64,000 nt of DNA, taken from Nitrososphaerales archaeon (lineage in GTDB: Archaea; Thermoproteota; Nitrososphaeria; Nitrososphaerales; CADDZS01). Below the pieces are notes generated by a model that did not search any database, was not told the DNA's origin, and worked only from the letters and a program-made list of their open reading frames with translations. The translations under genes were made by a program, and so were the position numbers. This document shows, piece by piece, positions 1 to 64,000 of the stretch; within the stretch, counting starts at the first letter, position 1, and each line of letters begins with the position of its first letter. The stretch covers positions 1-64,000 of the forward strand of contig JASHPO010000014.1 in assembly GCA_030038075.1 (NCBI GenBank), in the 5' to 3' direction.

Positions 1-849
1 GAAAATACGATAAACATTGGTGCTTCTGACGCCTATCTCTTAAACCAGCAAGTACAACAGTATCCAAATATCCTGAACATACCCGTCGCAGTCTCGTCGC
101 AAACGGTCGACTACAATATTCCAGGAATACCTGCAACAATGCATCTCAATTTTACTGGACCGATTTTGGCGCAGATATACAACGGCACGATTACATACTG
201 GAACAATCCTCAGATCGTGGCTATCAATCCCGCTGCGGCAAACCTGCTGCCTCATCAAGTGATAGTACCAATGTTCAGAGCTGATGCCAGCGGCGATACG
301 TTCATCTTCACGCAGTACCTATCAGATACTGATCCGGCGTGGAACGAAACAGTTGGGTACGGCGTCACCGTATCTTGGCCGTCCGTCCCAGGCGAACAAG
401 GAGAGTCTGGCAATTCGGGCATGGTTCTTGGTCTGTCAACATATTCATACTCGATTGGATACGTCGGTATCGCTTATCTTTCTCCGGCGCTCCAGAGCAA
501 CTTGGGGTACGGATATCTGCAAAACCAGGCCGGTAACTTTGTGAATGTCAGCGCAACCAACATTCAAGCTGACATAAACCAGTTCGCTAGCAAGGTTCCT
601 TCGGATGAAAGGATCTCCATGATTGATGGACCGGGTGCGAATTCGTACCCGATAGTCAATTTCGAATACGCGTTAGTTCAAAAGACCCAGAATAACACTA
701 ACCAGGCGCAGGTCATCAAAACGTTCCTGCAGTGGGTTATAGATCCAAAATACGGAAATTCTGCGCACTTTCTCGATTATGTGGGCTTTCAACCACTACC
801 CGCAAATGTTGAGCAGCTCAGCCTGGATCAAATCAACGAAATTACGTAG
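1..849 (+). CDS. pstS: Phosphate ABC transporter substrate-binding protein PstS-like (5' truncated by window edge)
   Basis: Frame is open from base 1 (ENTINIGASDAYLLNQQVQQYPNILNIPVAVSSQTVDYNIPG...) through ORF 139-849; 'LNFTGPILAQIYNGTITYWNNPQI' and 'RADASGDTFIFTQYL' are PstS-like motifs. Confidence 0.85.
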   Translation, partial: ENTINIGASDAYLLNQQVQQYPNILNIPVAVSSQTVDYNIPGIPATMHLNFTGPILAQIYNGTITYWNNPQIVAINPAAANLLPHQVIVPMFRADASGDTFIFTQYLSDTDPAWNETVGYGVTVSWPSVPGEQGESGNSGMVLGLSTYSYSIGYVGIAYLSPALQSNLGYGYLQNQAGNFVNVSATNIQADINQFASKVPSDERISMIDGPGANSYPIVNFEYALVQKTQNNTNQAQVIKTFLQWVIDPKYGNSAHFLDYVGFQPLPANVEQLSLDQINEIT

Positions 850-949
850 TTTAAAAAAATCGTCGCTTTCAACACGGCTGATACTCTAGCATTCTTTATT
901 TTTTTGAACTACAATTGAAGCGATTTTTTGTTCCTTCCCTTTCCAAATC

Positions 950-1603
950 TCACAGAAACACTAGTACCGCGGTCATGTCATCGGGCTTTATCTTTTCATT
1001 CACCGCGGCCTGCACAATTTTCTCGGCGCTTCCCATCTTGATCAAATCTTGAAGTTTCGCTCGGCTCAAATTGTCCGTCACGCCGTCAGAGCATAGGAGC
1101 AATACATCTCCAGAAGAGTACAGCAAGTTTCTCGTGTGTACCTCAATATCGAAGTCTACTCCCAAGTATTGCACCATGCCGAACATCGACGAAGGATCTT
1201 CGGAGCGATACGAGTCGTCGTGGTAGAGGGCAGTGATTTCCTCCCCTCTGAACAAAAGTACTGGACTGTCACCAACGTTTCCAACTAGCGCCCTATCCGG
1301 AAAGACCTTCGCGCACGCAACCGTCGTCCCCATGCTTGGAAAACCGAGCCGTCTGGATCTCTTTATGATTTCATTGTGAATTTCAAGCAAGGTCTCCGAG
1401 AGCGTCATTTCGTCGACAACGCGAGCGGCATCGCTCTCGAGGAGTTCAACAGCCAACGAGCTCGCCTCTTTCCCGCCGTCGTACCCTCCGACTCCGTCTG
1501 CGACCGCAAACAGGAGGTTTGCCCCGTCAGTCAGGTACGAGTCCTGGTTCTCCGCATGGGCTGAGGAGATACTGTTCGAGCTCGAAAAGGAGTCGTAGCG
1601 CAC
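950..1603 (-). CDS. PP2C-family Ser/Thr protein phosphatase
   Basis: AVADGVGGYDGG, GTTVACAKV, VGDSPVLLFR, LLCSDGVTD and DDMTAVLV motifs typical of PPM/PP2C. Confidence 0.85.
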   Translation of the reverse strand: MRYDSFSSSNSISSAHAENQDSYLTDGANLLFAVADGVGGYDGGKEASSLAVELLESDAARVVDEMTLSETLLEIHNEIIKRSRRLGFPSMGTTVACAKVFPDRALVGNVGDSPVLLFRGEEITALYHDDSYRSEDPSSMFGMVQYLGVDFDIEVHTRNLLYSSGDVLLLCSDGVTDNLSRAKLQDLIKMGSAEKIVQAAVNEKIKPDDMTAVLVFL

Positions 1604-1820
1604 CAGCCATCACGTCCTACGTCGATATTTCAATCAATGTGTATGAGTCTGCGATAAAAACACCGAGTATCACACAAAAAACATGGAAACAACGACTGCC
1701 CGGCTTTTTGAGGACATAGCTGCGTTCAGTTTTCTTGACGCCGATTCAAGTTATGTATCTCTAATACTGAGCCCGCTTTCTGCGGATTAATAACGAAAGA
1801 CTACAAAAACACATCTGGAA

Positions 1821-2036
1821 ATGCAATCTCTCGCAGCTCTCACCGTAAGAAAGTGCGCTGGTTGTGGGATGGCCATTTTCGAGCAGGACAGCGGGTTCAT
1901 CATTAGAGCACCAGAGCCTGTCATCATCTGTTTTGACTGCGCCAGAAAAACTGATGATCTTTTTCTCCTCGTAAGGAACAGTCAGAGGATACCTTCCAAA
2001 GGCTGTCGCGTGCACTTTCCACGAGCTCCCGTCTAG
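1821..2036 (+). CDS. Small zinc-ribbon protein
   Basis: CAGC...CFDC cysteine pairs in a 71-aa ORF. Confidence 0.45.
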   Translation: MQSLAALTVRKCAGCGMAIFEQDSGFIIRAPEPVIICFDCARKTDDLFLLVRNSQRIPSKGCRVHFPRAPV

Positions 2037-2064
2037 AAAATAAATCCCGCGTTCTACACTATTA

Positions 2065-2673
2065 TCACCGTTCCGAGCTAAAGTGAGCTAAACGTCGCAC
2101 TGATCGCGCCGTTTCCATCGCTTTTCTGAAAAGGAACCGTGCTCTAGTAGTGTAGAACGCGCGATAGCAAAGACCTACAATAAATAAGACAAACACCAAG
2201 CTGAACACAATTTTATTCGTAACCAATGTGAATGGGTAGAATGAGAGGTTCGTGACGTGCATATTCCACCATGTGCGATCAAAGAAGTAGAGACCAGTCT
2301 CGAATAATATGATAGTCAGAAACCCGACCTGCGATGAGTCAAAGATTGCCTTGCCAAACCCCTGAGTGGATCTCAGGACCACAATCGACCACAAAACAAG
2401 AACAAAAAGTGTGAGGCACGGAATAAACAGCCTGAGCGTTAAGGGAATCGGCAGGGAATCAATAACCGGAACTATGTAGCTGTAATCAAAAGAAGAAACC
2501 GCGCCCAGCACATGATGCACCGCTGCGCAATCTGTTACCGAGCAGTTCTCGTCGTAATCGAGCAATATCAAGCAGGCAAGTAAAAACGAGCCCAGCGCAA
2601 TGCAGGCAAAGGAAGTAATCCTTGCCATTCTTCCAACTATTGGAGCACTGTTCTGATTTTCAGTACGATTCAA
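2065..2673 (-). CDS. Multi-pass membrane protein of unknown function
   Basis: Several hydrophobic segments; one CSVTDC pair in a predicted loop. Confidence 0.6.
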   Translation of the reverse strand: MNRTENQNSAPIVGRMARITSFACIALGSFLLACLILLDYDENCSVTDCAAVHHVLGAVSSFDYSYIVPVIDSLPIPLTLRLFIPCLTLFVLVLWSIVVLRSTQGFGKAIFDSSQVGFLTIILFETGLYFFDRTWWNMHVTNLSFYPFTLVTNKIVFSLVFVLFIVGLCYRAFYTTRARFLFRKAMETARSVRRLAHFSSER

Positions 2674-2870
2674 TGCTCGGAGAATTTAGAGCTCTCGATA
2701 TTTGGTTTTACTATTTATTCTAGGAATTTCCTTGCTGAAAAAATGGGGAAATAAGAGATGAAAGGAGAGAAAAGCAACAACCGGCCAGACAAGCGAACTT
2801 TCGAACTAGCCCGGTAATTTTTTCAAGGCACTACACCATTCTCTAGAGATTTCTTAGGAATATTCCTTAA

Positions 2871-3266
2871 ATGGGTAACGCGAGACGTTACATATCAATG
2901 TCGAGAACTCGGGAGAAATCACTTGCAAAAGTCGTGTTCAAGCCCGTAGATACTGAAGAAGAAAAAAGTCGCGCGCTAAAGGAAATTATGAAAGGTAGCT
3001 CAAAGGGCGAAGAAGAAACGATATTCCTCCTCACGCCTCAGGAATTCTCAAAGGTTTTCAGTCCTGAAAGACTCAGATTGCTCGTACTACTCAGGAAACG
3101 ACCCGAGCTCACAATTTCAGAGATTTCGAGTGCCCTAAGCAGGAAGAGAGAGGCGGTGAGCAGAGATATCCGATTCTTTGAGGGATTGGGTTTAATCGAA
3201 CTGCGAAAGCAATCCAGAACTAGGGTACCAAAACGTGCCGTTCAAGAAATTTTAATAGAATTGTAG
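2871..3266 (+). CDS. HVO_A0114-like winged-helix transcriptional regulator (possible antitoxin-type partner)
   Basis: FSPERLRLLVLLRKRPELTISEISSALSRKREAVSRDIRFFEGLGLIEL winged-helix pattern. Confidence 0.65.
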   Translation: MGNARRYISMSRTREKSLAKVVFKPVDTEEEKSRALKEIMKGSSKGEEETIFLLTPQEFSKVFSPERLRLLVLLRKRPELTISEISSALSRKREAVSRDIRFFEGLGLIELRKQSRTRVPKRAVQEILIEL

Positions 3267-3285
3267 CAATTTTGCTTCGTTTCTG

Positions 3286-3668
3286 TTGAGCACTAGCAGT
3301 CCATCCAAGGTGTTCAAGAGAGTAGTTCTTCTCTCCGAGAGCGAAAGGCTGGATGTTCAATACATTCCGAAACCAAAGACACAAGGTTTCTTCAAGGTTT
3401 CAAATACAGTTTCAATTATCGCGCATTCATTGGAGGAAGATGGATGCCGCTAGTTCGTTGGGATAACAGTCATCGGGGATGCCATATAGACTTGCATGTA
3501 TCCGGAGTGAAACTTGTGGATATGAAGAGATCTTCCTTACAATCGTTTGAAGAGTTGTCCAGCTCTGTCGTAGAGGAACTTGGCTCCATTCGTTCGACTC
3601 TCAAGCCTTTAATCGCAAATGAAGACCTGAAGAGCATCGTTGTTTCATTGAAACACCTAATCAGGTGA
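3286..3668 (+). pseudogene. DUF6516-like protein interrupted by a frameshift
   Basis: Frame 1 reads (T)TG..SKVFKRVVLLSESERLDVQYIPKPKTQGFFKVSNTVSIIAHSLEEDGCR*; the neighbouring frame continues MPLVRWDNSHRGCHIDLHVSG... The join is at about 3438-3446. Confidence 0.5.
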
Positions 3669-3819
3669 CACGCCAAATGAAACAGCTTTCTAGGAATTGG
3701 AGAGTAACCCTTACTGCTTTTCCAGCGCTCGAATAATGTTCGATTCAGATATTAAGAAAACCTAAAACACGAGCAGCGTATTTTACGGAGAAACTCTACT
3801 GAAAGATTCCCCAACTATC

Positions 3820-5466
3820 TTAGAATCTACCGTCGTCGTCCGCTGGTCTCTGGGCGGGGCGGGCATCAGGCGTAGCCATCTCTTTCTTCTCTTCTTTTTT
3901 CTGAGTAAGCTCTTGTAATAACGCGGTCAGGCTACCTTCGATCTTTTCCAGCCGGCTCGGCAGAGTAACGAGCTCATTTTCTAAAGAGTCAACCCTCTGG
4001 GCGTATGTCGACATGTTCCGCTCAAAACTTTCAGCGGTCATTTGTGAGACTGAGGCGGCCAACGACGAGCGTGACGCTTCCAGTTCCTTTACAATCATGT
4101 TTTCGATTGAAGCGACGGACGACTCCAAGAATTGTTTTTGTTCGGACACAGAGGTGGCAAGGGCTACTGCCTGGTCCTGAAACGTTTCAATTGTTTTCGA
4201 GGCCGATTCTTCCAGCCGCCTCAAGTTTCCGGCGATATCGCCTGAAAACCCAGTTGCGGCGCTTTTCAACTCGGACAACGTGACATTCAGGTCGTTCTTC
4301 GTCGACTCCGATGCCTGCCTTACCTCTTCGGTCACCTGTGAAACCGACGCGAGAATGTCGGCCCTAGAAATCTCCAGTTCCTTCAGTGTCTGTTCTTTGA
4401 TAGCAGTAATCGATGATTCAAAGGCGCTCTTCTGCTCGCTAAGCTCAGAGACAGAGGCACTGAGCAGTCCTTCCTGCTTTTGCAGCTCTTCTATCCTCTT
4501 TTCGGCATCTTCCTCGAGTGCCCGGAGATTTCCCTGCTTTTTGAGCTCCGACTCGATAACTCCATAGTCGAGCTTGTTGTTCGAAACTATCTCATTCCAA
4601 GAAACTATTCTTTTGCCGTCTATGCCCAGAGCTTTGAGCTCGGAACAAGCCTTGATCTCCTCCTTCTGGCTCTGGTGCTTTGTCTCGAGATCCCTTATCC
4701 TATCCAATATGCTCTTTTCCTTCGCCTCAAAGCCTCTCTTCCTCTCCTCGAATTCGGAAGCAAGCGAAGCCTTTGTCTCCCGTAGCCTGAGAATTTCGCT
4801 TTCCAGTCCGAGTGAGAGGTCGTAGTTCTTCAGAACGTCGCTTTCAAATTGGTTCATCGCTTCCTCTCCGCTGATGCCCCGCCTGGACGAGATTTTGGAA
4901 ACGGTGTCCCTAATACTCTCAATGTGATCGATTGAGAGACCGGTCTGCTGCAGTTTTCTAACCTCGACCAGAAGGGCCTTGTTCTCGCGCAGATCGGCGT
5001 TAGTTGAACCTAGTTCAGTCTCAAGGGCGTTCTTTCGCTGCTCCAAGTCACCGATCGTGTTCAGTTTCTCGACGATTTTGTCTGGATTATACTCCTCATT
5101 CTTGAGGGATAATAGAAACGTCTTGACCCGCGACATATCATCGACGGGAAAGCCGATTGGAGAAAGCCGTTCGCGTGCGTCGACGTACTCCCGCACGCGC
5201 TTTTCATCAAGCATGTACTGGCGCATCAAATCAGATCGCTTTTTCTCCGCCATAGCAATTGTTTGATCGATCTCCTTGAGAGTTTTCGATTTCTCTTCGA
5301 TTTTCTTTTGGAGCGCTTCGAACTCGATCTTTAGATCCTGGAAACTTTTGGAGTATTTTTTCTCCAGTTGATCGAGTTTTATGGACTGATTGACAATCTG
5401 AGCTGGGGTCAGACCCTTCTCAGCGGCCTTTGACAAAACTTGTTTCATGAGTTTTTTCTTACCCAT
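3820..5466 (-). CDS. Long coiled-coil protein (548 aa)
   Basis: Extended heptad-like K/E/L-rich sequence over nearly the whole length; acidic/proline-rich C-terminus. Confidence 0.7.
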   Translation of the reverse strand: MGKKKLMKQVLSKAAEKGLTPAQIVNQSIKLDQLEKKYSKSFQDLKIEFEALQKKIEEKSKTLKEIDQTIAMAEKKRSDLMRQYMLDEKRVREYVDARERLSPIGFPVDDMSRVKTFLLSLKNEEYNPDKIVEKLNTIGDLEQRKNALETELGSTNADLRENKALLVEVRKLQQTGLSIDHIESIRDTVSKISSRRGISGEEAMNQFESDVLKNYDLSLGLESEILRLRETKASLASEFEERKRGFEAKEKSILDRIRDLETKHQSQKEEIKACSELKALGIDGKRIVSWNEIVSNNKLDYGVIESELKKQGNLRALEEDAEKRIEELQKQEGLLSASVSELSEQKSAFESSITAIKEQTLKELEISRADILASVSQVTEEVRQASESTKNDLNVTLSELKSAATGFSGDIAGNLRRLEESASKTIETFQDQAVALATSVSEQKQFLESSVASIENMIVKELEASRSSLAASVSQMTAESFERNMSTYAQRVDSLENELVTLPSRLEKIEGSLTALLQELTQKKEEKKEMATPDARPAQRPADDDGRF

Positions 5467-5869
5467 TTTTGGGGATCACCTGAAGTGAAAAGGTGGCAGG
5501 TCAAAAATTATAGAGCTTGGAATGTTCGTCAACGTAGAAGAGTCAATGGTATCCATGTAAGACGCATATAAATTCGTAGTCAGAGCGCCGAGTTCCTTTC
5601 GGCGAATGCGTCAGGATGTCTTCGCTAGTTGGTCTTGGAGCTCTACGAACCCAAATCACTTCGGGTATGTGAAGACGCTTGAAGTTTTGATTTTTTGCTC
5701 TATAGAATGCCAAATTTTCTTGCTATTCGAAGAGTTATACCGGAACTCTCCATTTTCGGGAAATCTTGGGAGTTTACTCTTGTTATATATTACGGACAGC
5801 TCAAACTCAAGTTCGAGAATTCGAGATACAATTTAATGTAAGGCAAAAAGAAAGATACAGCGTCGCCCC

Positions 5870-6523
5870 TTGCTTGAGGACATTCTCACGAATCTTCTTC
5901 AGGGGATCACGGTCATCGAGGACGAAGTTGGTTCTGTCAATAAAGTGCTAGCTAATCAGATTGGTACTTTTGCTAAAGCGTCGGGCAAAACAGTCTGTTA
6001 TCTAGAGCCCCCAGGAGTGACAAATCCAGCGAGTGTCGTTGAGCAGGAGGCACAAAATAGTTCCGGGAAAATGTTTGATTCCCTTCGAGTGGGAGGGGGC
6101 GACACTGGTGCGACATCCAGCCAGCAGTCGAACCGAACCGTGTACGAGGCTGACCCGAGGTACCTCCCCTTGGAAGATTTGAAGTTCGATCTCGTCATCT
6201 TCGAATCTTTCTCGAGCTACGTCTTTGGAAAGTCGGATCATGAAGTCGTCGATCTCGTCGATGAAATAGTCAGGCTCTCAAAGGGGGGCAACATGGCGTT
6301 TATTCTCACTTCTGAAAGCGGCATGCTGAACGAGCGCGTCAATGCATACATCAGATCGACAGCAGACAGCGTGATTGTATCGAGAACTGATATTAATCAA
6401 AGCAGAATCAACAGGACGTTGTTCATTCCGAAACTTAGAGGTACAAAGCCGCCAGACAAGTTGATCAAAATCACGATTGAAGATGGGGGGATCGAAATAG
6501 ATACTAGAGAATTCGTCGGGTAG
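5870..6523 (+). CDS. Degenerate RecA-superfamily/KaiC-like protein (TTG start)
   Basis: LEDILTNLLQGITVIEDEVGS..., FDLVIFESFSSYVFG and GGNMAFILTSESG resemble KaiC/RecA folds; no Walker A GKT seen. Confidence 0.4.
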   Translation: MLEDILTNLLQGITVIEDEVGSVNKVLANQIGTFAKASGKTVCYLEPPGVTNPASVVEQEAQNSSGKMFDSLRVGGGDTGATSSQQSNRTVYEADPRYLPLEDLKFDLVIFESFSSYVFGKSDHEVVDLVDEIVRLSKGGNMAFILTSESGMLNERVNAYIRSTADSVIVSRTDINQSRINRTLFIPKLRGTKPPDKLIKITIEDGGIEIDTREFVG

Positions 6524-6571
6524 TTAGCAACGATTCCTTGTGAAAGTGCGCAATAGAATAAACTTCTCATA

Positions 6572-7771
6572 TCAGCCACCAGTCATGGACTGATTATGAA
6601 TCGTAGGGACTGAAATTCTCGCGGCGCTTCCAGATATTATGGTCGTTATAATACCGACGGCAACGACAACCGAGAATATTGGAAGTGGAATCAGACCCGA
6701 CTGGTAAGCAATGGTAGCAATGACAAGCTCGACCATGCCACGAGAATTCATGAGTATGCCGATCGTTCGGCTCTCCAGAAGAGAAAACCCGGTCAACAGC
6801 GCACCAGAGATGCCACTCACAAGCTTTGTCAAAACTGCCACAACAAGAAGGATGCTGGCGAACAGCAAAACACCCGCAACCGCGCCCGCATTGAATTCGA
6901 TTCCTATGAAGGCAAAAAGTAACGGCGCAAAAAATCCAAACGTTATCGCCGAGGAGACTTTTGTTGCCTCAATCAGACTCTCTCCAGCGATTGCGTCATT
7001 CAATATCAATCCGGCAAAGAACGTCCCAATGATGAAGTGTAGTCCAGCTTGTTCGGCCAAGAGCGACACCCCAATGGAAACTGTCAGAACCACTGCAAGC
7101 GTCGAATCTCTAGTTTGGAGAATTTTCTTCACTTGTGAACCACTTGAACGCAACCATTCGGGATTGTGCCTGAACAATGCGTCGATTATGAGAACGCCGC
7201 CGACGAACAATAACACCTTGGCTATCGAAATTGTAAGCTCAGAACTAGAAATTGATCCGTTCGCCTGAATCGACGTTATCATCCCGAGCACTATGAGGGA
7301 AAGGATGTCGTTGATGACCCCGGCCGTAATGACGGTTGAGCCAAGTCTGGTCTTCAACAAACCTAACTCCATCAGGATGATTGCGTTGACTGGAACGGCT
7401 GTTATTGCAATAGTAAGGCCAACGACGAGCGATTCTACCAGTGGAAGACCGAACAGAGTCGCTACTTCGGCGCCACATACGAACGGTACCGTGAACGCGA
7501 GTAACGAAATTACCAGCGCTCGTTTACCCGCTTCAATAATGTCCTTTGTTCTGATGCTCAGCCCCGTGATGAGCATCACAAAGAATAAAGCTATGTTCGT
7601 GATTGTGTTCAGATCGTCGGTCGGCTGGACAATGTTGAGTATTGAGGGACCGATGAGCACACCAGCGAGCAACTGTCCGACCAGTGGAGGTTGCTTTACT
7701 CGGTGGAGAATTTCTCCAAAGATAAGTGATACGAGTAGCATTAAGAAAACTGCAAGAAAGAACTCTACCAA
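6572..7771 (-). CDS. Cation:proton antiporter (CPA2, KefB-type)
   Basis: GQLLAGVLIGPSILN, VNAIILMELGLL, FFAGLILND and NSRGMVELV motifs; polytopic. Confidence 0.85.
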   Translation of the reverse strand: MVEFFLAVFLMLLVSLIFGEILHRVKQPPLVGQLLAGVLIGPSILNIVQPTDDLNTITNIALFFVMLITGLSIRTKDIIEAGKRALVISLLAFTVPFVCGAEVATLFGLPLVESLVVGLTIAITAVPVNAIILMELGLLKTRLGSTVITAGVINDILSLIVLGMITSIQANGSISSSELTISIAKVLLFVGGVLIIDALFRHNPEWLRSSGSQVKKILQTRDSTLAVVLTVSIGVSLLAEQAGLHFIIGTFFAGLILNDAIAGESLIEATKVSSAITFGFFAPLLFAFIGIEFNAGAVAGVLLFASILLVVAVLTKLVSGISGALLTGFSLLESRTIGILMNSRGMVELVIATIAYQSGLIPLPIFSVVVAVGIITTIISGSAARISVPTIHNQSMTGG

Positions 7772-8054
7772 GACAAACTGTCCTAATTCTTCGAAAATCG
7801 TTATGCTAAGCTTTGCCTATAGAGAATAGGAATTATTGTAGTCAACCCGATGGTCAAGGCTGGAAAGTGATACAATTTTTATTCGGCCTTTCGCGCTAGT
7901 TCCACTCGGTGTTGAAATATACTTCGTGTCGCTCGCAGTTTTTTCAGCCACAACACTGTTGATCATTGCAAAGAATAGGAATACGAAATATCAAATTGAG
8001 GTCGCTTTCGAAACTGAAAGCTGTTTCTTAGCTGCGCATTACCAACAGCTTGAC

Positions 8055-11000
8055 CTAAAATAACGTCATCTGGTATTGTTCGATCGGTTTCTGTTTCTTT
8101 TTCTCAGGTGTAGTATGAGTGTCTGAGGATTTATCGAGTTCCATACCAATAATCTCTGTGTTTGGGCCTCGCACTAACTGCGTGTTGATTAGAGTATTCT
8201 TAATGGTTTCAGAAGTTTGCTCGATGCCAGTAAAGTAATCGTTGATGTCCGACTGATGTCCCTCGGGTTTGAACAAGGTCGCCAATTCCTCTGAAGCGAG
8301 AACGAACCTAGATCGCAGATATTCGCCGACATCGTATTTAGCAGACAATCTCAAACCCAGCTGAAGGTACTTCTCGACAGATCCGCGGGTAACAGAAGGT
8401 TGCAACTCTCCGCCGCATTGAAGACAGACACCTTTCACTGGCATCCTACGATATTTTGCCGAGCAGTTCTTGCAGCGCAAGCGTTGCGAAGTGTACGCCT
8501 TTGTGTTTCCGATGATATCTGGAAGAAGGTGTGTGCGCAAAACAGATTTTACCACTTCGTTTGGATTGACTGCGTTTATCTTCTCCGCTATCTCGATCTG
8601 TCTATCCAATTTCTCTGTCAGAGTAACAAGCGTCGAATATGATGACCTGCTCTGCTTTACTGTGATCAGGTTAGTATCGTGAGTAAACCCAAAGTCGCAG
8701 TATTGTTTCGGAGTCCCCAGCCTGTTTTTCACGAGTTCTACGCATTTTACCTCGGTTGGGGAAGCTTTTTTCTCAGCAAACGAGTAGAATTCCAATGGAT
8801 AGGAAAAGGCGATGTCCATGTGATGCGCCTGTCGCTGCACTTCTCTTGGCAATATCAGTGGTTGAATCAACAGTGGCGCGTCCATTAGACCTCCAATAAT
8901 GGAAGGCAAGAATTTTTTCGAGAAGTTCAACAATACATCCATTAGGAGCAAAACTGAATCACCATCTCCGTCGCAGTCTCTTCTCTTCGCAGAGTGCCAG
9001 TACGGGGTCGCAAAGCACGCCTGCGCACTGGAGAACCCGACTAGTCTACCAACTATGCCCACAGAAGTGTGTGGTGCTAGCCCCACTATCAGATGCCCGA
9101 TTAAATCCTGCAGATTTTCCACTTTGTAGTAGGGCTCCAGATTGTACTGATGCACAAGCAAATCATCTACGTATTTAGCGACGGAAACAAAAAAGGTCCC
9201 CGCTTCGAATGGGACGATGATGTCCTGCATCAACAGCTCTATGGTCTGGTCGTCTCTCTCCAGAGGGTCTCCGTGGATGTCCTTGGAGTAGCCGATTTCT
9301 CTCAGTTTTTGAATGCTCGTCTGGATCTGCCGGGGCTTGAAATGAGTCAGCGGAACGTTCGTCGCATCGAACCGGATTGTTCCATCCCTGTAAACAGAAA
9401 GATCGTACTTCTGCCTCAGAAGCACTTTCTCCAGCCTCTCAGGAAGTTTGAGTTCGTTGGTAAGTCCCAGTACCCCTTTTAGCGGCTTTAGCGGGCCGTA
9501 TTCTACCCGTAGCGATGCCTTTCGCAGTTCCTGTTTTATGGGATACCTGTAAGGTGAAGAATGCCTGAGATTCCCCCCGCATCTCGGGCATTTAGTCTCC
9601 GAATTATCGTCATATCTGTTACCGCATTGCGCGCATACCTTGAACAAAATAGTGTCCGAGTCGCACAGTGGACATTTTGTCGTGATTGTTCTGTCACCGC
9701 ATTTTGGACATTCGAGGTTGACGATTTCTATGGGGAGATCAGTGTTATCTGCAGCGACAAGAATGTCTCTGGACATTCCGTTTGATCTGCCGGTCGGAAA
9801 TAATCCCTGAACTGGTGGACGCATCTTTCTGGGCATCGCCTTTTCAGGCCTGCCTACACGGACGCCGACAAAAGTCGAGGATTTGTTTCTGATTTCTATT
9901 CCAGCAAGTTTTCCGACTAGATCGGTAGTTGAAGCCCAACCGTCGCTGGGTATCTCCTTCCACCTTGTATGTGAGAGATCAAGGCATTCCGAGAGTATCT
10001 CTGCTTCTAGGCCGGTGATTATTATCTCGGTTTCGGTGAGGATGGAGTGTTCCACTCCCAGTTTCTCCAAAATAGGTTTCAATACAAAATTTGTCCGCAG
10101 GGAAATTATTGATTGTTTTTCGGAGAGCGTCAAGCTTTCCCTGAGCTTGATTACCTCTTGGGCGGAAAGTTGATCCCAGTAGCGGAGATATTTGGGATGA
10201 AGTGGTACATGTGTCATCCTGCTTATAGTCAACGCCGCTGAAAACGAAGGAAATGTACGTAGCGGTTCTTCCATAAAATGTCTTAATCGTGCTCGATCAA
10301 GCCCCAATTCGTTGGAGCCAGATTCGAACGAAGTGTATCTCCTGTTGAACCTTTCTTTGAACTCCTGCGCCCACCACTCCTCGACATATGCAGAAGGTAC
10401 GAGTTTGCAATTGTCCTCCAAGAAATCACCGAAAGAAATCAGAATGTCGCCAAGGTAGAGTATTTTCTCCACTTTTGAAGAGAGTGTGGCGGCGTGTTCC
10501 GCGTCCTTGACCCTTACGACCGAGCCGTCCTTCAATCTGACTATCGGTGTTTCCAGTGTGTCTACAAACGCAATGCTAGCTCCTTTTCCTGGCATGTCGA
10601 CCTTGATCTGAGTCCCCATCACGATTGGATAGTTGAGAATCGCAGTAACTGCGGGGTGTATGCCAACGCCGTGAATTCCAGTGTTTGGTGCCCTGCCGTA
10701 TCTCAACCTGAAACCGCCAGTTCTGTTAGGCATTGAGAGGACGGGTCTGCCAGAGATCACCTCCTCAAAATGAGACGAGCTCTGTTTTGTCTCATCAGTT
10801 CCCTGTTGCTTTCCTCCGGAAAGTTCTGAGAGCCATGCCCAGTCGTCTATTCCAAGCTGAGCGAGCAACTGCAGGAGTTTTTTTGATTTGCCTACTACAC
10901 CGTCGTTCAAAACCCTCAGGGCACCTCCACGCACTCTGTTCTCCTTGATCCGCTTCATGTTCCTGTGTATTACAACTTCATAATCATCAGTCCAGACGCC

Positions 11001-11663
11001 GTCAATTTCCACTGGCAGGCTCTCGATTGCCTTCTGAATATCTTGGTCGCTCACTTTGTACTGAAAATTGCCCACGTCACGTTCGTAGACTCTTAATTCT
11101 TCTACAAATCGTCCCACTTCATCGTCAAAAGCAGTCGCGTTGTACTTGCCGAGTCCGAGAGTTTTCCTGACCTGATCAGCTATGACGAGAGTCAGAGCGG
11201 ATTCCGTTCCACCAGCTGACCTCATCGGTCCCGCAAACTCAACAGAGAGGTATTCGGAGCCTCCCTGATTTTGTCTGATCCTGACAGCCGAAACTCCTTG
11301 GATTGGGGCGACTGTAACACCATCCGTCACAATAGCCAGCCCGATTCTTACGGCGGTTTCAGCGCGGCTCTGTCCCTCTGCCAGCTCGTATTTTCCAGAA
11401 GCTATCTCCTTTGCTAGAGTCAAGGCGGCAACCTCTGTTCGTGAAGATTTCAAGAGTTCGCGCAACCTTTCTGCTATGGGAACCTCCAAGAGTTTCGCTA
11501 CTCTGTCGGCCAAATCCAAAGCCAATGGAGATTCAATTTCAAGCGACGGATCAAGACCGATTGATTTCGCAACCCTCGCAATGTCGTATTGATGATTAAT
11601 CTCGGAGGCCAGATTTTTCTGATAGTCTGCATAATGTAGAGGTGGAGCAGTGGTCGATTCCAT
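8055..11663 (-). CDS. polC: DNA polymerase D large subunit (DP2)
   Basis: 1202 aa with archaeal DP2 features: [48 protein letters not shown], zinc-ribbon cysteine sets, C-terminal PIP-like QYQMTLF. No intein apparent. Confidence 0.97.
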   Translation of the reverse strand: [1202 protein letters not shown]

Positions 11664-11677
11664 CGTGATATATCACA

Positions 11678-12463
11678 TCATTTACGTGATATTACGTTAC
11701 AAATCCTCTTCAAAACAGGTTCAAAATCGCCGTTCTCAAGCATTGTGCCCACGACTATCACATCTGCACCGGCCTTCGAAGCTGTTTCAGCAGCTTCAGG
11801 CGATGTAATTCCGCCGCCGACAATTAGCGTTCCCTCGTACACCTTGCGGACGGCTCCAATCATTGCGCTTGATACTTTTCCATCTGCCCCAGATCCTGCC
11901 TCTAAATACAGGAATCTCATGCCGAAATATTGCGCAGCAAGAGCGTACATCGCAGCCAAGGCAGGTTTTTGGGGGGGAATCCCCTTCGCCCTACCAATAA
12001 AACCGGCAGCACCGCCATCTCCAACTATAAGATATGCCATTGGGATGGCTTCAAGGTTGTATTTCCTAATTGCCAATGCGCCAAGCGCCTGCGCCTCCGT
12101 GATGAAATAGGGGTTGTCTGAATTCATCAGACATGAGAAGAAAATAGCGTCCGCCGATGGTGATACTCCTGTGACGTTGCCAGGGAATAGTATCACTGGT
12201 GATGTCACGGTTTTCTTGATTGTTTTCACTACATCTTCGAGTTCGATTTGGTCCACGGCAGTCGAGCCGCCCACGAGAATTGCTTTGGCTCCACACATTT
12301 CAACTCGTGCCGCGATCTTGGCGGCCTCTGCTGGAGAGCCGTTCTCAGAATCTAAAAGACCGACGCAAATTGTTCCGTTTGATTTTATGATATCTCTAAG
12401 CCGTGATTCTATTTGTCTCAGTGGCAGGCACACCCGTTTGCCCGGCGTTGAAACGGTCAACAA
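11678..12463 (-). CDS. Geranylgeranylglyceryl phosphate synthase family protein
   Basis: PcrB/GGGPS motifs: ILVGGSTAVD, VILFPGNVTGVS, AYLIVGDGGAAGFIG, YLEAGSGA, LIVGGGITSPE, DVIVVGTMLE. The start may lie downstream of the annotated one. Confidence 0.9.
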   Translation of the reverse strand: MLTVSTPGKRVCLPLRQIESRLRDIIKSNGTICVGLLDSENGSPAEAAKIAARVEMCGAKAILVGGSTAVDQIELEDVVKTIKKTVTSPVILFPGNVTGVSPSADAIFFSCLMNSDNPYFITEAQALGALAIRKYNLEAIPMAYLIVGDGGAAGFIGRAKGIPPQKPALAAMYALAAQYFGMRFLYLEAGSGADGKVSSAMIGAVRKVYEGTLIVGGGITSPEAAETASKAGADVIVVGTMLENGDFEPVLKRICNVISRK

Positions 12464-12659
12464 ATTCGTTGTAAATGTCTATTGGCTCTTTTCCTTTGTT
12501 CGGAATTTCTTGGCTCGTTCCGCAGCTACCACATGAAATTATCGTTGTATCCTCTTTCGGTTGTAATCTCACCGAAACCATCCCGCAGTTTGGACAAGTG
12601 AATACTTTTGGAAGCGTCTTTTTTACTACGTGAACAACTCTTCTCTTTCGGCGACCCAT
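12396..12659 (-). CDS. Elf1-like transcription elongation factor, zinc-binding
   Basis: MGRRKRRVVHVVKKTLPKVFTCPNCGMVSV...ISCGSCG matches the small Elf1-like layout. Confidence 0.75.
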   Translation of the reverse strand: MGRRKRRVVHVVKKTLPKVFTCPNCGMVSVRLQPKEDTTIISCGSCGTSQEIPNKGKEPIDIYNEFVDRFNAGQTGVPATETNRITA

Positions 12660-12860
12660 TTTCTACACTAGAAGCACTCAGTGTTACTGACGCATAAATT
12701 CGTTGCTACGCTTGGAATACAAATACTGGAATAAACGTCGTCAGTACATAATAGAAATACGATGATTGCCGCAAATTTCCTATATAATTTACAAGATTTG
12801 ATTATCCCAGAATGTTATACGCTTTTGTATAACACAAAAGTACCTTAGATTCAGATTTAG

Positions 12861-13256
12861 ATGCTCGGAGAAATTAGAAAAGACGTTGTTGCGATGTTTT
12901 TGCTGCAAAAAAGCAATCTCACCGAAGTTCAGCTCGACACTATTTTGGCATCTGATAGCAAGGGGAATCTCGAGTTCAAGAGCGGGTTGCGCGAGAAAGG
13001 TAAGGTCTCAAAAGGATCTTTTGCTCGCACGCTGAATCAAGGTTATGCGAACATCGAATCTTCACTCTACACTTTATTTTTGCTCGCTTACCTGGATCTT
13101 GTCCCTGCCGAAAACATTACGCAGTTTTCAAGGACTACCGGAATGCTGAGCCAGTTGAAAAGTGCGGAGCCTACCAGAGAAGACGTGTTGCAGGTAATCG
13201 AAGCTATGCAAGAGTTTGTGCATGGTTTCTCGAGAAAGCGAAAGGTTATTTTGTGA
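12861..13256 (+). CDS. Conserved-looking hypothetical protein (131 aa)
   Basis: Intact ORF with coding-like composition and helical content; no family recognised. Confidence 0.55.
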   Translation: MLGEIRKDVVAMFLLQKSNLTEVQLDTILASDSKGNLEFKSGLREKGKVSKGSFARTLNQGYANIESSLYTLFLLAYLDLVPAENITQFSRTTGMLSQLKSAEPTREDVLQVIEAMQEFVHGFSRKRKVIL

Positions 13257-13274
13257 TATAACCCATCCTCACAC

Positions 13275-13886
13275 TTGGTATCACGTCGTTTGGATGTCAT
13301 AGCGTTAGCTTCGTTTTCAATCTCAATCGCGTCAATTGTGATCGTGACACTTTCCGTCATCCTTCTAAGAAAACAGGTCACAAGCCAATATCACATAGTC
13401 GATGATAGATTGGAAGTCTCTGCTATCGTCTCAGAATTTAGCCAGCGGCTGAAACGCCTAGAAGAGAATTTGGTTGACCAGAAAGTGAAACTGGAGATAC
13501 TTGAGCTAAGAGCACAGAGATCTTCCAGTAACGTTGTCTCTACGAACGGAGTAACTACAAGCCAAAGCCTTGAAGCTCTGCCACAAGTCAGGTCACTACA
13601 GAGTTTGAGCAAATTAGAGGAAATTGGTGTAGCGAATCCGGTAACTCCGAAACTGGGTTCAAGCAAGCATGCTGGAACTACTGAGCTTGAAGCTTTGAGG
13701 CTGGTTTTTGATGGTCGCGGAAGGACTACAGCAATAGACATCCAGCAAAAGATCGGCAGAACGAGGGAGCACACAGCTAGGATGATGAATGGTATGTACC
13801 AAGAGGGGCTGGTCGATAGGGATGTAACCGTAAGACCATTTTCCTATTCCATCACTCAAAAGGGAAGGGATCTTCTTAACTCGTGA
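13275..13886 (+). CDS. Membrane-anchored winged-helix protein (TM, coiled coil, HTH)
   Basis: N-terminal TM (VIALASFSISIASIVIVTLSVILL), coiled coil (SEFSQRLKRLEENLVDQKVKLEILELRAQ), C-terminal wHTH (TAIDIQQKIGRTREHTARMMNGMYQEGLVDRD). Confidence 0.6.
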   Translation: MVSRRLDVIALASFSISIASIVIVTLSVILLRKQVTSQYHIVDDRLEVSAIVSEFSQRLKRLEENLVDQKVKLEILELRAQRSSSNVVSTNGVTTSQSLEALPQVRSLQSLSKLEEIGVANPVTPKLGSSKHAGTTELEALRLVFDGRGRTTAIDIQQKIGRTREHTARMMNGMYQEGLVDRDVTVRPFSYSITQKGRDLLNS

Positions 13887-13933
13887 GCGGGTTTTTCCGG
13901 CGAAATGCTCCCTAGGGATACGAGGAGTTCAGT

Positions 13934-14278
13934 TCAGAGTATTTTCCCAGTTTCCCTTGCCGATTCAAAGGCTTCTTTCATGGTTACAAATTGTTGAGTC
14001 AAACCAAAACGCTCTCTCACTTCGTCGATTATCGCCGTCTTGAGTATGGTTGAAGCGTTGTCGAACATGTGATCGATACACTCTTCGAGCTCATCCGGCT
14101 TGGTTGAGATTTCGGCAGTTTTGAGCATCTTTTTTGTTCTCATGTTATACAGAAACAGATAGGATGAGCTGCCGCCAAATCTATGGAGAATTCTTTTAAC
14201 GCATTCGGCGATTGCTTCGTTGAAGTTAACCGGCGAAGTGTCTCTTTCAATTTTTGGATCTTGGACGAGAGTCGTCAA
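13934..14278 (-). CDS. Hypothetical protein (114 aa)
   Basis: Intact ORF with plausible composition. Confidence 0.5.
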   Translation of the reverse strand: MTTLVQDPKIERDTSPVNFNEAIAECVKRILHRFGGSSSYLFLYNMRTKKMLKTAEISTKPDELEECIDHMFDNASTILKTAIIDEVRERFGLTQQFVTMKEAFESARETGKIL

Positions 14279-14461
14279 TTACGATTTAACCCTTGCTTGA
14301 TTGCGCGTACTAACTTACATTCTGTATTTGGGCATAGTTGCCGTTTCCGTTAAATTTCGAGGTGGCCTCGGGGGCGAATCTGGATATTTTTCCATTAATG
14401 GAGAAAATGCTCTTAATTATGCTCGTATTACCCCAGAGAGAACTGTCAGGATTGAGATAAC

Positions 14462-14836
14462 TTGGATTTTGAATCGGTCAATGATGAGATGTTCTTGCGT
14501 CTTACTACGTCAGGAAGAAAGACTGGAAAGCCACATTTAGTTGAATTGCGATTTGCGCTTGCAGATGGAAAAATCTATCTGAGTCACGACGGTAAATCGA
14601 GCGATTGGGTAAAAAACCTCAAAAAGAATGCGTGGGTCAGCGTCGAGGTTGGCTCGTTAACTTTCGACGCTATTGCGAAGATTGTACCAACGGAAACTCC
14701 TTCTAGGGACGTGGCAATTAGGGTGATTCATCGGAAGTTCAAGAAACCATCTGACAGTCAAACCGCCGAAGAAAGGTTCTCTATTGCTACCATTGTTGAA
14801 GTTACTCCTCTATTGCTTCACGACCCAAGAAAGTGA
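14462..14836 (+). CDS. F420/FMN-binding split-barrel protein (DDN/nitroreductase-like), TTG start
   Basis: FLRLTTSGRKTGKPHLVELRFALADGKIYLSHDGKSSDWVKNLKKNAWVSVEV is typical of this fold. Confidence 0.7.
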   Translation: MDFESVNDEMFLRLTTSGRKTGKPHLVELRFALADGKIYLSHDGKSSDWVKNLKKNAWVSVEVGSLTFDAIAKIVPTETPSRDVAIRVIHRKFKKPSDSQTAEERFSIATIVEVTPLLLHDPRK

Positions 14837-15103
14837 AATGAATCCCAGTAGTTCAAGCGATTCAAGCGCGAGGAACGGTAGCGCAACAGTGTCTGAATAT
14901 GCGCGTGCAAGTTCATAGTAGATTGGTATCGACAATAGGTTCTGTAGCAGAAATATGAATGAGAAAATGGCTAGACCAATCGTGAATGCAGTTCTCATCT
15001 GCGTCAGGCGCTTATAGTAAAAGGCAAATATCCACAACAGAATTCCCGACGTGGCGATAGCTATGACTATGTCGAGGAACCAGATGGAGAATAAGTGTAT
15101 CAA
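14810..15103 (-). CDS. Small 3-TM membrane protein
   Basis: Three hydrophobic segments; overlaps the upstream HTH gene by 4 nt. Confidence 0.55.
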   Translation of the reverse strand: MIHLFSIWFLDIVIAIATSGILLWIFAFYYKRLTQMRTAFTIGLAIFSFIFLLQNLLSIPIYYELARAYSDTVALPFLALESLELLGFISLSWVVKQ

Positions 15104-15429
15104 GTCGCTTTGTTCTCCTTATCCTTTTCCTTTGCAGAGGCTTCGATTATTTTCTTGAACGTGTTGATGTTTGAAGTAAATATCGCAGACGGGTGGTAGA
15201 CCTGGCCGTACCTCGGGCCCTCGACGTCAACCAGTCTGCTCTTGATCAACACGTTCATGTTGTAGGTGATCGTATGATAGTTCAATCCAAGAGTTTCAGC
15301 AAGTTGATTTGCATTCATGGGTTTTTCACTAATTATTTCTAGAATCCTCGCGCGTGTTCTCCCGCCCTTTGAGCCCACGAGTATCCACAGTATCTCGTGA
15401 TCCACTGACGAGTCGCCTCGCGAAGACAA
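15100..15429 (-). CDS. ArsR-like winged-helix regulator
   Basis: GGRTRARILEIISEKPMNANQLAETLGLNYHTITYNMNVLIKSRLVDVEG. Confidence 0.75.
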   Translation of the reverse strand: MSSRGDSSVDHEILWILVGSKGGRTRARILEIISEKPMNANQLAETLGLNYHTITYNMNVLIKSRLVDVEGPRYGQVYHPSAIFTSNINTFKKIIEASAKEKDKENKAT

Positions 15430-15491
15430 GCAAATGGTGAAGGCTCAGGATGCAGTATATGAGTTCTTCAAGATTCGATTGGAATAACTTC

Positions 15492-15782
15492 TCAAGATGT
15501 TTTTTCGTCAAACGAAGCCAGGAAGCCTTTCATCTTCCAGTATGTTTCAAGGAACTCGAGTCCTCTAGGTGTAACGCAGAAAAACGTCTCGTCTTCCTCA
15601 GTTACTCTCATGACAAGCGCATAAGAGCAGAGTGTATCAACCATTTTCTTTAACCTGTCAACTGGAACGCCCACACCGTACGACATTCTCGTGATCCTGG
15701 CTCCTTCGGGATGACTTCTGATTACCTCAAGTATTGTCGCGTATAGATCTGATTGCGATCTTTTTGGGGTTTTCTCCCTCAA
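15492..15782 (-). CDS. Winged-helix DNA-binding protein
   Basis: LYATILEVIRSHPEGARITRMSYGVGVPVDRLKKMVDTLCSYALV...TPRGLEFLETY is typical of archaeal wHTH proteins. Confidence 0.7.
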   Translation of the reverse strand: MREKTPKRSQSDLYATILEVIRSHPEGARITRMSYGVGVPVDRLKKMVDTLCSYALVMRVTEEDETFFCVTPRGLEFLETYWKMKGFLASFDEKTS

Positions 15783-15796
15783 CTGTCGTATTCCAC

Positions 15797-17041
15797 CTAA
15801 ATTGGAGAAGGAGGAAGTTTCTCTACCTTCTCAGGAGGGTGGTTTACATAAGTGTGCTTCTCCGGCATTTTCAACTGTCCGGTATAGGTGATCTGATCGA
15901 TGATGCATCCTTTTTCTACTTCGACGTTCTCGGCAAATATCTTGCTGGCTGAAGAATAGGCGCCAAGGTGGACGTTTGTCGCGTATATGTCGTCAACTTT
16001 GGTCGCCCTCCCGATCATCCGCGCTTGGACGTCTTGACCCACCCAGTGTGCTTGCCAAGAGCCTACGTTCAGTTGGCTCTTTCCTACTTCAACAGTCTCT
16101 GCGACGATTGGTCCCTCACATCTGGAACCACTTCCGATAGTAATTGTCTTCGCTTTCAGTCCACGCTCAGTTTCTATTCTTCCGGCTATGTCTGCATCGC
16201 TGGTGAATATAGCTTGGCTTGCTTCGAATTTCCCCGCAGCACGCAGTTTGGTTCCAGTGACATTTCCCTCTACTTCAGTTGTGCCATAACTCTCAAGGAC
16301 ATCGGAAACTGCAAGTGAACCTGACACTTCGAGCTCTCCACTGACGAGAATCTTCTTTGAAGTGCAGTTTCCTTCTATCTCGTTTTTGCCACGCACTTCC
16401 ATTTCGTCGCAACTCATATCTCCAACAACGTCCAGTTTGCCGTTGGTTGAAATCTTCTTCGCAGTACAGCCAGCCGCCAATTCGGCTTTACCTGTGATGA
16501 ATAGTTCCTCGAACCCGACTTTTGAGGCGGCCTCTAGTTTACCACGTATTTGTGTGGTTCCTGAAATCTGACCGCCGCCAATTTTTGCGTTCCCTGTGAT
16601 GGTGATATCGTGGAGTTTGAATGAGTCCGGTACTCTGAGTTTTCCTGTGACTTCGAGTGATTTCGAGACTTCGAGATTGGCCTCCACTTTTACTGCTCCG
16701 TTCGCGCGAATTTCGTTTGCAGTTATCGAGTTTGAATAGATCCTCCCTTCGACCTCGATGTTTCTCGCTTTGGTTTCGCCATCGACTTCGATCGACTGTA
16801 CTATGTCGAGCTCATCTTGTACAGTAAGATCTCCGTTGACCTTGACAAAGCCGTGATTTATCCTGAGTTTGTTGCATTCCAAACTGCAGTTTACTTCTGC
16901 GCTACCCTCAAAATACGCTCCTTCGGTCACGACGACCTTTCCGTCGATTGCCTCAATCTGAGCGTTTCTCCCTACCTTGAGCTCGCCGTCGACCCGGCCG
17001 AGTTTTGCTGTGCTGTTACGTGCAACTTCGAAATCCGGCAT
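15797..17041 (-). CDS. Bactofilin-like / polymer-forming beta-solenoid protein
   Basis: 414 aa of short repeated beta turns such as LEVSKSLEVTGKLRVPDSFKLHDITITGNAKIGGGQISGTTQIRGKLEA. Confidence 0.65.
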   Translation of the reverse strand: MPDFEVARNSTAKLGRVDGELKVGRNAQIEAIDGKVVVTEGAYFEGSAEVNCSLECNKLRINHGFVKVNGDLTVQDELDIVQSIEVDGETKARNIEVEGRIYSNSITANEIRANGAVKVEANLEVSKSLEVTGKLRVPDSFKLHDITITGNAKIGGGQISGTTQIRGKLEAASKVGFEELFITGKAELAAGCTAKKISTNGKLDVVGDMSCDEMEVRGKNEIEGNCTSKKILVSGELEVSGSLAVSDVLESYGTTEVEGNVTGTKLRAAGKFEASQAIFTSDADIAGRIETERGLKAKTITIGSGSRCEGPIVAETVEVGKSQLNVGSWQAHWVGQDVQARMIGRATKVDDIYATNVHLGAYSSASKIFAENVEVEKGCIIDQITYTGQLKMPEKHTYVNHPPEKVEKLPPSPI

Positions 17042-17280
17042 GTCAACTATTTTGCTTTGTTTCCCTAAAAGTATGGCTCACGTGTTGTGATTATTTTCAA
17101 ATTATTTCGCCTTCAAGAGTTGTTCGCCAGCGATACCTGGGTTTGCCTGAGCGATTGGTTTCAGCTGGCGTGAAAAAAGAGATTGAAAAGGGCGTAATGT
17201 TTGTGAACATTATAGGAAATGTGAGGAAATTCACTTGGTTTTAATTCCGACTCGGTTCACATGGTCACGCAAAGTGAGTT

Positions 17281-18150
17281 CTAGATTGCTCTAAGCGCTC
17301 TTCTGGCAATCAAGTAGCCAATGAGACCCATCACTGCTGCGAAGATAGCAAGGTACAGCATGTCGAAGCCGATTGTCGAAACTTGGGCACCTGTCAGGTT
17401 TGTACCGTGAATAATCAATAGTCGCGCTATCTCGTCCGCCTTTGAAATCGGATTGACGTTGGATATTGCGAGAAGCCATACTGGAAATGAGCTGCTGGGA
17501 AATATCGCGTTACTCATGAACACTAGAGGTAATGTGGCAAATTGTGCAATCGCAACGAGGGAGTCGATGGTTTTTACGGTAAAAGCCAAGGCGGTGAAGA
17601 CGGATCCGAATGCAAAGGCAATGAGTGAAAATCCCATAAATATGATGATGAAGGATAGCACGTTGAAGCCTGTTCCAAAAACGAGGCCGTCGGGTAGCGC
17701 TATTGCGACGAAGAAAGTTACCAGTGCTAGGATCATTCCTTTTACAAAGTTTTGTGCAACACCCGAGAAGAAAATGGATGCCCTAGTTATCGGGGCAACA
17801 AGTATGGTATCAAGATAGCCGAGTTCCTTGTCCAATATGATATCTATCCCGCCAAAGGCAACCGTGAATATTATTATAAGCGAAATGACTCCCGCTACAA
17901 GGTAAGTGATGTAGTCGGAAGCGCCGCCGAAAGTCTGGCCGAGGATTGTTGTTCTTATGCTCGCTATAACACTTGGAGGAAGAGCGGCGCTGGAAATTTC
18001 CGAAGGAATAAGGTTGGTTGGATTGAATGAGCTTCCGAACAGTGCAAGCCAGAATGCTGACATGAACAAGCCGGGTAAGACTGCTGATGGATTTCTGTAG
18101 AATTTTTTGAGTGCTCTCTCGGTTAGAGCGATTGTATCTGAGAAGAACAT
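17281..18150 (-). CDS. ABC-2 type transporter permease (DrrB-like)
   Basis: Six-TM architecture with ABC-2 motifs (ITRASIFFSGVAQNFVKGMILAL, LPLVFMSNAIFPSSSFP). Confidence 0.85.
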   Translation of the reverse strand: MFFSDTIALTERALKKFYRNPSAVLPGLFMSAFWLALFGSSFNPTNLIPSEISSAALPPSVIASIRTTILGQTFGGASDYITYLVAGVISLIIIFTVAFGGIDIILDKELGYLDTILVAPITRASIFFSGVAQNFVKGMILALVTFFVAIALPDGLVFGTGFNVLSFIIIFMGFSLIAFAFGSVFTALAFTVKTIDSLVAIAQFATLPLVFMSNAIFPSSSFPVWLLAISNVNPISKADEIARLLIIHGTNLTGAQVSTIGFDMLYLAIFAAVMGLIGYLIARRALRAI

Positions 18151-18162
18151 GACGCTCGAGTC

Positions 18163-19149
18163 CTAGTGCGGTCCCCACTGTGATGGGGCTCCTTGATCTT
18201 TTTCTGATTCTTCGAATGATCTGCCCGTTACTTCGAGAAAGACCTGTTCCAGTGTGGGCTTTGTAAAAGTAATGTCCGTGATCTTGAGTCCCTTGTTGGT
18301 GACGCCGTCAACTATCGCTGGAAGGGCTTTTTCGACTCTCGGTAGTTTGACCCTGTATGAATTGGGTGTTGGTTTTGTCACCTCGGAGACCTCTGGGATA
18401 TTTTTCAAGAAAACAGTCATGTCCTGTCCGTCAGTTAATTCAAGTGTAAGAATATCTCCGCCGAGTTTCTCTTTGAGTTCTGATGGAGGTGCGGATACTT
18501 TAATCGTGCCGTCGTCGATTATTGCTACTCGATTACATAAAGAGTCAGCCTCCTCCATGTAGTGGGTGGTCATGAAGACGGTGAGCCCTGAGTCTCGGTT
18601 GAGGCGCTGGATGTATTGCCACATCTTCGCGCGCATCTGGATGTCCATGCCCAATGTGGGTTCATCCAAGAACAAAATTTTTGGTGTGTGTATGAGTCCC
18701 AAAACGAGTTGAAGGCGACGACGCATACCACCGGAGTACGTCTTGACGGGTTTTGCTACAGCATCCTCCAAGTCGACAAGTTTCATTAGCTCAGCGGCCT
18801 TCCTCTGAGCTTCTTGTTTGGGAACGTGTTGTAGTCTTGCCGTGAGAAGAACATTCTCGATTCCCTTTAGTTCGTTATCGGCGGTGAGTTGCTGCGGAAC
18901 GACGCCGATACTAGCTCTGACGGCTGAGGGATCTTTAGTAACGTTGTGGCCGGCTACGGTTGCAGTCCCTTCGCTTACGCTCGCGAGTGTGGTTAACATT
19001 CTGATGGTTGTGGTTTTGCCTGCTCCATTGGGCCCGAGAAAACCGAAAATTTCCCCTTCTGTTACGCTGAAGGAAATATGATTGACTGCTATTTTTTCGC
19101 CGAATTTCTTGGTGAGGTTATCAGCTTGAATTACGGTGGTGTTACTCAT
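18163..19149 (-). CDS. ABC transporter ATP-binding protein (DrrA/CcmA-type)
   Basis: Walker A GPNGAGKTTT, signature YSGGMRRRL, Walker B ILFLDEPT, DrrA-type C-terminal domain. Confidence 0.93.
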   Translation of the reverse strand: MSNTTVIQADNLTKKFGEKIAVNHISFSVTEGEIFGFLGPNGAGKTTTIRMLTTLASVSEGTATVAGHNVTKDPSAVRASIGVVPQQLTADNELKGIENVLLTARLQHVPKQEAQRKAAELMKLVDLEDAVAKPVKTYSGGMRRRLQLVLGLIHTPKILFLDEPTLGMDIQMRAKMWQYIQRLNRDSGLTVFMTTHYMEEADSLCNRVAIIDDGTIKVSAPPSELKEKLGGDILTLELTDGQDMTVFLKNIPEVSEVTKPTPNSYRVKLPRVEKALPAIVDGVTNKGLKITDITFTKPTLEQVFLEVTGRSFEESEKDQGAPSQWGPH

Positions 19150-19215
19150 CGGTCGTCATGAAGATGTTTGTGGTAGGGATTATAACCTCTACTCACTTTC
19201 CTTGCTCACGTGAAG

Positions 19216-19746
19216 TTAGTTAGTAGTCTCGTTTAGCGCATTGTCCAAGAGCTCTGAAAGTATTTCGACGTGACTTTTGCCAGTTTTGGTCGAAAGTTCC
19301 CTTAATTTCTCACGAATAAGCTTGTTTTGAACGGTTGTGTTGTTACCGCAGCATTTCGACCAGTGCAGTTTATTTTCATGCATGAATGATGTAAAGGATG
19401 CTCTGATGTGTGGATCGGGGTCGGGGTTCTTGCTTAGAAAGTCGTTTTGAAGTGCGAAAGATATGTATTTGTGAAAACGTGTGTGTTCTGTTACAATGTA
19501 ATTCATCCCGTTGACATTGTGTCCAAGCAGGTCGTGAATGGAATAATGTCTGCCACCGTGGAGACCGGCACTTGATATTTTGATTGTAGAGGCGTGCTCG
19601 TAATTTTCGAATATGAATCCAATCTCAGCAGGAGTGAGTTCAGATTTGAGGCAAAAGCCGTCTCTCATCTTGTCGAGGGCAGATGTGATCGTTTCTCTTC
19701 TTCTCTCTAGCGAGAACTCCAAGACTTGATTTTGGTTCTGGCTCAT
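19216..19746 (-). CDS. Hypothetical protein (176 aa)
   Basis: Intact ORF; contains HDLLGHNVNGMNYIVTEHTRFHKY and SKCCGNN; no family recognised. Confidence 0.5.
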   Translation of the reverse strand: MSQNQNQVLEFSLERRRETITSALDKMRDGFCLKSELTPAEIGFIFENYEHASTIKISSAGLHGGRHYSIHDLLGHNVNGMNYIVTEHTRFHKYISFALQNDFLSKNPDPDPHIRASFTSFMHENKLHWSKCCGNNTTVQNKLIREKLRELSTKTGKSHVEILSELLDNALNETTN

Positions 19747-19802
19747 CGAGTATCACAACTTGATTTTCTTTCTGGGGTTTCAATTATTAGATTGGGTGTT
19801 TG

Positions 19803-19955
19803 CTAACCGGGAGATGTGAACTCTTTCGCTTCTGAATGGGTTAAGGAAGTTTCGTATGAGTAGGAGCACAAAGTGCATCGACCGTTCTCGATTCTAGAGC
19901 CGCATTTTGGGCACTTCGTAAACTGTTGCTTTTCTTTCGTCAGAAGGATTGGCAA
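19803..19955 (-). CDS. Small zinc-ribbon protein (TTG start, absent from ORF track)
   Basis: Translates as MPILLTKEKQQFTKCPKCGSRIENGRCTLCSYSYETSLTHSEAKEFTSPG*; two CxxC pairs. Confidence 0.5.
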   Translation of the reverse strand: MPILLTKEKQQFTKCPKCGSRIENGRCTLCSYSYETSLTHSEAKEFTSPG

Positions 19956-20393
19956 ACTGAGGTGATATAGGCATACGAAATTAGATAAGCGTTTGCTAAT
20001 TGATGATTCTAGGAACGAATCAGGCTCATACTTGTGAATTATTTGTGTGGGTGGCTACAAATATGTAAAATGTATAGAATTACTGGAAGAAAATTTAATA
20101 AGAATTATACTGATCGGTGATTGCGGTTTCCGACGTGTGCTTTCGTGCTACACTTGGTTGAAGTTCATGGACACGCAATGAAGAAAGGGTAAATGTGCGC
20201 TCATTATCGTAGGACTTCGTGGGAAGGCTAGGAGTAGTGGCATTTATAATTCTCATTGGGCCAGTCAAGGAAAAATAGCTGCTTATTTTAGAAATAAGTT
20301 GATGGAAAGGGCCTTAATTTAGAGGATGAGAGCGCGCTCTTCGTGTATGATATACAGTGCATTTTATAAGACTTCGACGGAAAGTGTGTATAG

Positions 20394-21335
20394 TTGAATG
20401 TGGCAGAAATTACACTGAAAGCTCCTCTCGCCAAAGTTTTGAAGGCGCCGGAAAGATCGCAGTTGGTTAACGCCTTCACCCAAGCTTTCAAGACTAGCGG
20501 TATTTCCAACGTATCAGTAAAAGACATCTTTTTCGTCGATAGGAGGTCTGGAGCAGTCCCATCTGAGGGTACAACGTTTCTAGTTGTTACTTTTAGTTTG
20601 GATGGTGTTTCCGTACAAATAATTGATGCGTTGGATGCTCTAATTGAAGAAGGGTCGCTGGCAGGCCGAAAGTTGCTGGTTTCTGCTGGCGGCAACTCGC
20701 TTGTAGATCCTGACGGCAACTTGTTGTCGGACGAGAGGCTGGTTGAGCTGATTGCGACTGCGCGGCTGGTAAAGTCAGATAGGAGTCGAGGTCGTACGGG
20801 TCTAGTTTATGGTAACGTACTTTACTTTCCTTGGTCGGCTGAACCAATCTCTATAGTCTTAACGGTTATGAGTGCTGATATCTTGAATGAAATAGTTGAT
20901 GGTCGAATGCGTGGGTTGGCCCCTTACGTGAAAGTGAAATGGTTCACATGCTCGATTTGTGGAGAAATGTTCGACGAATGTGATCACAAAATTGGTGAAG
21001 AGTATAATGGTAGAGTTTGCTTGGGTGTGCCGCGAGACATCCAGTTTCTTGAGGAAACTGTTACCGACCTGCCAGTTGATCCGCGCTGCAGGATGACGGA
21101 TCTTTTGATCTTAGGCAAGGAGCGAATTGAGCAGGAGTGGTACGGGTTTCAAGGAGTGAACATTCTGGACAGGTTGGGGAATATTAATGAGGCGAAAAAA
21201 GACGAAATTATTAGTAAGGAAGCGGCTTCAAAGTTTAAGCTTTATTTTTCAAGGCATTCAGTTGGTCACTGCAAATTCCATGAGACAAAAGCTAAGGAAA
21301 AAGCTAAATCATTGGCAACATCTCGTCGTAAATGA
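20394..21335 (+). CDS. Hypothetical protein with central Cys/His cluster (313 aa)
   Basis: CSICGEMFDECDHKIGEEYNGRVC and a C-terminal HSVGHCKFHE; long intact ORF. Confidence 0.65.
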   Translation: MNVAEITLKAPLAKVLKAPERSQLVNAFTQAFKTSGISNVSVKDIFFVDRRSGAVPSEGTTFLVVTFSLDGVSVQIIDALDALIEEGSLAGRKLLVSAGGNSLVDPDGNLLSDERLVELIATARLVKSDRSRGRTGLVYGNVLYFPWSAEPISIVLTVMSADILNEIVDGRMRGLAPYVKVKWFTCSICGEMFDECDHKIGEEYNGRVCLGVPRDIQFLEETVTDLPVDPRCRMTDLLILGKERIEQEWYGFQGVNILDRLGNINEAKKDEIISKEAASKFKLYFSRHSVGHCKFHETKAKEKAKSLATSRRK

Positions 21336-21729
21336 GTAGAGGAAGGCATTGTATTTCGATCTCGTCCTTGCATGGATTTGAGAGGTTGAGCGATTGTGGT
21401 AGGATGAGCGGTGATTGGTCGGGAACGAAGCGGAAGACGATAACCCAAGGGTTTATTTTTTTCTGCTCGAAAGTGTTGATTATCTCTTCATAGGATGACT
21501 CTTCAAAATCAATTTCTCTGGATTGATCTTGCTTTTCCAGAGTTACCGTATTGTAGCTTTGGTCGAAATATAGAAAGGTTAAGGGACTTTGGTCCCTGTG
21601 AATTTGCTGGACTTTGGCGCACAATGTGAAATATGTAGTGTAGGATGAATATTTGTGTAGTTGGTTTAAGAGGAGATCAGGATGGGATATAGCTAGTGTT
21701 GAGGAGGTCGTGGGGGGTTGTCTGGACAA
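21304..21729 (-). CDS. Hypothetical protein (141 aa) overlapping an upstream HTH gene
   Basis: Intact ORF; overlaps the end of 21677-22141 by 53 nt. Confidence 0.4.
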   Translation of the reverse strand: MSRQPPTTSSTLAISHPDLLLNQLHKYSSYTTYFTLCAKVQQIHRDQSPLTFLYFDQSYNTVTLEKQDQSREIDFEESSYEEIINTFEQKKINPWVIVFRFVPDQSPLILPQSLNLSNPCKDEIEIQCLPLLIYDEMLPMI

Positions 21730-22141
21730 TCATGTCTTTTCTTTGTTCCTCTGTGCGTGCCAGCTTGTAGCTCCACCCAGAGCCACGGCGCTGTCTGGTA
21801 AGAAGTCCTCTTTGTGACAGCCTAGACAGATACGTCGATATGATGCTGAGCGTTGTGGTGGTGTTGAAATCTAGCTGGTACGCCTGAAGGACGTCATTCG
21901 ATGTGAATGATCCGAAACGAAACCTACTCTCTAGGAGGCCATAGAGTTTTGAAAAGTTTGTGTCGGGTCTTGGTTCCTCTATATTAGTTGAGAGAGATTG
22001 TGCAAAGTCAATGAGTTTTGCAATATTATCTTTGGAGGTGCCCTCGACATTGAAGGAGTATTTTGTTCCTACATCGTCGTTGAACTCTATTTTCACTTTG
22101 ATAGGTTTGATGAGAGAGTCAAATGGCATATTCGGATTCAT
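21677..22141 (-). CDS. Origin-proximal wHTH-like protein
   Basis: GLLESRFRFGSFTSNDVLQAYQLDFNTTTTLSIISTYLSRLSQRGLLTRQRRGSGWSYKL reads as a winged helix. Confidence 0.6.
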   Translation of the reverse strand: MNPNMPFDSLIKPIKVKIEFNDDVGTKYSFNVEGTSKDNIAKLIDFAQSLSTNIEEPRPDTNFSKLYGLLESRFRFGSFTSNDVLQAYQLDFNTTTTLSIISTYLSRLSQRGLLTRQRRGSGWSYKLARTEEQRKDMIVQTTPHDLLNTSYIPS

Positions 22142-22327
22142 TGATCGCGGTCTAATAGGTTAACAGTACTATTTGCATAGTAGATAACGAGTGAAGCTGT
22201 GAACGTGTCAACGTTGGAGTCAACTTAATCTGTCTTGGTTGAGATTGGTAGATGGTATGGCTATGGGTATGCTGGAGCCTTTGTGGGATAATTGATTGGT
22301 TATTGGTTATTTAGTAAAAGGGATGAA

Positions 22328-22352
22328 TTTCCAGTGGAAACGAAGGGGTGGT
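22328..22352 (+). repeat. ORB-like element 1
   Basis: TTTCCAGTGGAAACGAAGGGGTGGT: dyad CCAGTGGAAAC plus G-string, as in archaeal origin recognition boxes. Confidence 0.88.
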
Positions 22353-22392
22353 AGGTGATAAAGGAGGTAGACAGGTTTACGAGTATAATTTA

Positions 22393-22417
22393 GGTCCAGT
22401 GGAAGGAAAGGGGTTGT
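22393..22417 (+). repeat. ORB-like element 2
   Basis: GGTCCAGTGGAAGGAAAGGGGTTGT; same orientation as element 1. Confidence 0.85.
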
Positions 22418-22467
22418 GAATTGGATCTATTATAGCCTAAGGTGATTAATAGGCGCTCACCCTGGAT

Positions 22468-22489
22468 GTTCCAGTGGAAAGAAACTTGG
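22468..22489 (+). repeat. ORB-like element 3 (degenerate, lacks G-string)
   Basis: GTTCCAGTGGAAAGAAACTTGG; core kept, G-string replaced. Confidence 0.7.
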
Positions 22490-22669
22490 AATAGGGCTTG
22501 TTAGTTACCAAGAATTAGTGAATATTAACCTCTTGTTAACTTGATCAGTCTTTACTGTTTTTCTTTAGTTGAACGGTAACATCTACCCTATACATGAAGC
22601 ATAACAAAACTTACAATTTCTACACTTTGACACTACTCCACTCGAAACTATGCTAGGCGGCCCTTTTAC

Positions 22670-23896
22670 TTGGTTCAACAACATGATCCACTTGACATCG
22701 TCTTTCAAAAGGCAATATCATTTCATAGTATCTTCACGAACCACGCTAGTCTTCGCTCTGACTTTATACCCAACACACTCCCTTTCAGGTCGGATCAGAT
22801 AACTGCAATCGGCCAAACACTTGCTCCATTATTACGAAATACGAAACCTTCTAACCTTCTGATCTATGGGAAAACTGGCACAGGAAAAACTGCAGTCACC
22901 AGGTACACTATCAGTAGGCTCTCTTCTATCTGCAAATCTCAAGGAATAAACGCACACTTCGCATACTGCAACAGCAGGGCCGCTGGAACAGAGTATAGAG
23001 TTCTGGTCGAGCTCGCAACCACCCTAGGGCTGACCATACCATTCACAGGCCTAGCTGTATCCGAAGTTCTATCACGCCTCCATCAGCAGATATCTTCTAA
23101 AGCAATAGCAGTAATCCTAATACTCGATGAAATCGACTACTTGATCAAACTCTTCGGCGACAACCTCCTCTACTCCCTCATAAACACTTCAAGTGACCTC
23201 TCACCAAACTTCTTTTCGCTCGTTGGTATCTCCAACGACCTACACTTCAAGGACTCTCTTGATGCCAGGGTGCTCAGTCGACTGTCAGAAGAGGAACTAG
23301 TCTTCCCCCCATATACTACAACAGAACTCAAGACCATTCTTCAAGACAGAGCCAAGTTAGCCTTTAACCCTGGAACCTTCACCGAGGCCGCGATCAACCT
23401 CTGTGCCGCTCTCTCCGGTTCGGAGCATGGAGACGCTAGAAGAGCGGTAGACCTACTCAGAATATCCGCCGAAGTCGCCGAGAGAGACGCAAGTGGCACC
23501 TTGGATGAAAAACACGTTCGCATAGCTCTCCAAAAAATAGATCAAGACAGAATCACTGACGCTCTTAAGACACTGCCTCTCCAAGCAAAGCTAATCCTCC
23601 TCGCCACAATCATGAGCAGCTCAAACAGACAGCCTAAAGCCTCCAGCGGATCCATCTATAACGAATATGTCAAACTGTGCACAACCGCAGGACTAGATCC
23701 TCTCACTACCAGAAGAGTATCTGGTTTAGTCACCGAACTAGACACACTTGGTCTAGTCAGTGCCAAACTCGTAAACTATGGAAGATACGGACGCACCAAA
23801 ACCATCACTCCACAAGTCTCACTCTCAACCCTTCAGCTTGCCTTCGAATCAGACGACACTGTAAGCCAGATTATTTCGAGCCTAGAGAGAAACTAG
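22670..23896 (+). CDS. cdc6: Orc1/Cdc6 replication initiator (TTG start)
   Basis: Walker A IYGKTGTGKTAV, Walker B LILDEID, sensor VGISNDLHFKDSLDARVLSRL, GDARRAVDLLR, C-terminal wHTH. Confidence 0.96.
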   Translation: MVQQHDPLDIVFQKAISFHSIFTNHASLRSDFIPNTLPFRSDQITAIGQTLAPLLRNTKPSNLLIYGKTGTGKTAVTRYTISRLSSICKSQGINAHFAYCNSRAAGTEYRVLVELATTLGLTIPFTGLAVSEVLSRLHQQISSKAIAVILILDEIDYLIKLFGDNLLYSLINTSSDLSPNFFSLVGISNDLHFKDSLDARVLSRLSEEELVFPPYTTTELKTILQDRAKLAFNPGTFTEAAINLCAALSGSEHGDARRAVDLLRISAEVAERDASGTLDEKHVRIALQKIDQDRITDALKTLPLQAKLILLATIMSSSNRQPKASSGSIYNEYVKLCTTAGLDPLTTRRVSGLVTELDTLGLVSAKLVNYGRYGRTKTITPQVSLSTLQLAFESDDTVSQIISSLERN

Positions 23897-25400
23897 TTAG
23901 GAATTCTTTCCACACAACCTCAATAGTGGCGAGGTTCACAACAGGCACAATTCCAGGCCTCGGACTAATTCCCAAGTTCGCTTGGTAGCCCGTTTGCGCT
24001 TGCCAGCACCCAGAGTTTAGGATCAGGGTCGACTTGTAATTATCCTCCCCGACCGCATGAACATGTCCACAGTGAAAAATATCTGGTACCTGCTCGATAA
24101 CCAAAGAGTCTTCCCTTTCCGGAGCAATTGGCGTTCTGTGACCGAAAATAGGAGCCAAGTGACGTGCCCGCAACAGCACTTTCATCGCCTCTTCAGGTCG
24201 CTGGTAAGATAGTCCAGGAGTTGTTGCAAGAACATCATCCAAGCTCCTACCATGATATGTCAGCACTGACACTCCGTTCAACTTGAACAAACATGGGTCT
24301 CCTAACATTCGAACGTTGAGCAGTGAATAGAGCCCTTCCGCATATTTCCTCGGAATCATCGGCTGGGGCAACGCCTGCCTAGTAGCATCATGGTTTCCAG
24401 GGATAACGAACATCTGCAAATGCCTAGGAACTAACTTTAGCTTTTTCGCCACCATCTCATACTGCTTGTAGACATCCTGCTCCGCCAACTCATACTCTTG
24501 ATTCGGAAAAACACCGACCCCATCGACAATGTCTCCGCCTATTACCAAATACTTTAGTCGCCCGATGATCTCTTCGTCCTCCTCACTGCGCCCCGTAACT
24601 CCGTTCAGCCATTCAAGGAATCGATTGAAGGCGCTTTCCATGAACTTGTCACTCCCAACATGAAGATCGGAAAGGAATACCGCGTAAACCGTCTTTTTCG
24701 ATGTTGAAGCTACTCTGCTGGGGGTGTCTGGTTGGAATATATTTTTCGCAAGTAATCTCCCCTGCGACGCATCAACATCTACCATAATACACTGATCCAG
24801 AGTAATTTCACTGAGAGCTTTTTTTACTTCACTACTTGATACCAAAACAGAAACATTCCCTGTGTCGTCATCCAAGGTGAACTCAACGCCGCCGCTTTTT
24901 GTAGGCCGCTTTACCGACACCAATCCCGCAATTCTTGCATTACCCTTCTCTTTACCCATTTTTGAAATCTTGATCAGCTGCCGACCCTCAGGTCTCTCCA
25001 TCAATATCTTTACCAACTTCTCATAGCGACTCTTGAACAGGAAAGAAAAGGTCTCCACACCGGGAGAGAGCAAAGACCCCGAATCACTTACAATCTCTAC
25101 TTCCGATTCTAAATCCTTCCCACCCTCTTTCACTCCTGATGCCATAGACGCTGACCTACTGAGTCTAAAAGCGACACCTTCAAAAATATCTGGAAACACA
25201 CTCACAAGATCGTCAATCTCAATACTCTTGCTAGACTTCCCCCTAGCTTTCTCTTCAATCACTTTACGTACTATCTCTTCGACACTTATTTCACTACGCC
25301 CCTTACCGAAGTCTTTTAACACAGTCAACGCCTTGGGACTTATTTGATAACCAAAACTGAGCGCCTCAACCAACGCCTTCTGCAACGAATTCGTAGTCAA
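23871..25400 (-). CDS. polB: DNA polymerase D small subunit (DP1)
   Basis: Calcineurin-like phosphatase motifs FLSDLHVGS, VIGGDIVDG, PGNHDA, CGHVHAVG after an OB-like domain. Confidence 0.95.
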   Translation of the reverse strand: MTTNSLQKALVEALSFGYQISPKALTVLKDFGKGRSEISVEEIVRKVIEEKARGKSSKSIEIDDLVSVFPDIFEGVAFRLSRSASMASGVKEGGKDLESEVEIVSDSGSLLSPGVETFSFLFKSRYEKLVKILMERPEGRQLIKISKMGKEKGNARIAGLVSVKRPTKSGGVEFTLDDDTGNVSVLVSSSEVKKALSEITLDQCIMVDVDASQGRLLAKNIFQPDTPSRVASTSKKTVYAVFLSDLHVGSDKFMESAFNRFLEWLNGVTGRSEEDEEIIGRLKYLVIGGDIVDGVGVFPNQEYELAEQDVYKQYEMVAKKLKLVPRHLQMFVIPGNHDATRQALPQPMIPRKYAEGLYSLLNVRMLGDPCLFKLNGVSVLTYHGRSLDDVLATTPGLSYQRPEEAMKVLLRARHLAPIFGHRTPIAPEREDSLVIEQVPDIFHCGHVHAVGEDNYKSTLILNSGCWQAQTGYQANLGISPRPGIVPVVNLATIEVVWKEFLTSFSLGSK

Positions 25401-25411
25401 GCAGAATGACC

Positions 25412-26809
25412 TTACTTACTGCATGCTAAAGCGACACTTATCCCGTCTTTGAGCAAAAATACAGCTTCGCTCTCCTTGGGCGATTCCACATAGACCCGAA
25501 CTTTCTTCTCCGTGCCAGAACTCCGCACCATCAGCCAAGCTCCGCTTTTCAGGTAAACCTTAACTCCATCCAACTCGTCGAATTTTTCAATCTCATCACC
25601 AAATTTCTCCCTGACCTTTGCTTTCACACAGACGTAGTCCACACTCCCGCCGAGTTCCAAGTTCTTCTGCAGGTTATAATAAACCGGAATACTAGAAACA
25701 GCTTCGCTCAAACTGATTCTCTTTTCCGCCAGATACTGCGATACCAAAACAGCCGTGTAGATGCCATCCTCCCAATATCCCCACCGAGGATCTACCATCT
25801 TGCTCGGCTCCGACGCAAATATCCCCTTCCGCTTGTACAGTTCTTCGAAAGTTTTGCCCAATCGAGACCTCTCTACGTTACAACCTAAATCCTGCGCCGT
25901 TTTCTCCAACGCGCTCGACGAATTCACAGAGATAATTACATTGCCTTTCTTCACTTTCTCTGCAATTATTTTCAGAACGACGGCAGAAAGCGCGTAATCC
26001 GGGACTACTCTACCAGCCTCGTCTATCATCACGAGACGATCCGCGTCACCATCGTGAGCGACCCCGAAATCAGCATGAACCGTTTTCGTAAAAGACGACA
26101 CCTCTCCCAGAGTTTCAAACATAGGTTCCGGCTGCCTCCCTGGAAACCTCTCGCTTGGATGTGCGTTAAGCGTCACCACATGGTGGCCCAGATCAGACAG
26201 CAAAGCCGGAGTCACTCCGAAAGCTGTCCCGTTGGCGCAATCCACAACTATCTTGAAACTCTTCTTGGCTGGCTCATTGCGCTTCAGCACCGCGGCCTTA
26301 TACAGTGCAACAGCTTCATCATTTTCGAAAGTCCCCCCAAAATTCTCTATGCCCTCTTTCTTCGCATACCTCTCACTCTTCAGCACCAGCTGCTCCAGTT
26401 TCTGTTCTGCTTCTAGGGAAAACTCAATTCCATCAGTTCCAAAGACCTTCACGCCAGCATACTCCGCCGGGTTGTGAGAGGCGGTGACTGAAAAACCTGC
26501 ATGCAACCTGCTGTTCTTTATGTTGAATGCCAGCACTGGCGTCGGTATCATTCCATAGCATTCCACGTCGCTACCGTACCAACTCATCGCCGAACAAGCA
26601 ATGTTCGCGAGTATGACTGACGTCCTGCGGCTGTCATACCCGACTCCAAATTTACCCTCCCCAAGAAGCTGATGAACCGCGTAACACACTGCGATCGTAT
26701 CTTTCATAGAAACTTCCTGTCCGTAAATGCCCCTGATACCAGCGGTCCCGAACTTTACTCTGATTTGCGGGACATTCAGCTCAGTAGATTGGTCGGCTTC
26801 TTGAGACAC
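25412..26809 (-). CDS. glmM: Phosphoglucosamine mutase/phosphomannomutase family
   Basis: VTASHNPAEYAGVKVF, DGDADRLVMID, RSSGTEKKVRVYVE. Confidence 0.9.
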   Translation of the reverse strand: MSQEADQSTELNVPQIRVKFGTAGIRGIYGQEVSMKDTIAVCYAVHQLLGEGKFGVGYDSRRTSVILANIACSAMSWYGSDVECYGMIPTPVLAFNIKNSRLHAGFSVTASHNPAEYAGVKVFGTDGIEFSLEAEQKLEQLVLKSERYAKKEGIENFGGTFENDEAVALYKAAVLKRNEPAKKSFKIVVDCANGTAFGVTPALLSDLGHHVVTLNAHPSERFPGRQPEPMFETLGEVSSFTKTVHADFGVAHDGDADRLVMIDEAGRVVPDYALSAVVLKIIAEKVKKGNVIISVNSSSALEKTAQDLGCNVERSRLGKTFEELYKRKGIFASEPSKMVDPRWGYWEDGIYTAVLVSQYLAEKRISLSEAVSSIPVYYNLQKNLELGGSVDYVCVKAKVREKFGDEIEKFDELDGVKVYLKSGAWLMVRSSGTEKKVRVYVESPKESEAVFLLKDGISVALACSK

Positions 26810-26863
26810 AAATCAACCCTATTGAAACGGCAGCTAATCAACAATACTGAGCTATAGGATAGT

Positions 26864-26895
26864 AAAAAAGAGGGATCGCGGGTTCTATAACCCGC
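26864..26895 (-). terminator. Hairpin plus U-tract downstream of 26901-27476
   Basis: Perfect 7-bp stem GCGGGTT-CTAT-AACCCGC (26878-26895), followed on the minus strand by TTTTTT (26864-26869). Confidence 0.5.
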
Positions 26896-26900
26896 CGAAT

Positions 26901-27476
26901 CTACGAAGTGCCAGTGACCTGTGTGGTTACTGTCGGAGTATTGACCGGAATTGGAACCACACCAGCCAGTGCCAAGAAAGGCGAATCCGATACGGTCAAG
27001 CCCCTCTGGACTGTAGGTCCGCTACTCACAGTGAATAGCAGAGACACTACCAATGTATCCGGTCCGGTCGTCGTTATGGTTATCGACTGCGAAGGATGCT
27101 GAAAGTTGAGCATCACGACACCGGCCGAAGCCACGGACAGACCAGTCACTGTCACGTTGAAGACGCTGAAAACCTGCTCCAGTACAGGCAGATTCTCCAG
27201 TGCTAACCCGTAGGTTCCAGCATTCGTGAAGTTGATCACTGCAGTTGACGACTGGGTTCCCGATTCACCAACTACAAGTGTTCCCAAGTTGAGTGACGCT
27301 ACCTGAGTTACGTTCGTGGATGAGGGCTTTATGATAAAACTCAGCTCCCCAACCACGTTCGAGATGCTCCCATTGCCCGACGCTGCTACCGCACCGCCCG
27401 ATATTCCAATCGAAGCGACGAGTAGCACTGCGGCGAGCTTGTGGGCCGCGATTGCTGATATGATGGGTAATCCCAT
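26901..27476 (-). CDS. Secreted/surface protein of unknown function
   Basis: N-terminal signal-like segment (LAAVLLVASIGISGGAVAAS) and Ser/Thr/Val-rich beta body. Confidence 0.6.
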   Translation of the reverse strand: MGLPIISAIAAHKLAAVLLVASIGISGGAVAASGNGSISNVVGELSFIIKPSSTNVTQVASLNLGTLVVGESGTQSSTAVINFTNAGTYGLALENLPVLEQVFSVFNVTVTGLSVASAGVVMLNFQHPSQSITITTTGPDTLVVSLLFTVSSGPTVQRGLTVSDSPFLALAGVVPIPVNTPTVTTQVTGTS

Positions 27477-27594
27477 GATTATCAGCTAAGATATCATTGA
27501 GAATTTTATTAGAATCTACTTAATAGAACAAACTTCCAAAACAATAGAAAACGTTCTATTTTGAGCCGTTCTAGGGTGCTAGAACAGAGCTTTC

Positions 27595-28935
27595 CTAGCG
27601 GATTTTGATATACTTGTACGCGGCCGTGCCAGTGTCAAACGCATAGTGAACTTTCTGGTACGAATTCCTGAGATGTCTCACTTCTTCCTTAACCTTCAAC
27701 GCATCCTCCTTCTTGACAATAATCTTGGCTAGGAAAGAAGCAATCTGTCGCATTTCCTCTTTTCTCATACCCAAACGAGTTACTTCACTGGTGCCCAATC
27801 TCAAGCCGCCCGGATGCATGTAGTGCCTACCTGCTTGGATATCCCCTGGAATCAATTGCCGGTTCACAATAATGTTCGCTTTTTCAAGATCCTTTTCTAA
27901 ATTCCCCCCGTCCCCATACTTTGTCACATCAACTGCTATTTGATGCGATTTCGTGAATCCTAGATTCGACGCAAGCACATCCAAACCTTCATCATTTAAC
28001 GCCCCTGCCAACGTCTTCGCATTTTCAATCACCCGTGTGGCGTACTCCTCTCCGAATTCCAAAAACTCCGCAAAAGCGATAGCCTTACCGGCGACGTGAT
28101 GCAAATGATGGTTGCTGGACGTTCCAGGAAACGCCCCTGCCTTGATCTTCTCGGCATACTTGTCCCACGACAGCACAGTCCCTCCCTGCGGTCCGAAGAG
28201 TGTTTTATGCGTCGATAACGACACCGCATCTACTCCTTCAGCAAGGGGTGCCTGAAATTGCTTTCCAGCAATCAAGCCTGAGACATGCGCCGCATCATAG
28301 CAAACCACAATACCCTCACTCTTGAAAAATTCCGACAGTTCCTTTACAGGATGCGGGAAGAGAAACAGACTCCCACCAAACATGACCATCTTCGGCTTTT
28401 TGCCTTCACTCTCTAACTTTCTGACTTTCTCTTTCGTCTTGTCAACATCAATGTTCCAGTTTTCTCTGTCAAAAACAAAATACTCCACGTTGAGACCATG
28501 AACCAACCCGGCAGTTCCGTTAAACTCTTTTCTCGCAGCAGAAATGTGCCCTCCATTGGGAATCGCCAGAGCCATCATTGTATCTCCCGGATCTGCAAAG
28601 GCCGAGTAAACCGTAAGATTCGCACACACTCCTGAAACAGGCCTCACGTCGGCAAACTCGGCACTGAACAATCTTTTCGCTAAATCAAGGCAGATAAGCT
28701 CCACTTCATCGATGTAGGTGCAGCCAGCATAGACACGATCTCCCGCCCAGCCTTCCGCGTACCTGTTGGCAAAGTCGGAAATAATTGCTTCCCGAACCGC
28801 AGGGCTCGGAACGTTTTCCGATGCGATCAGAGGAATCGAGTTTGCAAACCAATCTTGATGAGCTTCAAGAGCTTGAAAAATTTTGTTGTACGACGAAAGC
28901 GCGGAATCCATGCCGAGCGTTATTTCCGCACTCAA
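27595..28935 (-). CDS. glyA: Serine hydroxymethyltransferase
   Basis: IPLIASENVPSPAVR, ANRYAEGWAGDRVYAGC, VSLSTHKTLFGPQGG, HPGGLRLGTSEVTRLGM. Confidence 0.95.
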   Translation of the reverse strand: MSAEITLGMDSALSSYNKIFQALEAHQDWFANSIPLIASENVPSPAVREAIISDFANRYAEGWAGDRVYAGCTYIDEVELICLDLAKRLFSAEFADVRPVSGVCANLTVYSAFADPGDTMMALAIPNGGHISAARKEFNGTAGLVHGLNVEYFVFDRENWNIDVDKTKEKVRKLESEGKKPKMVMFGGSLFLFPHPVKELSEFFKSEGIVVCYDAAHVSGLIAGKQFQAPLAEGVDAVSLSTHKTLFGPQGGTVLSWDKYAEKIKAGAFPGTSSNHHLHHVAGKAIAFAEFLEFGEEYATRVIENAKTLAGALNDEGLDVLASNLGFTKSHQIAVDVTKYGDGGNLEKDLEKANIIVNRQLIPGDIQAGRHYMHPGGLRLGTSEVTRLGMRKEEMRQIASFLAKIIVKKEDALKVKEEVRHLRNSYQKVHYAFDTGTAAYKYIKIR

Positions 28936-28959
28936 TAAATAAGGCTTGTAAAGAAAAGC

Positions 28960-29271
28960 CTACAACATGCTCTCGATAGTATAGCCATCAAATGGCTTTT
29001 CCAGCAAGACCCGCGAGTAATTCATTATTTCCATAACGCGCATAAAATCAGTGAAGGAAAACCTCCCTGAGACCATGAGCCAGTTCGGACTCGCCCGCGA
29101 ATCCATAGCCTTTCCTTGAACTTGCAGGTTGTCGAGGACTTTTTGAAAATCCTCAATGTCCTTCTTGTTGACCGGAACGTTCTGAATCGGTACCGCATTC
29201 AAACTCGCAAAGCTTTTCGGATCCCACATTAGCTTCGCAACTATCACCTGTGAGAGTGTTGTAACTAACAT
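28960..29271 (-). CDS. Hypothetical protein (103 aa)
   Basis: Intact ORF, coding-like. Confidence 0.5.
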   Translation of the reverse strand: MLVTTLSQVIVAKLMWDPKSFASLNAVPIQNVPVNKKDIEDFQKVLDNLQVQGKAMDSRASPNWLMVSGRFSFTDFMRVMEIMNYSRVLLEKPFDGYTIESML

Positions 29272-29312
29272 GAGTTAAACACTGGTAATTCGATTATATG
29301 TAAATTTTAACT

Positions 29313-30695
29313 CTATTTTGACATCGCCGCTACCATATCTGCAAGGACTCTCTTTGCATCACCGAAAACCATCATCGTGTTAGGCAGGTAAAACAACTCG
29401 TTATCGACTCCGGAAAAACCTGGAGCCATCGACCTCTTGATGAACACGACAGTTTTTGCCTTGTCCACGTTAAGTATTGGCATACCAAACAGCGGCGAGT
29501 CGGGCCTCGTGTGTGCTGCAGGATTCGTGACATCGTTTGCGCCAACAACTATAACGACATCTGTTTCGGGGAAAAGCGAATTTATCTTATCCATCTCCCA
29601 CAGCTGATCATATGGTACCTGCGCCTCTGCCAAAAGGACATTCATATGACCCGGCATCCTCCCGGCGACTGGATGAATGCCATACTTTACGTCGATACCT
29701 TTACTCTGCAAAATGTCCGATAGCTCCTTGACTACATGTTGCGCTTGGGCTACTGCCAGCCCGTAACCTGGAACTATCACCACACTTCGAGCGTTATCCA
29801 GTATCGTAGCCACGTCTTCGACCGTGTAACCGCTGACAGTCCGCCCGTTCTCGGTAGCTTTCTCAGAAACGATCTGTTTTGCGCCAACTCCGCCGAACAA
29901 CACATTCATGAACGAGCGATTCATCGCCTTACTCATTATGAGACCGAGAACCAGTCCCGACGAGCCATCAAGGGCTCCGGCAACGATAAGCACTCTATTG
30001 TCCAAGACAAATCCTAGAGCTGCTGCAGAGAGACCGGCATACGAATTCAATATTGCGATCACAGTTGGCATATCCGCTCCGCCTATCGCAATCACCAGTA
30101 GAAACCCGAAGAGCAACGCGAACGCGGCCATGACGGGGAGAACGAACTCTTGTGAGGGAAATAGCGCGAGATAGATTCCGAGAGCGATTGCTATTCCTAG
30201 CGAGGAAAGACTTACCATAGTCCTTCTAGGATAAATCAGAGGTTTGCCAGGAAGTATTCCCTGCAGCTTGCAGAACGCTATGCAGCTCCCGACGAAGGTA
30301 AGGTACCCGAGGATCATCTCAGCGGACAAGACAATTACGGTATACGGGTCCACATTCGGCGCTCTCTGATAGAACTCCGCCGTCCCCACAAGAGCTACTG
30401 CGAGAGATCCAAACGCATGCGACATCGCGGTTCGCTGCGGCACAGCAGTCATTGGAACTTTTAGGGCAATCGGCGAGCCAATGACGACCCCTATGACAAC
30501 ACCGACGAGTAGGAGGTCAATTCTGTGAATTTGATAAGCGATCAGCGTGGCAGAGATTGCTACGACCATGCCAGCGACGCCGAAATAGTTCCCAAGCCTA
30601 GAAGTCCGTACTTCGCTCATTTCTCTGAGCGACATTATGAAAAAACCGATTGCAACCACGTAGAGAAGCTGCGTGAAAATCGGAAAGGCGGTCAT
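29313..30695 (-). CDS. pntB: NAD(P) transhydrogenase beta subunit
   Basis: VVIVPGYGLAVAQAQHVVKEL, HPVAGRMPGHMNVLLAEAQVPYD, VGANDVTNPAA. Confidence 0.95.
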   Translation of the reverse strand: MTAFPIFTQLLYVVAIGFFIMSLREMSEVRTSRLGNYFGVAGMVVAISATLIAYQIHRIDLLLVGVVIGVVIGSPIALKVPMTAVPQRTAMSHAFGSLAVALVGTAEFYQRAPNVDPYTVIVLSAEMILGYLTFVGSCIAFCKLQGILPGKPLIYPRRTMVSLSSLGIAIALGIYLALFPSQEFVLPVMAAFALLFGFLLVIAIGGADMPTVIAILNSYAGLSAAALGFVLDNRVLIVAGALDGSSGLVLGLIMSKAMNRSFMNVLFGGVGAKQIVSEKATENGRTVSGYTVEDVATILDNARSVVIVPGYGLAVAQAQHVVKELSDILQSKGIDVKYGIHPVAGRMPGHMNVLLAEAQVPYDQLWEMDKINSLFPETDVVIVVGANDVTNPAAHTRPDSPLFGMPILNVDKAKTVVFIKRSMAPGFSGVDNELFYLPNTMMVFGDAKRVLADMVAAMSK

Positions 30696-31003
30696 TTCTT
30701 TGGTTCTTCTCTTCTTTTGAACAGTCGAAGTATACGCTCTGTAAGCAGAAATCCGGAGACGATGTTTGTGAATGCAAGCGCGATAGCAACTGTCACAAGA
30801 ATGAGAATCGTATCACTCGAAGTTGGTTCTGCGAGCACGATTAGTGCTGCCACAAACGACACCGAAGAAATCGCATTCGTCAGCGCCATGAGCGGTGTGT
30901 GGAGGAGCCTTGAAACATGGCGGACAAGCTCGATGCCGAGAAACGTAGCCATCATAAAAATGAGTATGTTAACTACGAGGTCGCTCTGCGTTGCGTCTAC
31001 CAT
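30692..31003 (-). CDS. NAD(P) transhydrogenase alpha subunit, transmembrane part
   Basis: ELVRHVSRLLHTPLMALTNAISS and FTNIVSGFLLTERIL; 4-nt overlap with pntB. Confidence 0.88.
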   Translation of the reverse strand: MVDATQSDLVVNILIFMMATFLGIELVRHVSRLLHTPLMALTNAISSVSFVAALIVLAEPTSSDTILILVTVAIALAFTNIVSGFLLTERILRLFKRREEPKK

Positions 31004-31012
31004 GAGTTTCTG

Positions 31013-32152
31013 TCACGCTTTTGCCGTTGCCAACTTTTCAAGAGCAGCCTTGGTTCTCTGATGCAAGATTTCCCCCTTACTGGTAACAAGAGGACCCCGG
31101 ATCAGATCATCCTTCAAGTCCAAGTTCAAATTACCATCTTTCAGCAGTATCGACAGAAAAGTCGTAACGTTTCTGGAATAAAGCTGGCTTGACTGCTGGG
31201 CCATGGTGGCGGGAAGGTTCAGAGGTCCGTGAATGGTGACTCCGTACTTTACCACGATTTTCCCCGGCTCTGTACATGCACAGTTACCTCCAGCCTCGGC
31301 AGCAAGGTCTACAACGACCGAGCCGAACCTCATTCCCTTGACGGCATCCTCAGAAACAAGAATCGGGGCTCGCTGGCCCGGAATCAGCGCCGTAGTGATA
31401 ACCACATCAGATTCGCGAACACGCTCCCCCAAGAATTTCTGTTGCCTCACATTGAAATCAGCTGTCTGTGCTTTGGCATACCCGCCGGAATCCTGCGCGT
31501 CCTTCGACTCGACTGGAATCTCAAAGAATTTTGCCCCCAAACTCATCACCTGCTCTTTCACAACCGGACGCACATCATATGCTTCCACAACCGCGCCAAG
31601 CCTCCGGGCGACCGCAATTGCCTGTAAGCCGGCCACCCCAGCACCGATGATGAATACCCTCGACGGAGAAATTGTCCCCGCAGCGGTCATGAGCAGGGGA
31701 AAAAGTTTCGGTAAAGAATCAGCCGCAAGCAGAACAGCTTTGTATCCAGCAACCGTCGCTTGGGAAGAAAGCGCATCCATCGACTGGGCTCTGCTAATCC
31801 TCGGTATCAAGTCCATCGCAAACGCGTTAACTTCCAGACTTCCCAGCTTCTGCACACTCTCCAAGTTGCTTAGCGGATAGAGAAACGAGATTAGAGTAGA
31901 ACCTCGCTTCAGCATGGAGGCTTCGGAGACCGTTGGAGGCTGAACTTTTAGAACAACATCAGATTTATCGTAGAGCTCTCTTGCGTTTGCGGCAATCATC
32001 GCTCCAGAGTACGCGCCATCCAAAAATCCGGAGGCAACTCCAGCGCCAGTTTCTATCACAACACTGATTCCCTTTAGCTTGAAAAGAGAATCAGGAACCA
32101 AAGAAACGCGGGTCTCTCCAGAAACCGTCTCTTTGGGAACGCCAACAAACAT
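31013..32152 (-). CDS. pntA: NAD(P) transhydrogenase alpha subunit, NAD-binding part
   Basis: VGVPKETVSGETRVSLVPDS, VFIIGAGVAGLQAIAVARRLGAVVEAYDVRP, VVVDLAAEAGGNCACTEPG. Confidence 0.93.
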   Translation of the reverse strand: MFVGVPKETVSGETRVSLVPDSLFKLKGISVVIETGAGVASGFLDGAYSGAMIAANARELYDKSDVVLKVQPPTVSEASMLKRGSTLISFLYPLSNLESVQKLGSLEVNAFAMDLIPRISRAQSMDALSSQATVAGYKAVLLAADSLPKLFPLLMTAAGTISPSRVFIIGAGVAGLQAIAVARRLGAVVEAYDVRPVVKEQVMSLGAKFFEIPVESKDAQDSGGYAKAQTADFNVRQQKFLGERVRESDVVITTALIPGQRAPILVSEDAVKGMRFGSVVVDLAAEAGGNCACTEPGKIVVKYGVTIHGPLNLPATMAQQSSQLYSRNVTTFLSILLKDGNLNLDLKDDLIRGPLVTSKGEILHQRTKAALEKLATAKA

Positions 32153-32210
32153 TACATTTCAAACGAGAAAAAAATCATCTATTTATTGCATTAGCGAAAA
32201 AACTTGCCCT

Positions 32211-32975
32211 CTACGGCAAGAGCTTCTCTCTTCTTATCAATCGACTAGCGAGCAGGAATAGCGCAAGTGACAAAGTAATGATTATTGCGGCTACAGTTAG
32301 GTCTCCAATAACAGCGAAAACTGGAGCGACGAGTGGAATTAGATAGGTGGGTAGCACCATCATCACACCTAGTCCCATTCCTAGTGGCTGGTTCGATCCA
32401 ACACGCTGTTTTTGAAGCGAGCCGAAGGCCATCATAGCCAGAGTGACAAAAGAAACTGCCGGGTATCCTATTGCCGGCGTTAGAAGCACCGTCTCAACAA
32501 GAACAAAGAGATTCGTACCAGAATCCAACCCTATTCCAATATTTGCCAGAATCTCGTAAGCAAACATTATTGATGAAAGAAGCAGCGCCGCCTTCAGGTA
32601 TCCTTTGTAAATGTCACCTTGATTCATTCCCAGCGAAAGAAAATATTCTAGAACGCCGTTGTTTTTGTCATAAACATACAACAGTATCACTGGCGTAGCG
32701 AAGGTCAGTGTCGAAAAAACCATTAGTGGCACGGAAATCAAGGGGAGGGCTGAAACTATCTGAAGCTCGTTTTGGTTCGTAATCGGTGCCGTCGGAACTT
32801 GGGCAAGACTCAGGCCAAGTAGCGCATGCCCCACATTTGCAAGGATTATGCCGATGATGGATAAAATCAGGGCAATAACCACGTAGGTCTTGCTCAGGGA
32901 AAGGCTTCTTCGCGCTATCATGAAACTCGAATGAGTCGATCCTAAATCTGGCGTCTTCTCTTCGATTATCTCCAA
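32211..32975 (-). CDS. ABC-2-like membrane permease
   Basis: Six hydrophobic segments; VYDKNNGVLEYFLSLGMNQGDIYKGYLKAALLL is ABC-2-permease-like. Confidence 0.55.
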   Translation of the reverse strand: MEIIEEKTPDLGSTHSSFMIARRSLSLSKTYVVIALILSIIGIILANVGHALLGLSLAQVPTAPITNQNELQIVSALPLISVPLMVFSTLTFATPVILLYVYDKNNGVLEYFLSLGMNQGDIYKGYLKAALLLSSIMFAYEILANIGIGLDSGTNLFVLVETVLLTPAIGYPAVSFVTLAMMAFGSLQKQRVGSNQPLGMGLGVMMVLPTYLIPLVAPVFAVIGDLTVAAIIITLSLALFLLASRLIRREKLLP

Positions 32976-33361
32976 CCACCGACCTTCGATCTAAATACGA
33001 GCCGCAGGATTACAAAGATAATCGGAAAAACGTAGAAACCGAAAAGCTGCAACAACCCCAGTAGAGAGATCAGGCCGCCATTTGTTATCTGTTCAAGAAC
33101 GCCTATGTGCGCGGGAGTCGAGGCCGACATTATCGGCGCAATTACGCCGAGGACAGTCGAAACGTTTATCGAAATTACATTTCCATTTACGACGAAATAA
33201 GACAATACGAAGAGAATGACTACGGCGACTAACGTCGTTTCAATCAGGTACATCGGCACAAGCGAATTCGCGTAAAGGAGGTAACCGCCGATCGAGAGCG
33301 AAATTGCCGAAAGCAGCAGCAAGACGCCCAGAATCGAAACTAATCTCATGCGAGACCACAT
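32966..33361 (-). CDS. Membrane protein
   Basis: Multiple TM segments; 10-nt overlap with the permease gene. Confidence 0.5.
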   Translation of the reverse strand: MWSRMRLVSILGVLLLLSAISLSIGGYLLYANSLVPMYLIETTLVAVVILFVLSYFVVNGNVISINVSTVLGVIAPIMSASTPAHIGVLEQITNGGLISLLGLLQLFGFYVFPIIFVILRLVFRSKVGGWR

Positions 33362-33385
33362 GAGAACCAGAGTCTAAGAATCTAA

Positions 33386-33955
33386 CTATATCTTCGGGAA
33401 AGAGATTTCTCTGGTTTCGACGGTCTTTTTCAAAAATTTCTTTAATGAGCCTATGGGCATGCCATAATAGCGTTCTTCTTTCCAACGTTCCATCATTGCA
33501 ATACTCCTCGTAATCATTCCCAAACACACGCTGTTTTCGTTCTTCTGTGCATGCACTAGAGCAGAAGCTGCAAGAATTACTCCCTGTTGTAGCTCCTTTT
33601 CCAGACGGTTTGTTTCCGTGCGCCAGATTACTTCCATAGTCTCGTGGCATTCCCAATAGCGTTGCGCGTTAAACAGTTCGATGATAGAATGGACAATCGC
33701 CTGTTTCCCTAGAACAGGTGATTCATCATTGAGGTCTCTCTCAGTCAGCAAAGGCCCCAGTTCGCTGACCACACTCTTCACAACTTCCTCGTTCTTTGCA
33801 AAAAGATCAAACTCGATGGCTAGCTCGCTGATCCTGAAATTCTTCAATGACACACCGAACTTTTGGGAGAGTTTCTCATATTTCGCAATAACCTCGCTAA
33901 TCTGTTCTGGTTTGTATTTTTCCTTGTTGGCTATGCGAAAAAGATACCTTGGCAA
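33386..33955 (-). CDS. DUF309 domain protein
   Basis: ELFNAQRYWECHETMEVIWR...LQQGVILAASALVHAQKNE is the DUF309 signature. Confidence 0.8.
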   Translation of the reverse strand: MPRYLFRIANKEKYKPEQISEVIAKYEKLSQKFGVSLKNFRISELAIEFDLFAKNEEVVKSVVSELGPLLTERDLNDESPVLGKQAIVHSIIELFNAQRYWECHETMEVIWRTETNRLEKELQQGVILAASALVHAQKNENSVCLGMITRSIAMMERWKEERYYGMPIGSLKKFLKKTVETREISFPKI

Positions 33956-33976
33956 AAAAGCACCACTGTACCCAGC

Positions 33977-35401
33977 TTACATCATTTCGAGAGGGACTTC
34001 CCTGTGGTAATGTTCGACTGGCATGAGCGAACCGAACGCCCGTTGGACCACTTCGCTCAGCGATGGATGTATGTGAATCGCCCTATCTATTATCTCCGAG
34101 CTCACACTTTCAGTGTACATTACATTAATGATTTCCTGGATCAAGACGGACGCTGACGGGCCAATGATGTGCGCTCCTAAAATTTTATCGTTAGAACTGT
34201 CCACCAGAACCTTGACGAAATAATCCTTCACGTTCATTGCTTCTCCCTTTGCAGTGTTCTCATATTTGTAAAAACCCACCAAAACACGATCCACCCCCAA
34301 TTTCTCTACAGCTTCCTTTTCGTGCAAACCTACTGCGGCGATTTCAGGATACGTAAAAACGGCGTGTGGGATTGCATGATAATCTACCTTCACCTTTTGC
34401 TTGAGTATAGCGTTGTAATACGCAATTTCAGATTCATAATTAGCAACGTGCCTGAAAAGATAATTCCCATCCGCGTCGCCGAACGACCAGACGTTGGGCT
34501 GAGACGTCTCCAAGTATTCGTTCACTTCTATCCAACCACTCTTCGTGGTCTTGATGCCGGCCCTCTCTGGATGCAAAATATCGGTAAGCGGTCCCCGTCC
34601 CGCAGCGACCATGATTTCTTCCACCTCAACGATTCGCTCACTGCGACTTTTTCTATCAAAGGCGACCAAGCTTTTCAGGCCGCCGGGAATCTTCATTGCG
34701 CTTTTGACCTCATGATTTGTCAAAATCGTAATGTGTTTACCCAGTTCTTTTTTAGCAAGCGCAGAAACCTCTGGTTCCTCCTCGGGCAAAAACCGTTCGT
34801 TTCTTCCGATAATGGTGACGAGCGCGCCCATGCTGGAAAGAAAATGACCGTATTCGGCAGCAATGTATCCGCCGCCGACTATTGCGACGCTCTTTGGCAA
34901 CGATTTAAGACCCAATATTGTGTCGCTGGTCAGATACCCAACGGATTCTATCCCGTCGATTGGTGGAATTATTGTCTTCGATCCAATACAGAGGAAAATC
35001 ATATCCGCGTTAATCTCTTCGTCTTCCACTTTCATAGTGTACGGCGAGACAAATTCCGCGGCCGCGTGATAGTAATCTATATTCGGCGAAGAAGACAATC
35101 CCTCGCGGATTGATTCGATGTCCTTTCCTATCAGACTTCGCATACGATCCATTATCTTCCCAAAGTTTACGTTAGTCACGGCGGCCTCAATACCCAGATC
35201 GTGAGCTTCCTCGAAAACCCGCACAATTTCAGCCGGGTAGAGAAGTATCTTTGAAGGAATGCAACCCCGGGTCAGACAAATGCCTCCCGGTTCGTCCTTG
35301 TCTATTATGGCGATCTTGATCTTTGGATTCCGACTTATCAGAGCGTCGAGAAGATTTGTCGCAGATCCGCTTCCAATTATGATTAAATCGTATTTCTTCA
35401 A
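33977..35401 (-). CDS. Pyridine nucleotide-disulfide oxidoreductase (dihydrolipoamide dehydrogenase-like)
   Basis: GGICLTRGCIPSK redox-active motif, VAIVGGGYIAAEYGHFL, VWSFGDADG, HIHPSLSEV. Confidence 0.88.
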   Translation of the reverse strand: MKKYDLIIIGSGSATNLLDALISRNPKIKIAIIDKDEPGGICLTRGCIPSKILLYPAEIVRVFEEAHDLGIEAAVTNVNFGKIMDRMRSLIGKDIESIREGLSSSPNIDYYHAAAEFVSPYTMKVEDEEINADMIFLCIGSKTIIPPIDGIESVGYLTSDTILGLKSLPKSVAIVGGGYIAAEYGHFLSSMGALVTIIGRNERFLPEEEPEVSALAKKELGKHITILTNHEVKSAMKIPGGLKSLVAFDRKSRSERIVEVEEIMVAAGRGPLTDILHPERAGIKTTKSGWIEVNEYLETSQPNVWSFGDADGNYLFRHVANYESEIAYYNAILKQKVKVDYHAIPHAVFTYPEIAAVGLHEKEAVEKLGVDRVLVGFYKYENTAKGEAMNVKDYFVKVLVDSSNDKILGAHIIGPSASVLIQEIINVMYTESVSSEIIDRAIHIHPSLSEVVQRAFGSLMPVEHYHREVPLEMM

Positions 35402-35438
35402 GGCTGCCTATTTTCTAGAGAGGCACAATTTATCATTA

Positions 35439-36083
35439 TCATAACGACCGAAGCCAATTCTTCGTTTTGACGATATCTCCCTCAACCAACACATGCGTTG
35501 CGTCTTCCCAATTTATCTTGACATTTGCGCCAGCTTTCTGCAAATACTCTTTCAGCTCCAGCGTCTTGTCTTGCGGAATCATCTTGTCATACCTTCCTCC
35601 CGAAATGAATACCTTTGTCTCGCTGAGATCTGGAACTTTACTCGGAATAAGAGGGATCATCGGGCGAAGCAGCGCCGCGCTTTTGACTACTTCTGGTCGC
35701 AACAACAAGAGACTCGCAGCAATGTTTGCTCCGTTAGAGTAGCCCGCCGCCGTCACAGAACGCAGACTGAAAGCGTATTTTTCAGAAGCCTTCTCAATGA
35801 AATCCGCTAGTTCATTAGTACGAAACACCAAGTCGTCCACATCAAAGACCCCTTCTCCCAACCGTCTGAAAAATCTCGGCATGCCGTTCTCCAGTACTTT
35901 ACCGCGCGGCGCAAGAATTACCGCCCGTTCATCAATCATTTGACCCAAGGTAAGCAAGTCATTTTCATTTCCGCCAGTTCCGTGCAGTAGCAACAATACT
36001 TTTCCTCCAACATCCCGGCCGGGAATGAAGACATGTAAGAACCCAAAATCATCACTCCTAACCTCGCTCCCCAACACCAGCAC
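35439..36083 (-). CDS. Phospholipase/carboxylesterase-type alpha/beta hydrolase
   Basis: LLLHGTGGNENDLL, AAGYSNGANIAASLLLL, VFISGGRYDKMIP, DATHVL. Confidence 0.8.
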   Translation of the reverse strand: MLVLGSEVRSDDFGFLHVFIPGRDVGGKVLLLLHGTGGNENDLLTLGQMIDERAVILAPRGKVLENGMPRFFRRLGEGVFDVDDLVFRTNELADFIEKASEKYAFSLRSVTAAGYSNGANIAASLLLLRPEVVKSAALLRPMIPLIPSKVPDLSETKVFISGGRYDKMIPQDKTLELKEYLQKAGANVKINWEDATHVLVEGDIVKTKNWLRSL

Positions 36084-36084
36084 C

Positions 36085-36510
36085 TCAGATCAAGTACCTT
36101 CCAATACTTGCAACCAGAACACCGATCCAGTACTCGAAATGGGTGACTATAACCGATATGCCGACTGTTGTAAAGACATCATAGCCCATCGCTATCACTA
36201 TTCCAATAAACCCAAAACCGCCGCCTAGAGCTATCAATGTCTTGCCAGTGAGCCTGTGCTTTAGCAAGACCAACCCTCCGCCCAAAATTGCGAGTGTTCC
36301 TCCCAGAGCGATTATCAAACTGAGCGCTAACAACGCGAAGTCAATTGAAGACTGGGCAATGCTTAGAAGGCCGCTACCAAATTTCTGTTCGGAGTAAGAT
36401 ACCACAGTCACGAGAAAACTCTTGGTTGTTACGCCGCTCGCCACAATCAGAAATCCACCAACTATGGCTATGACGCCGCCAGCTATGATCGACGCTCTCG
36501 ACTTTGCCAA
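36085..36510 (-). CDS. Membrane protein
   Basis: Four hydrophobic segments. Confidence 0.5.
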   Translation of the reverse strand: MAKSRASIIAGGVIAIVGGFLIVASGVTTKSFLVTVVSYSEQKFGSGLLSIAQSSIDFALLALSLIIALGGTLAILGGGLVLLKHRLTGKTLIALGGGFGFIGIVIAMGYDVFTTVGISVIVTHFEYWIGVLVASIGRYLI

Positions 36511-36567
36511 CTACGCTCAATAGAGAATAGTTGCCTTCTTACGAATTAGGTCTTTCGCTGGAGCGCT

Positions 36568-36990
36568 CTAAAAGCCGATAAGAGCGTCAATGGACAGGAC
36601 TCCGGAACCCACGACCAGAATCACTATAGCTAAAAGCAGATACAGAATATCGATTTCGAAGGATGGTTTGCCATGCGAGATGTATTCTGCGTGCATTTTT
36701 GATCGCTTTGCAATCGAAATTGCCACGAACTGGATTATTAAAAGCACCGCGATTATGGGGACTATCAAGCCGATTATCAGGAAGATGCCTCCGAGCAATT
36801 CTAAATATGAGACAGCTCGAGCTGAGCCAGCGGGGGCGCCAAGTGACTTTGCAAACCCTGCTGATCCAACGAATCCTTCCTTTGTAAATTTAGGACGCGA
36901 ATGAATGATCAAGTTTCCTCCAACCCACACTCGTAACACAAGTGCCAGATAGCCGGTATAGGGAACCAAAACATCATAGAGAGCGATCAT
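36568..36990 (-). CDS. DoxX family membrane protein
   Basis: LVLRVWVGGNLIIHSRPKF...SYLELLGGIFLIIGLIVP. Confidence 0.7.
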   Translation of the reverse strand: MIALYDVLVPYTGYLALVLRVWVGGNLIIHSRPKFTKEGFVGSAGFAKSLGAPAGSARAVSYLELLGGIFLIIGLIVPIIAVLLIIQFVAISIAKRSKMHAEYISHGKPSFEIDILYLLLAIVILVVGSGVLSIDALIGF

Positions 36991-37134
36991 TTTAGATCAG
37001 GCTATACACTACGAAATTCAACCATATAAATCAAGTAGTAATTTACCACTAAGTAAGTCTTACAGACTTTACTTGGTGGCACCTACGACCAATGGGGCTA
37101 GAGCAAAATTTGCCAGAGCAGTTTAGATCGATTC

Positions 37135-37650
37135 TTAGGGCGTGCAAGTTGGATTATAGTCAGAATTTACGCCGCAAAAAGTCCATGCGTAAATTACGCC
37201 GTTTGTTATCGGTAGATCATCTGCGCCGACCTGGGCCATTTGCCATGGAGCCGTCGAGTTGCTCTGCTGGTACGTCCACAAGAACCAAAATTCAGAATTA
37301 GTGTTCTGAATTCCTCCAATGCCGTTGACAAAGTGCTCCTGATACTGCGCGTCGTAGGAAGCGTTCACATTCCCATTCATTATGAGCACGGTCGCCGTAT
37401 ATAGATTCGATCCAGGCGCTAGTGACGTATCATTGTACCAAGTGGATGTGCCGTTACCGAAATCAACCAGAATGTTAGGGGTGTATTTCACACCAAGTTG
37501 ATCTAACTGCTTCACATATATCGAATTCTCTAAAGAGACCGAAGTATACTTTGTATAGTAGAGAGCGCCGACGCTCGAAACTATTATCAGAATTGCGATG
37601 AGTACCGCCATGATACCATAAAACGTCTTGCTTTGGAAAACCACGATCAT
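37135..37650 (-). CDS. Membrane-anchored DUF4430-like extracellular protein
   Basis: N-terminal TM; ILVDFGNGTSTWYNDTSLAPGSNLYTATV...FWFLWTYQ...VGADDLPITNGVIYAWTF resembles DUF4430. Confidence 0.5.
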   Translation of the reverse strand: MIVVFQSKTFYGIMAVLIAILIIVSSVGALYYTKYTSVSLENSIYVKQLDQLGVKYTPNILVDFGNGTSTWYNDTSLAPGSNLYTATVLIMNGNVNASYDAQYQEHFVNGIGGIQNTNSEFWFLWTYQQSNSTAPWQMAQVGADDLPITNGVIYAWTFCGVNSDYNPTCTP

Positions 37651-38225
37651 CTTACCTCTGATTGAACGACAACAATCTTGGATGGACTGACTCTTTTAAA
37701 GCGCGTGCAAGCAACTATAACCATAGGCGCGAGCGTAGCGCCGAGCACAAAATCGCTCAGCTCGTGCGGAATCATGAAGGGAATTCCAAAGACTTCGACT
37801 GCCAGAAGTGATGTGAACGTGTGCATCCCTTCAAGCAGACCTGTCGCAAGGTTTGTCTCGAAGTCCCAGATAAACGCGCAAATTGCCAGAATGGATCCGA
37901 AGAACAAATTGCGAGAGGAGAGAGCCGAGGGCCTTTCCGCTGCCCAAGCCCTTGAAGCGAGATATCCCGCTACCGCATACAGCAACTCTCCTATTACCAA
38001 GAAAGGAAATATCGGAAGAGAAAACCCATAAGGCGTGACCACGCTCCAGATAAATTCAGAGAGTACTGCTATCGAAGCTCCTGTTCTAAATCCAAACGCA
38101 TACGCCGATGCAAAGACGAGCGTATCCATGAGCTTAACATTGAGCACCCCGGCTAAGGCAAAGTCGCTTGCAATTATCAAAGAAGTGAATATCGCGATTG
38201 TCGAGAGCGTGCGTGTAGACCGCAT
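37647..38225 (-). CDS. ECF transporter S-component-like membrane protein
   Basis: Six-TM ~190-aa protein: IIASDFALAGVLNVKLMDTLVFASAYAFGFRTGASIAVLSEFIWS; 4-nt overlap with the DUF4430-like gene. Confidence 0.5.
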   Translation of the reverse strand: MRSTRTLSTIAIFTSLIIASDFALAGVLNVKLMDTLVFASAYAFGFRTGASIAVLSEFIWSVVTPYGFSLPIFPFLVIGELLYAVAGYLASRAWAAERPSALSSRNLFFGSILAICAFIWDFETNLATGLLEGMHTFTSLLAVEVFGIPFMIPHELSDFVLGATLAPMVIVACTRFKRVSPSKIVVVQSEVR

Positions 38226-38290
38226 GAGCGTCTGGCTAATCCAGCCATATCCTTAAAGCTTCCGTTAGCTATATTTCAGCCGAGCTTCTT

Positions 38291-38473
38291 ATGACAAAGA
38301 CTATGACTAGGACACTAGATTGCGAGATATGTGGTGCTAGCTTTAAGTGCGGAGGCCCGATATCGCTAGGTTGCTGGTGTTTGCAAGTAACTGTAACAAG
38401 GGAAAAGAGAGCGCAGCTGAAACTATTAGCCACTGACTGCGTTTGCCCTAATTGTTTGAACGAAGCCGAGTAG
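38291..38473 (+). CDS. Cysteine-rich small protein (CWC-type)
   Basis: CEICGASFKCGGPISLGCWC...CVCPNCL. Confidence 0.65.
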   Translation: MTKTMTRTLDCEICGASFKCGGPISLGCWCLQVTVTREKRAQLKLLATDCVCPNCLNEAE

Positions 38474-38474
38474 T

Positions 38475-38699
38475 CTATTCTATTACCGTGAGGGTCAGTG
38501 TGGATCTAATGTGTTTGAGCCCTCTTATCTTCATGATCGCTTTCTTAATTTCTTCGGTATCGCCGCTCACCTTCACAATCGTGTCGTAAATTCCGTAGAT
38601 CCTGTGAGCTTCGCTGACCTTGCTGGTGGCGCTGACGGATTGAATGACCTCGTCTTCATGTCCGGGATCGACGTTTAGCAGAACGTAGGCGGTTCCCAT
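38475..38699 (-). CDS. Stand-alone Lrp/AsnC ligand-binding (RAM) domain protein
   Basis: MGTAYVLLNVDPGHEDEVIQSVSATSKVSEAHRIYGIYDTIVKVSGDTEEIKKAIMKIRGLKHIRSTLTLTVIE; the longer ORF is an upstream extension overlapping mscL. Confidence 0.8.
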   Translation of the reverse strand: MGTAYVLLNVDPGHEDEVIQSVSATSKVSEAHRIYGIYDTIVKVSGDTEEIKKAIMKIRGLKHIRSTLTLTVIE

Positions 38700-38793
38700 T
38701 TGCCAGAATACCGTAAACGCGAGTTGATATAGTTGGCTCTTGATCAACGAGCCATTTTTATAGGGCGCTACTTCGGTCTCTTGTAATCCTGAA

Positions 38794-39195
38794 ATGCCCG
38801 ACAATACTGAAACTTCAACGAATGAGCAGATTCTAAGTGAACTAAAGAAAATAAGCGGATATCTGGAACCTAAACCCGCTCCTCCGCCGCCCAAGGGAAT
38901 GAAGAACGAATTCGTTGACTTCATCTCCAAATACAAGGTAATGGGGCTCGCCGTCGCCTTTATCTTGGGAGTGTACGTTGGAGCGGTCGTGCAGTCGCTC
39001 GCTAAAGATTTGATATTACCTGCGATCGGCTTGGCGTTTCCTGGACTGGGAAACCTAGCGACATATTCCTATGGACCGATTCGAGGCCAGATGTTCATGA
39101 TCGGAGATTTTCTTTCCTCGGTAATCACCTTCATCATAGTTGCCTTCGTTATATTCATAATTGTGAAGTTGACGACCAAAGTTGGCATAGAATAA
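38794..39195 (+). CDS. mscL: Large-conductance mechanosensitive channel MscL-like
   Basis: FVDFISKYKVMGLAVAFILGVYVGAVVQSLAKDLILPAIG followed by a second TM. Confidence 0.8.
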   Translation: MPDNTETSTNEQILSELKKISGYLEPKPAPPPPKGMKNEFVDFISKYKVMGLAVAFILGVYVGAVVQSLAKDLILPAIGLAFPGLGNLATYSYGPIRGQMFMIGDFLSSVITFIIVAFVIFIIVKLTTKVGIE

Positions 39196-39216
39196 ATAGG
39201 CAACCGGAATTGCTCA

Positions 39217-39639
39217 TTGCATATCGTGTCGTTCGTCCCCAGAAGACCTGTGGGAGTCACCACCATTGCTGCCCTTGAAGTCGCCGTGGGAATTTTCTCC
39301 CTGTTCGAAGGCGCTCTACTAGTTACAGACGGGAAGATGGCCGGACTCGCTATCGATACCAAACTGAGCGCCGACATTGGAGCTTTCGGTGTGCTGATAT
39401 CTATTCTGGGGTTATTCGCGCTGTTGGCGAGCTACGGCGTGTGGAACAGAAAACGGTGGGCCTGGACTTACAGTGTGATGATTTGCGGCCTAGGGATACT
39501 GACGAATATAACGGCTTTCTTCTTCGGCTTGACAATTTCAGTCCTTTGTGCGGGATTGGAGGTTATTGTGATCTTTTATCTGACCAGGCCTGATGTTAGA
39601 GCATATTTTCCGAAACTCTATCCAACTACTGGCAAATAG
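39217..39639 (+). CDS. Four-TM membrane protein
   Basis: GVTTIAALEVAVGIFSLFEGALLV... and three more hydrophobic segments. Confidence 0.6.
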   Translation: MHIVSFVPRRPVGVTTIAALEVAVGIFSLFEGALLVTDGKMAGLAIDTKLSADIGAFGVLISILGLFALLASYGVWNRKRWAWTYSVMICGLGILTNITAFFFGLTISVLCAGLEVIVIFYLTRPDVRAYFPKLYPTTGK

Positions 39640-39642
39640 CTC

Positions 39643-40344
39643 TCACGCTTTCGGGAGCGGCATGTACGTGCCGAAGAAACTAATTGTTTTCTCCCACGCG
39701 TCCTTGGCGGCGCTTTCATTGTAGTTCTGTCCGGTCTCATTCGAGAAAGAGTTCCGCGCACCAGGATAGATTTCCACCTGAACTTTCTTGTCCAGCTGGC
39801 TTAGCGTCGTCTCGAGACTTCGAACCTGTTCCACCTTAATTGTCTCGTCCTTGTCTCCATAAACTAGCAAAAGCGGCGCCGTCAAATTTTCTAGCTTTTC
39901 CTTGTTAGGAAGCGCGCTTGCATAGAAGATCGAGGCGGCTGCTATCTTCTTCATGTCGCAGGCAAAATTGAGCGCGCAGCTTGCACCAAACCCGTATCCA
40001 TGCAATCCCACTTTGGAGCTCGCAAACTCTCTTATTGCGATATAGTCGTACACAGATCTCAAAATTTGAAAAGAAAGCTCAGGAGAGACGCTACCTGCAA
40101 GTTTCATTGCCTCTTTCCTCTCTTTCGGCTTTGCTTCGGCGAAAAGGTCCGGCGCTACTGCGACGTAGCCCAAGTTGGCGTAGCGGTCTGCAGTTGCCCG
40201 TATGCTGTCGTTCAAACCCCACAACTCATGCACGACTATCACGACGGGCCTCTTATCTCCGATCGTGGGTCTGCTCAAGTAAGTTGGAACTCTCCTTCCA
40301 CGCGAATCAACAAGAACGGTGTGTCTGCTAAGATAGAACGGCAT
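39643..40344 (-). CDS. Dienelactone hydrolase family protein
   Basis: VIVVHELWGLNDSIRATADRYANLGYVAVAPDLF, GLHGYGFGASCALNFA, YPGARNSFSN. Confidence 0.85.
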   Translation of the reverse strand: MPFYLSRHTVLVDSRGRRVPTYLSRPTIGDKRPVVIVVHELWGLNDSIRATADRYANLGYVAVAPDLFAEAKPKERKEAMKLAGSVSPELSFQILRSVYDYIAIREFASSKVGLHGYGFGASCALNFACDMKKIAAASIFYASALPNKEKLENLTAPLLLVYGDKDETIKVEQVRSLETTLSQLDKKVQVEIYPGARNSFSNETGQNYNESAAKDAWEKTISFFGTYMPLPKA

Positions 40345-40919
40345 ATCAACCGGCCTAGACTTTCACTATTTTAAAACATCGCACACGAACGCAGTACCAA
40401 GTTATGCCAAAACAAAGCGGGATGAGTAAACCAGCAGTGACATTGTTTGCTCGAAGCTACTCGGCCTCATATATAGCCAGTTGACGGTCAAGATAAAACA
40501 ATGGTTCTAGGACTGACCATTCTTGAAATTTGATCCAGAATTTTGAAGACGTGAACCCAACATTCCTCATTCACTTATGTAGTATGAGAGAGTTAGGAAA
40601 AACAATGGGTAGAACAGGTCTCCACCCGACCCTGCCATGCAGTCACTGCAAATTTGAGCCTAGCGAGCTCCTGCTCTAATATAGCCAAACGGGAAGTAAT
40701 ACTTGGCAGTTTTTGCCGAATTCCAGAAAAACTCCGACTGATCTTCGGCCTAGCACGAATGAATTGGTGACCATGGGCATGGCATCCTTGGGGTTTCGCT
40801 GAATTATCGAAATACAACGTATTAATTCGCCTAAACAAAGGCCACTATACTTCACGATACAAGTATCGCACAGAAGATATTCGTCCTTCCGGAAAGTCGT
40901 TAGGGCAGGAAAAATTACT

Positions 40920-41063
40920 CTAGCCAGAACCAATCCGGAAAACTTTCGTTCCGCAAATCGGGCAAACACCTTGGGTCGCCGGTTTGCCGTTTTTCATCGT
41001 GATGTTTTTCGGATCTTTGATTTCTCTTTTCGCCTTGCATTTGACACAGTAAGCTTGTACCAT
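40920..41063 (-). CDS. DUF5679-type zinc-ribbon protein (absent from ORF track)
   Basis: Minus strand reads MVQAYCVKCKAKREIKDPKNITMKNGKPATQGVCPICGTKVFRIGSG*; two CxxC pairs. Confidence 0.8.
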   Translation of the reverse strand: MVQAYCVKCKAKREIKDPKNITMKNGKPATQGVCPICGTKVFRIGSG

Positions 41064-41200
41064 GTTACATCAGGCGAGCTTCGAGCAGCTAAGTATAACA
41101 GCATTACTCAGCAAGTTATTAAGCGAAATCAAGCCCGTGAATATTTATCCCCAGAATTTCTAGATACACTTTTATCAATCGGACGCCCTCTCCAAAGCTT

Positions 41201-41590
41201 ATGAGTATGCTCTTGCAACACCTGTCGAAAGAGTTTATGCGCGAAATCGGCACGAGGTCCAGAGACGTGTATGAAATGATTCTCCCGGCCGTTGACATGT
41301 TTGAAGACGAATCTGATCTTGTGATAGTCCTTGACATGGCTGGCTTTGAAAAAGAGGATATCAAAACGCGACTCTCTGAACACTTTATCACGATTACTGC
41401 AAAACGCGAAAAGATCGAAAAAGACGGTATGAGTTACTGGGAACAACGACCGCTTAGCATACGGAAAAAGATCCCGCTACCTGTGAAAGTCTCGGTTGAG
41501 GAAGATGAAGAGATAAAGGCAAAATACCTGAACGGCGTATTGACAATCAGACTGCCCATGAAGGGCGTGGGCAGGGTTACCGTCGAGTAG
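41201..41590 (+). CDS. Small heat-shock protein (Hsp20/alpha-crystallin)
   Basis: VDMFEDESDLVIVLDMAGFEKEDIKTRLSEHFITITAKRE...KAKYLNGVLTIRLP. Confidence 0.9.
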   Translation: MSMLLQHLSKEFMREIGTRSRDVYEMILPAVDMFEDESDLVIVLDMAGFEKEDIKTRLSEHFITITAKREKIEKDGMSYWEQRPLSIRKKIPLPVKVSVEEDEEIKAKYLNGVLTIRLPMKGVGRVTVE

Positions 41591-41591
41591 T

Positions 41592-43190
41592 TTACTGTCT
41601 GCTATAAACTAGCGAAAATACGAGCACGACGAGCGAGATTACAAAGCTAATCTTGGCGTCAAACTTGCCAAAGTAGGCCGCCGAGACGAACAGTCCCGCG
41701 ATACCTAGACCCGCTCCCAATCCCGGAACGAACTTTGAACTGCGTTTGTCCCGCTCGGCAATCCTTACTCCAGTGGGATCATAATTTTGCTCTAAAAATC
41801 CTTTGAGCAGGGGAAGCACTTCTATTCCCGCGTCAAGGGCCTTGCTGATCTTTTTTATCGCATCTTGGAGCTCGGACCTGTACGCCTCATCAACGAGACC
41901 TTCCTCCTCCAAAAGGTTTCCAAGAATTTTCACAAATCTGAATTGCGGATCTAGGGCAAGGCATACTCCTTCCAGTATCGAGAGCATGCGCATGTATAGG
42001 ACCAGGTTCTTGGGAAGCTTGAACGGAAACTGGTAGATAGTCCTGTTTGCTATCTCCAGAAGTGCCTTCACTTCCGTTTCTTCCACTTTTCTTCCCTGCA
42101 TATCAGCTAGGGCAAGCTCCACGCCTCTGCGGATGACGTAACGGTTTGCATCGGGCTGGACCAGTCCGAGATCGATCATCGTATCAACCACGCGCGATGA
42201 GTTGAAATCAACTAGGGCGGTGTAGAATTTTATGAGCTTAAGACGCGTCTCGGGATCGAGCGAGCCGATCATGCCAAAGTCATACAGGATAATCTGGGTC
42301 GATTTTTTCTCGTCTGGGGAGAGTCTCACTGATATGTTGCCCGGATGCGGGTCGGCATGGAACAAACTCTGGCTCAAGAGCATCATGAAGAAAATCTTGG
42401 CAACGCGCCTTGCGAGTTTACGCCTGTCAACACCTGCTTCGTCGAGAGATTTCAGGTCGAGGATTTTCATGCCGCCGATGTATTCGAGGACGAGAACCCT
42501 TTCGGACGAAATTTTCGGGTAAACTCTGGGTATAATCACATCTTTCTGAGATATCATGTTCTTCTTTATCATCAGGAGGTTCTGTGCTTCCTTCCTGTAA
42601 TCTTCTTCTTCCTTGATGGTCTCAGAAAACTGGTCTATGATTGATTTGGCAGTGAACTGGAGAGATTTGTCGATAAAGCGCCCCACGAGCGGGATAAGCT
42701 TCGTGAGGACTTTGGTGTCGATTTCGATTTTTTCGCGAATCCCTGGCCGATTCACTTTCACGACGACCTGCTCCCCTTTGTATACCGCCCTGTAGACCTG
42801 CCCCAGACTTGCACCGGTAACGACGTCCTTGTCGAATGAGTCAAAAACTTCCGAGATCGAGTTTCCCAACGCTTGCTCGATTGTCGGCCTGACTTCTTCA
42901 AACGGAGCTGGCGGAACCTCGTCCTGAAGCTTTGCAAACTCGTCTATGTATGGCTGGGGCAAAACGTCGGGGCGAACGGAGAGAAGCTGACCCAATTTGA
43001 TGTACGCGGGGCCTAGCTCGATGAATGAATCAACCGCCTTTTTGGCGTGTTTCGTGTACTTAGCGGGATGGACTAGCCTGCCTTCCGCCTTTCTTATTTC
43101 CCGCCGGTCTCTCCTGTAATTGAGGGCGACAGGAAGGAGCTTCCAGATTACCTGAAAGAAGCGCCTGGTCTCCGGCTTGATGAGCGCCAA
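41592..43190 (-). CDS. ABC1/UbiB/AarF family atypical kinase
   Basis: FIELGPAYIKLGQLLSVRPDVLP, KLQDEVPP, GASLGQVYRAVYKGEQVVVKVNRPGI, FHADPHPGN, YDFGMIG. Confidence 0.93.
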   Translation of the reverse strand: MALIKPETRRFFQVIWKLLPVALNYRRDRREIRKAEGRLVHPAKYTKHAKKAVDSFIELGPAYIKLGQLLSVRPDVLPQPYIDEFAKLQDEVPPAPFEEVRPTIEQALGNSISEVFDSFDKDVVTGASLGQVYRAVYKGEQVVVKVNRPGIREKIEIDTKVLTKLIPLVGRFIDKSLQFTAKSIIDQFSETIKEEEDYRKEAQNLLMIKKNMISQKDVIIPRVYPKISSERVLVLEYIGGMKILDLKSLDEAGVDRRKLARRVAKIFFMMLLSQSLFHADPHPGNISVRLSPDEKKSTQIILYDFGMIGSLDPETRLKLIKFYTALVDFNSSRVVDTMIDLGLVQPDANRYVIRRGVELALADMQGRKVEETEVKALLEIANRTIYQFPFKLPKNLVLYMRMLSILEGVCLALDPQFRFVKILGNLLEEEGLVDEAYRSELQDAIKKISKALDAGIEVLPLLKGFLEQNYDPTGVRIAERDKRSSKFVPGLGAGLGIAGLFVSAAYFGKFDAKISFVISLVVLVFSLVYSRQ

Positions 43191-43547
43191 TCACCGAAGC
43201 AGTCTCTTGATTATGGCGAACGCTTTATTCAAGGAGAGAAAGAGCAGGAGAAATTTCAAAAGATCAAAGGAACTGTCCGGCGGTTTCTTGCTTTGAGAGA
43301 GAAACGCAGCTGCCCCGAAGGATAGTAGTGTTTCAGGCGAATCTTTTACGATATGTCCTATTGGATTCGCGCGCGGATCAACATTGTCTCTGTGAATTAT
43401 AAATTTACCTTCATACTCTCTTGCGTGGAGACCGGTCGAGTTTCGATACTGTCTGATGCTTCCTTCTCTGCCGCCGAGAACGGTCTCTTCGAAACCGTAT
43501 TCCTCAACTGAAGGCAGAACGTCTTTTGAGATTGAAATTTCTTCCAC
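43191..43547 (-). CDS. Hypothetical protein immediately upstream of UbiB-like gene
   Basis: Intact 118-aa ORF ending one base before the UbiB-like start. Confidence 0.5.
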   Translation of the reverse strand: MEEISISKDVLPSVEEYGFEETVLGGREGSIRQYRNSTGLHAREYEGKFIIHRDNVDPRANPIGHIVKDSPETLLSFGAAAFLSQSKKPPDSSFDLLKFLLLFLSLNKAFAIIKRLLR

Positions 43548-43932
43548 TGGAATCCAGCGTAGGCAGTTTTCGCCTGAGATAATTCAACCTTTTGTGCTAT
43601 CACATGTTTTCGAAGAGACCGAAAGCATCGAGACTTCATCAAAAGGTACTAGGATCTTTGATTTTCCGCAAATTGTTCTTAAAGGAACCTTAAGGAAAAA
43701 ATCACGTGTTTTCCGAATATCCAAAAGATTCAATAAATCATTAAACTTCAATCGTCATAAATAGGGATGAAAATTGCAGGCAAGAATTTTTCGTGAAATA
43801 GCACCCCTACGTGTTCTGTCGATAAAACATATGGAAGAAATTTCTGCAAGCATTCTTCCCTTTTACGGCTTTGTCAACAAAATACTCGTTGTCAATTATA
43901 CTCGTTTGGCTAATTAGTACCGTGAAAAAAAA

Positions 43933-44106
43933 TTGCCAGAACTAAGGGTGACCATAAGTCACAGAATGGACAAACTGCTGGACAGAATAGTGGATGAGGA
44001 AGGCTTTTTCACCAGCAAGGCAGACCTCGCGAGATTTGCGATGGTCGATTACCTTCATGGGCTCGACATGTTGCCTCCGCAGGCAAAGAGCGGCGAGGGC
44101 AAATAG
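43933..44106 (+). CDS. Ribbon-helix-helix (CopG-like) protein, TTG start (absent from ORF track)
   Basis: (T)TG-PELRVTISHRMDKLLDRIVDEEGFFTSKADLARFAMVDYLHGLDMLPPQAKSGEGK*; RHH pattern. Confidence 0.65.
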   Translation: MPELRVTISHRMDKLLDRIVDEEGFFTSKADLARFAMVDYLHGLDMLPPQAKSGEGK

Positions 44107-44229
44107 ATAAATCGATTTTTTTATAACCAATTCTGAAAATCCATTTTAGCCAGCTAATATCCATGTTTTTACCGTTTTATTGTGCAAAAGTAAAATAAAT
44201 CATCGATCCCGCTCGAACCTTTTGCATTT

Positions 44230-44490
44230 TTGGGCGAAGCGGAAATGGCAACAAATTACGAATTAGGGGCAAATCATATTGCCCTTCTTATGATACTGCA
44301 AGAAGCGGGAAGACTTTCACCTTTTGAGCTGTCTAATAAATCAGGAATCCGTCTGCAGGAAACTCAGCTGATAATAGCGACTTTGATAAGAGATCGACTA
44401 ATTGAGAAATCATCAGACGGCTTTACTAGCTATTTGGACATCACAAAACACGGCCGAGACGTCGTTAATTCCAGGAAAGGACTAACTTGA
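44230..44490 (+). CDS. Small winged-helix protein
   Basis: HIALLMILQEAGRLSPFELSNKSGIRLQETQLIIATLIRDRLIEK. Confidence 0.6.
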   Translation: MGEAEMATNYELGANHIALLMILQEAGRLSPFELSNKSGIRLQETQLIIATLIRDRLIEKSSDGFTSYLDITKHGRDVVNSRKGLT

Positions 44491-44520
44491 CGCTACTCTT
44501 TCGCAAGAGAAGATGGATCT

Positions 44521-44560
44521 AAAAAAATAGTCGAGAGGTTACCCTCGATTCTACGAGGGT
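44521..44560 (-). terminator. Hairpin plus U-tract at the 3' end of the 44551-46236 gene
   Basis: ACCCTCG/CGAGGGT 7-bp stem (44541-44560) spanning the stop codon; A-run 44521-44527 reads as a T tract on the minus strand. Confidence 0.5.
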
Positions 44561-46236
44561 TTTCCTCTACGCATCGCAACTACGACAACACCGATGACGA
44601 CTAGTACCACTACTATCGCTGCTGCAGCTTCGAGGTCTCCTGCGCTGCTTCGGTTGCTACTGGATGTTGTCGTGATCGATTGAGTGGCAGAACTTGTGGA
44701 TTGTGCGCCGCTTTGCGTACTTCCTGTCGGAGCTGTAGACGTAACTGAGGACGTTTGCCCGGTTGATGAAGAACCTTGCGCGGTGGATGTAGTCGTGACA
44801 GCTCCACCGTTTGCGACGTAGTAAGTGCTTGCCGGGTCATCGAAAACATAGACGTAGCCGCCGGATGTCCAATAGTTCGCGGAGTTCAGCTGGAATGTTC
44901 CTGTCGCGTTGGTCTTAAACACGATAACGCTTGGAAATGATGTGGTCACGTTGAATACCACATTGCCCGTCGCCGTAATATTGACTTGCGTCGCCGTGTA
45001 GGTTTTAGACCCCACAGTGATCGTGGTCTGCTTTTGCGACTGCGGGGATGTTTGGGTAACCTGCTGGCTGGAGTTGTTTGAGAAATTAACAACAACGTAG
45101 GTGCTGCTCGCATTAGCGTTCAAGAGCAGCAGGGTGTTGCTCGATCCGTTGACAAGGACTGTGTGTTGTGATTCGACGCTGGCGGTGGAGCTTATAGTCC
45201 CGGTGGTGTTTCGCTGGATGACAACCTTCTGCCCGGTTACAAGGATAGTGAACGCGCTGCTCGAAGAGCTTCCACCGGCTGGTTGCGTTGCAGATACTAT
45301 CAAAGTGCTCGACGCAACCGTCTGCACGCTCGTCGTTACCCCGAGAATAGATAGCGTCTTTGAACTTTGTAGGTCGACTTCCTGCGCAAATCCTACGATC
45401 GTACCGTTTGTTCCGAAGAACTCGCTAGTCCTCGATGCCGTAGTGCCGGTCGAGACCGTGCCGTTGAAGGAGGTGCTTGCACTGCCGGTTCCCTGCCAGA
45501 CCATGTCAGGATAGTTTGATCTCAAAAAGGCGGCTACCCCAACCGAGACCAGCGGCGTTGCGATCGAACCGGTTGCGTTTACAGAAGTCGTTCCAACGCT
45601 CGTTGATTTATAACGCGTTGGGAATATCACTTGAACGTTCCCTGTCACGTTAAGAGAAGCCCGAGTCGTGAAAGTGAATTGTGGAACGCTCACGGACACG
45701 CTGGAAGTTACACCAAGTGGAGCAGTCGTAGTCTCCATCCCGCTTACGCCGGCAAAACCCAGCACGAGTAAGGCGGAGGCTGATGCGTTGACATATGCCA
45801 GGCCAGTGACCGAAGCCGAACTTGTTGCGTTAATTTTGGCCAAACCAGACCAAATAACCTGTTCAACTGCATTCTGATTTACCGCAACGTAGAGCAGAGT
45901 TCCACCGTTGCCCGAAATGCTGGCTTTTACGGTGTTACTTGCATAGCTGGAGGACACGGACAGACTAATAGAAGTGTTTCCTCCACTAGATACACCGACG
46001 TAATTCGTTATGCGACTTGAGAAAGTTCCATTTCCAGCCACGCCAGAATAGAATCCGTTTGCAGTCTGGTACTGGACCGTCGTAGTTCCCAGAAGCGAAG
46101 TCGTGGCGACGTATCGACTGGCCGAAGATTGATAGCTTCCAGTATAAGAGCTCGAGGCCGCGCGGGTAGGTAGCACCAAGACGCTGGAAAGAAGTAGCAC
46201 TCCTAAAACTGCTGTAAGGATTTGTTCTCTTTTCAT
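44551..46236 (-). CDS. Secreted, C-terminally membrane-anchored Ser/Thr-rich surface protein
   Basis: Signal-like N-terminus, many N-x-S/T sequons, Ser/Thr stalk, C-terminal TM (AAAAIVVVLVVIGVVVVAMRRGKPS). Confidence 0.7.
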   Translation of the reverse strand: MKREQILTAVLGVLLLSSVLVLPTRAASSSYTGSYQSSASRYVATTSLLGTTTVQYQTANGFYSGVAGNGTFSSRITNYVGVSSGGNTSISLSVSSSYASNTVKASISGNGGTLLYVAVNQNAVEQVIWSGLAKINATSSASVTGLAYVNASASALLVLGFAGVSGMETTTAPLGVTSSVSVSVPQFTFTTRASLNVTGNVQVIFPTRYKSTSVGTTSVNATGSIATPLVSVGVAAFLRSNYPDMVWQGTGSASTSFNGTVSTGTTASRTSEFFGTNGTIVGFAQEVDLQSSKTLSILGVTTSVQTVASSTLIVSATQPAGGSSSSSAFTILVTGQKVVIQRNTTGTISSTASVESQHTVLVNGSSNTLLLLNANASSTYVVVNFSNNSSQQVTQTSPQSQKQTTITVGSKTYTATQVNITATGNVVFNVTTSFPSVIVFKTNATGTFQLNSANYWTSGGYVYVFDDPASTYYVANGGAVTTTSTAQGSSSTGQTSSVTSTAPTGSTQSGAQSTSSATQSITTTSSSNRSSAGDLEAAAAIVVVLVVIGVVVVAMRRGKPS

Positions 46237-46394
46237 TTCTTTTTCACTTGATTCGGAACCTTATATTTTTCCTAAACACATCAAAGAAGCCTTGCATGAT
46301 TATCGTTTATGAAGTCCAACTATAGATGAAAATTTAGTAATAAATTAATCTCACATTTTGGTGACCAGTTGGCCAAGACGCGATACAATAGCCC

Positions 46395-46953
46395 TTAGGG
46401 ATAAGTTTCGTTTAACGGATTGTTTGGTTTCCTGCTCTTGCGCTGCAAATCAGGATCCCCGGAACTTTCCTGCAATGCTATTTCACAAGAATGTGTGCCC
46501 AAGGACTCGTAGCATTTATTGCGGAGAATCGCATACTTTCTGTTGTAGAATACTTCAGCCATTCCCTGAATCACTCTGAACAAGAAACTGCATTCGTCCT
46601 CGGGAACGGTTTCTCTTGTACCGCAGCAGAATACGCACCCTTTCGAGATGATCCTGATCCACGAACCATTCTCGTCGCACATGACCAAAAATTTACCCCA
46701 TCCGGCAGCCGAAGCCAAGCTTTGAAGGTTAGCGATGGTTGTCGGCAAGGGATCGGAGACAGCTCTTCTCGCGTATGAAGTACCATACTGATGCCCTATT
46801 TTTTCAATAATAGCGAATCCCCCAACGAGAATTGCCTGATCAATTCGCTCTCAACCTCGGCCATATGTCGGCGTTCAGTAGGAAGACACGTGTATTTTGA
46901 CGCTTGTTTTGTACTGTTCCATCAGCCAGATTGAACTCGAAGAAATCTCTCAT
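46395..46953 (-). pseudogene. V4R-domain protein disrupted by a frameshift
   Basis: Segments MRDFFEFNLADGTVQNKRQNTRVFLLNADIWPRLRAN and VGGFAIIEKIGHQYGTSYARRAVSDPLPTTIANLQSLASAAGWGKF...NKCYESLGTHSCEIALQ lie in different frames. Confidence 0.55.
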
Positions 46954-47153
46954 CGTATTAGAGTCAAGGTCATTACCCAAGAGCGAGATCCTTCACCTTG
47001 GTCGCGTGCTTGCTCGACAAGCTTTTTGGCCCAGGATCCCATCTGGTCAAGGAGCAGATAATATCTGAAATCGCAAAGTTCTTTCACACCGGACAATCGA
47101 GCAATATGACTACGCTGACTGAAGCAATATCGAAAGCAAGAATCCTGTGATGC

Positions 47154-47933
47154 TTAACGAAATTTCTCACGAATTAGTTTCACGTCGTCTCTCGATAGTC
47201 GCCACCCCGACGCCCCGCAGTTTTCTCTAACATGATCAGGGTTGTCGGCCTTTGGGATTGCGACGACATTCTCTTCCGAGGTGAGATAATTCAGTATGAC
47301 TTGAGCTCGCGTCCTGCCATATTTTGATGACAACTCGCCGATCAAATCCTTCCTCTGCCGCAAAGCTCCTCCTTTGAGCGGAGAATATGCCACGACAGTA
47401 ATTCCCTCTTTCTTGCAGTAGGGAATCAAATCATCTTCAATTTCACGCTGGTCCAGACTGTACTTGACTTGGTTTGAAACGATATCTTGGGAGGAAAGGG
47501 AATCTCGCGCTTCTTTCAACTCTTCAACGGAAAAGTTGCTTACGCCGATGTGTTTTATTTTGCCCCGCTTTACGAGTTCTTCCATGGCATGCATAGTCTC
47601 CTTGATCGGAATGCTGCGACTAGGCCAATGAAGCATGTATAGATCGACATATTTGACTCCCAGCCGCCTCAGACTGCCTTCGCAAGCTTTCAAAACGTCG
47701 TCAAAACGAAAGTTATCTGTCCACACCTTGGTGGCGAGGAAAACGTTGTCTCTGATGCCTTCGATAGCTTTACCCACAATTCCCTCGGTCCCGTAAACTT
47801 CGGCCGTGTCGATATGAGTCGCTCCAAGAGAGACTCCTAGGCGCAGGGGCTCCACACCGTCTCTGTAATTCCAAGTTCCCTGGCCGATCTCCGAGATTTT
47901 GATTTCAGTTTTTCCGAGTCGTTTGAAGTTCAT
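47154..47933 (-). CDS. Aldo/keto reductase
   Basis: IGQGTWNY, HIDTAEVYGTE, YVDLYMLHWPS, KHIGVSNFSVEEL, PIPKA-like VVAIPKADNPDHV. Confidence 0.92.
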   Translation of the reverse strand: MNFKRLGKTEIKISEIGQGTWNYRDGVEPLRLGVSLGATHIDTAEVYGTEGIVGKAIEGIRDNVFLATKVWTDNFRFDDVLKACEGSLRRLGVKYVDLYMLHWPSRSIPIKETMHAMEELVKRGKIKHIGVSNFSVEELKEARDSLSSQDIVSNQVKYSLDQREIEDDLIPYCKKEGITVVAYSPLKGGALRQRKDLIGELSSKYGRTRAQVILNYLTSEENVVAIPKADNPDHVRENCGASGWRLSRDDVKLIREKFR

Positions 47934-48023
47934 GCAATCGCTTGAAAAGCATTTTGATGTAATGAGGATTTCTGAGTTTCGAAACTCAAAAACCTAAATT
48001 TACGGCGGTTTCAGAATCCAGCG

Positions 48024-48443
48024 ATGCAAGAAAAGGCGCGAACACTAGAAATAGATTTGACTAGTTTCCTCTTGTTTGTCGCAGGGGTATTTTTCCTTCT
48101 CGAGGGACTGATCCACTATGAGGATTTTTCGTTACTTCCAATGCTGACAATGCGGTCTCGGCGGTCTTGGTCATTGGGAGCGTCGCGGTCGCACTCATCT
48201 ACATCGCGCTGGGCTATTCATGCTGGAAGAACCCAGCTGATCTGGGCTTTGCAACCGCGATGTCGGCAATACTTTCTGCGGCATATTTCATACTCGAAGT
48301 AGTCGAAGCTGCAGCCCAAAGTTATATTTTCAGGTAGCCTTTAACTATGCTCAATTTCTCTCAGGGTACGGTTCAGTCACAATTTTTGTTGAGCTGTTGA
48401 TAGCATTCTTCTCTTTCAGAGTCTACAGATTGCTATCAAACTA
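48024..48443 (+). pseudogene. Small 4-TM membrane protein broken by two frameshifts
   Basis: Three successive frames give MQEKARTLEIDLTSFLLFVAGVFFLLEGLIHYEDFSLLP / NADNAVSAVLVIGSVAVALIYIALGYSCWKNPADLGFATAMSAILSAAYFILEVVEAAAQSYI / FQVAFNYAQFLSGYGSVTIFVELLIAFFSFRVYRLLSN*. Confidence 0.6.
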
Positions 48444-49376
48444 GCCGATCAGATAAGCTAGACCGAACCCCAGTCCGACGCTTACCATCGTGGCAAAGGC
48501 CCATCCACCAATCAAATTCATGAGCTCTTTTCGATTTACGACTGAAGGTCTATGCGCGATTCCCGCGCCGATCATGCCGCCGATTACGACCTGAGTCAGA
48601 GAGACCGGGACCGACAACGCTGTGAAAATCGTAGTGATAATGGCCGAGCCCAGCATCGCGGAGAGCGTCTTTATCTGACCCAGTCCGACTATCCTGTCCC
48701 CCACAACTTTGGCTATTGACTTGCCAAAGAGTATCATTCCGCTAGCCGTCGAGACGAATACCGCTAATTCGAGAAGGAAGGGCGACCCGGCGATAGAACT
48801 CGTCCTTGCAAAAGAGACTATCACGCCGATGTTGTTTGCGCCTAGGGCAAACGAGACGTAGAAAACGGATATCACGAGTAACATGCGGTTGGCCAAACTG
48901 ATGGTCGAAAGAGCTGCTCTACTCTCAAACTTCACCACAATCTCGTAGGTGAGGATGGTAACGAGCGCGCACAAAATCGGGGCGGCTATCCAAGAGCCGA
49001 CAATCTTCACCACACCTTCGACGTTTACAGAAGAGTGGCTTGCGAGCGCGGCTCCAATGAATGAGCCGACGACGCAGTTGGAAAGACTGACCGGTAAGTG
49101 AAGAAGCGTCAACGCTATCAGAAGACTGACTGAAACGATGACGCCTGCTACAACCGCTGAAAAAGGAATGCTCGAAGATACCATTTTCCCGATGATCGAG
49201 CTTGACATGCTTCCTCCAAGTACCAGGAGGCCTGCAAAGACACCACCTACGGTTAGGGCTAGTGCGAGGTTGTAGCTCGTAAGGTTTGAGAGATTGCCCG
49301 TCGTAAGTCCGGAGTTGTTCCATCCGAAGGCGAAACCTAAAACCAGTAGCAAAAGCAGAAGGAAAGATGTGTCCAC
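48441..49376 (-). CDS. Inorganic phosphate transporter (PiT family)
   Basis: GFAFGWNNSGLTTGNL and ALGANNIGVIVSFA duplicated PiT motifs; polytopic. Confidence 0.88.
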   Translation of the reverse strand: MDTSFLLLLLLVLGFAFGWNNSGLTTGNLSNLTSYNLALALTVGGVFAGLLVLGGSMSSSIIGKMVSSSIPFSAVVAGVIVSVSLLIALTLLHLPVSLSNCVVGSFIGAALASHSSVNVEGVVKIVGSWIAAPILCALVTILTYEIVVKFESRAALSTISLANRMLLVISVFYVSFALGANNIGVIVSFARTSSIAGSPFLLELAVFVSTASGMILFGKSIAKVVGDRIVGLGQIKTLSAMLGSAIITTIFTALSVPVSLTQVVIGGMIGAGIAHRPSVVNRKELMNLIGGWAFATMVSVGLGFGLAYLIG

Positions 49377-49990
49377 TAGGAGTAACCTTTTGCAACCAGT
49401 ATCTGCAGGGCGTTCGATCCGTTTTCCGCATTATCAGCGATTCCGTCGGCCGTATTCAAAAAATCTCTCAGCATGATGATGTCCAAGACATCAGCGTTGA
49501 TCTCGTTTTTGAGAAGATTTCCAAGTATCGAGTACCTTATCATGTCGGCATCTTCTTCTGAGCGCTCGACTTTCTCTACAAGCGCGAGGACTTCCATCCT
49601 GTCCTTTTCCAGCGCCGTAATCGACACCCGGAGTAATTCGGCGGTCTTGAGGCAACTAGCTATGAAAGAAGCCACATCTTCCCTGAACATATAATCCACG
49701 GCCTCCTTTGGAATGTGACGCAGGTGGAATAACTTTCCCGCGTCCTTGGCCTCGTCCGCGATGCTGTCTATCCGCTCAAGGAGGTTTAAGAAATCCTCTC
49801 TGATCCCACCGAAGAAAGAACCGGTGACTATTTCTCTGACGAGAGCTTCGTGCAAACCATCACCCTGTTCCTCTAGGTCGGCGATCAGAGCGTACTCAGA
49901 GTCGACGCCATCATAGTCGTAATTCTTGAGCAACTCGACCTGCTTCTGGAGGTGCAGCACTGCGTCTATCGAGACATCGAGATTTCTCAA
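49376..49990 (-). CDS. DUF47/PhoU-like phosphate transport regulator
   Basis: Helical; LLERIDSIADEAKDAGKLFHLR and FLNTADGIADNAENGSNALQIL; adjacent to PiT. Confidence 0.85.
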   Translation of the reverse strand: MRNLDVSIDAVLHLQKQVELLKNYDYDGVDSEYALIADLEEQGDGLHEALVREIVTGSFFGGIREDFLNLLERIDSIADEAKDAGKLFHLRHIPKEAVDYMFREDVASFIASCLKTAELLRVSITALEKDRMEVLALVEKVERSEEDADMIRYSILGNLLKNEINADVLDIIMLRDFLNTADGIADNAENGSNALQILVAKGYS

Positions 49991-50141
49991 GACCTTCTCC
50001 AGCGTCTCTCTTTCTCCGCGCGAAAAAAAGCTGAAAACGTCCTTGAACGTGTTCTTCCACCGAGCAACTCGCGAAATCAGGGCGATTTAAGCTAAATCTG
50101 CGGAAAAAGACAGAAATTTGATGCAGGTTTGAGAGACTCCA

Positions 50142-50690
50142 AATTGGAGCCAAAAAGATATCGATCTAAAGATGCAGCAAGGCCATGGATTGTAGTTAGA
50201 AGAACGACGAAACACGATGTTCCAAAAATCCTCCGGAATTTGGAAATGGTTGAAGGAAGAAATCTACCTTGGAACGGAGACTATCACGAGCAGGAATAGA
50301 AGGGGGACTTTAGATCACGTCAAGGACAGGCGCTCGCTCACAATCGTTGCCATAGTCGACGGCGAAATAGTGGGAAGCTTGACGCTCTGGTGGAGCCGGC
50401 TAAAGAAAATGGCGCACGTTCGCGAGCTCGGAATGCTCGTAGTCGACGGCTACAGGGAAATGGGGGTCGGCGGTGCTTCGATGGATTACGGACTGAAATG
50501 GGCAAAAAGACAAAAAATTGAGAAGCTGACCTTGGAGTTTTTTCAACGAACAAAAGAGCTTACAAACTTTACAAGAAATTCGGATTCGTGGTCGAGGCGT
50601 ATTCAAAAACCAGCATGTGCTGAAGGGAAAAAGGGCGGACGAAATACGGATGGCGTTGTTTCTCTGTACTCTTGCGAATCTATCTGGTAA
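50142..50690 (+). pseudogene. GNAT acetyltransferase with multiple frameshifts
   Basis: Pieces in different frames: EPKRYRSKDAARPWIVVRRTTKHDVPKILRNLEMV / EEIYLGTETITSRNRR...VRELGMLVVDGYREMGVGGASMDYGLKWAKRQKIEKLTLE / FSTNKRAYKLYKKFGFVVEAYSK / QHVLKGKRADEIRMALFL. Confidence 0.65.
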
Positions 50691-51870
50691 ATTCGACAGG
50701 CAGATGTTGCACTCCCCCAACAACTGTGCTCCTAACGGGAGTCAGTTGGGCATCTGGAACTTTTAGCTTCACACCCGAGTACTTTTCAGCCAAGAGTTGT
50801 AGAGCTACCTTGGACTCGAGTCTCGCGAGCGGGGCACCGAGGCACAGATGTATCCCATGACCGAAAGCAATGTGATGGTTTGGCGTTCTTACGATGTCAA
50901 AGCTGTCTGCGTCAGGGAACTTTTTCTCGTCTCTGTTTGCCGAGGCTATCCAAGCAATCAAACTCTGGCCGATTGGTATCTTCCGTCCTGAAAGTTCGGA
51001 CTCTTTTACCGAGACTCGAAACATGCCTCTGACTGGCGAAGCAAACCGTAGCACTTCCTCAATGGCGCTCGAGATCATTGATGGTTTTTCATGCAGTTGT
51101 TTCAATGAATCATACTTTGCAAAAAGCCTGATCGCGTTGCCGAGCAGGTTTGTTGTCGTTTCGTTCCCGGCGACTAGTAAGAGCACGCAAAAACTCACGG
51201 CTTCCTGAGGGCTCAGCTTCTCGCCATCGATTTCGGAGGCTACTATTGACGATATGAGGTCTTCAGTTGGATGCTTCTTTCTCTCTGCGATTATTGCGCT
51301 CAGGTAGTGGGAAAATTCTGCGCTGTCGCGTTCGAGAGTCTCCGGATTCGCAGAACCAATCACGAGATCGGACCACCATTTGAATTTCACCCTGTCTTTT
51401 GGGGGAATTCCAAGCATTTCAGCGATCACGGTGACGGGAAGTGGCTCAGAGAATTCGCTGATAAAGTCCATGATTCCATTTTTTGAACCCGTCAAAAACT
51501 GGTTTGCTATCTCCTTTATTCTCGGTTCAAGGGCTCCGATCGAGCTGGGAGTAAACGACTTTGAAACAATCTTCCGAAGCTTCGTGTGTAATGGCGGATC
51601 TGTCGTGATCATGCTCCCGGCCAAAGTGGGCACGACAGAGCTGGCATTCCTTTCAACATACCCCCACTGGGAGGAATAAGTGCTGAATTGAGTCAGGACG
51701 CGCTCAACATCAGAGTAGAGGAACACGTGCCACATTCCCATCCTGAGGCTGTGAAAAACCGGCGCGGTCGCCCGCATCATTTTGTACCAGGGAGATGCGT
51801 CCAGAAACCAGCTTTTGCTTCCGGGTTGCGATATTTCACTCAATTTCTTATTTTTGAGCTGACCCGACAT
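50680..51870 (-). CDS. Cytochrome P450
   Basis: Heme motif FGHGIHLCLGAPLARLE, I-helix LLVAGNETTTNLLG, EEVLRFASP ExxR. Confidence 0.95.
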   Translation of the reverse strand: MSGQLKNKKLSEISQPGSKSWFLDASPWYKMMRATAPVFHSLRMGMWHVFLYSDVERVLTQFSTYSSQWGYVERNASSVVPTLAGSMITTDPPLHTKLRKIVSKSFTPSSIGALEPRIKEIANQFLTGSKNGIMDFISEFSEPLPVTVIAEMLGIPPKDRVKFKWWSDLVIGSANPETLERDSAEFSHYLSAIIAERKKHPTEDLISSIVASEIDGEKLSPQEAVSFCVLLLVAGNETTTNLLGNAIRLFAKYDSLKQLHEKPSMISSAIEEVLRFASPVRGMFRVSVKESELSGRKIPIGQSLIAWIASANRDEKKFPDADSFDIVRTPNHHIAFGHGIHLCLGAPLARLESKVALQLLAEKYSGVKLKVPDAQLTPVRSTVVGGVQHLPVEFTR

Positions 51871-52079
51871 ATAGTGTTAGGGAGTTGCAACTCACTGTTA
51901 AGAATCGACGGGCATACTTGGTCTCCGGGGATAGACACCCAAGTGGCGTCAATGTATTTTTCCAAAGACTCCACTTTCGCCCCAATGAGATTGCTGAAGA
52001 ATAGAACTACGTATTGAATCCGCTTCATCGATTGACATCAGCGTGCTTATTGAAGACTAATTCGAATCAAATGAACTTA

Positions 52080-52439
52080 CTAGAGGGCAAGGAAAACATC
52101 TTCCTTTGTAATCTTTCCATTTTTGGGATCTACTATTAGGCCCATTACTTCCAGTTAGGGCACCCAACACGATGCCGTCGTTCTGCTCGGCAAAACCACT
52201 TCACTGCCACCGGAAGCTTCATCATAGGTAAACCAAGCAGATCCGAATGGACGATCTGCCTTCTCACCAGTGATTGTCTTGAAAGTTCGGCTACCGTATT
52301 CCAAGACGCCAATCTTCTTCAGTTCATCCTTGGGTATCCAGCAGTAGGTAGAACCAGTGTCGACAATCGCTTCTATCTTTCCGGTTTTTCTGTTCGGTTC
52401 TTGAACGTTCGAGACCTGTATTAGAATTCGAATGATCAT
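52080..52439 (-). pseudogene. Retropepsin-like aspartic protease with two frameshifts near the C-terminus
   Basis: EAIVDTGSTYCWIPKDELKKIGVLEYGSRTFKTITGEKADRPFGSAWFTYDEASGGSEVVLP then PEQNDGIVLGALT (frame 2) then LEVMGLIVDPKNGKITKEDVFLAL* (frame 3). Confidence 0.6.
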
Positions 52440-52564
52440 TTATTTTCCCTTTTTTACGGTAAAGTAAGCATTCCTATCCACAGGCTTTATCTCTGATTCA
52501 CGGAGTAATTCCTTCAAGTTTACGCTCTCTGCAACAGTGTACCTGGATTTGCTCAAGGGGCAAA

Positions 52565-53548
52565 TCAGCGCGCGGACAGAGTAGTCAGGGCGCGAACGAT
52601 CACGCGCTTTGCTAACTCGACCTTGAATGAGTTGTCGCCTCTGGGTTTCGCGTCGCGCAAGGCAATTTCTGCAGCTTCCCTGAAGCGAATTTCTCTTGGT
52701 TCCGAACCTACAAGATTTTTTTCTGCCTCGTAGGCTCTCCAGGGCTTTGTTGCTACACCTCCGAGCGCAATGCGGACTGATTTGATCAAGTTATCTTGGA
52801 CATCGATCGCCGCGGCAACAGAGGCGAGGGCAAATTCGTACGAAGCGCGGTCCCGTACTTTCAAGTAAAGTGATCTGCTGGCAAAGGGAAGCGGAGCAAG
52901 GTCGACTGCGGTGATTAGTTCGCCCGCCTCTAGGACATTCTCCCTCTGGGGCGTGTCTCCCGGCGTCAGATAGAACTCGTTTATCGGAATCTGTCTTTCT
53001 CTGTCACCGCTCACCCTGATCACGGCGTCCAACGCTGCCAAAGCGACGCAGAGATCCGACGGGTGCGTTGCGACACAGTGATCTGAAGTGCCCAGTACCG
53101 CATGCATCCGATTGAATTCATGAATTGCTGTGCATCCCGAACCAGGCGCTCTTTTGTTGCACTCCTCAAAAACGGTGTCCCTAAAGTAGTAACAGCGCGT
53201 ACGTTGCATCAAATTTCCCCCAATAGTTGCCATGTTGCGAAGCTGCGGAGAAGCTCCGGCCAGGAGCGCTTCGGGAACGAGCGGGTAGCGCTCTTTGAGC
53301 AGCGGATCGTTTGCCGCTTCTGTGTTCCGTACCAAGGCACCGATCCTAAGCGAGCCGTCACTCATGCTCTCGACCTTGTTGAAAGGCAGAGAGTTGATAT
53401 CGATCAGCCTGGACGGAGTCTCTACGTTTAATTTCATCAGGTCGATAAGGGCTGTGCCGCCCGCAACGAAAGAAATGTTTTTGTTTGCAGCTTTTAGGGC
53501 AATGGCGCTCTGTACATCGGTCGCTTGGGAATAATTGAACGGATTCAA
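52565..53548 (-). CDS. Molybdenum hydroxylase FAD-binding subunit (PaoB/CoxM-like) with Cys-rich insertion
   Basis: FVAGGTALIDLMKLN, ATIGGNLMQRTRCYYFRDTVFEECNKRAPGSGCTAIHEFNRMHAVLGTSDHCVATHPSDLCVALAAL. Confidence 0.9.
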   Translation of the reverse strand: MNPFNYSQATDVQSAIALKAANKNISFVAGGTALIDLMKLNVETPSRLIDINSLPFNKVESMSDGSLRIGALVRNTEAANDPLLKERYPLVPEALLAGASPQLRNMATIGGNLMQRTRCYYFRDTVFEECNKRAPGSGCTAIHEFNRMHAVLGTSDHCVATHPSDLCVALAALDAVIRVSGDRERQIPINEFYLTPGDTPQRENVLEAGELITAVDLAPLPFASRSLYLKVRDRASYEFALASVAAAIDVQDNLIKSVRIALGGVATKPWRAYEAEKNLVGSEPREIRFREAAEIALRDAKPRGDNSFKVELAKRVIVRALTTLSAR

Positions 53549-54045
53549 CGCGCAATCACCTTGGTCATTTTCTGTCTCGATTTTACAACTTCCTCAATCG
53601 CAGCAACAATGTTGGGATATGCGCCGCAACGGCAAATGTTTCCGCTCATGAATTCTCGGATCTCTGATTCGGTGGGGTTTGGATTTTCCCTGAGCAAAGC
53701 GTACGCAGACATTATCTGGCCGGGAGTGCAGTAGCCACACTGAAAGCCGTCATGGTCGATGAACGCGGACTGGACCGGATCGAGAGTTTCCTCCTTGGCA
53801 AGGCCCTCGATGGTAAGAATCTGCTTGCCCTGATTCATTACAGCAAATGTAAGACACGAGTTTATTCTGCGCCCGTCTACCAAAACCGTGCACGCGCCGC
53901 ACTGCCCTTGATCGCATCCCTTTTTGGTGCCGGTGAGGTGGATGTGCTCCCGAAGAGCGTCAAGCAGAGTTGTTCGCGTGTCGGCTTCAACGATGTACTC
54001 TTCTCCGTTGACCTGTAGTTTTATTGTTGCATCAGTCATAGACAC
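53545..54045 (-). CDS. Molybdenum hydroxylase 2Fe-2S subunit
   Basis: GTKKGCDQGQCGACTVLVDGRRINSCL, QCGYCTPGQIMSAYALL, GNICRCGAYPNIVAAI. Confidence 0.95.
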   Translation of the reverse strand: MSMTDATIKLQVNGEEYIVEADTRTTLLDALREHIHLTGTKKGCDQGQCGACTVLVDGRRINSCLTFAVMNQGKQILTIEGLAKEETLDPVQSAFIDHDGFQCGYCTPGQIMSAYALLRENPNPTESEIREFMSGNICRCGAYPNIVAAIEEVVKSRQKMTKVIAR

Positions 54046-54052
54046 TCGACTC

Positions 54053-56287
54053 TCAAAGTAACTTGTCTGGAGTTATCGGAAGGTCTCTGACTCTCTTGCC
54101 GGTTGCGTGGTATACGGCGTTCGCAACTGCTCCCGCGACACCGGTTATGCCGATTTCGCCGACGCCCCTTGCTCCCAATGAACTGATGTGCGGGTCGGGC
54201 TTGTCGATGAACTCCACGTCGATCTTATTGATGTCTGCGTTCACTGGAACGGTATAGTCGGCGAGGTTTGTTGTAATAGCGCGGCCGTGCACTCTCTCAT
54301 AGACCGTATGCTCCATGAGCGCCATCCCGATCCCCATCACTATTCCACCGATAAGCTGGCTGCGTGCAGTCTTGGGATTTATCACCTTCCCGACATCGTA
54401 GACGCCCACCACGCGGGAGACCCTGACCTCTCCGAGCTCGGAGTCGACCATCACTCCGGCGAAGACAGAGCCAAACGACATGAACGAAAATTTCTCCTGC
54501 TCTTCCCCTGGAGCGGCCGTCGCTTCCGCTTCGATGAATGGCAGCTTGTTTCGCCGAATTATTTCTACAAACGAGTCCGACGATCTTTCAGAGAGTATTC
54601 CTCCCTCTTCCGCAATCATGTCCTCGGGTCGTACGCCGTAAAGCGGAGATTTCGTGTCGCCTGCAGCTAAAAGCATGGTCTTGTTCAAAGCGGCAAGTGC
54701 GCTCTCCTTTACCGCGGTTCCTACGCTCGCAGCTGTAGCCGAACCGCCGCTGACCGGGGCGAATGGCATCGAGGAGTCTCCCATCTCCACCTTCACCTTC
54801 TCAATTGGCAACCCGAGGGTTTCTGCTGCAATCTGTGTGAGGATAGTGTACGTGCCAGTGCCGATATCATGCGTCGCGCTGGTAACAAGGGCGCGCCCAT
54901 CTGGAAGGATTCTTACTTTGGCAGCGGCAGGGCTGCGAATTCCAGGGTACATCGCGGTTGCCATCCCCCAGCCCAAAAAATGTCTTCCCTGCTTCATCGA
55001 TCGCGGCTCAGGATTTCTTCTTGTCCAGCCAAATTGGGTCGAGCCAAGCCCGTAGCATTCGTCCAAATACTTGCTCGACCACGGGTTTCCGTCTTCGGGA
55101 TTCTCGTTCGCGTAGTTCATCATCCTGAGCTCGACTGGATCGATTTTCAGCTCGTAAGAGAGCTCATCCAGTGCAGATTCGAGGGCGAACGAGCCGGTAG
55201 CCTCGCCAGGTGCACGCATCGCTCCAGTGCCCGCTGTATTGAATGGTACAACTGTGTGCGAAATTTCCACATTCGGGCACGCATAAAGCTCCGCTGAAAC
55301 GCCTCCGCAAGGCTCGAAAAAGTCGCCCGAAAACGTGATCTGGCTGATGGTGTCGTGTTTGATGGCGGTGAGTCTCCCGTCCCTGGTTGCGCTTAGTGAA
55401 AGATTCTGGATCGTCGCGGGCCTGTGGGTCGTCGAAGTGAACAGTTGTTGCCGGCTGAGGGATAGTTTGATCGGACGAAGGAAGTGACGCGCGGCAAGGG
55501 CCGCGACAATTTCATGAACCGAATCGAATCCCTTTGATCCAAAGCCTCCACCGGTGAAGTATGAAATGACACGGATCTTGTCGACAGGTATTCCAAAAAC
55601 CTGCGAAAGAACACTCCGGTTTCCTCTGACCCACTGCGTGGAATTGTAGATGGTCAGGCTGTTTCCATTCCAGGAGGCGACCCAGCTAGAGGGCTCCATG
55701 GGGTTGTGGTGTTCGACAGGAGTCGTGTATGTTCGTTCTAACTTTATTCCGTTGCTTAGAGTCATATCGCCACGCTTGATTTGCGCAGGGCGAAAACCCA
55801 TGAATGACTCGGGCTTGTAGGCCTGTGCCATGCCGTCGTTGAACTCGACGATTGGTTTTTTCTCTTCGTAAGTTACTTTTACGTGCGAAGCCGCGGCAGA
55901 GGCGTTCTCGAACGTATCCGCGACGACCAGCGCGACATCCTGTCCCGCGTAGCGTATTACGTCGTCTTGGAGCGGAAGAAACTTTTCGTCCATAACTGAT
56001 TCTTTCATAAAATCGCGAATTGGCGTGTTCAGTTTTGGAGCGTTCTGATGTGTTAAGAAACCGAGAACGCCAGGCGCTCTTTCGGCTTCTTTCATGTCGA
56101 TCTTTATGATCCGGCCGGACGCGATGGTACTCTGGATTACAACCGCGTAAACTAGACTATCAACATCATAATCCGCGGCGTAGTGAGCCTCTCCAGTGAC
56201 CTTCAGGCGCCCCTCGACGCGGCTAACGGACCTGCCTACCAGTTCGGAAGGCCGTTCTTCCTCTTTTGGTACGAGGATAGTTGCCAT
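54053..56287 (-). CDS. Molybdenum hydroxylase Mo-cofactor subunit (PaoC/xanthine dehydrogenase-like)
   Basis: YFTGGGFGSKGF, GTGAMRAPGEATGSFALE, THDIGTGTYTILTQIAAE, GARGVGEIGITGVAGAVANAV. Confidence 0.95.
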   Translation of the reverse strand: MATILVPKEEERPSELVGRSVSRVEGRLKVTGEAHYAADYDVDSLVYAVVIQSTIASGRIIKIDMKEAERAPGVLGFLTHQNAPKLNTPIRDFMKESVMDEKFLPLQDDVIRYAGQDVALVVADTFENASAAASHVKVTYEEKKPIVEFNDGMAQAYKPESFMGFRPAQIKRGDMTLSNGIKLERTYTTPVEHHNPMEPSSWVASWNGNSLTIYNSTQWVRGNRSVLSQVFGIPVDKIRVISYFTGGGFGSKGFDSVHEIVAALAARHFLRPIKLSLSRQQLFTSTTHRPATIQNLSLSATRDGRLTAIKHDTISQITFSGDFFEPCGGVSAELYACPNVEISHTVVPFNTAGTGAMRAPGEATGSFALESALDELSYELKIDPVELRMMNYANENPEDGNPWSSKYLDECYGLGSTQFGWTRRNPEPRSMKQGRHFLGWGMATAMYPGIRSPAAAKVRILPDGRALVTSATHDIGTGTYTILTQIAAETLGLPIEKVKVEMGDSSMPFAPVSGGSATAASVGTAVKESALAALNKTMLLAAGDTKSPLYGVRPEDMIAEEGGILSERSSDSFVEIIRRNKLPFIEAEATAAPGEEQEKFSFMSFGSVFAGVMVDSELGEVRVSRVVGVYDVGKVINPKTARSQLIGGIVMGIGMALMEHTVYERVHGRAITTNLADYTVPVNADINKIDVEFIDKPDPHISSLGARGVGEIGITGVAGAVANAVYHATGKRVRDLPITPDKLL

Positions 56288-56298
56288 AGACTCACCCT

Positions 56299-56640
56299 CT
56301 AGGCTTCTAGACGAATCCTCGCGATATATGAGTAAGGCTCTTTCTTTTCGGGAGCATGCGGGCGATCCTTTAGCCGGGTACCCATATCCGTCTTTTGATC
56401 AGATTTTAGATGGGCCTGGAATTCGGGATTGTCCAATTGGAATATTTGGATGATCTCTCTATTCGATGTATCCACTATTTCCACGTCCGAGATTGGGTGA
56501 AAACCTCTCTGCTCAAGCGGTTGCATTCTGCTCCACATCTCCTTTATCGCATCTTGAATAGTGATTCCTCTGCCGTCGATGGTAATTGTTTCTGGCAATT
56601 TACTAGAAAAACATGCACGTCTAGTACTTAACTCTGCCAA
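56299..56640 (-). CDS. Hypothetical protein (113 aa)
   Basis: Intact ORF directly upstream of the Mo hydroxylase operon on the same strand. Confidence 0.45.
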   Translation of the reverse strand: MAELSTRRACFSSKLPETITIDGRGITIQDAIKEMWSRMQPLEQRGFHPISDVEIVDTSNREIIQIFQLDNPEFQAHLKSDQKTDMGTRLKDRPHAPEKKEPYSYIARIRLEA

Positions 56641-56641
56641 A

Positions 56642-58003
56642 CTAGACTCTAGTTTCCGGCGGCTTTCTGATCGTCAATTTCGCCGTCGAAAATCTCTTTG
56701 ACAATAGTCCATCATAGATCAAAAATTTTCCAATCCAGAGCGATCTGATGACTTCGAGGGCCTGCACTTGAGACTGGTAGGGCGATCCGAACATCACTGG
56801 GTGAAGAGTTATCCCAAGGACCAAGAGCGGTTGCGAAAACCCATACACATCTATCAGAGAATTTGCGGTATCAAAAACCAGAAATTCGGGATAGTACTTG
56901 GACATAGGTAGCAGGGTGAAGAATGGAAGCAGCAGCAAATTCGTCTGCGGTGTCGAAACATACGAGCTGAAAAGCCACGCAAAGGAAAACAGTGCCGCCA
57001 TGAGCACGACATAGTTGGCCCAATCTTCAAAAGTCGTGTCGGCACTTTTTGTGAGCATCCACCTCATTTTGAAACCTTTGAAGACTATGGCGCCAGATAG
57101 CAGGATGAAGGCGGCCGGAAAAAGCACGTGCCGAATGGGATTGTAGCTGCTGAATAGAGCAAGCATCCAAGAGCCTTCCGTGTACCAGTTCGCCTGATAC
57201 TGAAAAAAATCAGTTATCACGTTGAGGTTGGGAAACTTGAATGGATAATTCACTGTGACGTTGTACGCGTTCAAGTAAGAGTGTGGGAATGAATTGAGTA
57301 CGATAACTGGAAAATAAATTATCCCGACCGTTGCGAAAACTCCCACGAGAAATTTTATAGTTTCGCGCCTGTCCTTCATCGCGAGAATCAATCCCAGCGC
57401 CGGCATTGCGGTTACGAGATTAGCTGCAGCAGAAATGCCCAGCAAAATGCCGCTGACCCATCTGCTTCCTTGGAGAAATTTGCGCAGCCCGAAGAGCGTA
57501 AAGAATACACCGATGATGTACCAGTTGGTAAGAACCATGAAGACAAAGCTCGGCGTTGCGACAAAATACAATAGTATCCGTCTTCGTGGCGATTTCAGTC
57601 CGACAATGTCTGCTATCTTGAAGAGCTCATCTATGGAAAGGTAGGTCGGGATTAGAAGCAACAGCGCACTCCAAAAATAGTAATTGACCAAAAGACCCTG
57701 TGACGGGGCGAATGGGAGATATCTCCCGAGCATCCCCATTGCATACATGAAAAAGCCCACAATTACTGGGTACTCGACAAAATAGTTCGTGTAAGGCAAT
57801 CCCGTTCCGCAGGGACCCGAATGGCAAAACCTGTTCTGGTAGACGGTAACGATGTCGCTGTAGAGATGACCGCCGCCGTACGGTATGTGCTCCCAGACCC
57901 CGAAGATGTAGAGTGCGCCGGCGAGCAGGTAGACCCACATACGAGCATCGACTCTGCCCAGCAGGGAGCGAAATCCGGAGGCCAATTGATTCGAAAGCTC
58001 CAA
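56642..58003 (-). CDS. Membrane glycosyltransferase-like protein (GT-C/DUF2029-type)
   Basis: Polytopic; YSDIVTVYQN...YFVEYPVIVGFFMYAMGMLGRYLP and LGLILAMKDRRETIKFLVGVF resemble polyprenyl-phosphate mannosyltransferase folds. Confidence 0.55.
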   Translation of the reverse strand: MELSNQLASGFRSLLGRVDARMWVYLLAGALYIFGVWEHIPYGGGHLYSDIVTVYQNRFCHSGPCGTGLPYTNYFVEYPVIVGFFMYAMGMLGRYLPFAPSQGLLVNYYFWSALLLLIPTYLSIDELFKIADIVGLKSPRRRILLYFVATPSFVFMVLTNWYIIGVFFTLFGLRKFLQGSRWVSGILLGISAAANLVTAMPALGLILAMKDRRETIKFLVGVFATVGIIYFPVIVLNSFPHSYLNAYNVTVNYPFKFPNLNVITDFFQYQANWYTEGSWMLALFSSYNPIRHVLFPAAFILLSGAIVFKGFKMRWMLTKSADTTFEDWANYVVLMAALFSFAWLFSSYVSTPQTNLLLLPFFTLLPMSKYYPEFLVFDTANSLIDVYGFSQPLLVLGITLHPVMFGSPYQSQVQALEVIRSLWIGKFLIYDGLLSKRFSTAKLTIRKPPETRV

Positions 58004-58103
58004 CTTACGAGAGATAAAGCTTCGAGCTTATACTGTTCTGGTCATCAGAACAGGCCCGAATTTGTCTAGATTCAAATAGGAACGAACCGCCGGTTACTAT
58101 GCG

Positions 58104-58826
58104 TTGAACTCAAGACAGGCACTCTCCAGCATTGCAGCTACTTTAGTAGTGATCCTAGTAATTGGGGTGGCGGCAGTTGGAGCTTACTTCTCTTTGGGCA
58201 TAAGCCCGACTACGAATACGGTAGTTACTACAACTTTTAGCCCAACTACTTCTTTTGATACGACAACATTGTCTGCCAACTCCACTTCGGGACTAAATCT
58301 AGTGCTCGAATTGAATTCGACAACGTATTCGCCGGGCCAGTGGATAGCGGTCAACATTTCGGATTACAACACCCTGCCCACGACAAACACACTTCAGGTG
58401 GAAAGAGACTGGCCTATCCAAAATCTCTCGCTCGGCCCTTGTAGCAGGAACCTGCCGATCGCCATAGGGGTGTTCCGCGGCGACTATTCGCTCTCGAACA
58501 TTACGCAGGCAAATTCGAGCGAGCAAGTGCAATTCTACCAGCCCGGAGTGTACGCGTGCCCAGACATAATGGTCATTCAAGAGTACGCGTTCCAGCCGCA
58601 GAGCGATAACGCGTCATGGTCATCATCACTGAACTGTAACACTAATTGTTACTCCAGTTACTTGACGATCTCGGATACGATAAACTTCAACGGTACTTGG
58701 ACTGGTGGACAGCCGCCGGTAGGAACCGGATCTGTGTTGATGAATCTGAGCCTAGGCACTTACACGGTTGTCGGCGGGGACGAATGGGGAAACATTGCGT
58801 TACTTCATTTCGTCGTCAGGTCATAA
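58104..58826 (+). CDS. Secreted/membrane-anchored protein
   Basis: N-terminal TM (SSIAATLVVILVIGVAAVGAYF), Thr-rich linker, many N-x-S/T sequons. Confidence 0.6.
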   Translation: MNSRQALSSIAATLVVILVIGVAAVGAYFSLGISPTTNTVVTTTFSPTTSFDTTTLSANSTSGLNLVLELNSTTYSPGQWIAVNISDYNTLPTTNTLQVERDWPIQNLSLGPCSRNLPIAIGVFRGDYSLSNITQANSSEQVQFYQPGVYACPDIMVIQEYAFQPQSDNASWSSSLNCNTNCYSSYLTISDTINFNGTWTGGQPPVGTGSVLMNLSLGTYTVVGGDEWGNIALLHFVVRS

Positions 58827-59032
58827 ACTAGAAACCTTACTCAATGATTTCACAAGTAGCCTCTCCTACTCTTACGGAATTATCAGCTAAATTCGTAATA
58901 CTGTTAAATATATGCACACCATTTCTCTTACCGCGTCGCTCTTAATGACGACCGAATCAAAGCTTTTGCACGGTTTCTCATCATCAATCGGCAGCACACA
59001 GTCTCCTCGAAGTTTCAATCCGGAGGAGTAGC

Positions 59033-59560
59033 ATGTCAAAGCCAGCCAAGATAACGGGTCCAGCACTTCTCTCGGAGCGTCAGGCGGTTGTTGCGATGGT
59101 GGTGCTGGTCTTGGCGATGGCCCTGTACTTCTCTCCGACTATCGTGGTTAATGATACGGATGGCTCCTCAATTTATGTCCATATCTCATCCAACGGCCCG
59201 TTCGGCGATGTCCTAGTGGCTATGGAGAACATCCCTTTTTCTGCCGACGCGTTCGCCGATGGTATTTTGATACCGAGGCTTGTTTTGCCGTTCAATTGCC
59301 TGTTCGAGGACTGGACAAATGGAACATCGTTTTGCATGACTCTGTTTTCGTTGACGAACGGCGCGAATGCGCACTTGCACGGAGTAAAGGAAGGATATTA
59401 CTTTCTCAGGTTGGCTGCCTACGTGCCGGGGGGAATAGCTACAGCTGACGAGCTAGTCAACATAACCGGCTCTGGGAATTACTACGTGACAGCTACTTAC
59501 ATCCACGGCGTCCTTAATTTTACTAGCCTGACGCCGGGCATGCAGGTGACCACTCCGTAA
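59033..59560 (+). CDS. Membrane-anchored extracellular protein
   Basis: N-terminal TM (AVVAMVVLVLAMALYF) and extracellular-like body. Confidence 0.5.
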   Translation: MSKPAKITGPALLSERQAVVAMVVLVLAMALYFSPTIVVNDTDGSSIYVHISSNGPFGDVLVAMENIPFSADAFADGILIPRLVLPFNCLFEDWTNGTSFCMTLFSLTNGANAHLHGVKEGYYFLRLAAYVPGGIATADELVNITGSGNYYVTATYIHGVLNFTSLTPGMQVTTP

Positions 59561-59579
59561 GACACTTGAAACTTTTACC

Positions 59580-59894
59580 ATGCTTATGGACTACTCAGAA
59601 GTTCATTTCTCAACTCTACGCCGAATGGTAGAACCATTGAACAACTCCTTGAACGAGCAAAGAGGCGCACTTCGAGTACAAGACCAAATTTCTGAAGGAA
59701 AAGAACCTGCTCAACGAACATCAGTACGCAGAGATAAGACGGCTCAACGATCTGAGGGTCACAGTCCTACACGCAGATAGACGAGAAGCTCACTCTCGGA
59801 TTCGGACAATAACACACGCGAGATAACCTTGCAAGGAATCAAGGCCTTGTTAGAGGCTTACGTCAAGTTCGTAGAAAGAAAAACCCTCAACTGA
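59580..59894 (+). pseudogene. Small charged helical protein with multiple frameshifts
   Basis: Pieces in different frames: MDYSEVHFSTLRRM / IEQLLERAKR / HFEYKTKFLKEKNLLNEHQYAEIRRLNDLRVTVLHAD / IDEKLTLGFGQ / TREITLQGIKALLEAYVKFVERKTLN*. Confidence 0.5.
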
Positions 59895-60022
59895 CGAGTT
59901 TTGACAGCCCAAAATTGACGTTAATTCGGAACGGTTTCGTCCCAGCTGACGACAACTTGAAAGAACCCAAACTTGGGATATAGATTATCCACAAAAAATC
60001 GCTAACGCAAGAAGGGCCAAAG

Positions 60023-60038
60023 CCACGAATGGTCGTGG
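60023..60038 (-). terminator. Hairpin just downstream of TFB
   Basis: CCACGA-ATGG-TCGTGG 6-bp stem six bases past the tfb stop; a T-run follows further downstream on the minus strand (~59994-59999). Confidence 0.35.
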
Positions 60039-60043
60039 GTAGC

Positions 60044-61003
60044 CTACATCTTTAGCGATTCTTTGAGCGTCTTGTAGCGGTTTCTGATCGTGACTTCCGT
60101 CACACCTGCCGCCTGTGCGTAATCTTTCTGGGTCTTTGCTTCGTTTTCCATGACGCTGGCAACGTATAGTGCAGCGGCAGCGAGTCCCATGGGGTCTTTT
60201 CCGGCCGAGCCGCCAGTCTCCTGAGCTTTGCGCAGAATCTCTAGAGCTCTCCTTTGAGTGCGCTCGCTCGTGCCAGCCTTGCTGCCGATCCTCGTGATGT
60301 ACTTTGCGGGATCTCTGACCGGCATCCTCAAGTCCATTTCCTTGAGTATCAAGCGGTAGCTCTGGGCGAGGGCGTTTTTCTTCACGCCGCTGACAACTGC
60401 CAGGTCCTTTAGAGTCCTAGGCGTCTCGGTGTCTCGCAGTGCAGCATACAAAGAGGCGGTAATCATCGCTGTGATCGACCTGCCTTTGATAAGCTTCTTC
60501 TCCAAGACCTTCCTGTAGATGTAAGCCGCCTTTTCAGTCACGGCGTCTCCGACGTTGATCTTCTCGGCTAGCCTTCCCAGTTCTCCGAAAGCCTGCCTTA
60601 AGTTTCTGTCAGCCGAAGTGTGGACCTTGCTCCTCCTGTCCCATGTCCGCAGTCGCTCGAACTGCTGGCGCATCGACGACTGGAGGGCGTTTCCGGAAGC
60701 GTCGCTACTTTCGAGACCGATTACTGTAGAAAGACCCATGTCGTGCATGGCTAGACTCGTAGGCGAGCCGACTCTGCTCCTGTCCGCAGCGCCCTGTTCC
60801 TTGGAAAAGTTTCGCCACTCGGGGCCCTCTTCCTCGATGATGTCCTTTGACACATAACCGCAGTTTGTGCATACCTGCTCGCCTGTGTTCAAGTCCAGGA
60901 CTAGCGTATTCTTGCCGCACCTGGGACAGGTTAACTGGTCGCGCGGCCTGCGCCTCAACAATGAAGAGGCGCTTGAATTATTCATGCTCAATTCCAAACT
61001 CAC
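60044..61003 (-). CDS. tfb: Transcription initiation factor B (TFB)
   Basis: Zn ribbon CPRCGKNTLVLDLNTGEQVCTNCGYV, B-reader GPEWRNFS, two cyclin-like repeats. Confidence 0.96.
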   Translation of the reverse strand: MSLELSMNNSSASSLLRRRPRDQLTCPRCGKNTLVLDLNTGEQVCTNCGYVSKDIIEEEGPEWRNFSKEQGAADRSRVGSPTSLAMHDMGLSTVIGLESSDASGNALQSSMRQQFERLRTWDRRSKVHTSADRNLRQAFGELGRLAEKINVGDAVTEKAAYIYRKVLEKKLIKGRSITAMITASLYAALRDTETPRTLKDLAVVSGVKKNALAQSYRLILKEMDLRMPVRDPAKYITRIGSKAGTSERTQRRALEILRKAQETGGSAGKDPMGLAAAALYVASVMENEAKTQKDYAQAAGVTEVTIRNRYKTLKESLKM

Positions 61004-61329
61004 TCTCTATAAGGAAAGTATATCTATATGTAACCAACCTTATAAACCTTGTGCAAAATTGGTAAGGATTTGGGGCGTACCGTACTATCACGGTTAGGAA
61101 TCTGACGACGGTTAAAACCATCTGGGTATCAACATCCTCTTGCCCGAATTCTCTGCCCACGATCTCACCCTTGATTTCGCTGAGCTGTGGCAGGAAGCCT
61201 CTCAGGCCGGGAAGGTACTTTCTCAGCCAAGAATATTCAAGAATGAATATCATTACCGTCGCATTTCTTGTGGTGATCTCCAGTGATAAGAAAACCAGTA
61301 CATGATTTCAAATTTTTTGGGAATGAGCA

Positions 61330-61695
61330 TTGACAGTCGAAACGAAGTCGATCTACGACAAGAAGTCTAGGTCAGATGGAATACGCATTCTTGTAACCAG
61401 ATACTATCCGCGCGGAGTCAAGAAAAACCATTTCGATTTCTGGATGCGCGATGCGTCTCCCGAACCGAAACTGCTCAAAGAATACAGGAGCGGCTCGATA
61501 AGTTGGGGCGAGTTTTCGAAGGAGTTCAGGACTCAAATGAGATCTTCAAACGGCAAAGAAGCTATTCGCAAGCTCGTTGAACTTGCAATGAAAGGTAAGA
61601 TTACTCTCCTTTGCTACGAGAAAGAAGGTGAGATATGCCACAGACACATAGTCAGGGCCATGACAGAAAGCGCGATTCGCAAACAGCTGCATTAG
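61330..61695 (+). CDS. DUF488 family protein
   Basis: GIRILVTRYYPRGVKKNHFDFWMRDASPEPKLLKEYRSGSISWGEFSKEFR...ITLLCYEKEGEICHRHIV. Confidence 0.85.
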   Translation: MTVETKSIYDKKSRSDGIRILVTRYYPRGVKKNHFDFWMRDASPEPKLLKEYRSGSISWGEFSKEFRTQMRSSNGKEAIRKLVELAMKGKITLLCYEKEGEICHRHIVRAMTESAIRKQLH

Positions 61696-61799
61696 AATTT
61701 TCATAGGAAACAATTGTAATAGAACAATTCTCTGTATATAATAAATGGGCTAGTGTCACCGCGTCCCTATTACCCAGTAGTCATGATAAATTCCTGCTC

Positions 61800-62099
61800 A
61801 TGTGGACAAAGAAAGATGACTTGATCGAACCGGCTGACTTACGAAGGGAAAAGAGACCAACCGAGGTCGCGCAGGAGTACGAATACAGGATAAGGCCTGC
61901 GGCAGTGGAGACTCTAGTCAATGTTCTGCTGAAATATGGAATCGACCTGAGGTCTAGTCACTTCGATGCTCTAACCGATACCATAGTTTTTCACTCCGAT
62001 ACCCTGCTTGACCTCAAAAAGTTGCGACGCGACAGGATAGTCGGTTCGTACAAAATATACAAGGTAATGACCACAAAAGAAATCGTTGATGAGGCCTGA
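61800..62099 (+). CDS. Hypothetical protein (99 aa)
   Basis: Intact charged ORF with plausible start. Confidence 0.5.
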   Translation: MWTKKDDLIEPADLRREKRPTEVAQEYEYRIRPAAVETLVNVLLKYGIDLRSSHFDALTDTIVFHSDTLLDLKKLRRDRIVGSYKIYKVMTTKEIVDEA

Positions 62100-62334
62100 A
62101 AACTCTCTGGCATTTTGTCCAGAAGGGCGCTGAATTCTGTACTTGATTACAAAAGAAAGATTTGCGATGAGAGTGCTTAAAACACATTTGGCAGTATTTA
62201 CATGAAGCCGAAGACGGAGTTGACACACTAGGTCAGGAGTGGTCGAATATAGCGGACAGAGAGGTCATTCGTTCTAAGCGTTCTTTGGCTAGATCAATTA
62301 AACTACTCCGCGTTTTCATCCATGTCGACGCAAA

Positions 62335-63087
62335 TTGAAAAACACGCTCAAAAGAAAACTCTACCAGGGCGAAAAATGCTTCGGCACATGGATAACTGTC
62401 GGAAGTCCAGACATTGTTGATATTCTGAAAAATCTTTCCTTCGACTGGTTCATGTTTGACATGGAACATTCCTACTTGTCTACCGAATCTGTCAAGACAA
62501 TGATGCAGGCCTTAGGGGAAACTGGACCAATCCCGCTGGTTAGGTTAGGACAAATAGATCAATACCTTGAGAAGCAAGCGCTCGACATTGGGAGCAGGGG
62601 GATGCTCGCGCCACTTGTAAATTCAGTAGAGGAAGCTGAAAGATTTGTCAGGTTTGCGATGTATCCTCCCAAAGGAGTCCGAGGAACAGGGCCCGGCAGA
62701 GCTTCTCGCTACGGTGCCAATTTCTCACAATATATCAGAGAGGCTAACGACGAGCTATTACTCGGCATCCAGATAGAGACACTGGATGCGCTTTCAAACG
62801 CAAGAGAAATTCTTGGGACAAAATCCGTCGACATTGGATTTGCAGGCCCAACGGATCTGACAATGTCTCTGGGCCTACTTGACGATCGCTCTAATCCTCG
62901 GGTCACTGACGCATTGAAAAAAGTCGTGAGCGCCTGCGAAGACACGGGCAAAATTCCCGGGACAATGGCGATATCAATCGAAGAAGCAAAAAAATTCGCC
63001 GAACTCGGTTTCAGGTTCATTTCACTCGCTTCGGATGCAAGATTTTTGAGCTACGGCGCCAAGTATTTTCTCGAAACTAGAAAGTAA
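62335..63087 (+). CDS. HpcH/HpaI aldolase/citrate lyase family protein (TTG start)
   Basis: CFGTWITVGSPDIVDIL, DWFMFDMEHS, PLVRLG, GMLAPLVNSVEEAERFV, GPGRASRYG, IQIETLDALSNAREIL, GFAGPTDLTMSLG. Confidence 0.92.
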   Translation: MKNTLKRKLYQGEKCFGTWITVGSPDIVDILKNLSFDWFMFDMEHSYLSTESVKTMMQALGETGPIPLVRLGQIDQYLEKQALDIGSRGMLAPLVNSVEEAERFVRFAMYPPKGVRGTGPGRASRYGANFSQYIREANDELLLGIQIETLDALSNAREILGTKSVDIGFAGPTDLTMSLGLLDDRSNPRVTDALKKVVSACEDTGKIPGTMAISIEEAKKFAELGFRFISLASDARFLSYGAKYFLETRK

Positions 63088-63089
63088 AG

Positions 63090-63749
63090 TCAAGCCCGCT
63101 TCTTTTTCTTCGACCATATTGTGACTATATCTTCGGAAGAAAGTACGTCGCATCGTAGTCTGAAGACCTTCATCATCGCTTCGTGGTTTTCTCTCGCGAA
63201 TGAGGCTACGCAATCAGATACAACGACCGTGAAGTAATCGAGGCAGAAAAGCCCGTCCCTGAGTGTTGATTCAACACATCCATCCGTCTGACACCCAGTG
63301 AGAATCACGGTCTTGACTCCCGTGTTTCTTAGCATCAAATCCAGCCCCGTGCCGAAAAAGGCGCTGTTTCTTGGCTTTGAGATCACTATGTCGCCGTCCC
63401 TGGGCTTTACCTCGTCAAGTATCTCGGCACCTCTCGTACCGGGAACTACCTTTCGGATCACCTTCCTCGGGTCCTTTTGCCTCCTCACACGCATCGACAT
63501 GTACCAGTTTGCAGCAGAGTGAGGATCGGGAGAGTTGAAAGCTTGCGTGTAAACGATCGGCGTTCTGTATTTTCGCGCTTGATCTAGGAACACTGCGAGT
63601 TTCTTCACCACGTCGGGGTACATGTTGTCGTCGGGATTCCTCGGGATAGTCAGGTCGCGCTGCAAATCGATCGCAATTACCGCGGAGTGTTTTGGTTCAA
63701 TTACTTCCTCAATCGAAGTGGGTATCAGCATGTTGTTGTAGCGAATCAA
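63090..63749 (-). CDS. Isochorismatase-family cysteine hydrolase
   Basis: SAVIAIDLQRDLT, PIVYTQAF, VISKPRNSAFFGTGLDLMLRNTGVKTVILTGCQTDGCVESTLRDG. Confidence 0.9.
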   Translation of the reverse strand: MIRYNNMLIPTSIEEVIEPKHSAVIAIDLQRDLTIPRNPDDNMYPDVVKKLAVFLDQARKYRTPIVYTQAFNSPDPHSAANWYMSMRVRRQKDPRKVIRKVVPGTRGAEILDEVKPRDGDIVISKPRNSAFFGTGLDLMLRNTGVKTVILTGCQTDGCVESTLRDGLFCLDYFTVVVSDCVASFARENHEAMMKVFRLRCDVLSSEDIVTIWSKKKKRA

Positions 63750-63761
63750 AGCTATGACCTC

Positions 63762-64000
63762 CTAAGCTACCGGCCTTCCCTTAAGCCACTCGACGGACTT
63801 GTAATCACCAATGACGTACGTATAGCCGCCAGCGTTGATCATTCCCCTTCCAATTCTGTTCCACACTATGATCGATTTTTCATACGGCGCCTTTATCTCT
63901 TCGAGAACTTCGAATGTGTAGGGGCTCACAATGCTTCCCAGAACAGTCCCGCCGTCGAAAACCTTTCCTATGATGTCGGTGTGGTCCACTCCCTTCGCGG
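63762..64000 (-). CDS. C-terminal part of a protein possibly related to succinylglutamate desuccinylase/aspartoacylase (truncated by window edge)
   Basis: DIIGKVFDGGTVLGSIVSPYTFEVLEEIKAPYEKSIIVWNRIGRGMINAGGYTYVIG resembles the C-terminal beta domain of AstE-like proteins. Confidence 0.35.
   Translation of the reverse strand, partial: AKGVDHTDIIGKVFDGGTVLGSIVSPYTFEVLEEIKAPYEKSIIVWNRIGRGMINAGGYTYVIGDYKSVEWLKGRPVA

Follow-up and report, generated by a model that had tools for sequence, protein, structure and literature searches.

At Sulfolobus oriC1, inverted ORBs flank an AT-rich duplex unwinding element (DUE) beside orc1-1, and firing needs both ORBs (PMC12141716). UBP, the ucm-binding origin protein of Sulfolobus, is described as a saddle-shaped, strand-swapped dimer (PMC12141716). 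Haloarchaeal origins are defined by inverted G-string ORBs beside cdc6 (PMC3528665), and Nitrosopumilus maritimus has a single origin, mapped by Pelve et al. 2013 as cited in PMC4010727.

We analysed a 64,000-nucleotide stretch of DNA (the window) from a Nitrososphaerales archaeon, together with its genome assembly (2.6 Mb, 170 contigs, 86% complete) and related genomes. Boxes were counted genome-wide by pattern searches and skew was computed on the contig. An earlier note on this DNA had proposed an ORB-type oriC beside orc1/cdc6, a proposal well supported by (i) a layout conserved in relatives, (ii) ORBs that are nearly unique in each genome, (iii) an initiator of the Orc1-1 type, and (iv) a switch in strand composition. 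Judging from sequence, the chromosome's oriC, an origin of the Orc1-1/ORB (oriC1) type, very probably lies in the gap at 22142-22669.

ORB boxes upstream of orc1/cdc6

The 528-bp gap separates a divergent gene (21677-22141, minus strand) from orc1/cdc6 (22670-23896, plus strand), which uses a TTG start and matches TIGR02928 with 366.9 bits (cut-off 181.3). This is the sole Orc1/Cdc6 gene found in the genome and, as expected beside an oriC1, its product belongs to the ORB-binding Orc1-1 clade. The closest solved structures are those of S. solfataricus Orc1-1 (2qby_A, 1.5e-102) and A. pernix Orc1 (2v1u_A), the two Orc1 proteins with a crystal structure in complex with origin DNA. Convergent with orc1/cdc6 lies the gene for the small subunit DP1 of PolD (DNA polymerase II; 23871-25400, minus strand), and the order orc1/cdc6, PolD small subunit, phosphoglucosamine-mutase-like gene is kept in a genome of the same genus (G002).

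Three TCCAGTGGAA boxes had been reported at 22328, 22393 and 22468, and we found all of them as quoted, inside the gap and before the orc1/cdc6 frame, as a single direct-repeat family with start-to-start spacings of 65 and 75 nt. The boxes had also been read as all lying in the same orientation, and this reading had to be revised. The dyad TTCCAGTGGAA is nearly palindromic, almost identical on both strands, so that box orientation is decided by the G-string. ORB1 (22328-22350, plus strand, TTTCCAGTGGAAACGAAGGGGTG) combines the dyad with a G-string and is directly repeated 65 nt on by ORB2 (22393-22415, plus strand, GGTCCAGTGGAAGGAAAGGGGTT). Read on the plus strand (AAAGAAACTTGG), the third box is without a G-string; read on the minus strand (TTTCCACTGGAACATCCAGGGTG, 22480-22458), it carries AGGGTG at the same 5-nt spacing as ORB1 and ORB2, the G-string appearing as CACCC at 22458-22462. 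Thus, two direct boxes are followed by an inverted one (ORB3, 22458-22480, minus strand). The inversion is found in all seven family genomes and is also strong in other families (G018, G040, G017, G019 and G032; minus-strand scores of 27.7 bits in G018, 30.1 in G040 and 23.2 in G017). ORB1, ORB2 and inverted ORB3 form the set of several ORBs, with dyad and G-string at fixed spacing, by which an oriC1 is recognised, and their G-string and its spacing agree with the ORB consensus of PMC4164010. A decayed fourth box at 22635-22657 (plus strand, ACTCCACTCGAAACTATGCTAGG) had been overlooked; this ORB4 relic scores -7.4, no better than chance, and is identified only by its position 158 bp after ORB3, where relatives have an intact ORB4.

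These scores come from a position weight matrix (PWM) trained on 43 full ORBs of this and related genomes, ORB1 and ORB2 of this gap included. ORB1 and ORB2 reached 34.0 and 29.9 bits, against a best score of 11.9 among 1000 dinucleotide shuffles of the gap, a margin far larger than training-set membership could explain, and 387 kb of neighbouring DNA gave one match of at least 8 bits. Pattern searches of the 2.6-Mb genome returned two copies of the full box TCCANTGGAANNNNNGGGGT, both in this gap, and four of TCCAGTGGAANNNAA, three of them in the gap; the fourth, on contig C157, is solitary and without a G-string, and we took it as a chance occurrence. The same applies to TTCCACTGGAA at 43543 of the window, which is without context. 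Across 61 genomes of the order (this one and 60 relatives), we counted 51 full boxes, all 5' of cdc6 or of the gene that diverges from it here, which encodes a winged-helix protein; a reversed control pattern gave two matches. Boxes are absent where the Orc1-1 ortholog and the winged-helix gene are both absent (for example G024, G027, G034, G043 and G050). As a separate observation, seven mostly small genomes of the order (G034, G043, G050, G057, G027, G045 and G052) have no convincing Orc1/Cdc6, full ORB or winged-helix gene; they are candidates for a natural loss of Orc1-dependent origins, or for binning gaps.

The AT-rich spacer and the switch in strand composition

The earlier note had suggested aligning the same gap in relatives, and the layout proved to be kept where the gene order is kept. 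Across families, ORB1 and ORB2 point towards cdc6, ORB3 points away from it, about 150-160 bp of AT-rich DNA follow, and ORB4 points towards cdc6. The ORB3-ORB4 spacer is 158 bp long in this genome, as in G004, G005 and G006, and 159 bp in G003; the two remaining family members, G002 and G007, have 147 and 161 bp, so that five of the seven differ by at most one base pair. In most other families it measures 142-163 bp. Its length is kept while its sequence drifts, being barely alignable save for one T-tract in mid-spacer (TGTTTTT, 22556-22562, plus strand), kept in family members and possibly a protein site or a melting element. Helical phasing was considered and discarded, as 158, 147 and 152 bp fit no single phase. 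The spacer has the highest AT content among ORB spacers in 12 of 13 comparable arrays (G000-G053; all but G041), and in 15 of 19 genomes it contains the 50 bp of lowest stability. Relatives with an intact ORB4 have the flanking ORB pair around this spacer that characterises oriC1; here, the second flanking ORB (22635) has decayed.

The array is split in families f4 and f13, where ORB1 and ORB2 (in f13, one full box) accompany the winged-helix gene and ORB3 and ORB4 accompany cdc6. Split arrays upstream of cdc6 were seen in G011, G037, G020 and G049, the halves roughly 0.6-1.4 kb apart and with one full box in G020 and G049. An ACGGGCT/ACGGTCT element, which could be a promoter or a protein site, was also observed roughly 40-60 bp before ORB4 in several families other than this one, namely in G018, G041, G032, G020, G049 and G023 (with the variants CGGTCT in G023 and GCGGGCT in G018).

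Where would replication start? Cumulative GC skew, computed over the window, reaches its maximum at 22520, inside the ORB3-ORB4 spacer, a strand-composition switch that would mark the start of bidirectional replication. The disparity-curve extreme used to recognise oriC1 is thus present on this contig, where its sign is unusual and its extent local (about 12 kb). Third codon positions show the switch in the region 15797-35500, centred on 22520: on the plus strand, G and T are in excess left of the centre, C and A right of it. Their skew on this strand runs from +0.20 to +0.39 for genes lying in the adjoining 7 kb on the left and from -0.14 to -0.53 for genes in the adjoining 6 kb on the right, and it declines to zero over some 12-16 kb. 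These values hold for genes on either strand, so transcription does not explain the skew and a change in replication direction does. In relatives, the maximum lies at -110 (G003), -153 (G004), -31 (G007) and -268 (G021) relative to cdc6; it is not near cdc6 in G002 (same genus), G011, G015, G017 and G046. The sign is opposite to the usual bacterial rule, and one might speculate that deamination acts on a leading-strand template, or on 3' overhangs, exposed near the origin. Our literature search found no description of an origin-centred local skew of inverted sign.

Because the skew turns at 22520, within this conserved AT-rich spacer, the duplex unwinding element is probably the spacer itself (22481-22634, 68% AT, least stable 50 bp at about 22521-22570). 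Two AT-rich stretches had earlier been named for this role: 22501-22610 falls in the spacer and keeps its place, and 22281-22330 does not.

Could this be a genuine Orc1/ORB origin that is secondary or dormant, with the main origin elsewhere? Archaea with several origins, and dormant origins, are known, and the fragmented, 86% complete state of the assembly means that further origins are possible. However, a single Orc1/Cdc6 gene and a single ORB cluster were found in the genome, and so strong a strand-composition switch implies regular use. A secondary or dormant role is thus unlikely, and we favour a chromosomal origin in present-day use.

The divergent winged-helix gene

The divergent gene (21677-22141, minus strand) encodes a 154-residue protein with a beta-beta-alpha N-terminus and a BlaI-like winged helix-turn-helix, an architecture that recurs in an alignment of 39 family members. 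Its AlphaFold2 model has a mean pLDDT of 77, rising to about 94 over most of the winged helix. The best folds found for it are BlaI/MecI-, ArsR- and Fur-like (best E 1.9e-3, none below 0.001); the Pfam family PF03965 (BlaI/MecI, Penicillinase_R) was missed at 20.0 bits (gathering cut-off 22.6), and weak PF03965 matches occur in 33 of the 39 homologues. OapA/OapB proved a false lead. UBP is set apart by its description, since the model here is a beta-beta-alpha unit joined to a winged helix; the Sulfolobus ucm motif was not identified at this origin.

A sample of 301 genomes from the phylum yielded the winged-helix gene in 184, and boxes were found in 47 of the 80 phylum genomes searched. In 16 of these 47 the boxes lie between both genes, in 14 by the winged-helix gene only, in 11 by cdc6 only, and in six by neither. 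The 14 genomes come from other families, and their cdc6 lies either 2.9-321 kb off (several at 40-320 kb) or on a different contig. In the 11, the winged-helix gene lies elsewhere with no exact box beside it. The six comprise four genomes without a winged-helix gene, one with its copy at a contig end and one lone match. Boxes thus occur despite an absent winged-helix gene in G071, G078, G092 and G099; in G092, cdc6 is at the contig start and the boxes are near the contig end, so that the two may be adjacent. In G169, an ORB was also seen beside the winged-helix gene (contig C20, 23617-24219), where the sole Orc1/Cdc6 match is distant (27% identity).

This distribution bears on two regulatory explanations of the boxes. 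Lying upstream of cdc6, with ORB4 just before its start codon, they might be operators through which Orc1/Cdc6 regulates its own gene while replication starts elsewhere; we regard this as very unlikely, because the clusters of the 14 other-family genomes adjoin the winged-helix gene and cdc6 lies elsewhere (40-320 kb off in several of them), and because the composition switch coincides with the cluster. Alternatively, the near-palindromic boxes may be operators of the BlaI-like protein, which would control itself and cdc6. BlaI/MecI regulators are known to bind dyads, and 50 of the order's 51 boxes lie no more than about 490 bp from the winged-helix gene, on its 5' side (distances run to matched regions, not verified start codons). 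However, the 11 genomes keep full boxes at cdc6 and no exact box at the winged-helix gene, boxes persist in the four genomes that lack the gene, and the G-string and spacing fit the ORB consensus (PMC4164010), all of which makes such an operator role very improbable. The ORB cluster follows neither gene exclusively; therefore, it is better read as an origin than as the operator of either gene.

What, then, is the role of the winged-helix protein? The gene linkage suggests that it probably acts at or on the origin. This small family, found alongside ORB clusters across the phylum, is undescribed in the literature searched, and no published origin-linked winged-helix protein was found there, most subscription papers lying outside the search. 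We put at about even chances a broader proposal, in which 21677-22141 would encode an undescribed, widespread origin-associated protein of Thermoproteota (either regulating initiation or binding the origin as an auxiliary to Orc1-1) that marks oriC even after orc1/cdc6 has moved, and in which the skew would reflect exposure of the leading-strand template, opposite to bacteria.

Proposed mechanism and comparison with known origins

Initiation at this locus might proceed as follows. Orc1-1 (22670) would bind ORB1 and ORB2 in the same direction and ORB3 in the opposite one; binding to the ORB4 relic, if any, would be weak. The AT-rich stretch of about 155 bp flanked by ORB3 and ORB4 would then melt and receive MCM helicases, and two forks would depart from near 22520, with the DNA-binding protein from the divergent gene at 21677-22141 probably acting at or on the origin. 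We have high confidence in this explanation as a whole, that is, an oriC1-type origin with Orc1-1 on ORBs, a melting spacer, forks from about 22520 and a probable winged-helix partner. Against it count the decay of ORB4 in this genome, the lack of a clear skew peak at this site in G002 and in several other families, and a skew sign contrary to that of bacteria.

The origin itself was to be expected, and its value lies mainly in giving an uncultured lineage an origin of clear anatomy. Its parts are of the expected type; we found no description of the linked protein or of the inverted local skew. Searching for an ORB cluster 5' of the winged-helix gene may serve to locate origins in many archaeal genomes, and the encoded protein is a candidate for a missing initiation factor, testable in cultured relatives. 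The origin-centred skew switch of inverted sign points to the start site and calls for a mutational explanation.

Like haloarchaeal oriC1 (PMC3528665, PMC4010727), the locus has inverted G-string ORBs, an adjacent cdc6 and an AT-rich spacer, a likeness of layout; the haloarchaeal neighbours are gbp, sec and polA, unlike those here. With Nitrosopumilus maritimus, presumably of the same order, it shares a single chromosomal origin in a thaumarchaeon, whereas the ORBs of family f9, probably the Nitrosopumilus maritimus lineage, have diverged to the CCTGGAATGGAAATAAAGGGGTC type. Finally, the locus resembles oriC1 of Sulfolobus/Saccharolobus (Orc1-1, ORB1-3) in its adjoining Orc1-1-type gene, its polar ORBs and its inverted pair around an AT-rich DUE. 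It differs from Sulfolobus oriC1 in that two direct ORBs precede the inverted pair, whose far ORB is a relic, and in that its neighbours are a PolD subunit gene and a winged-helix gene.
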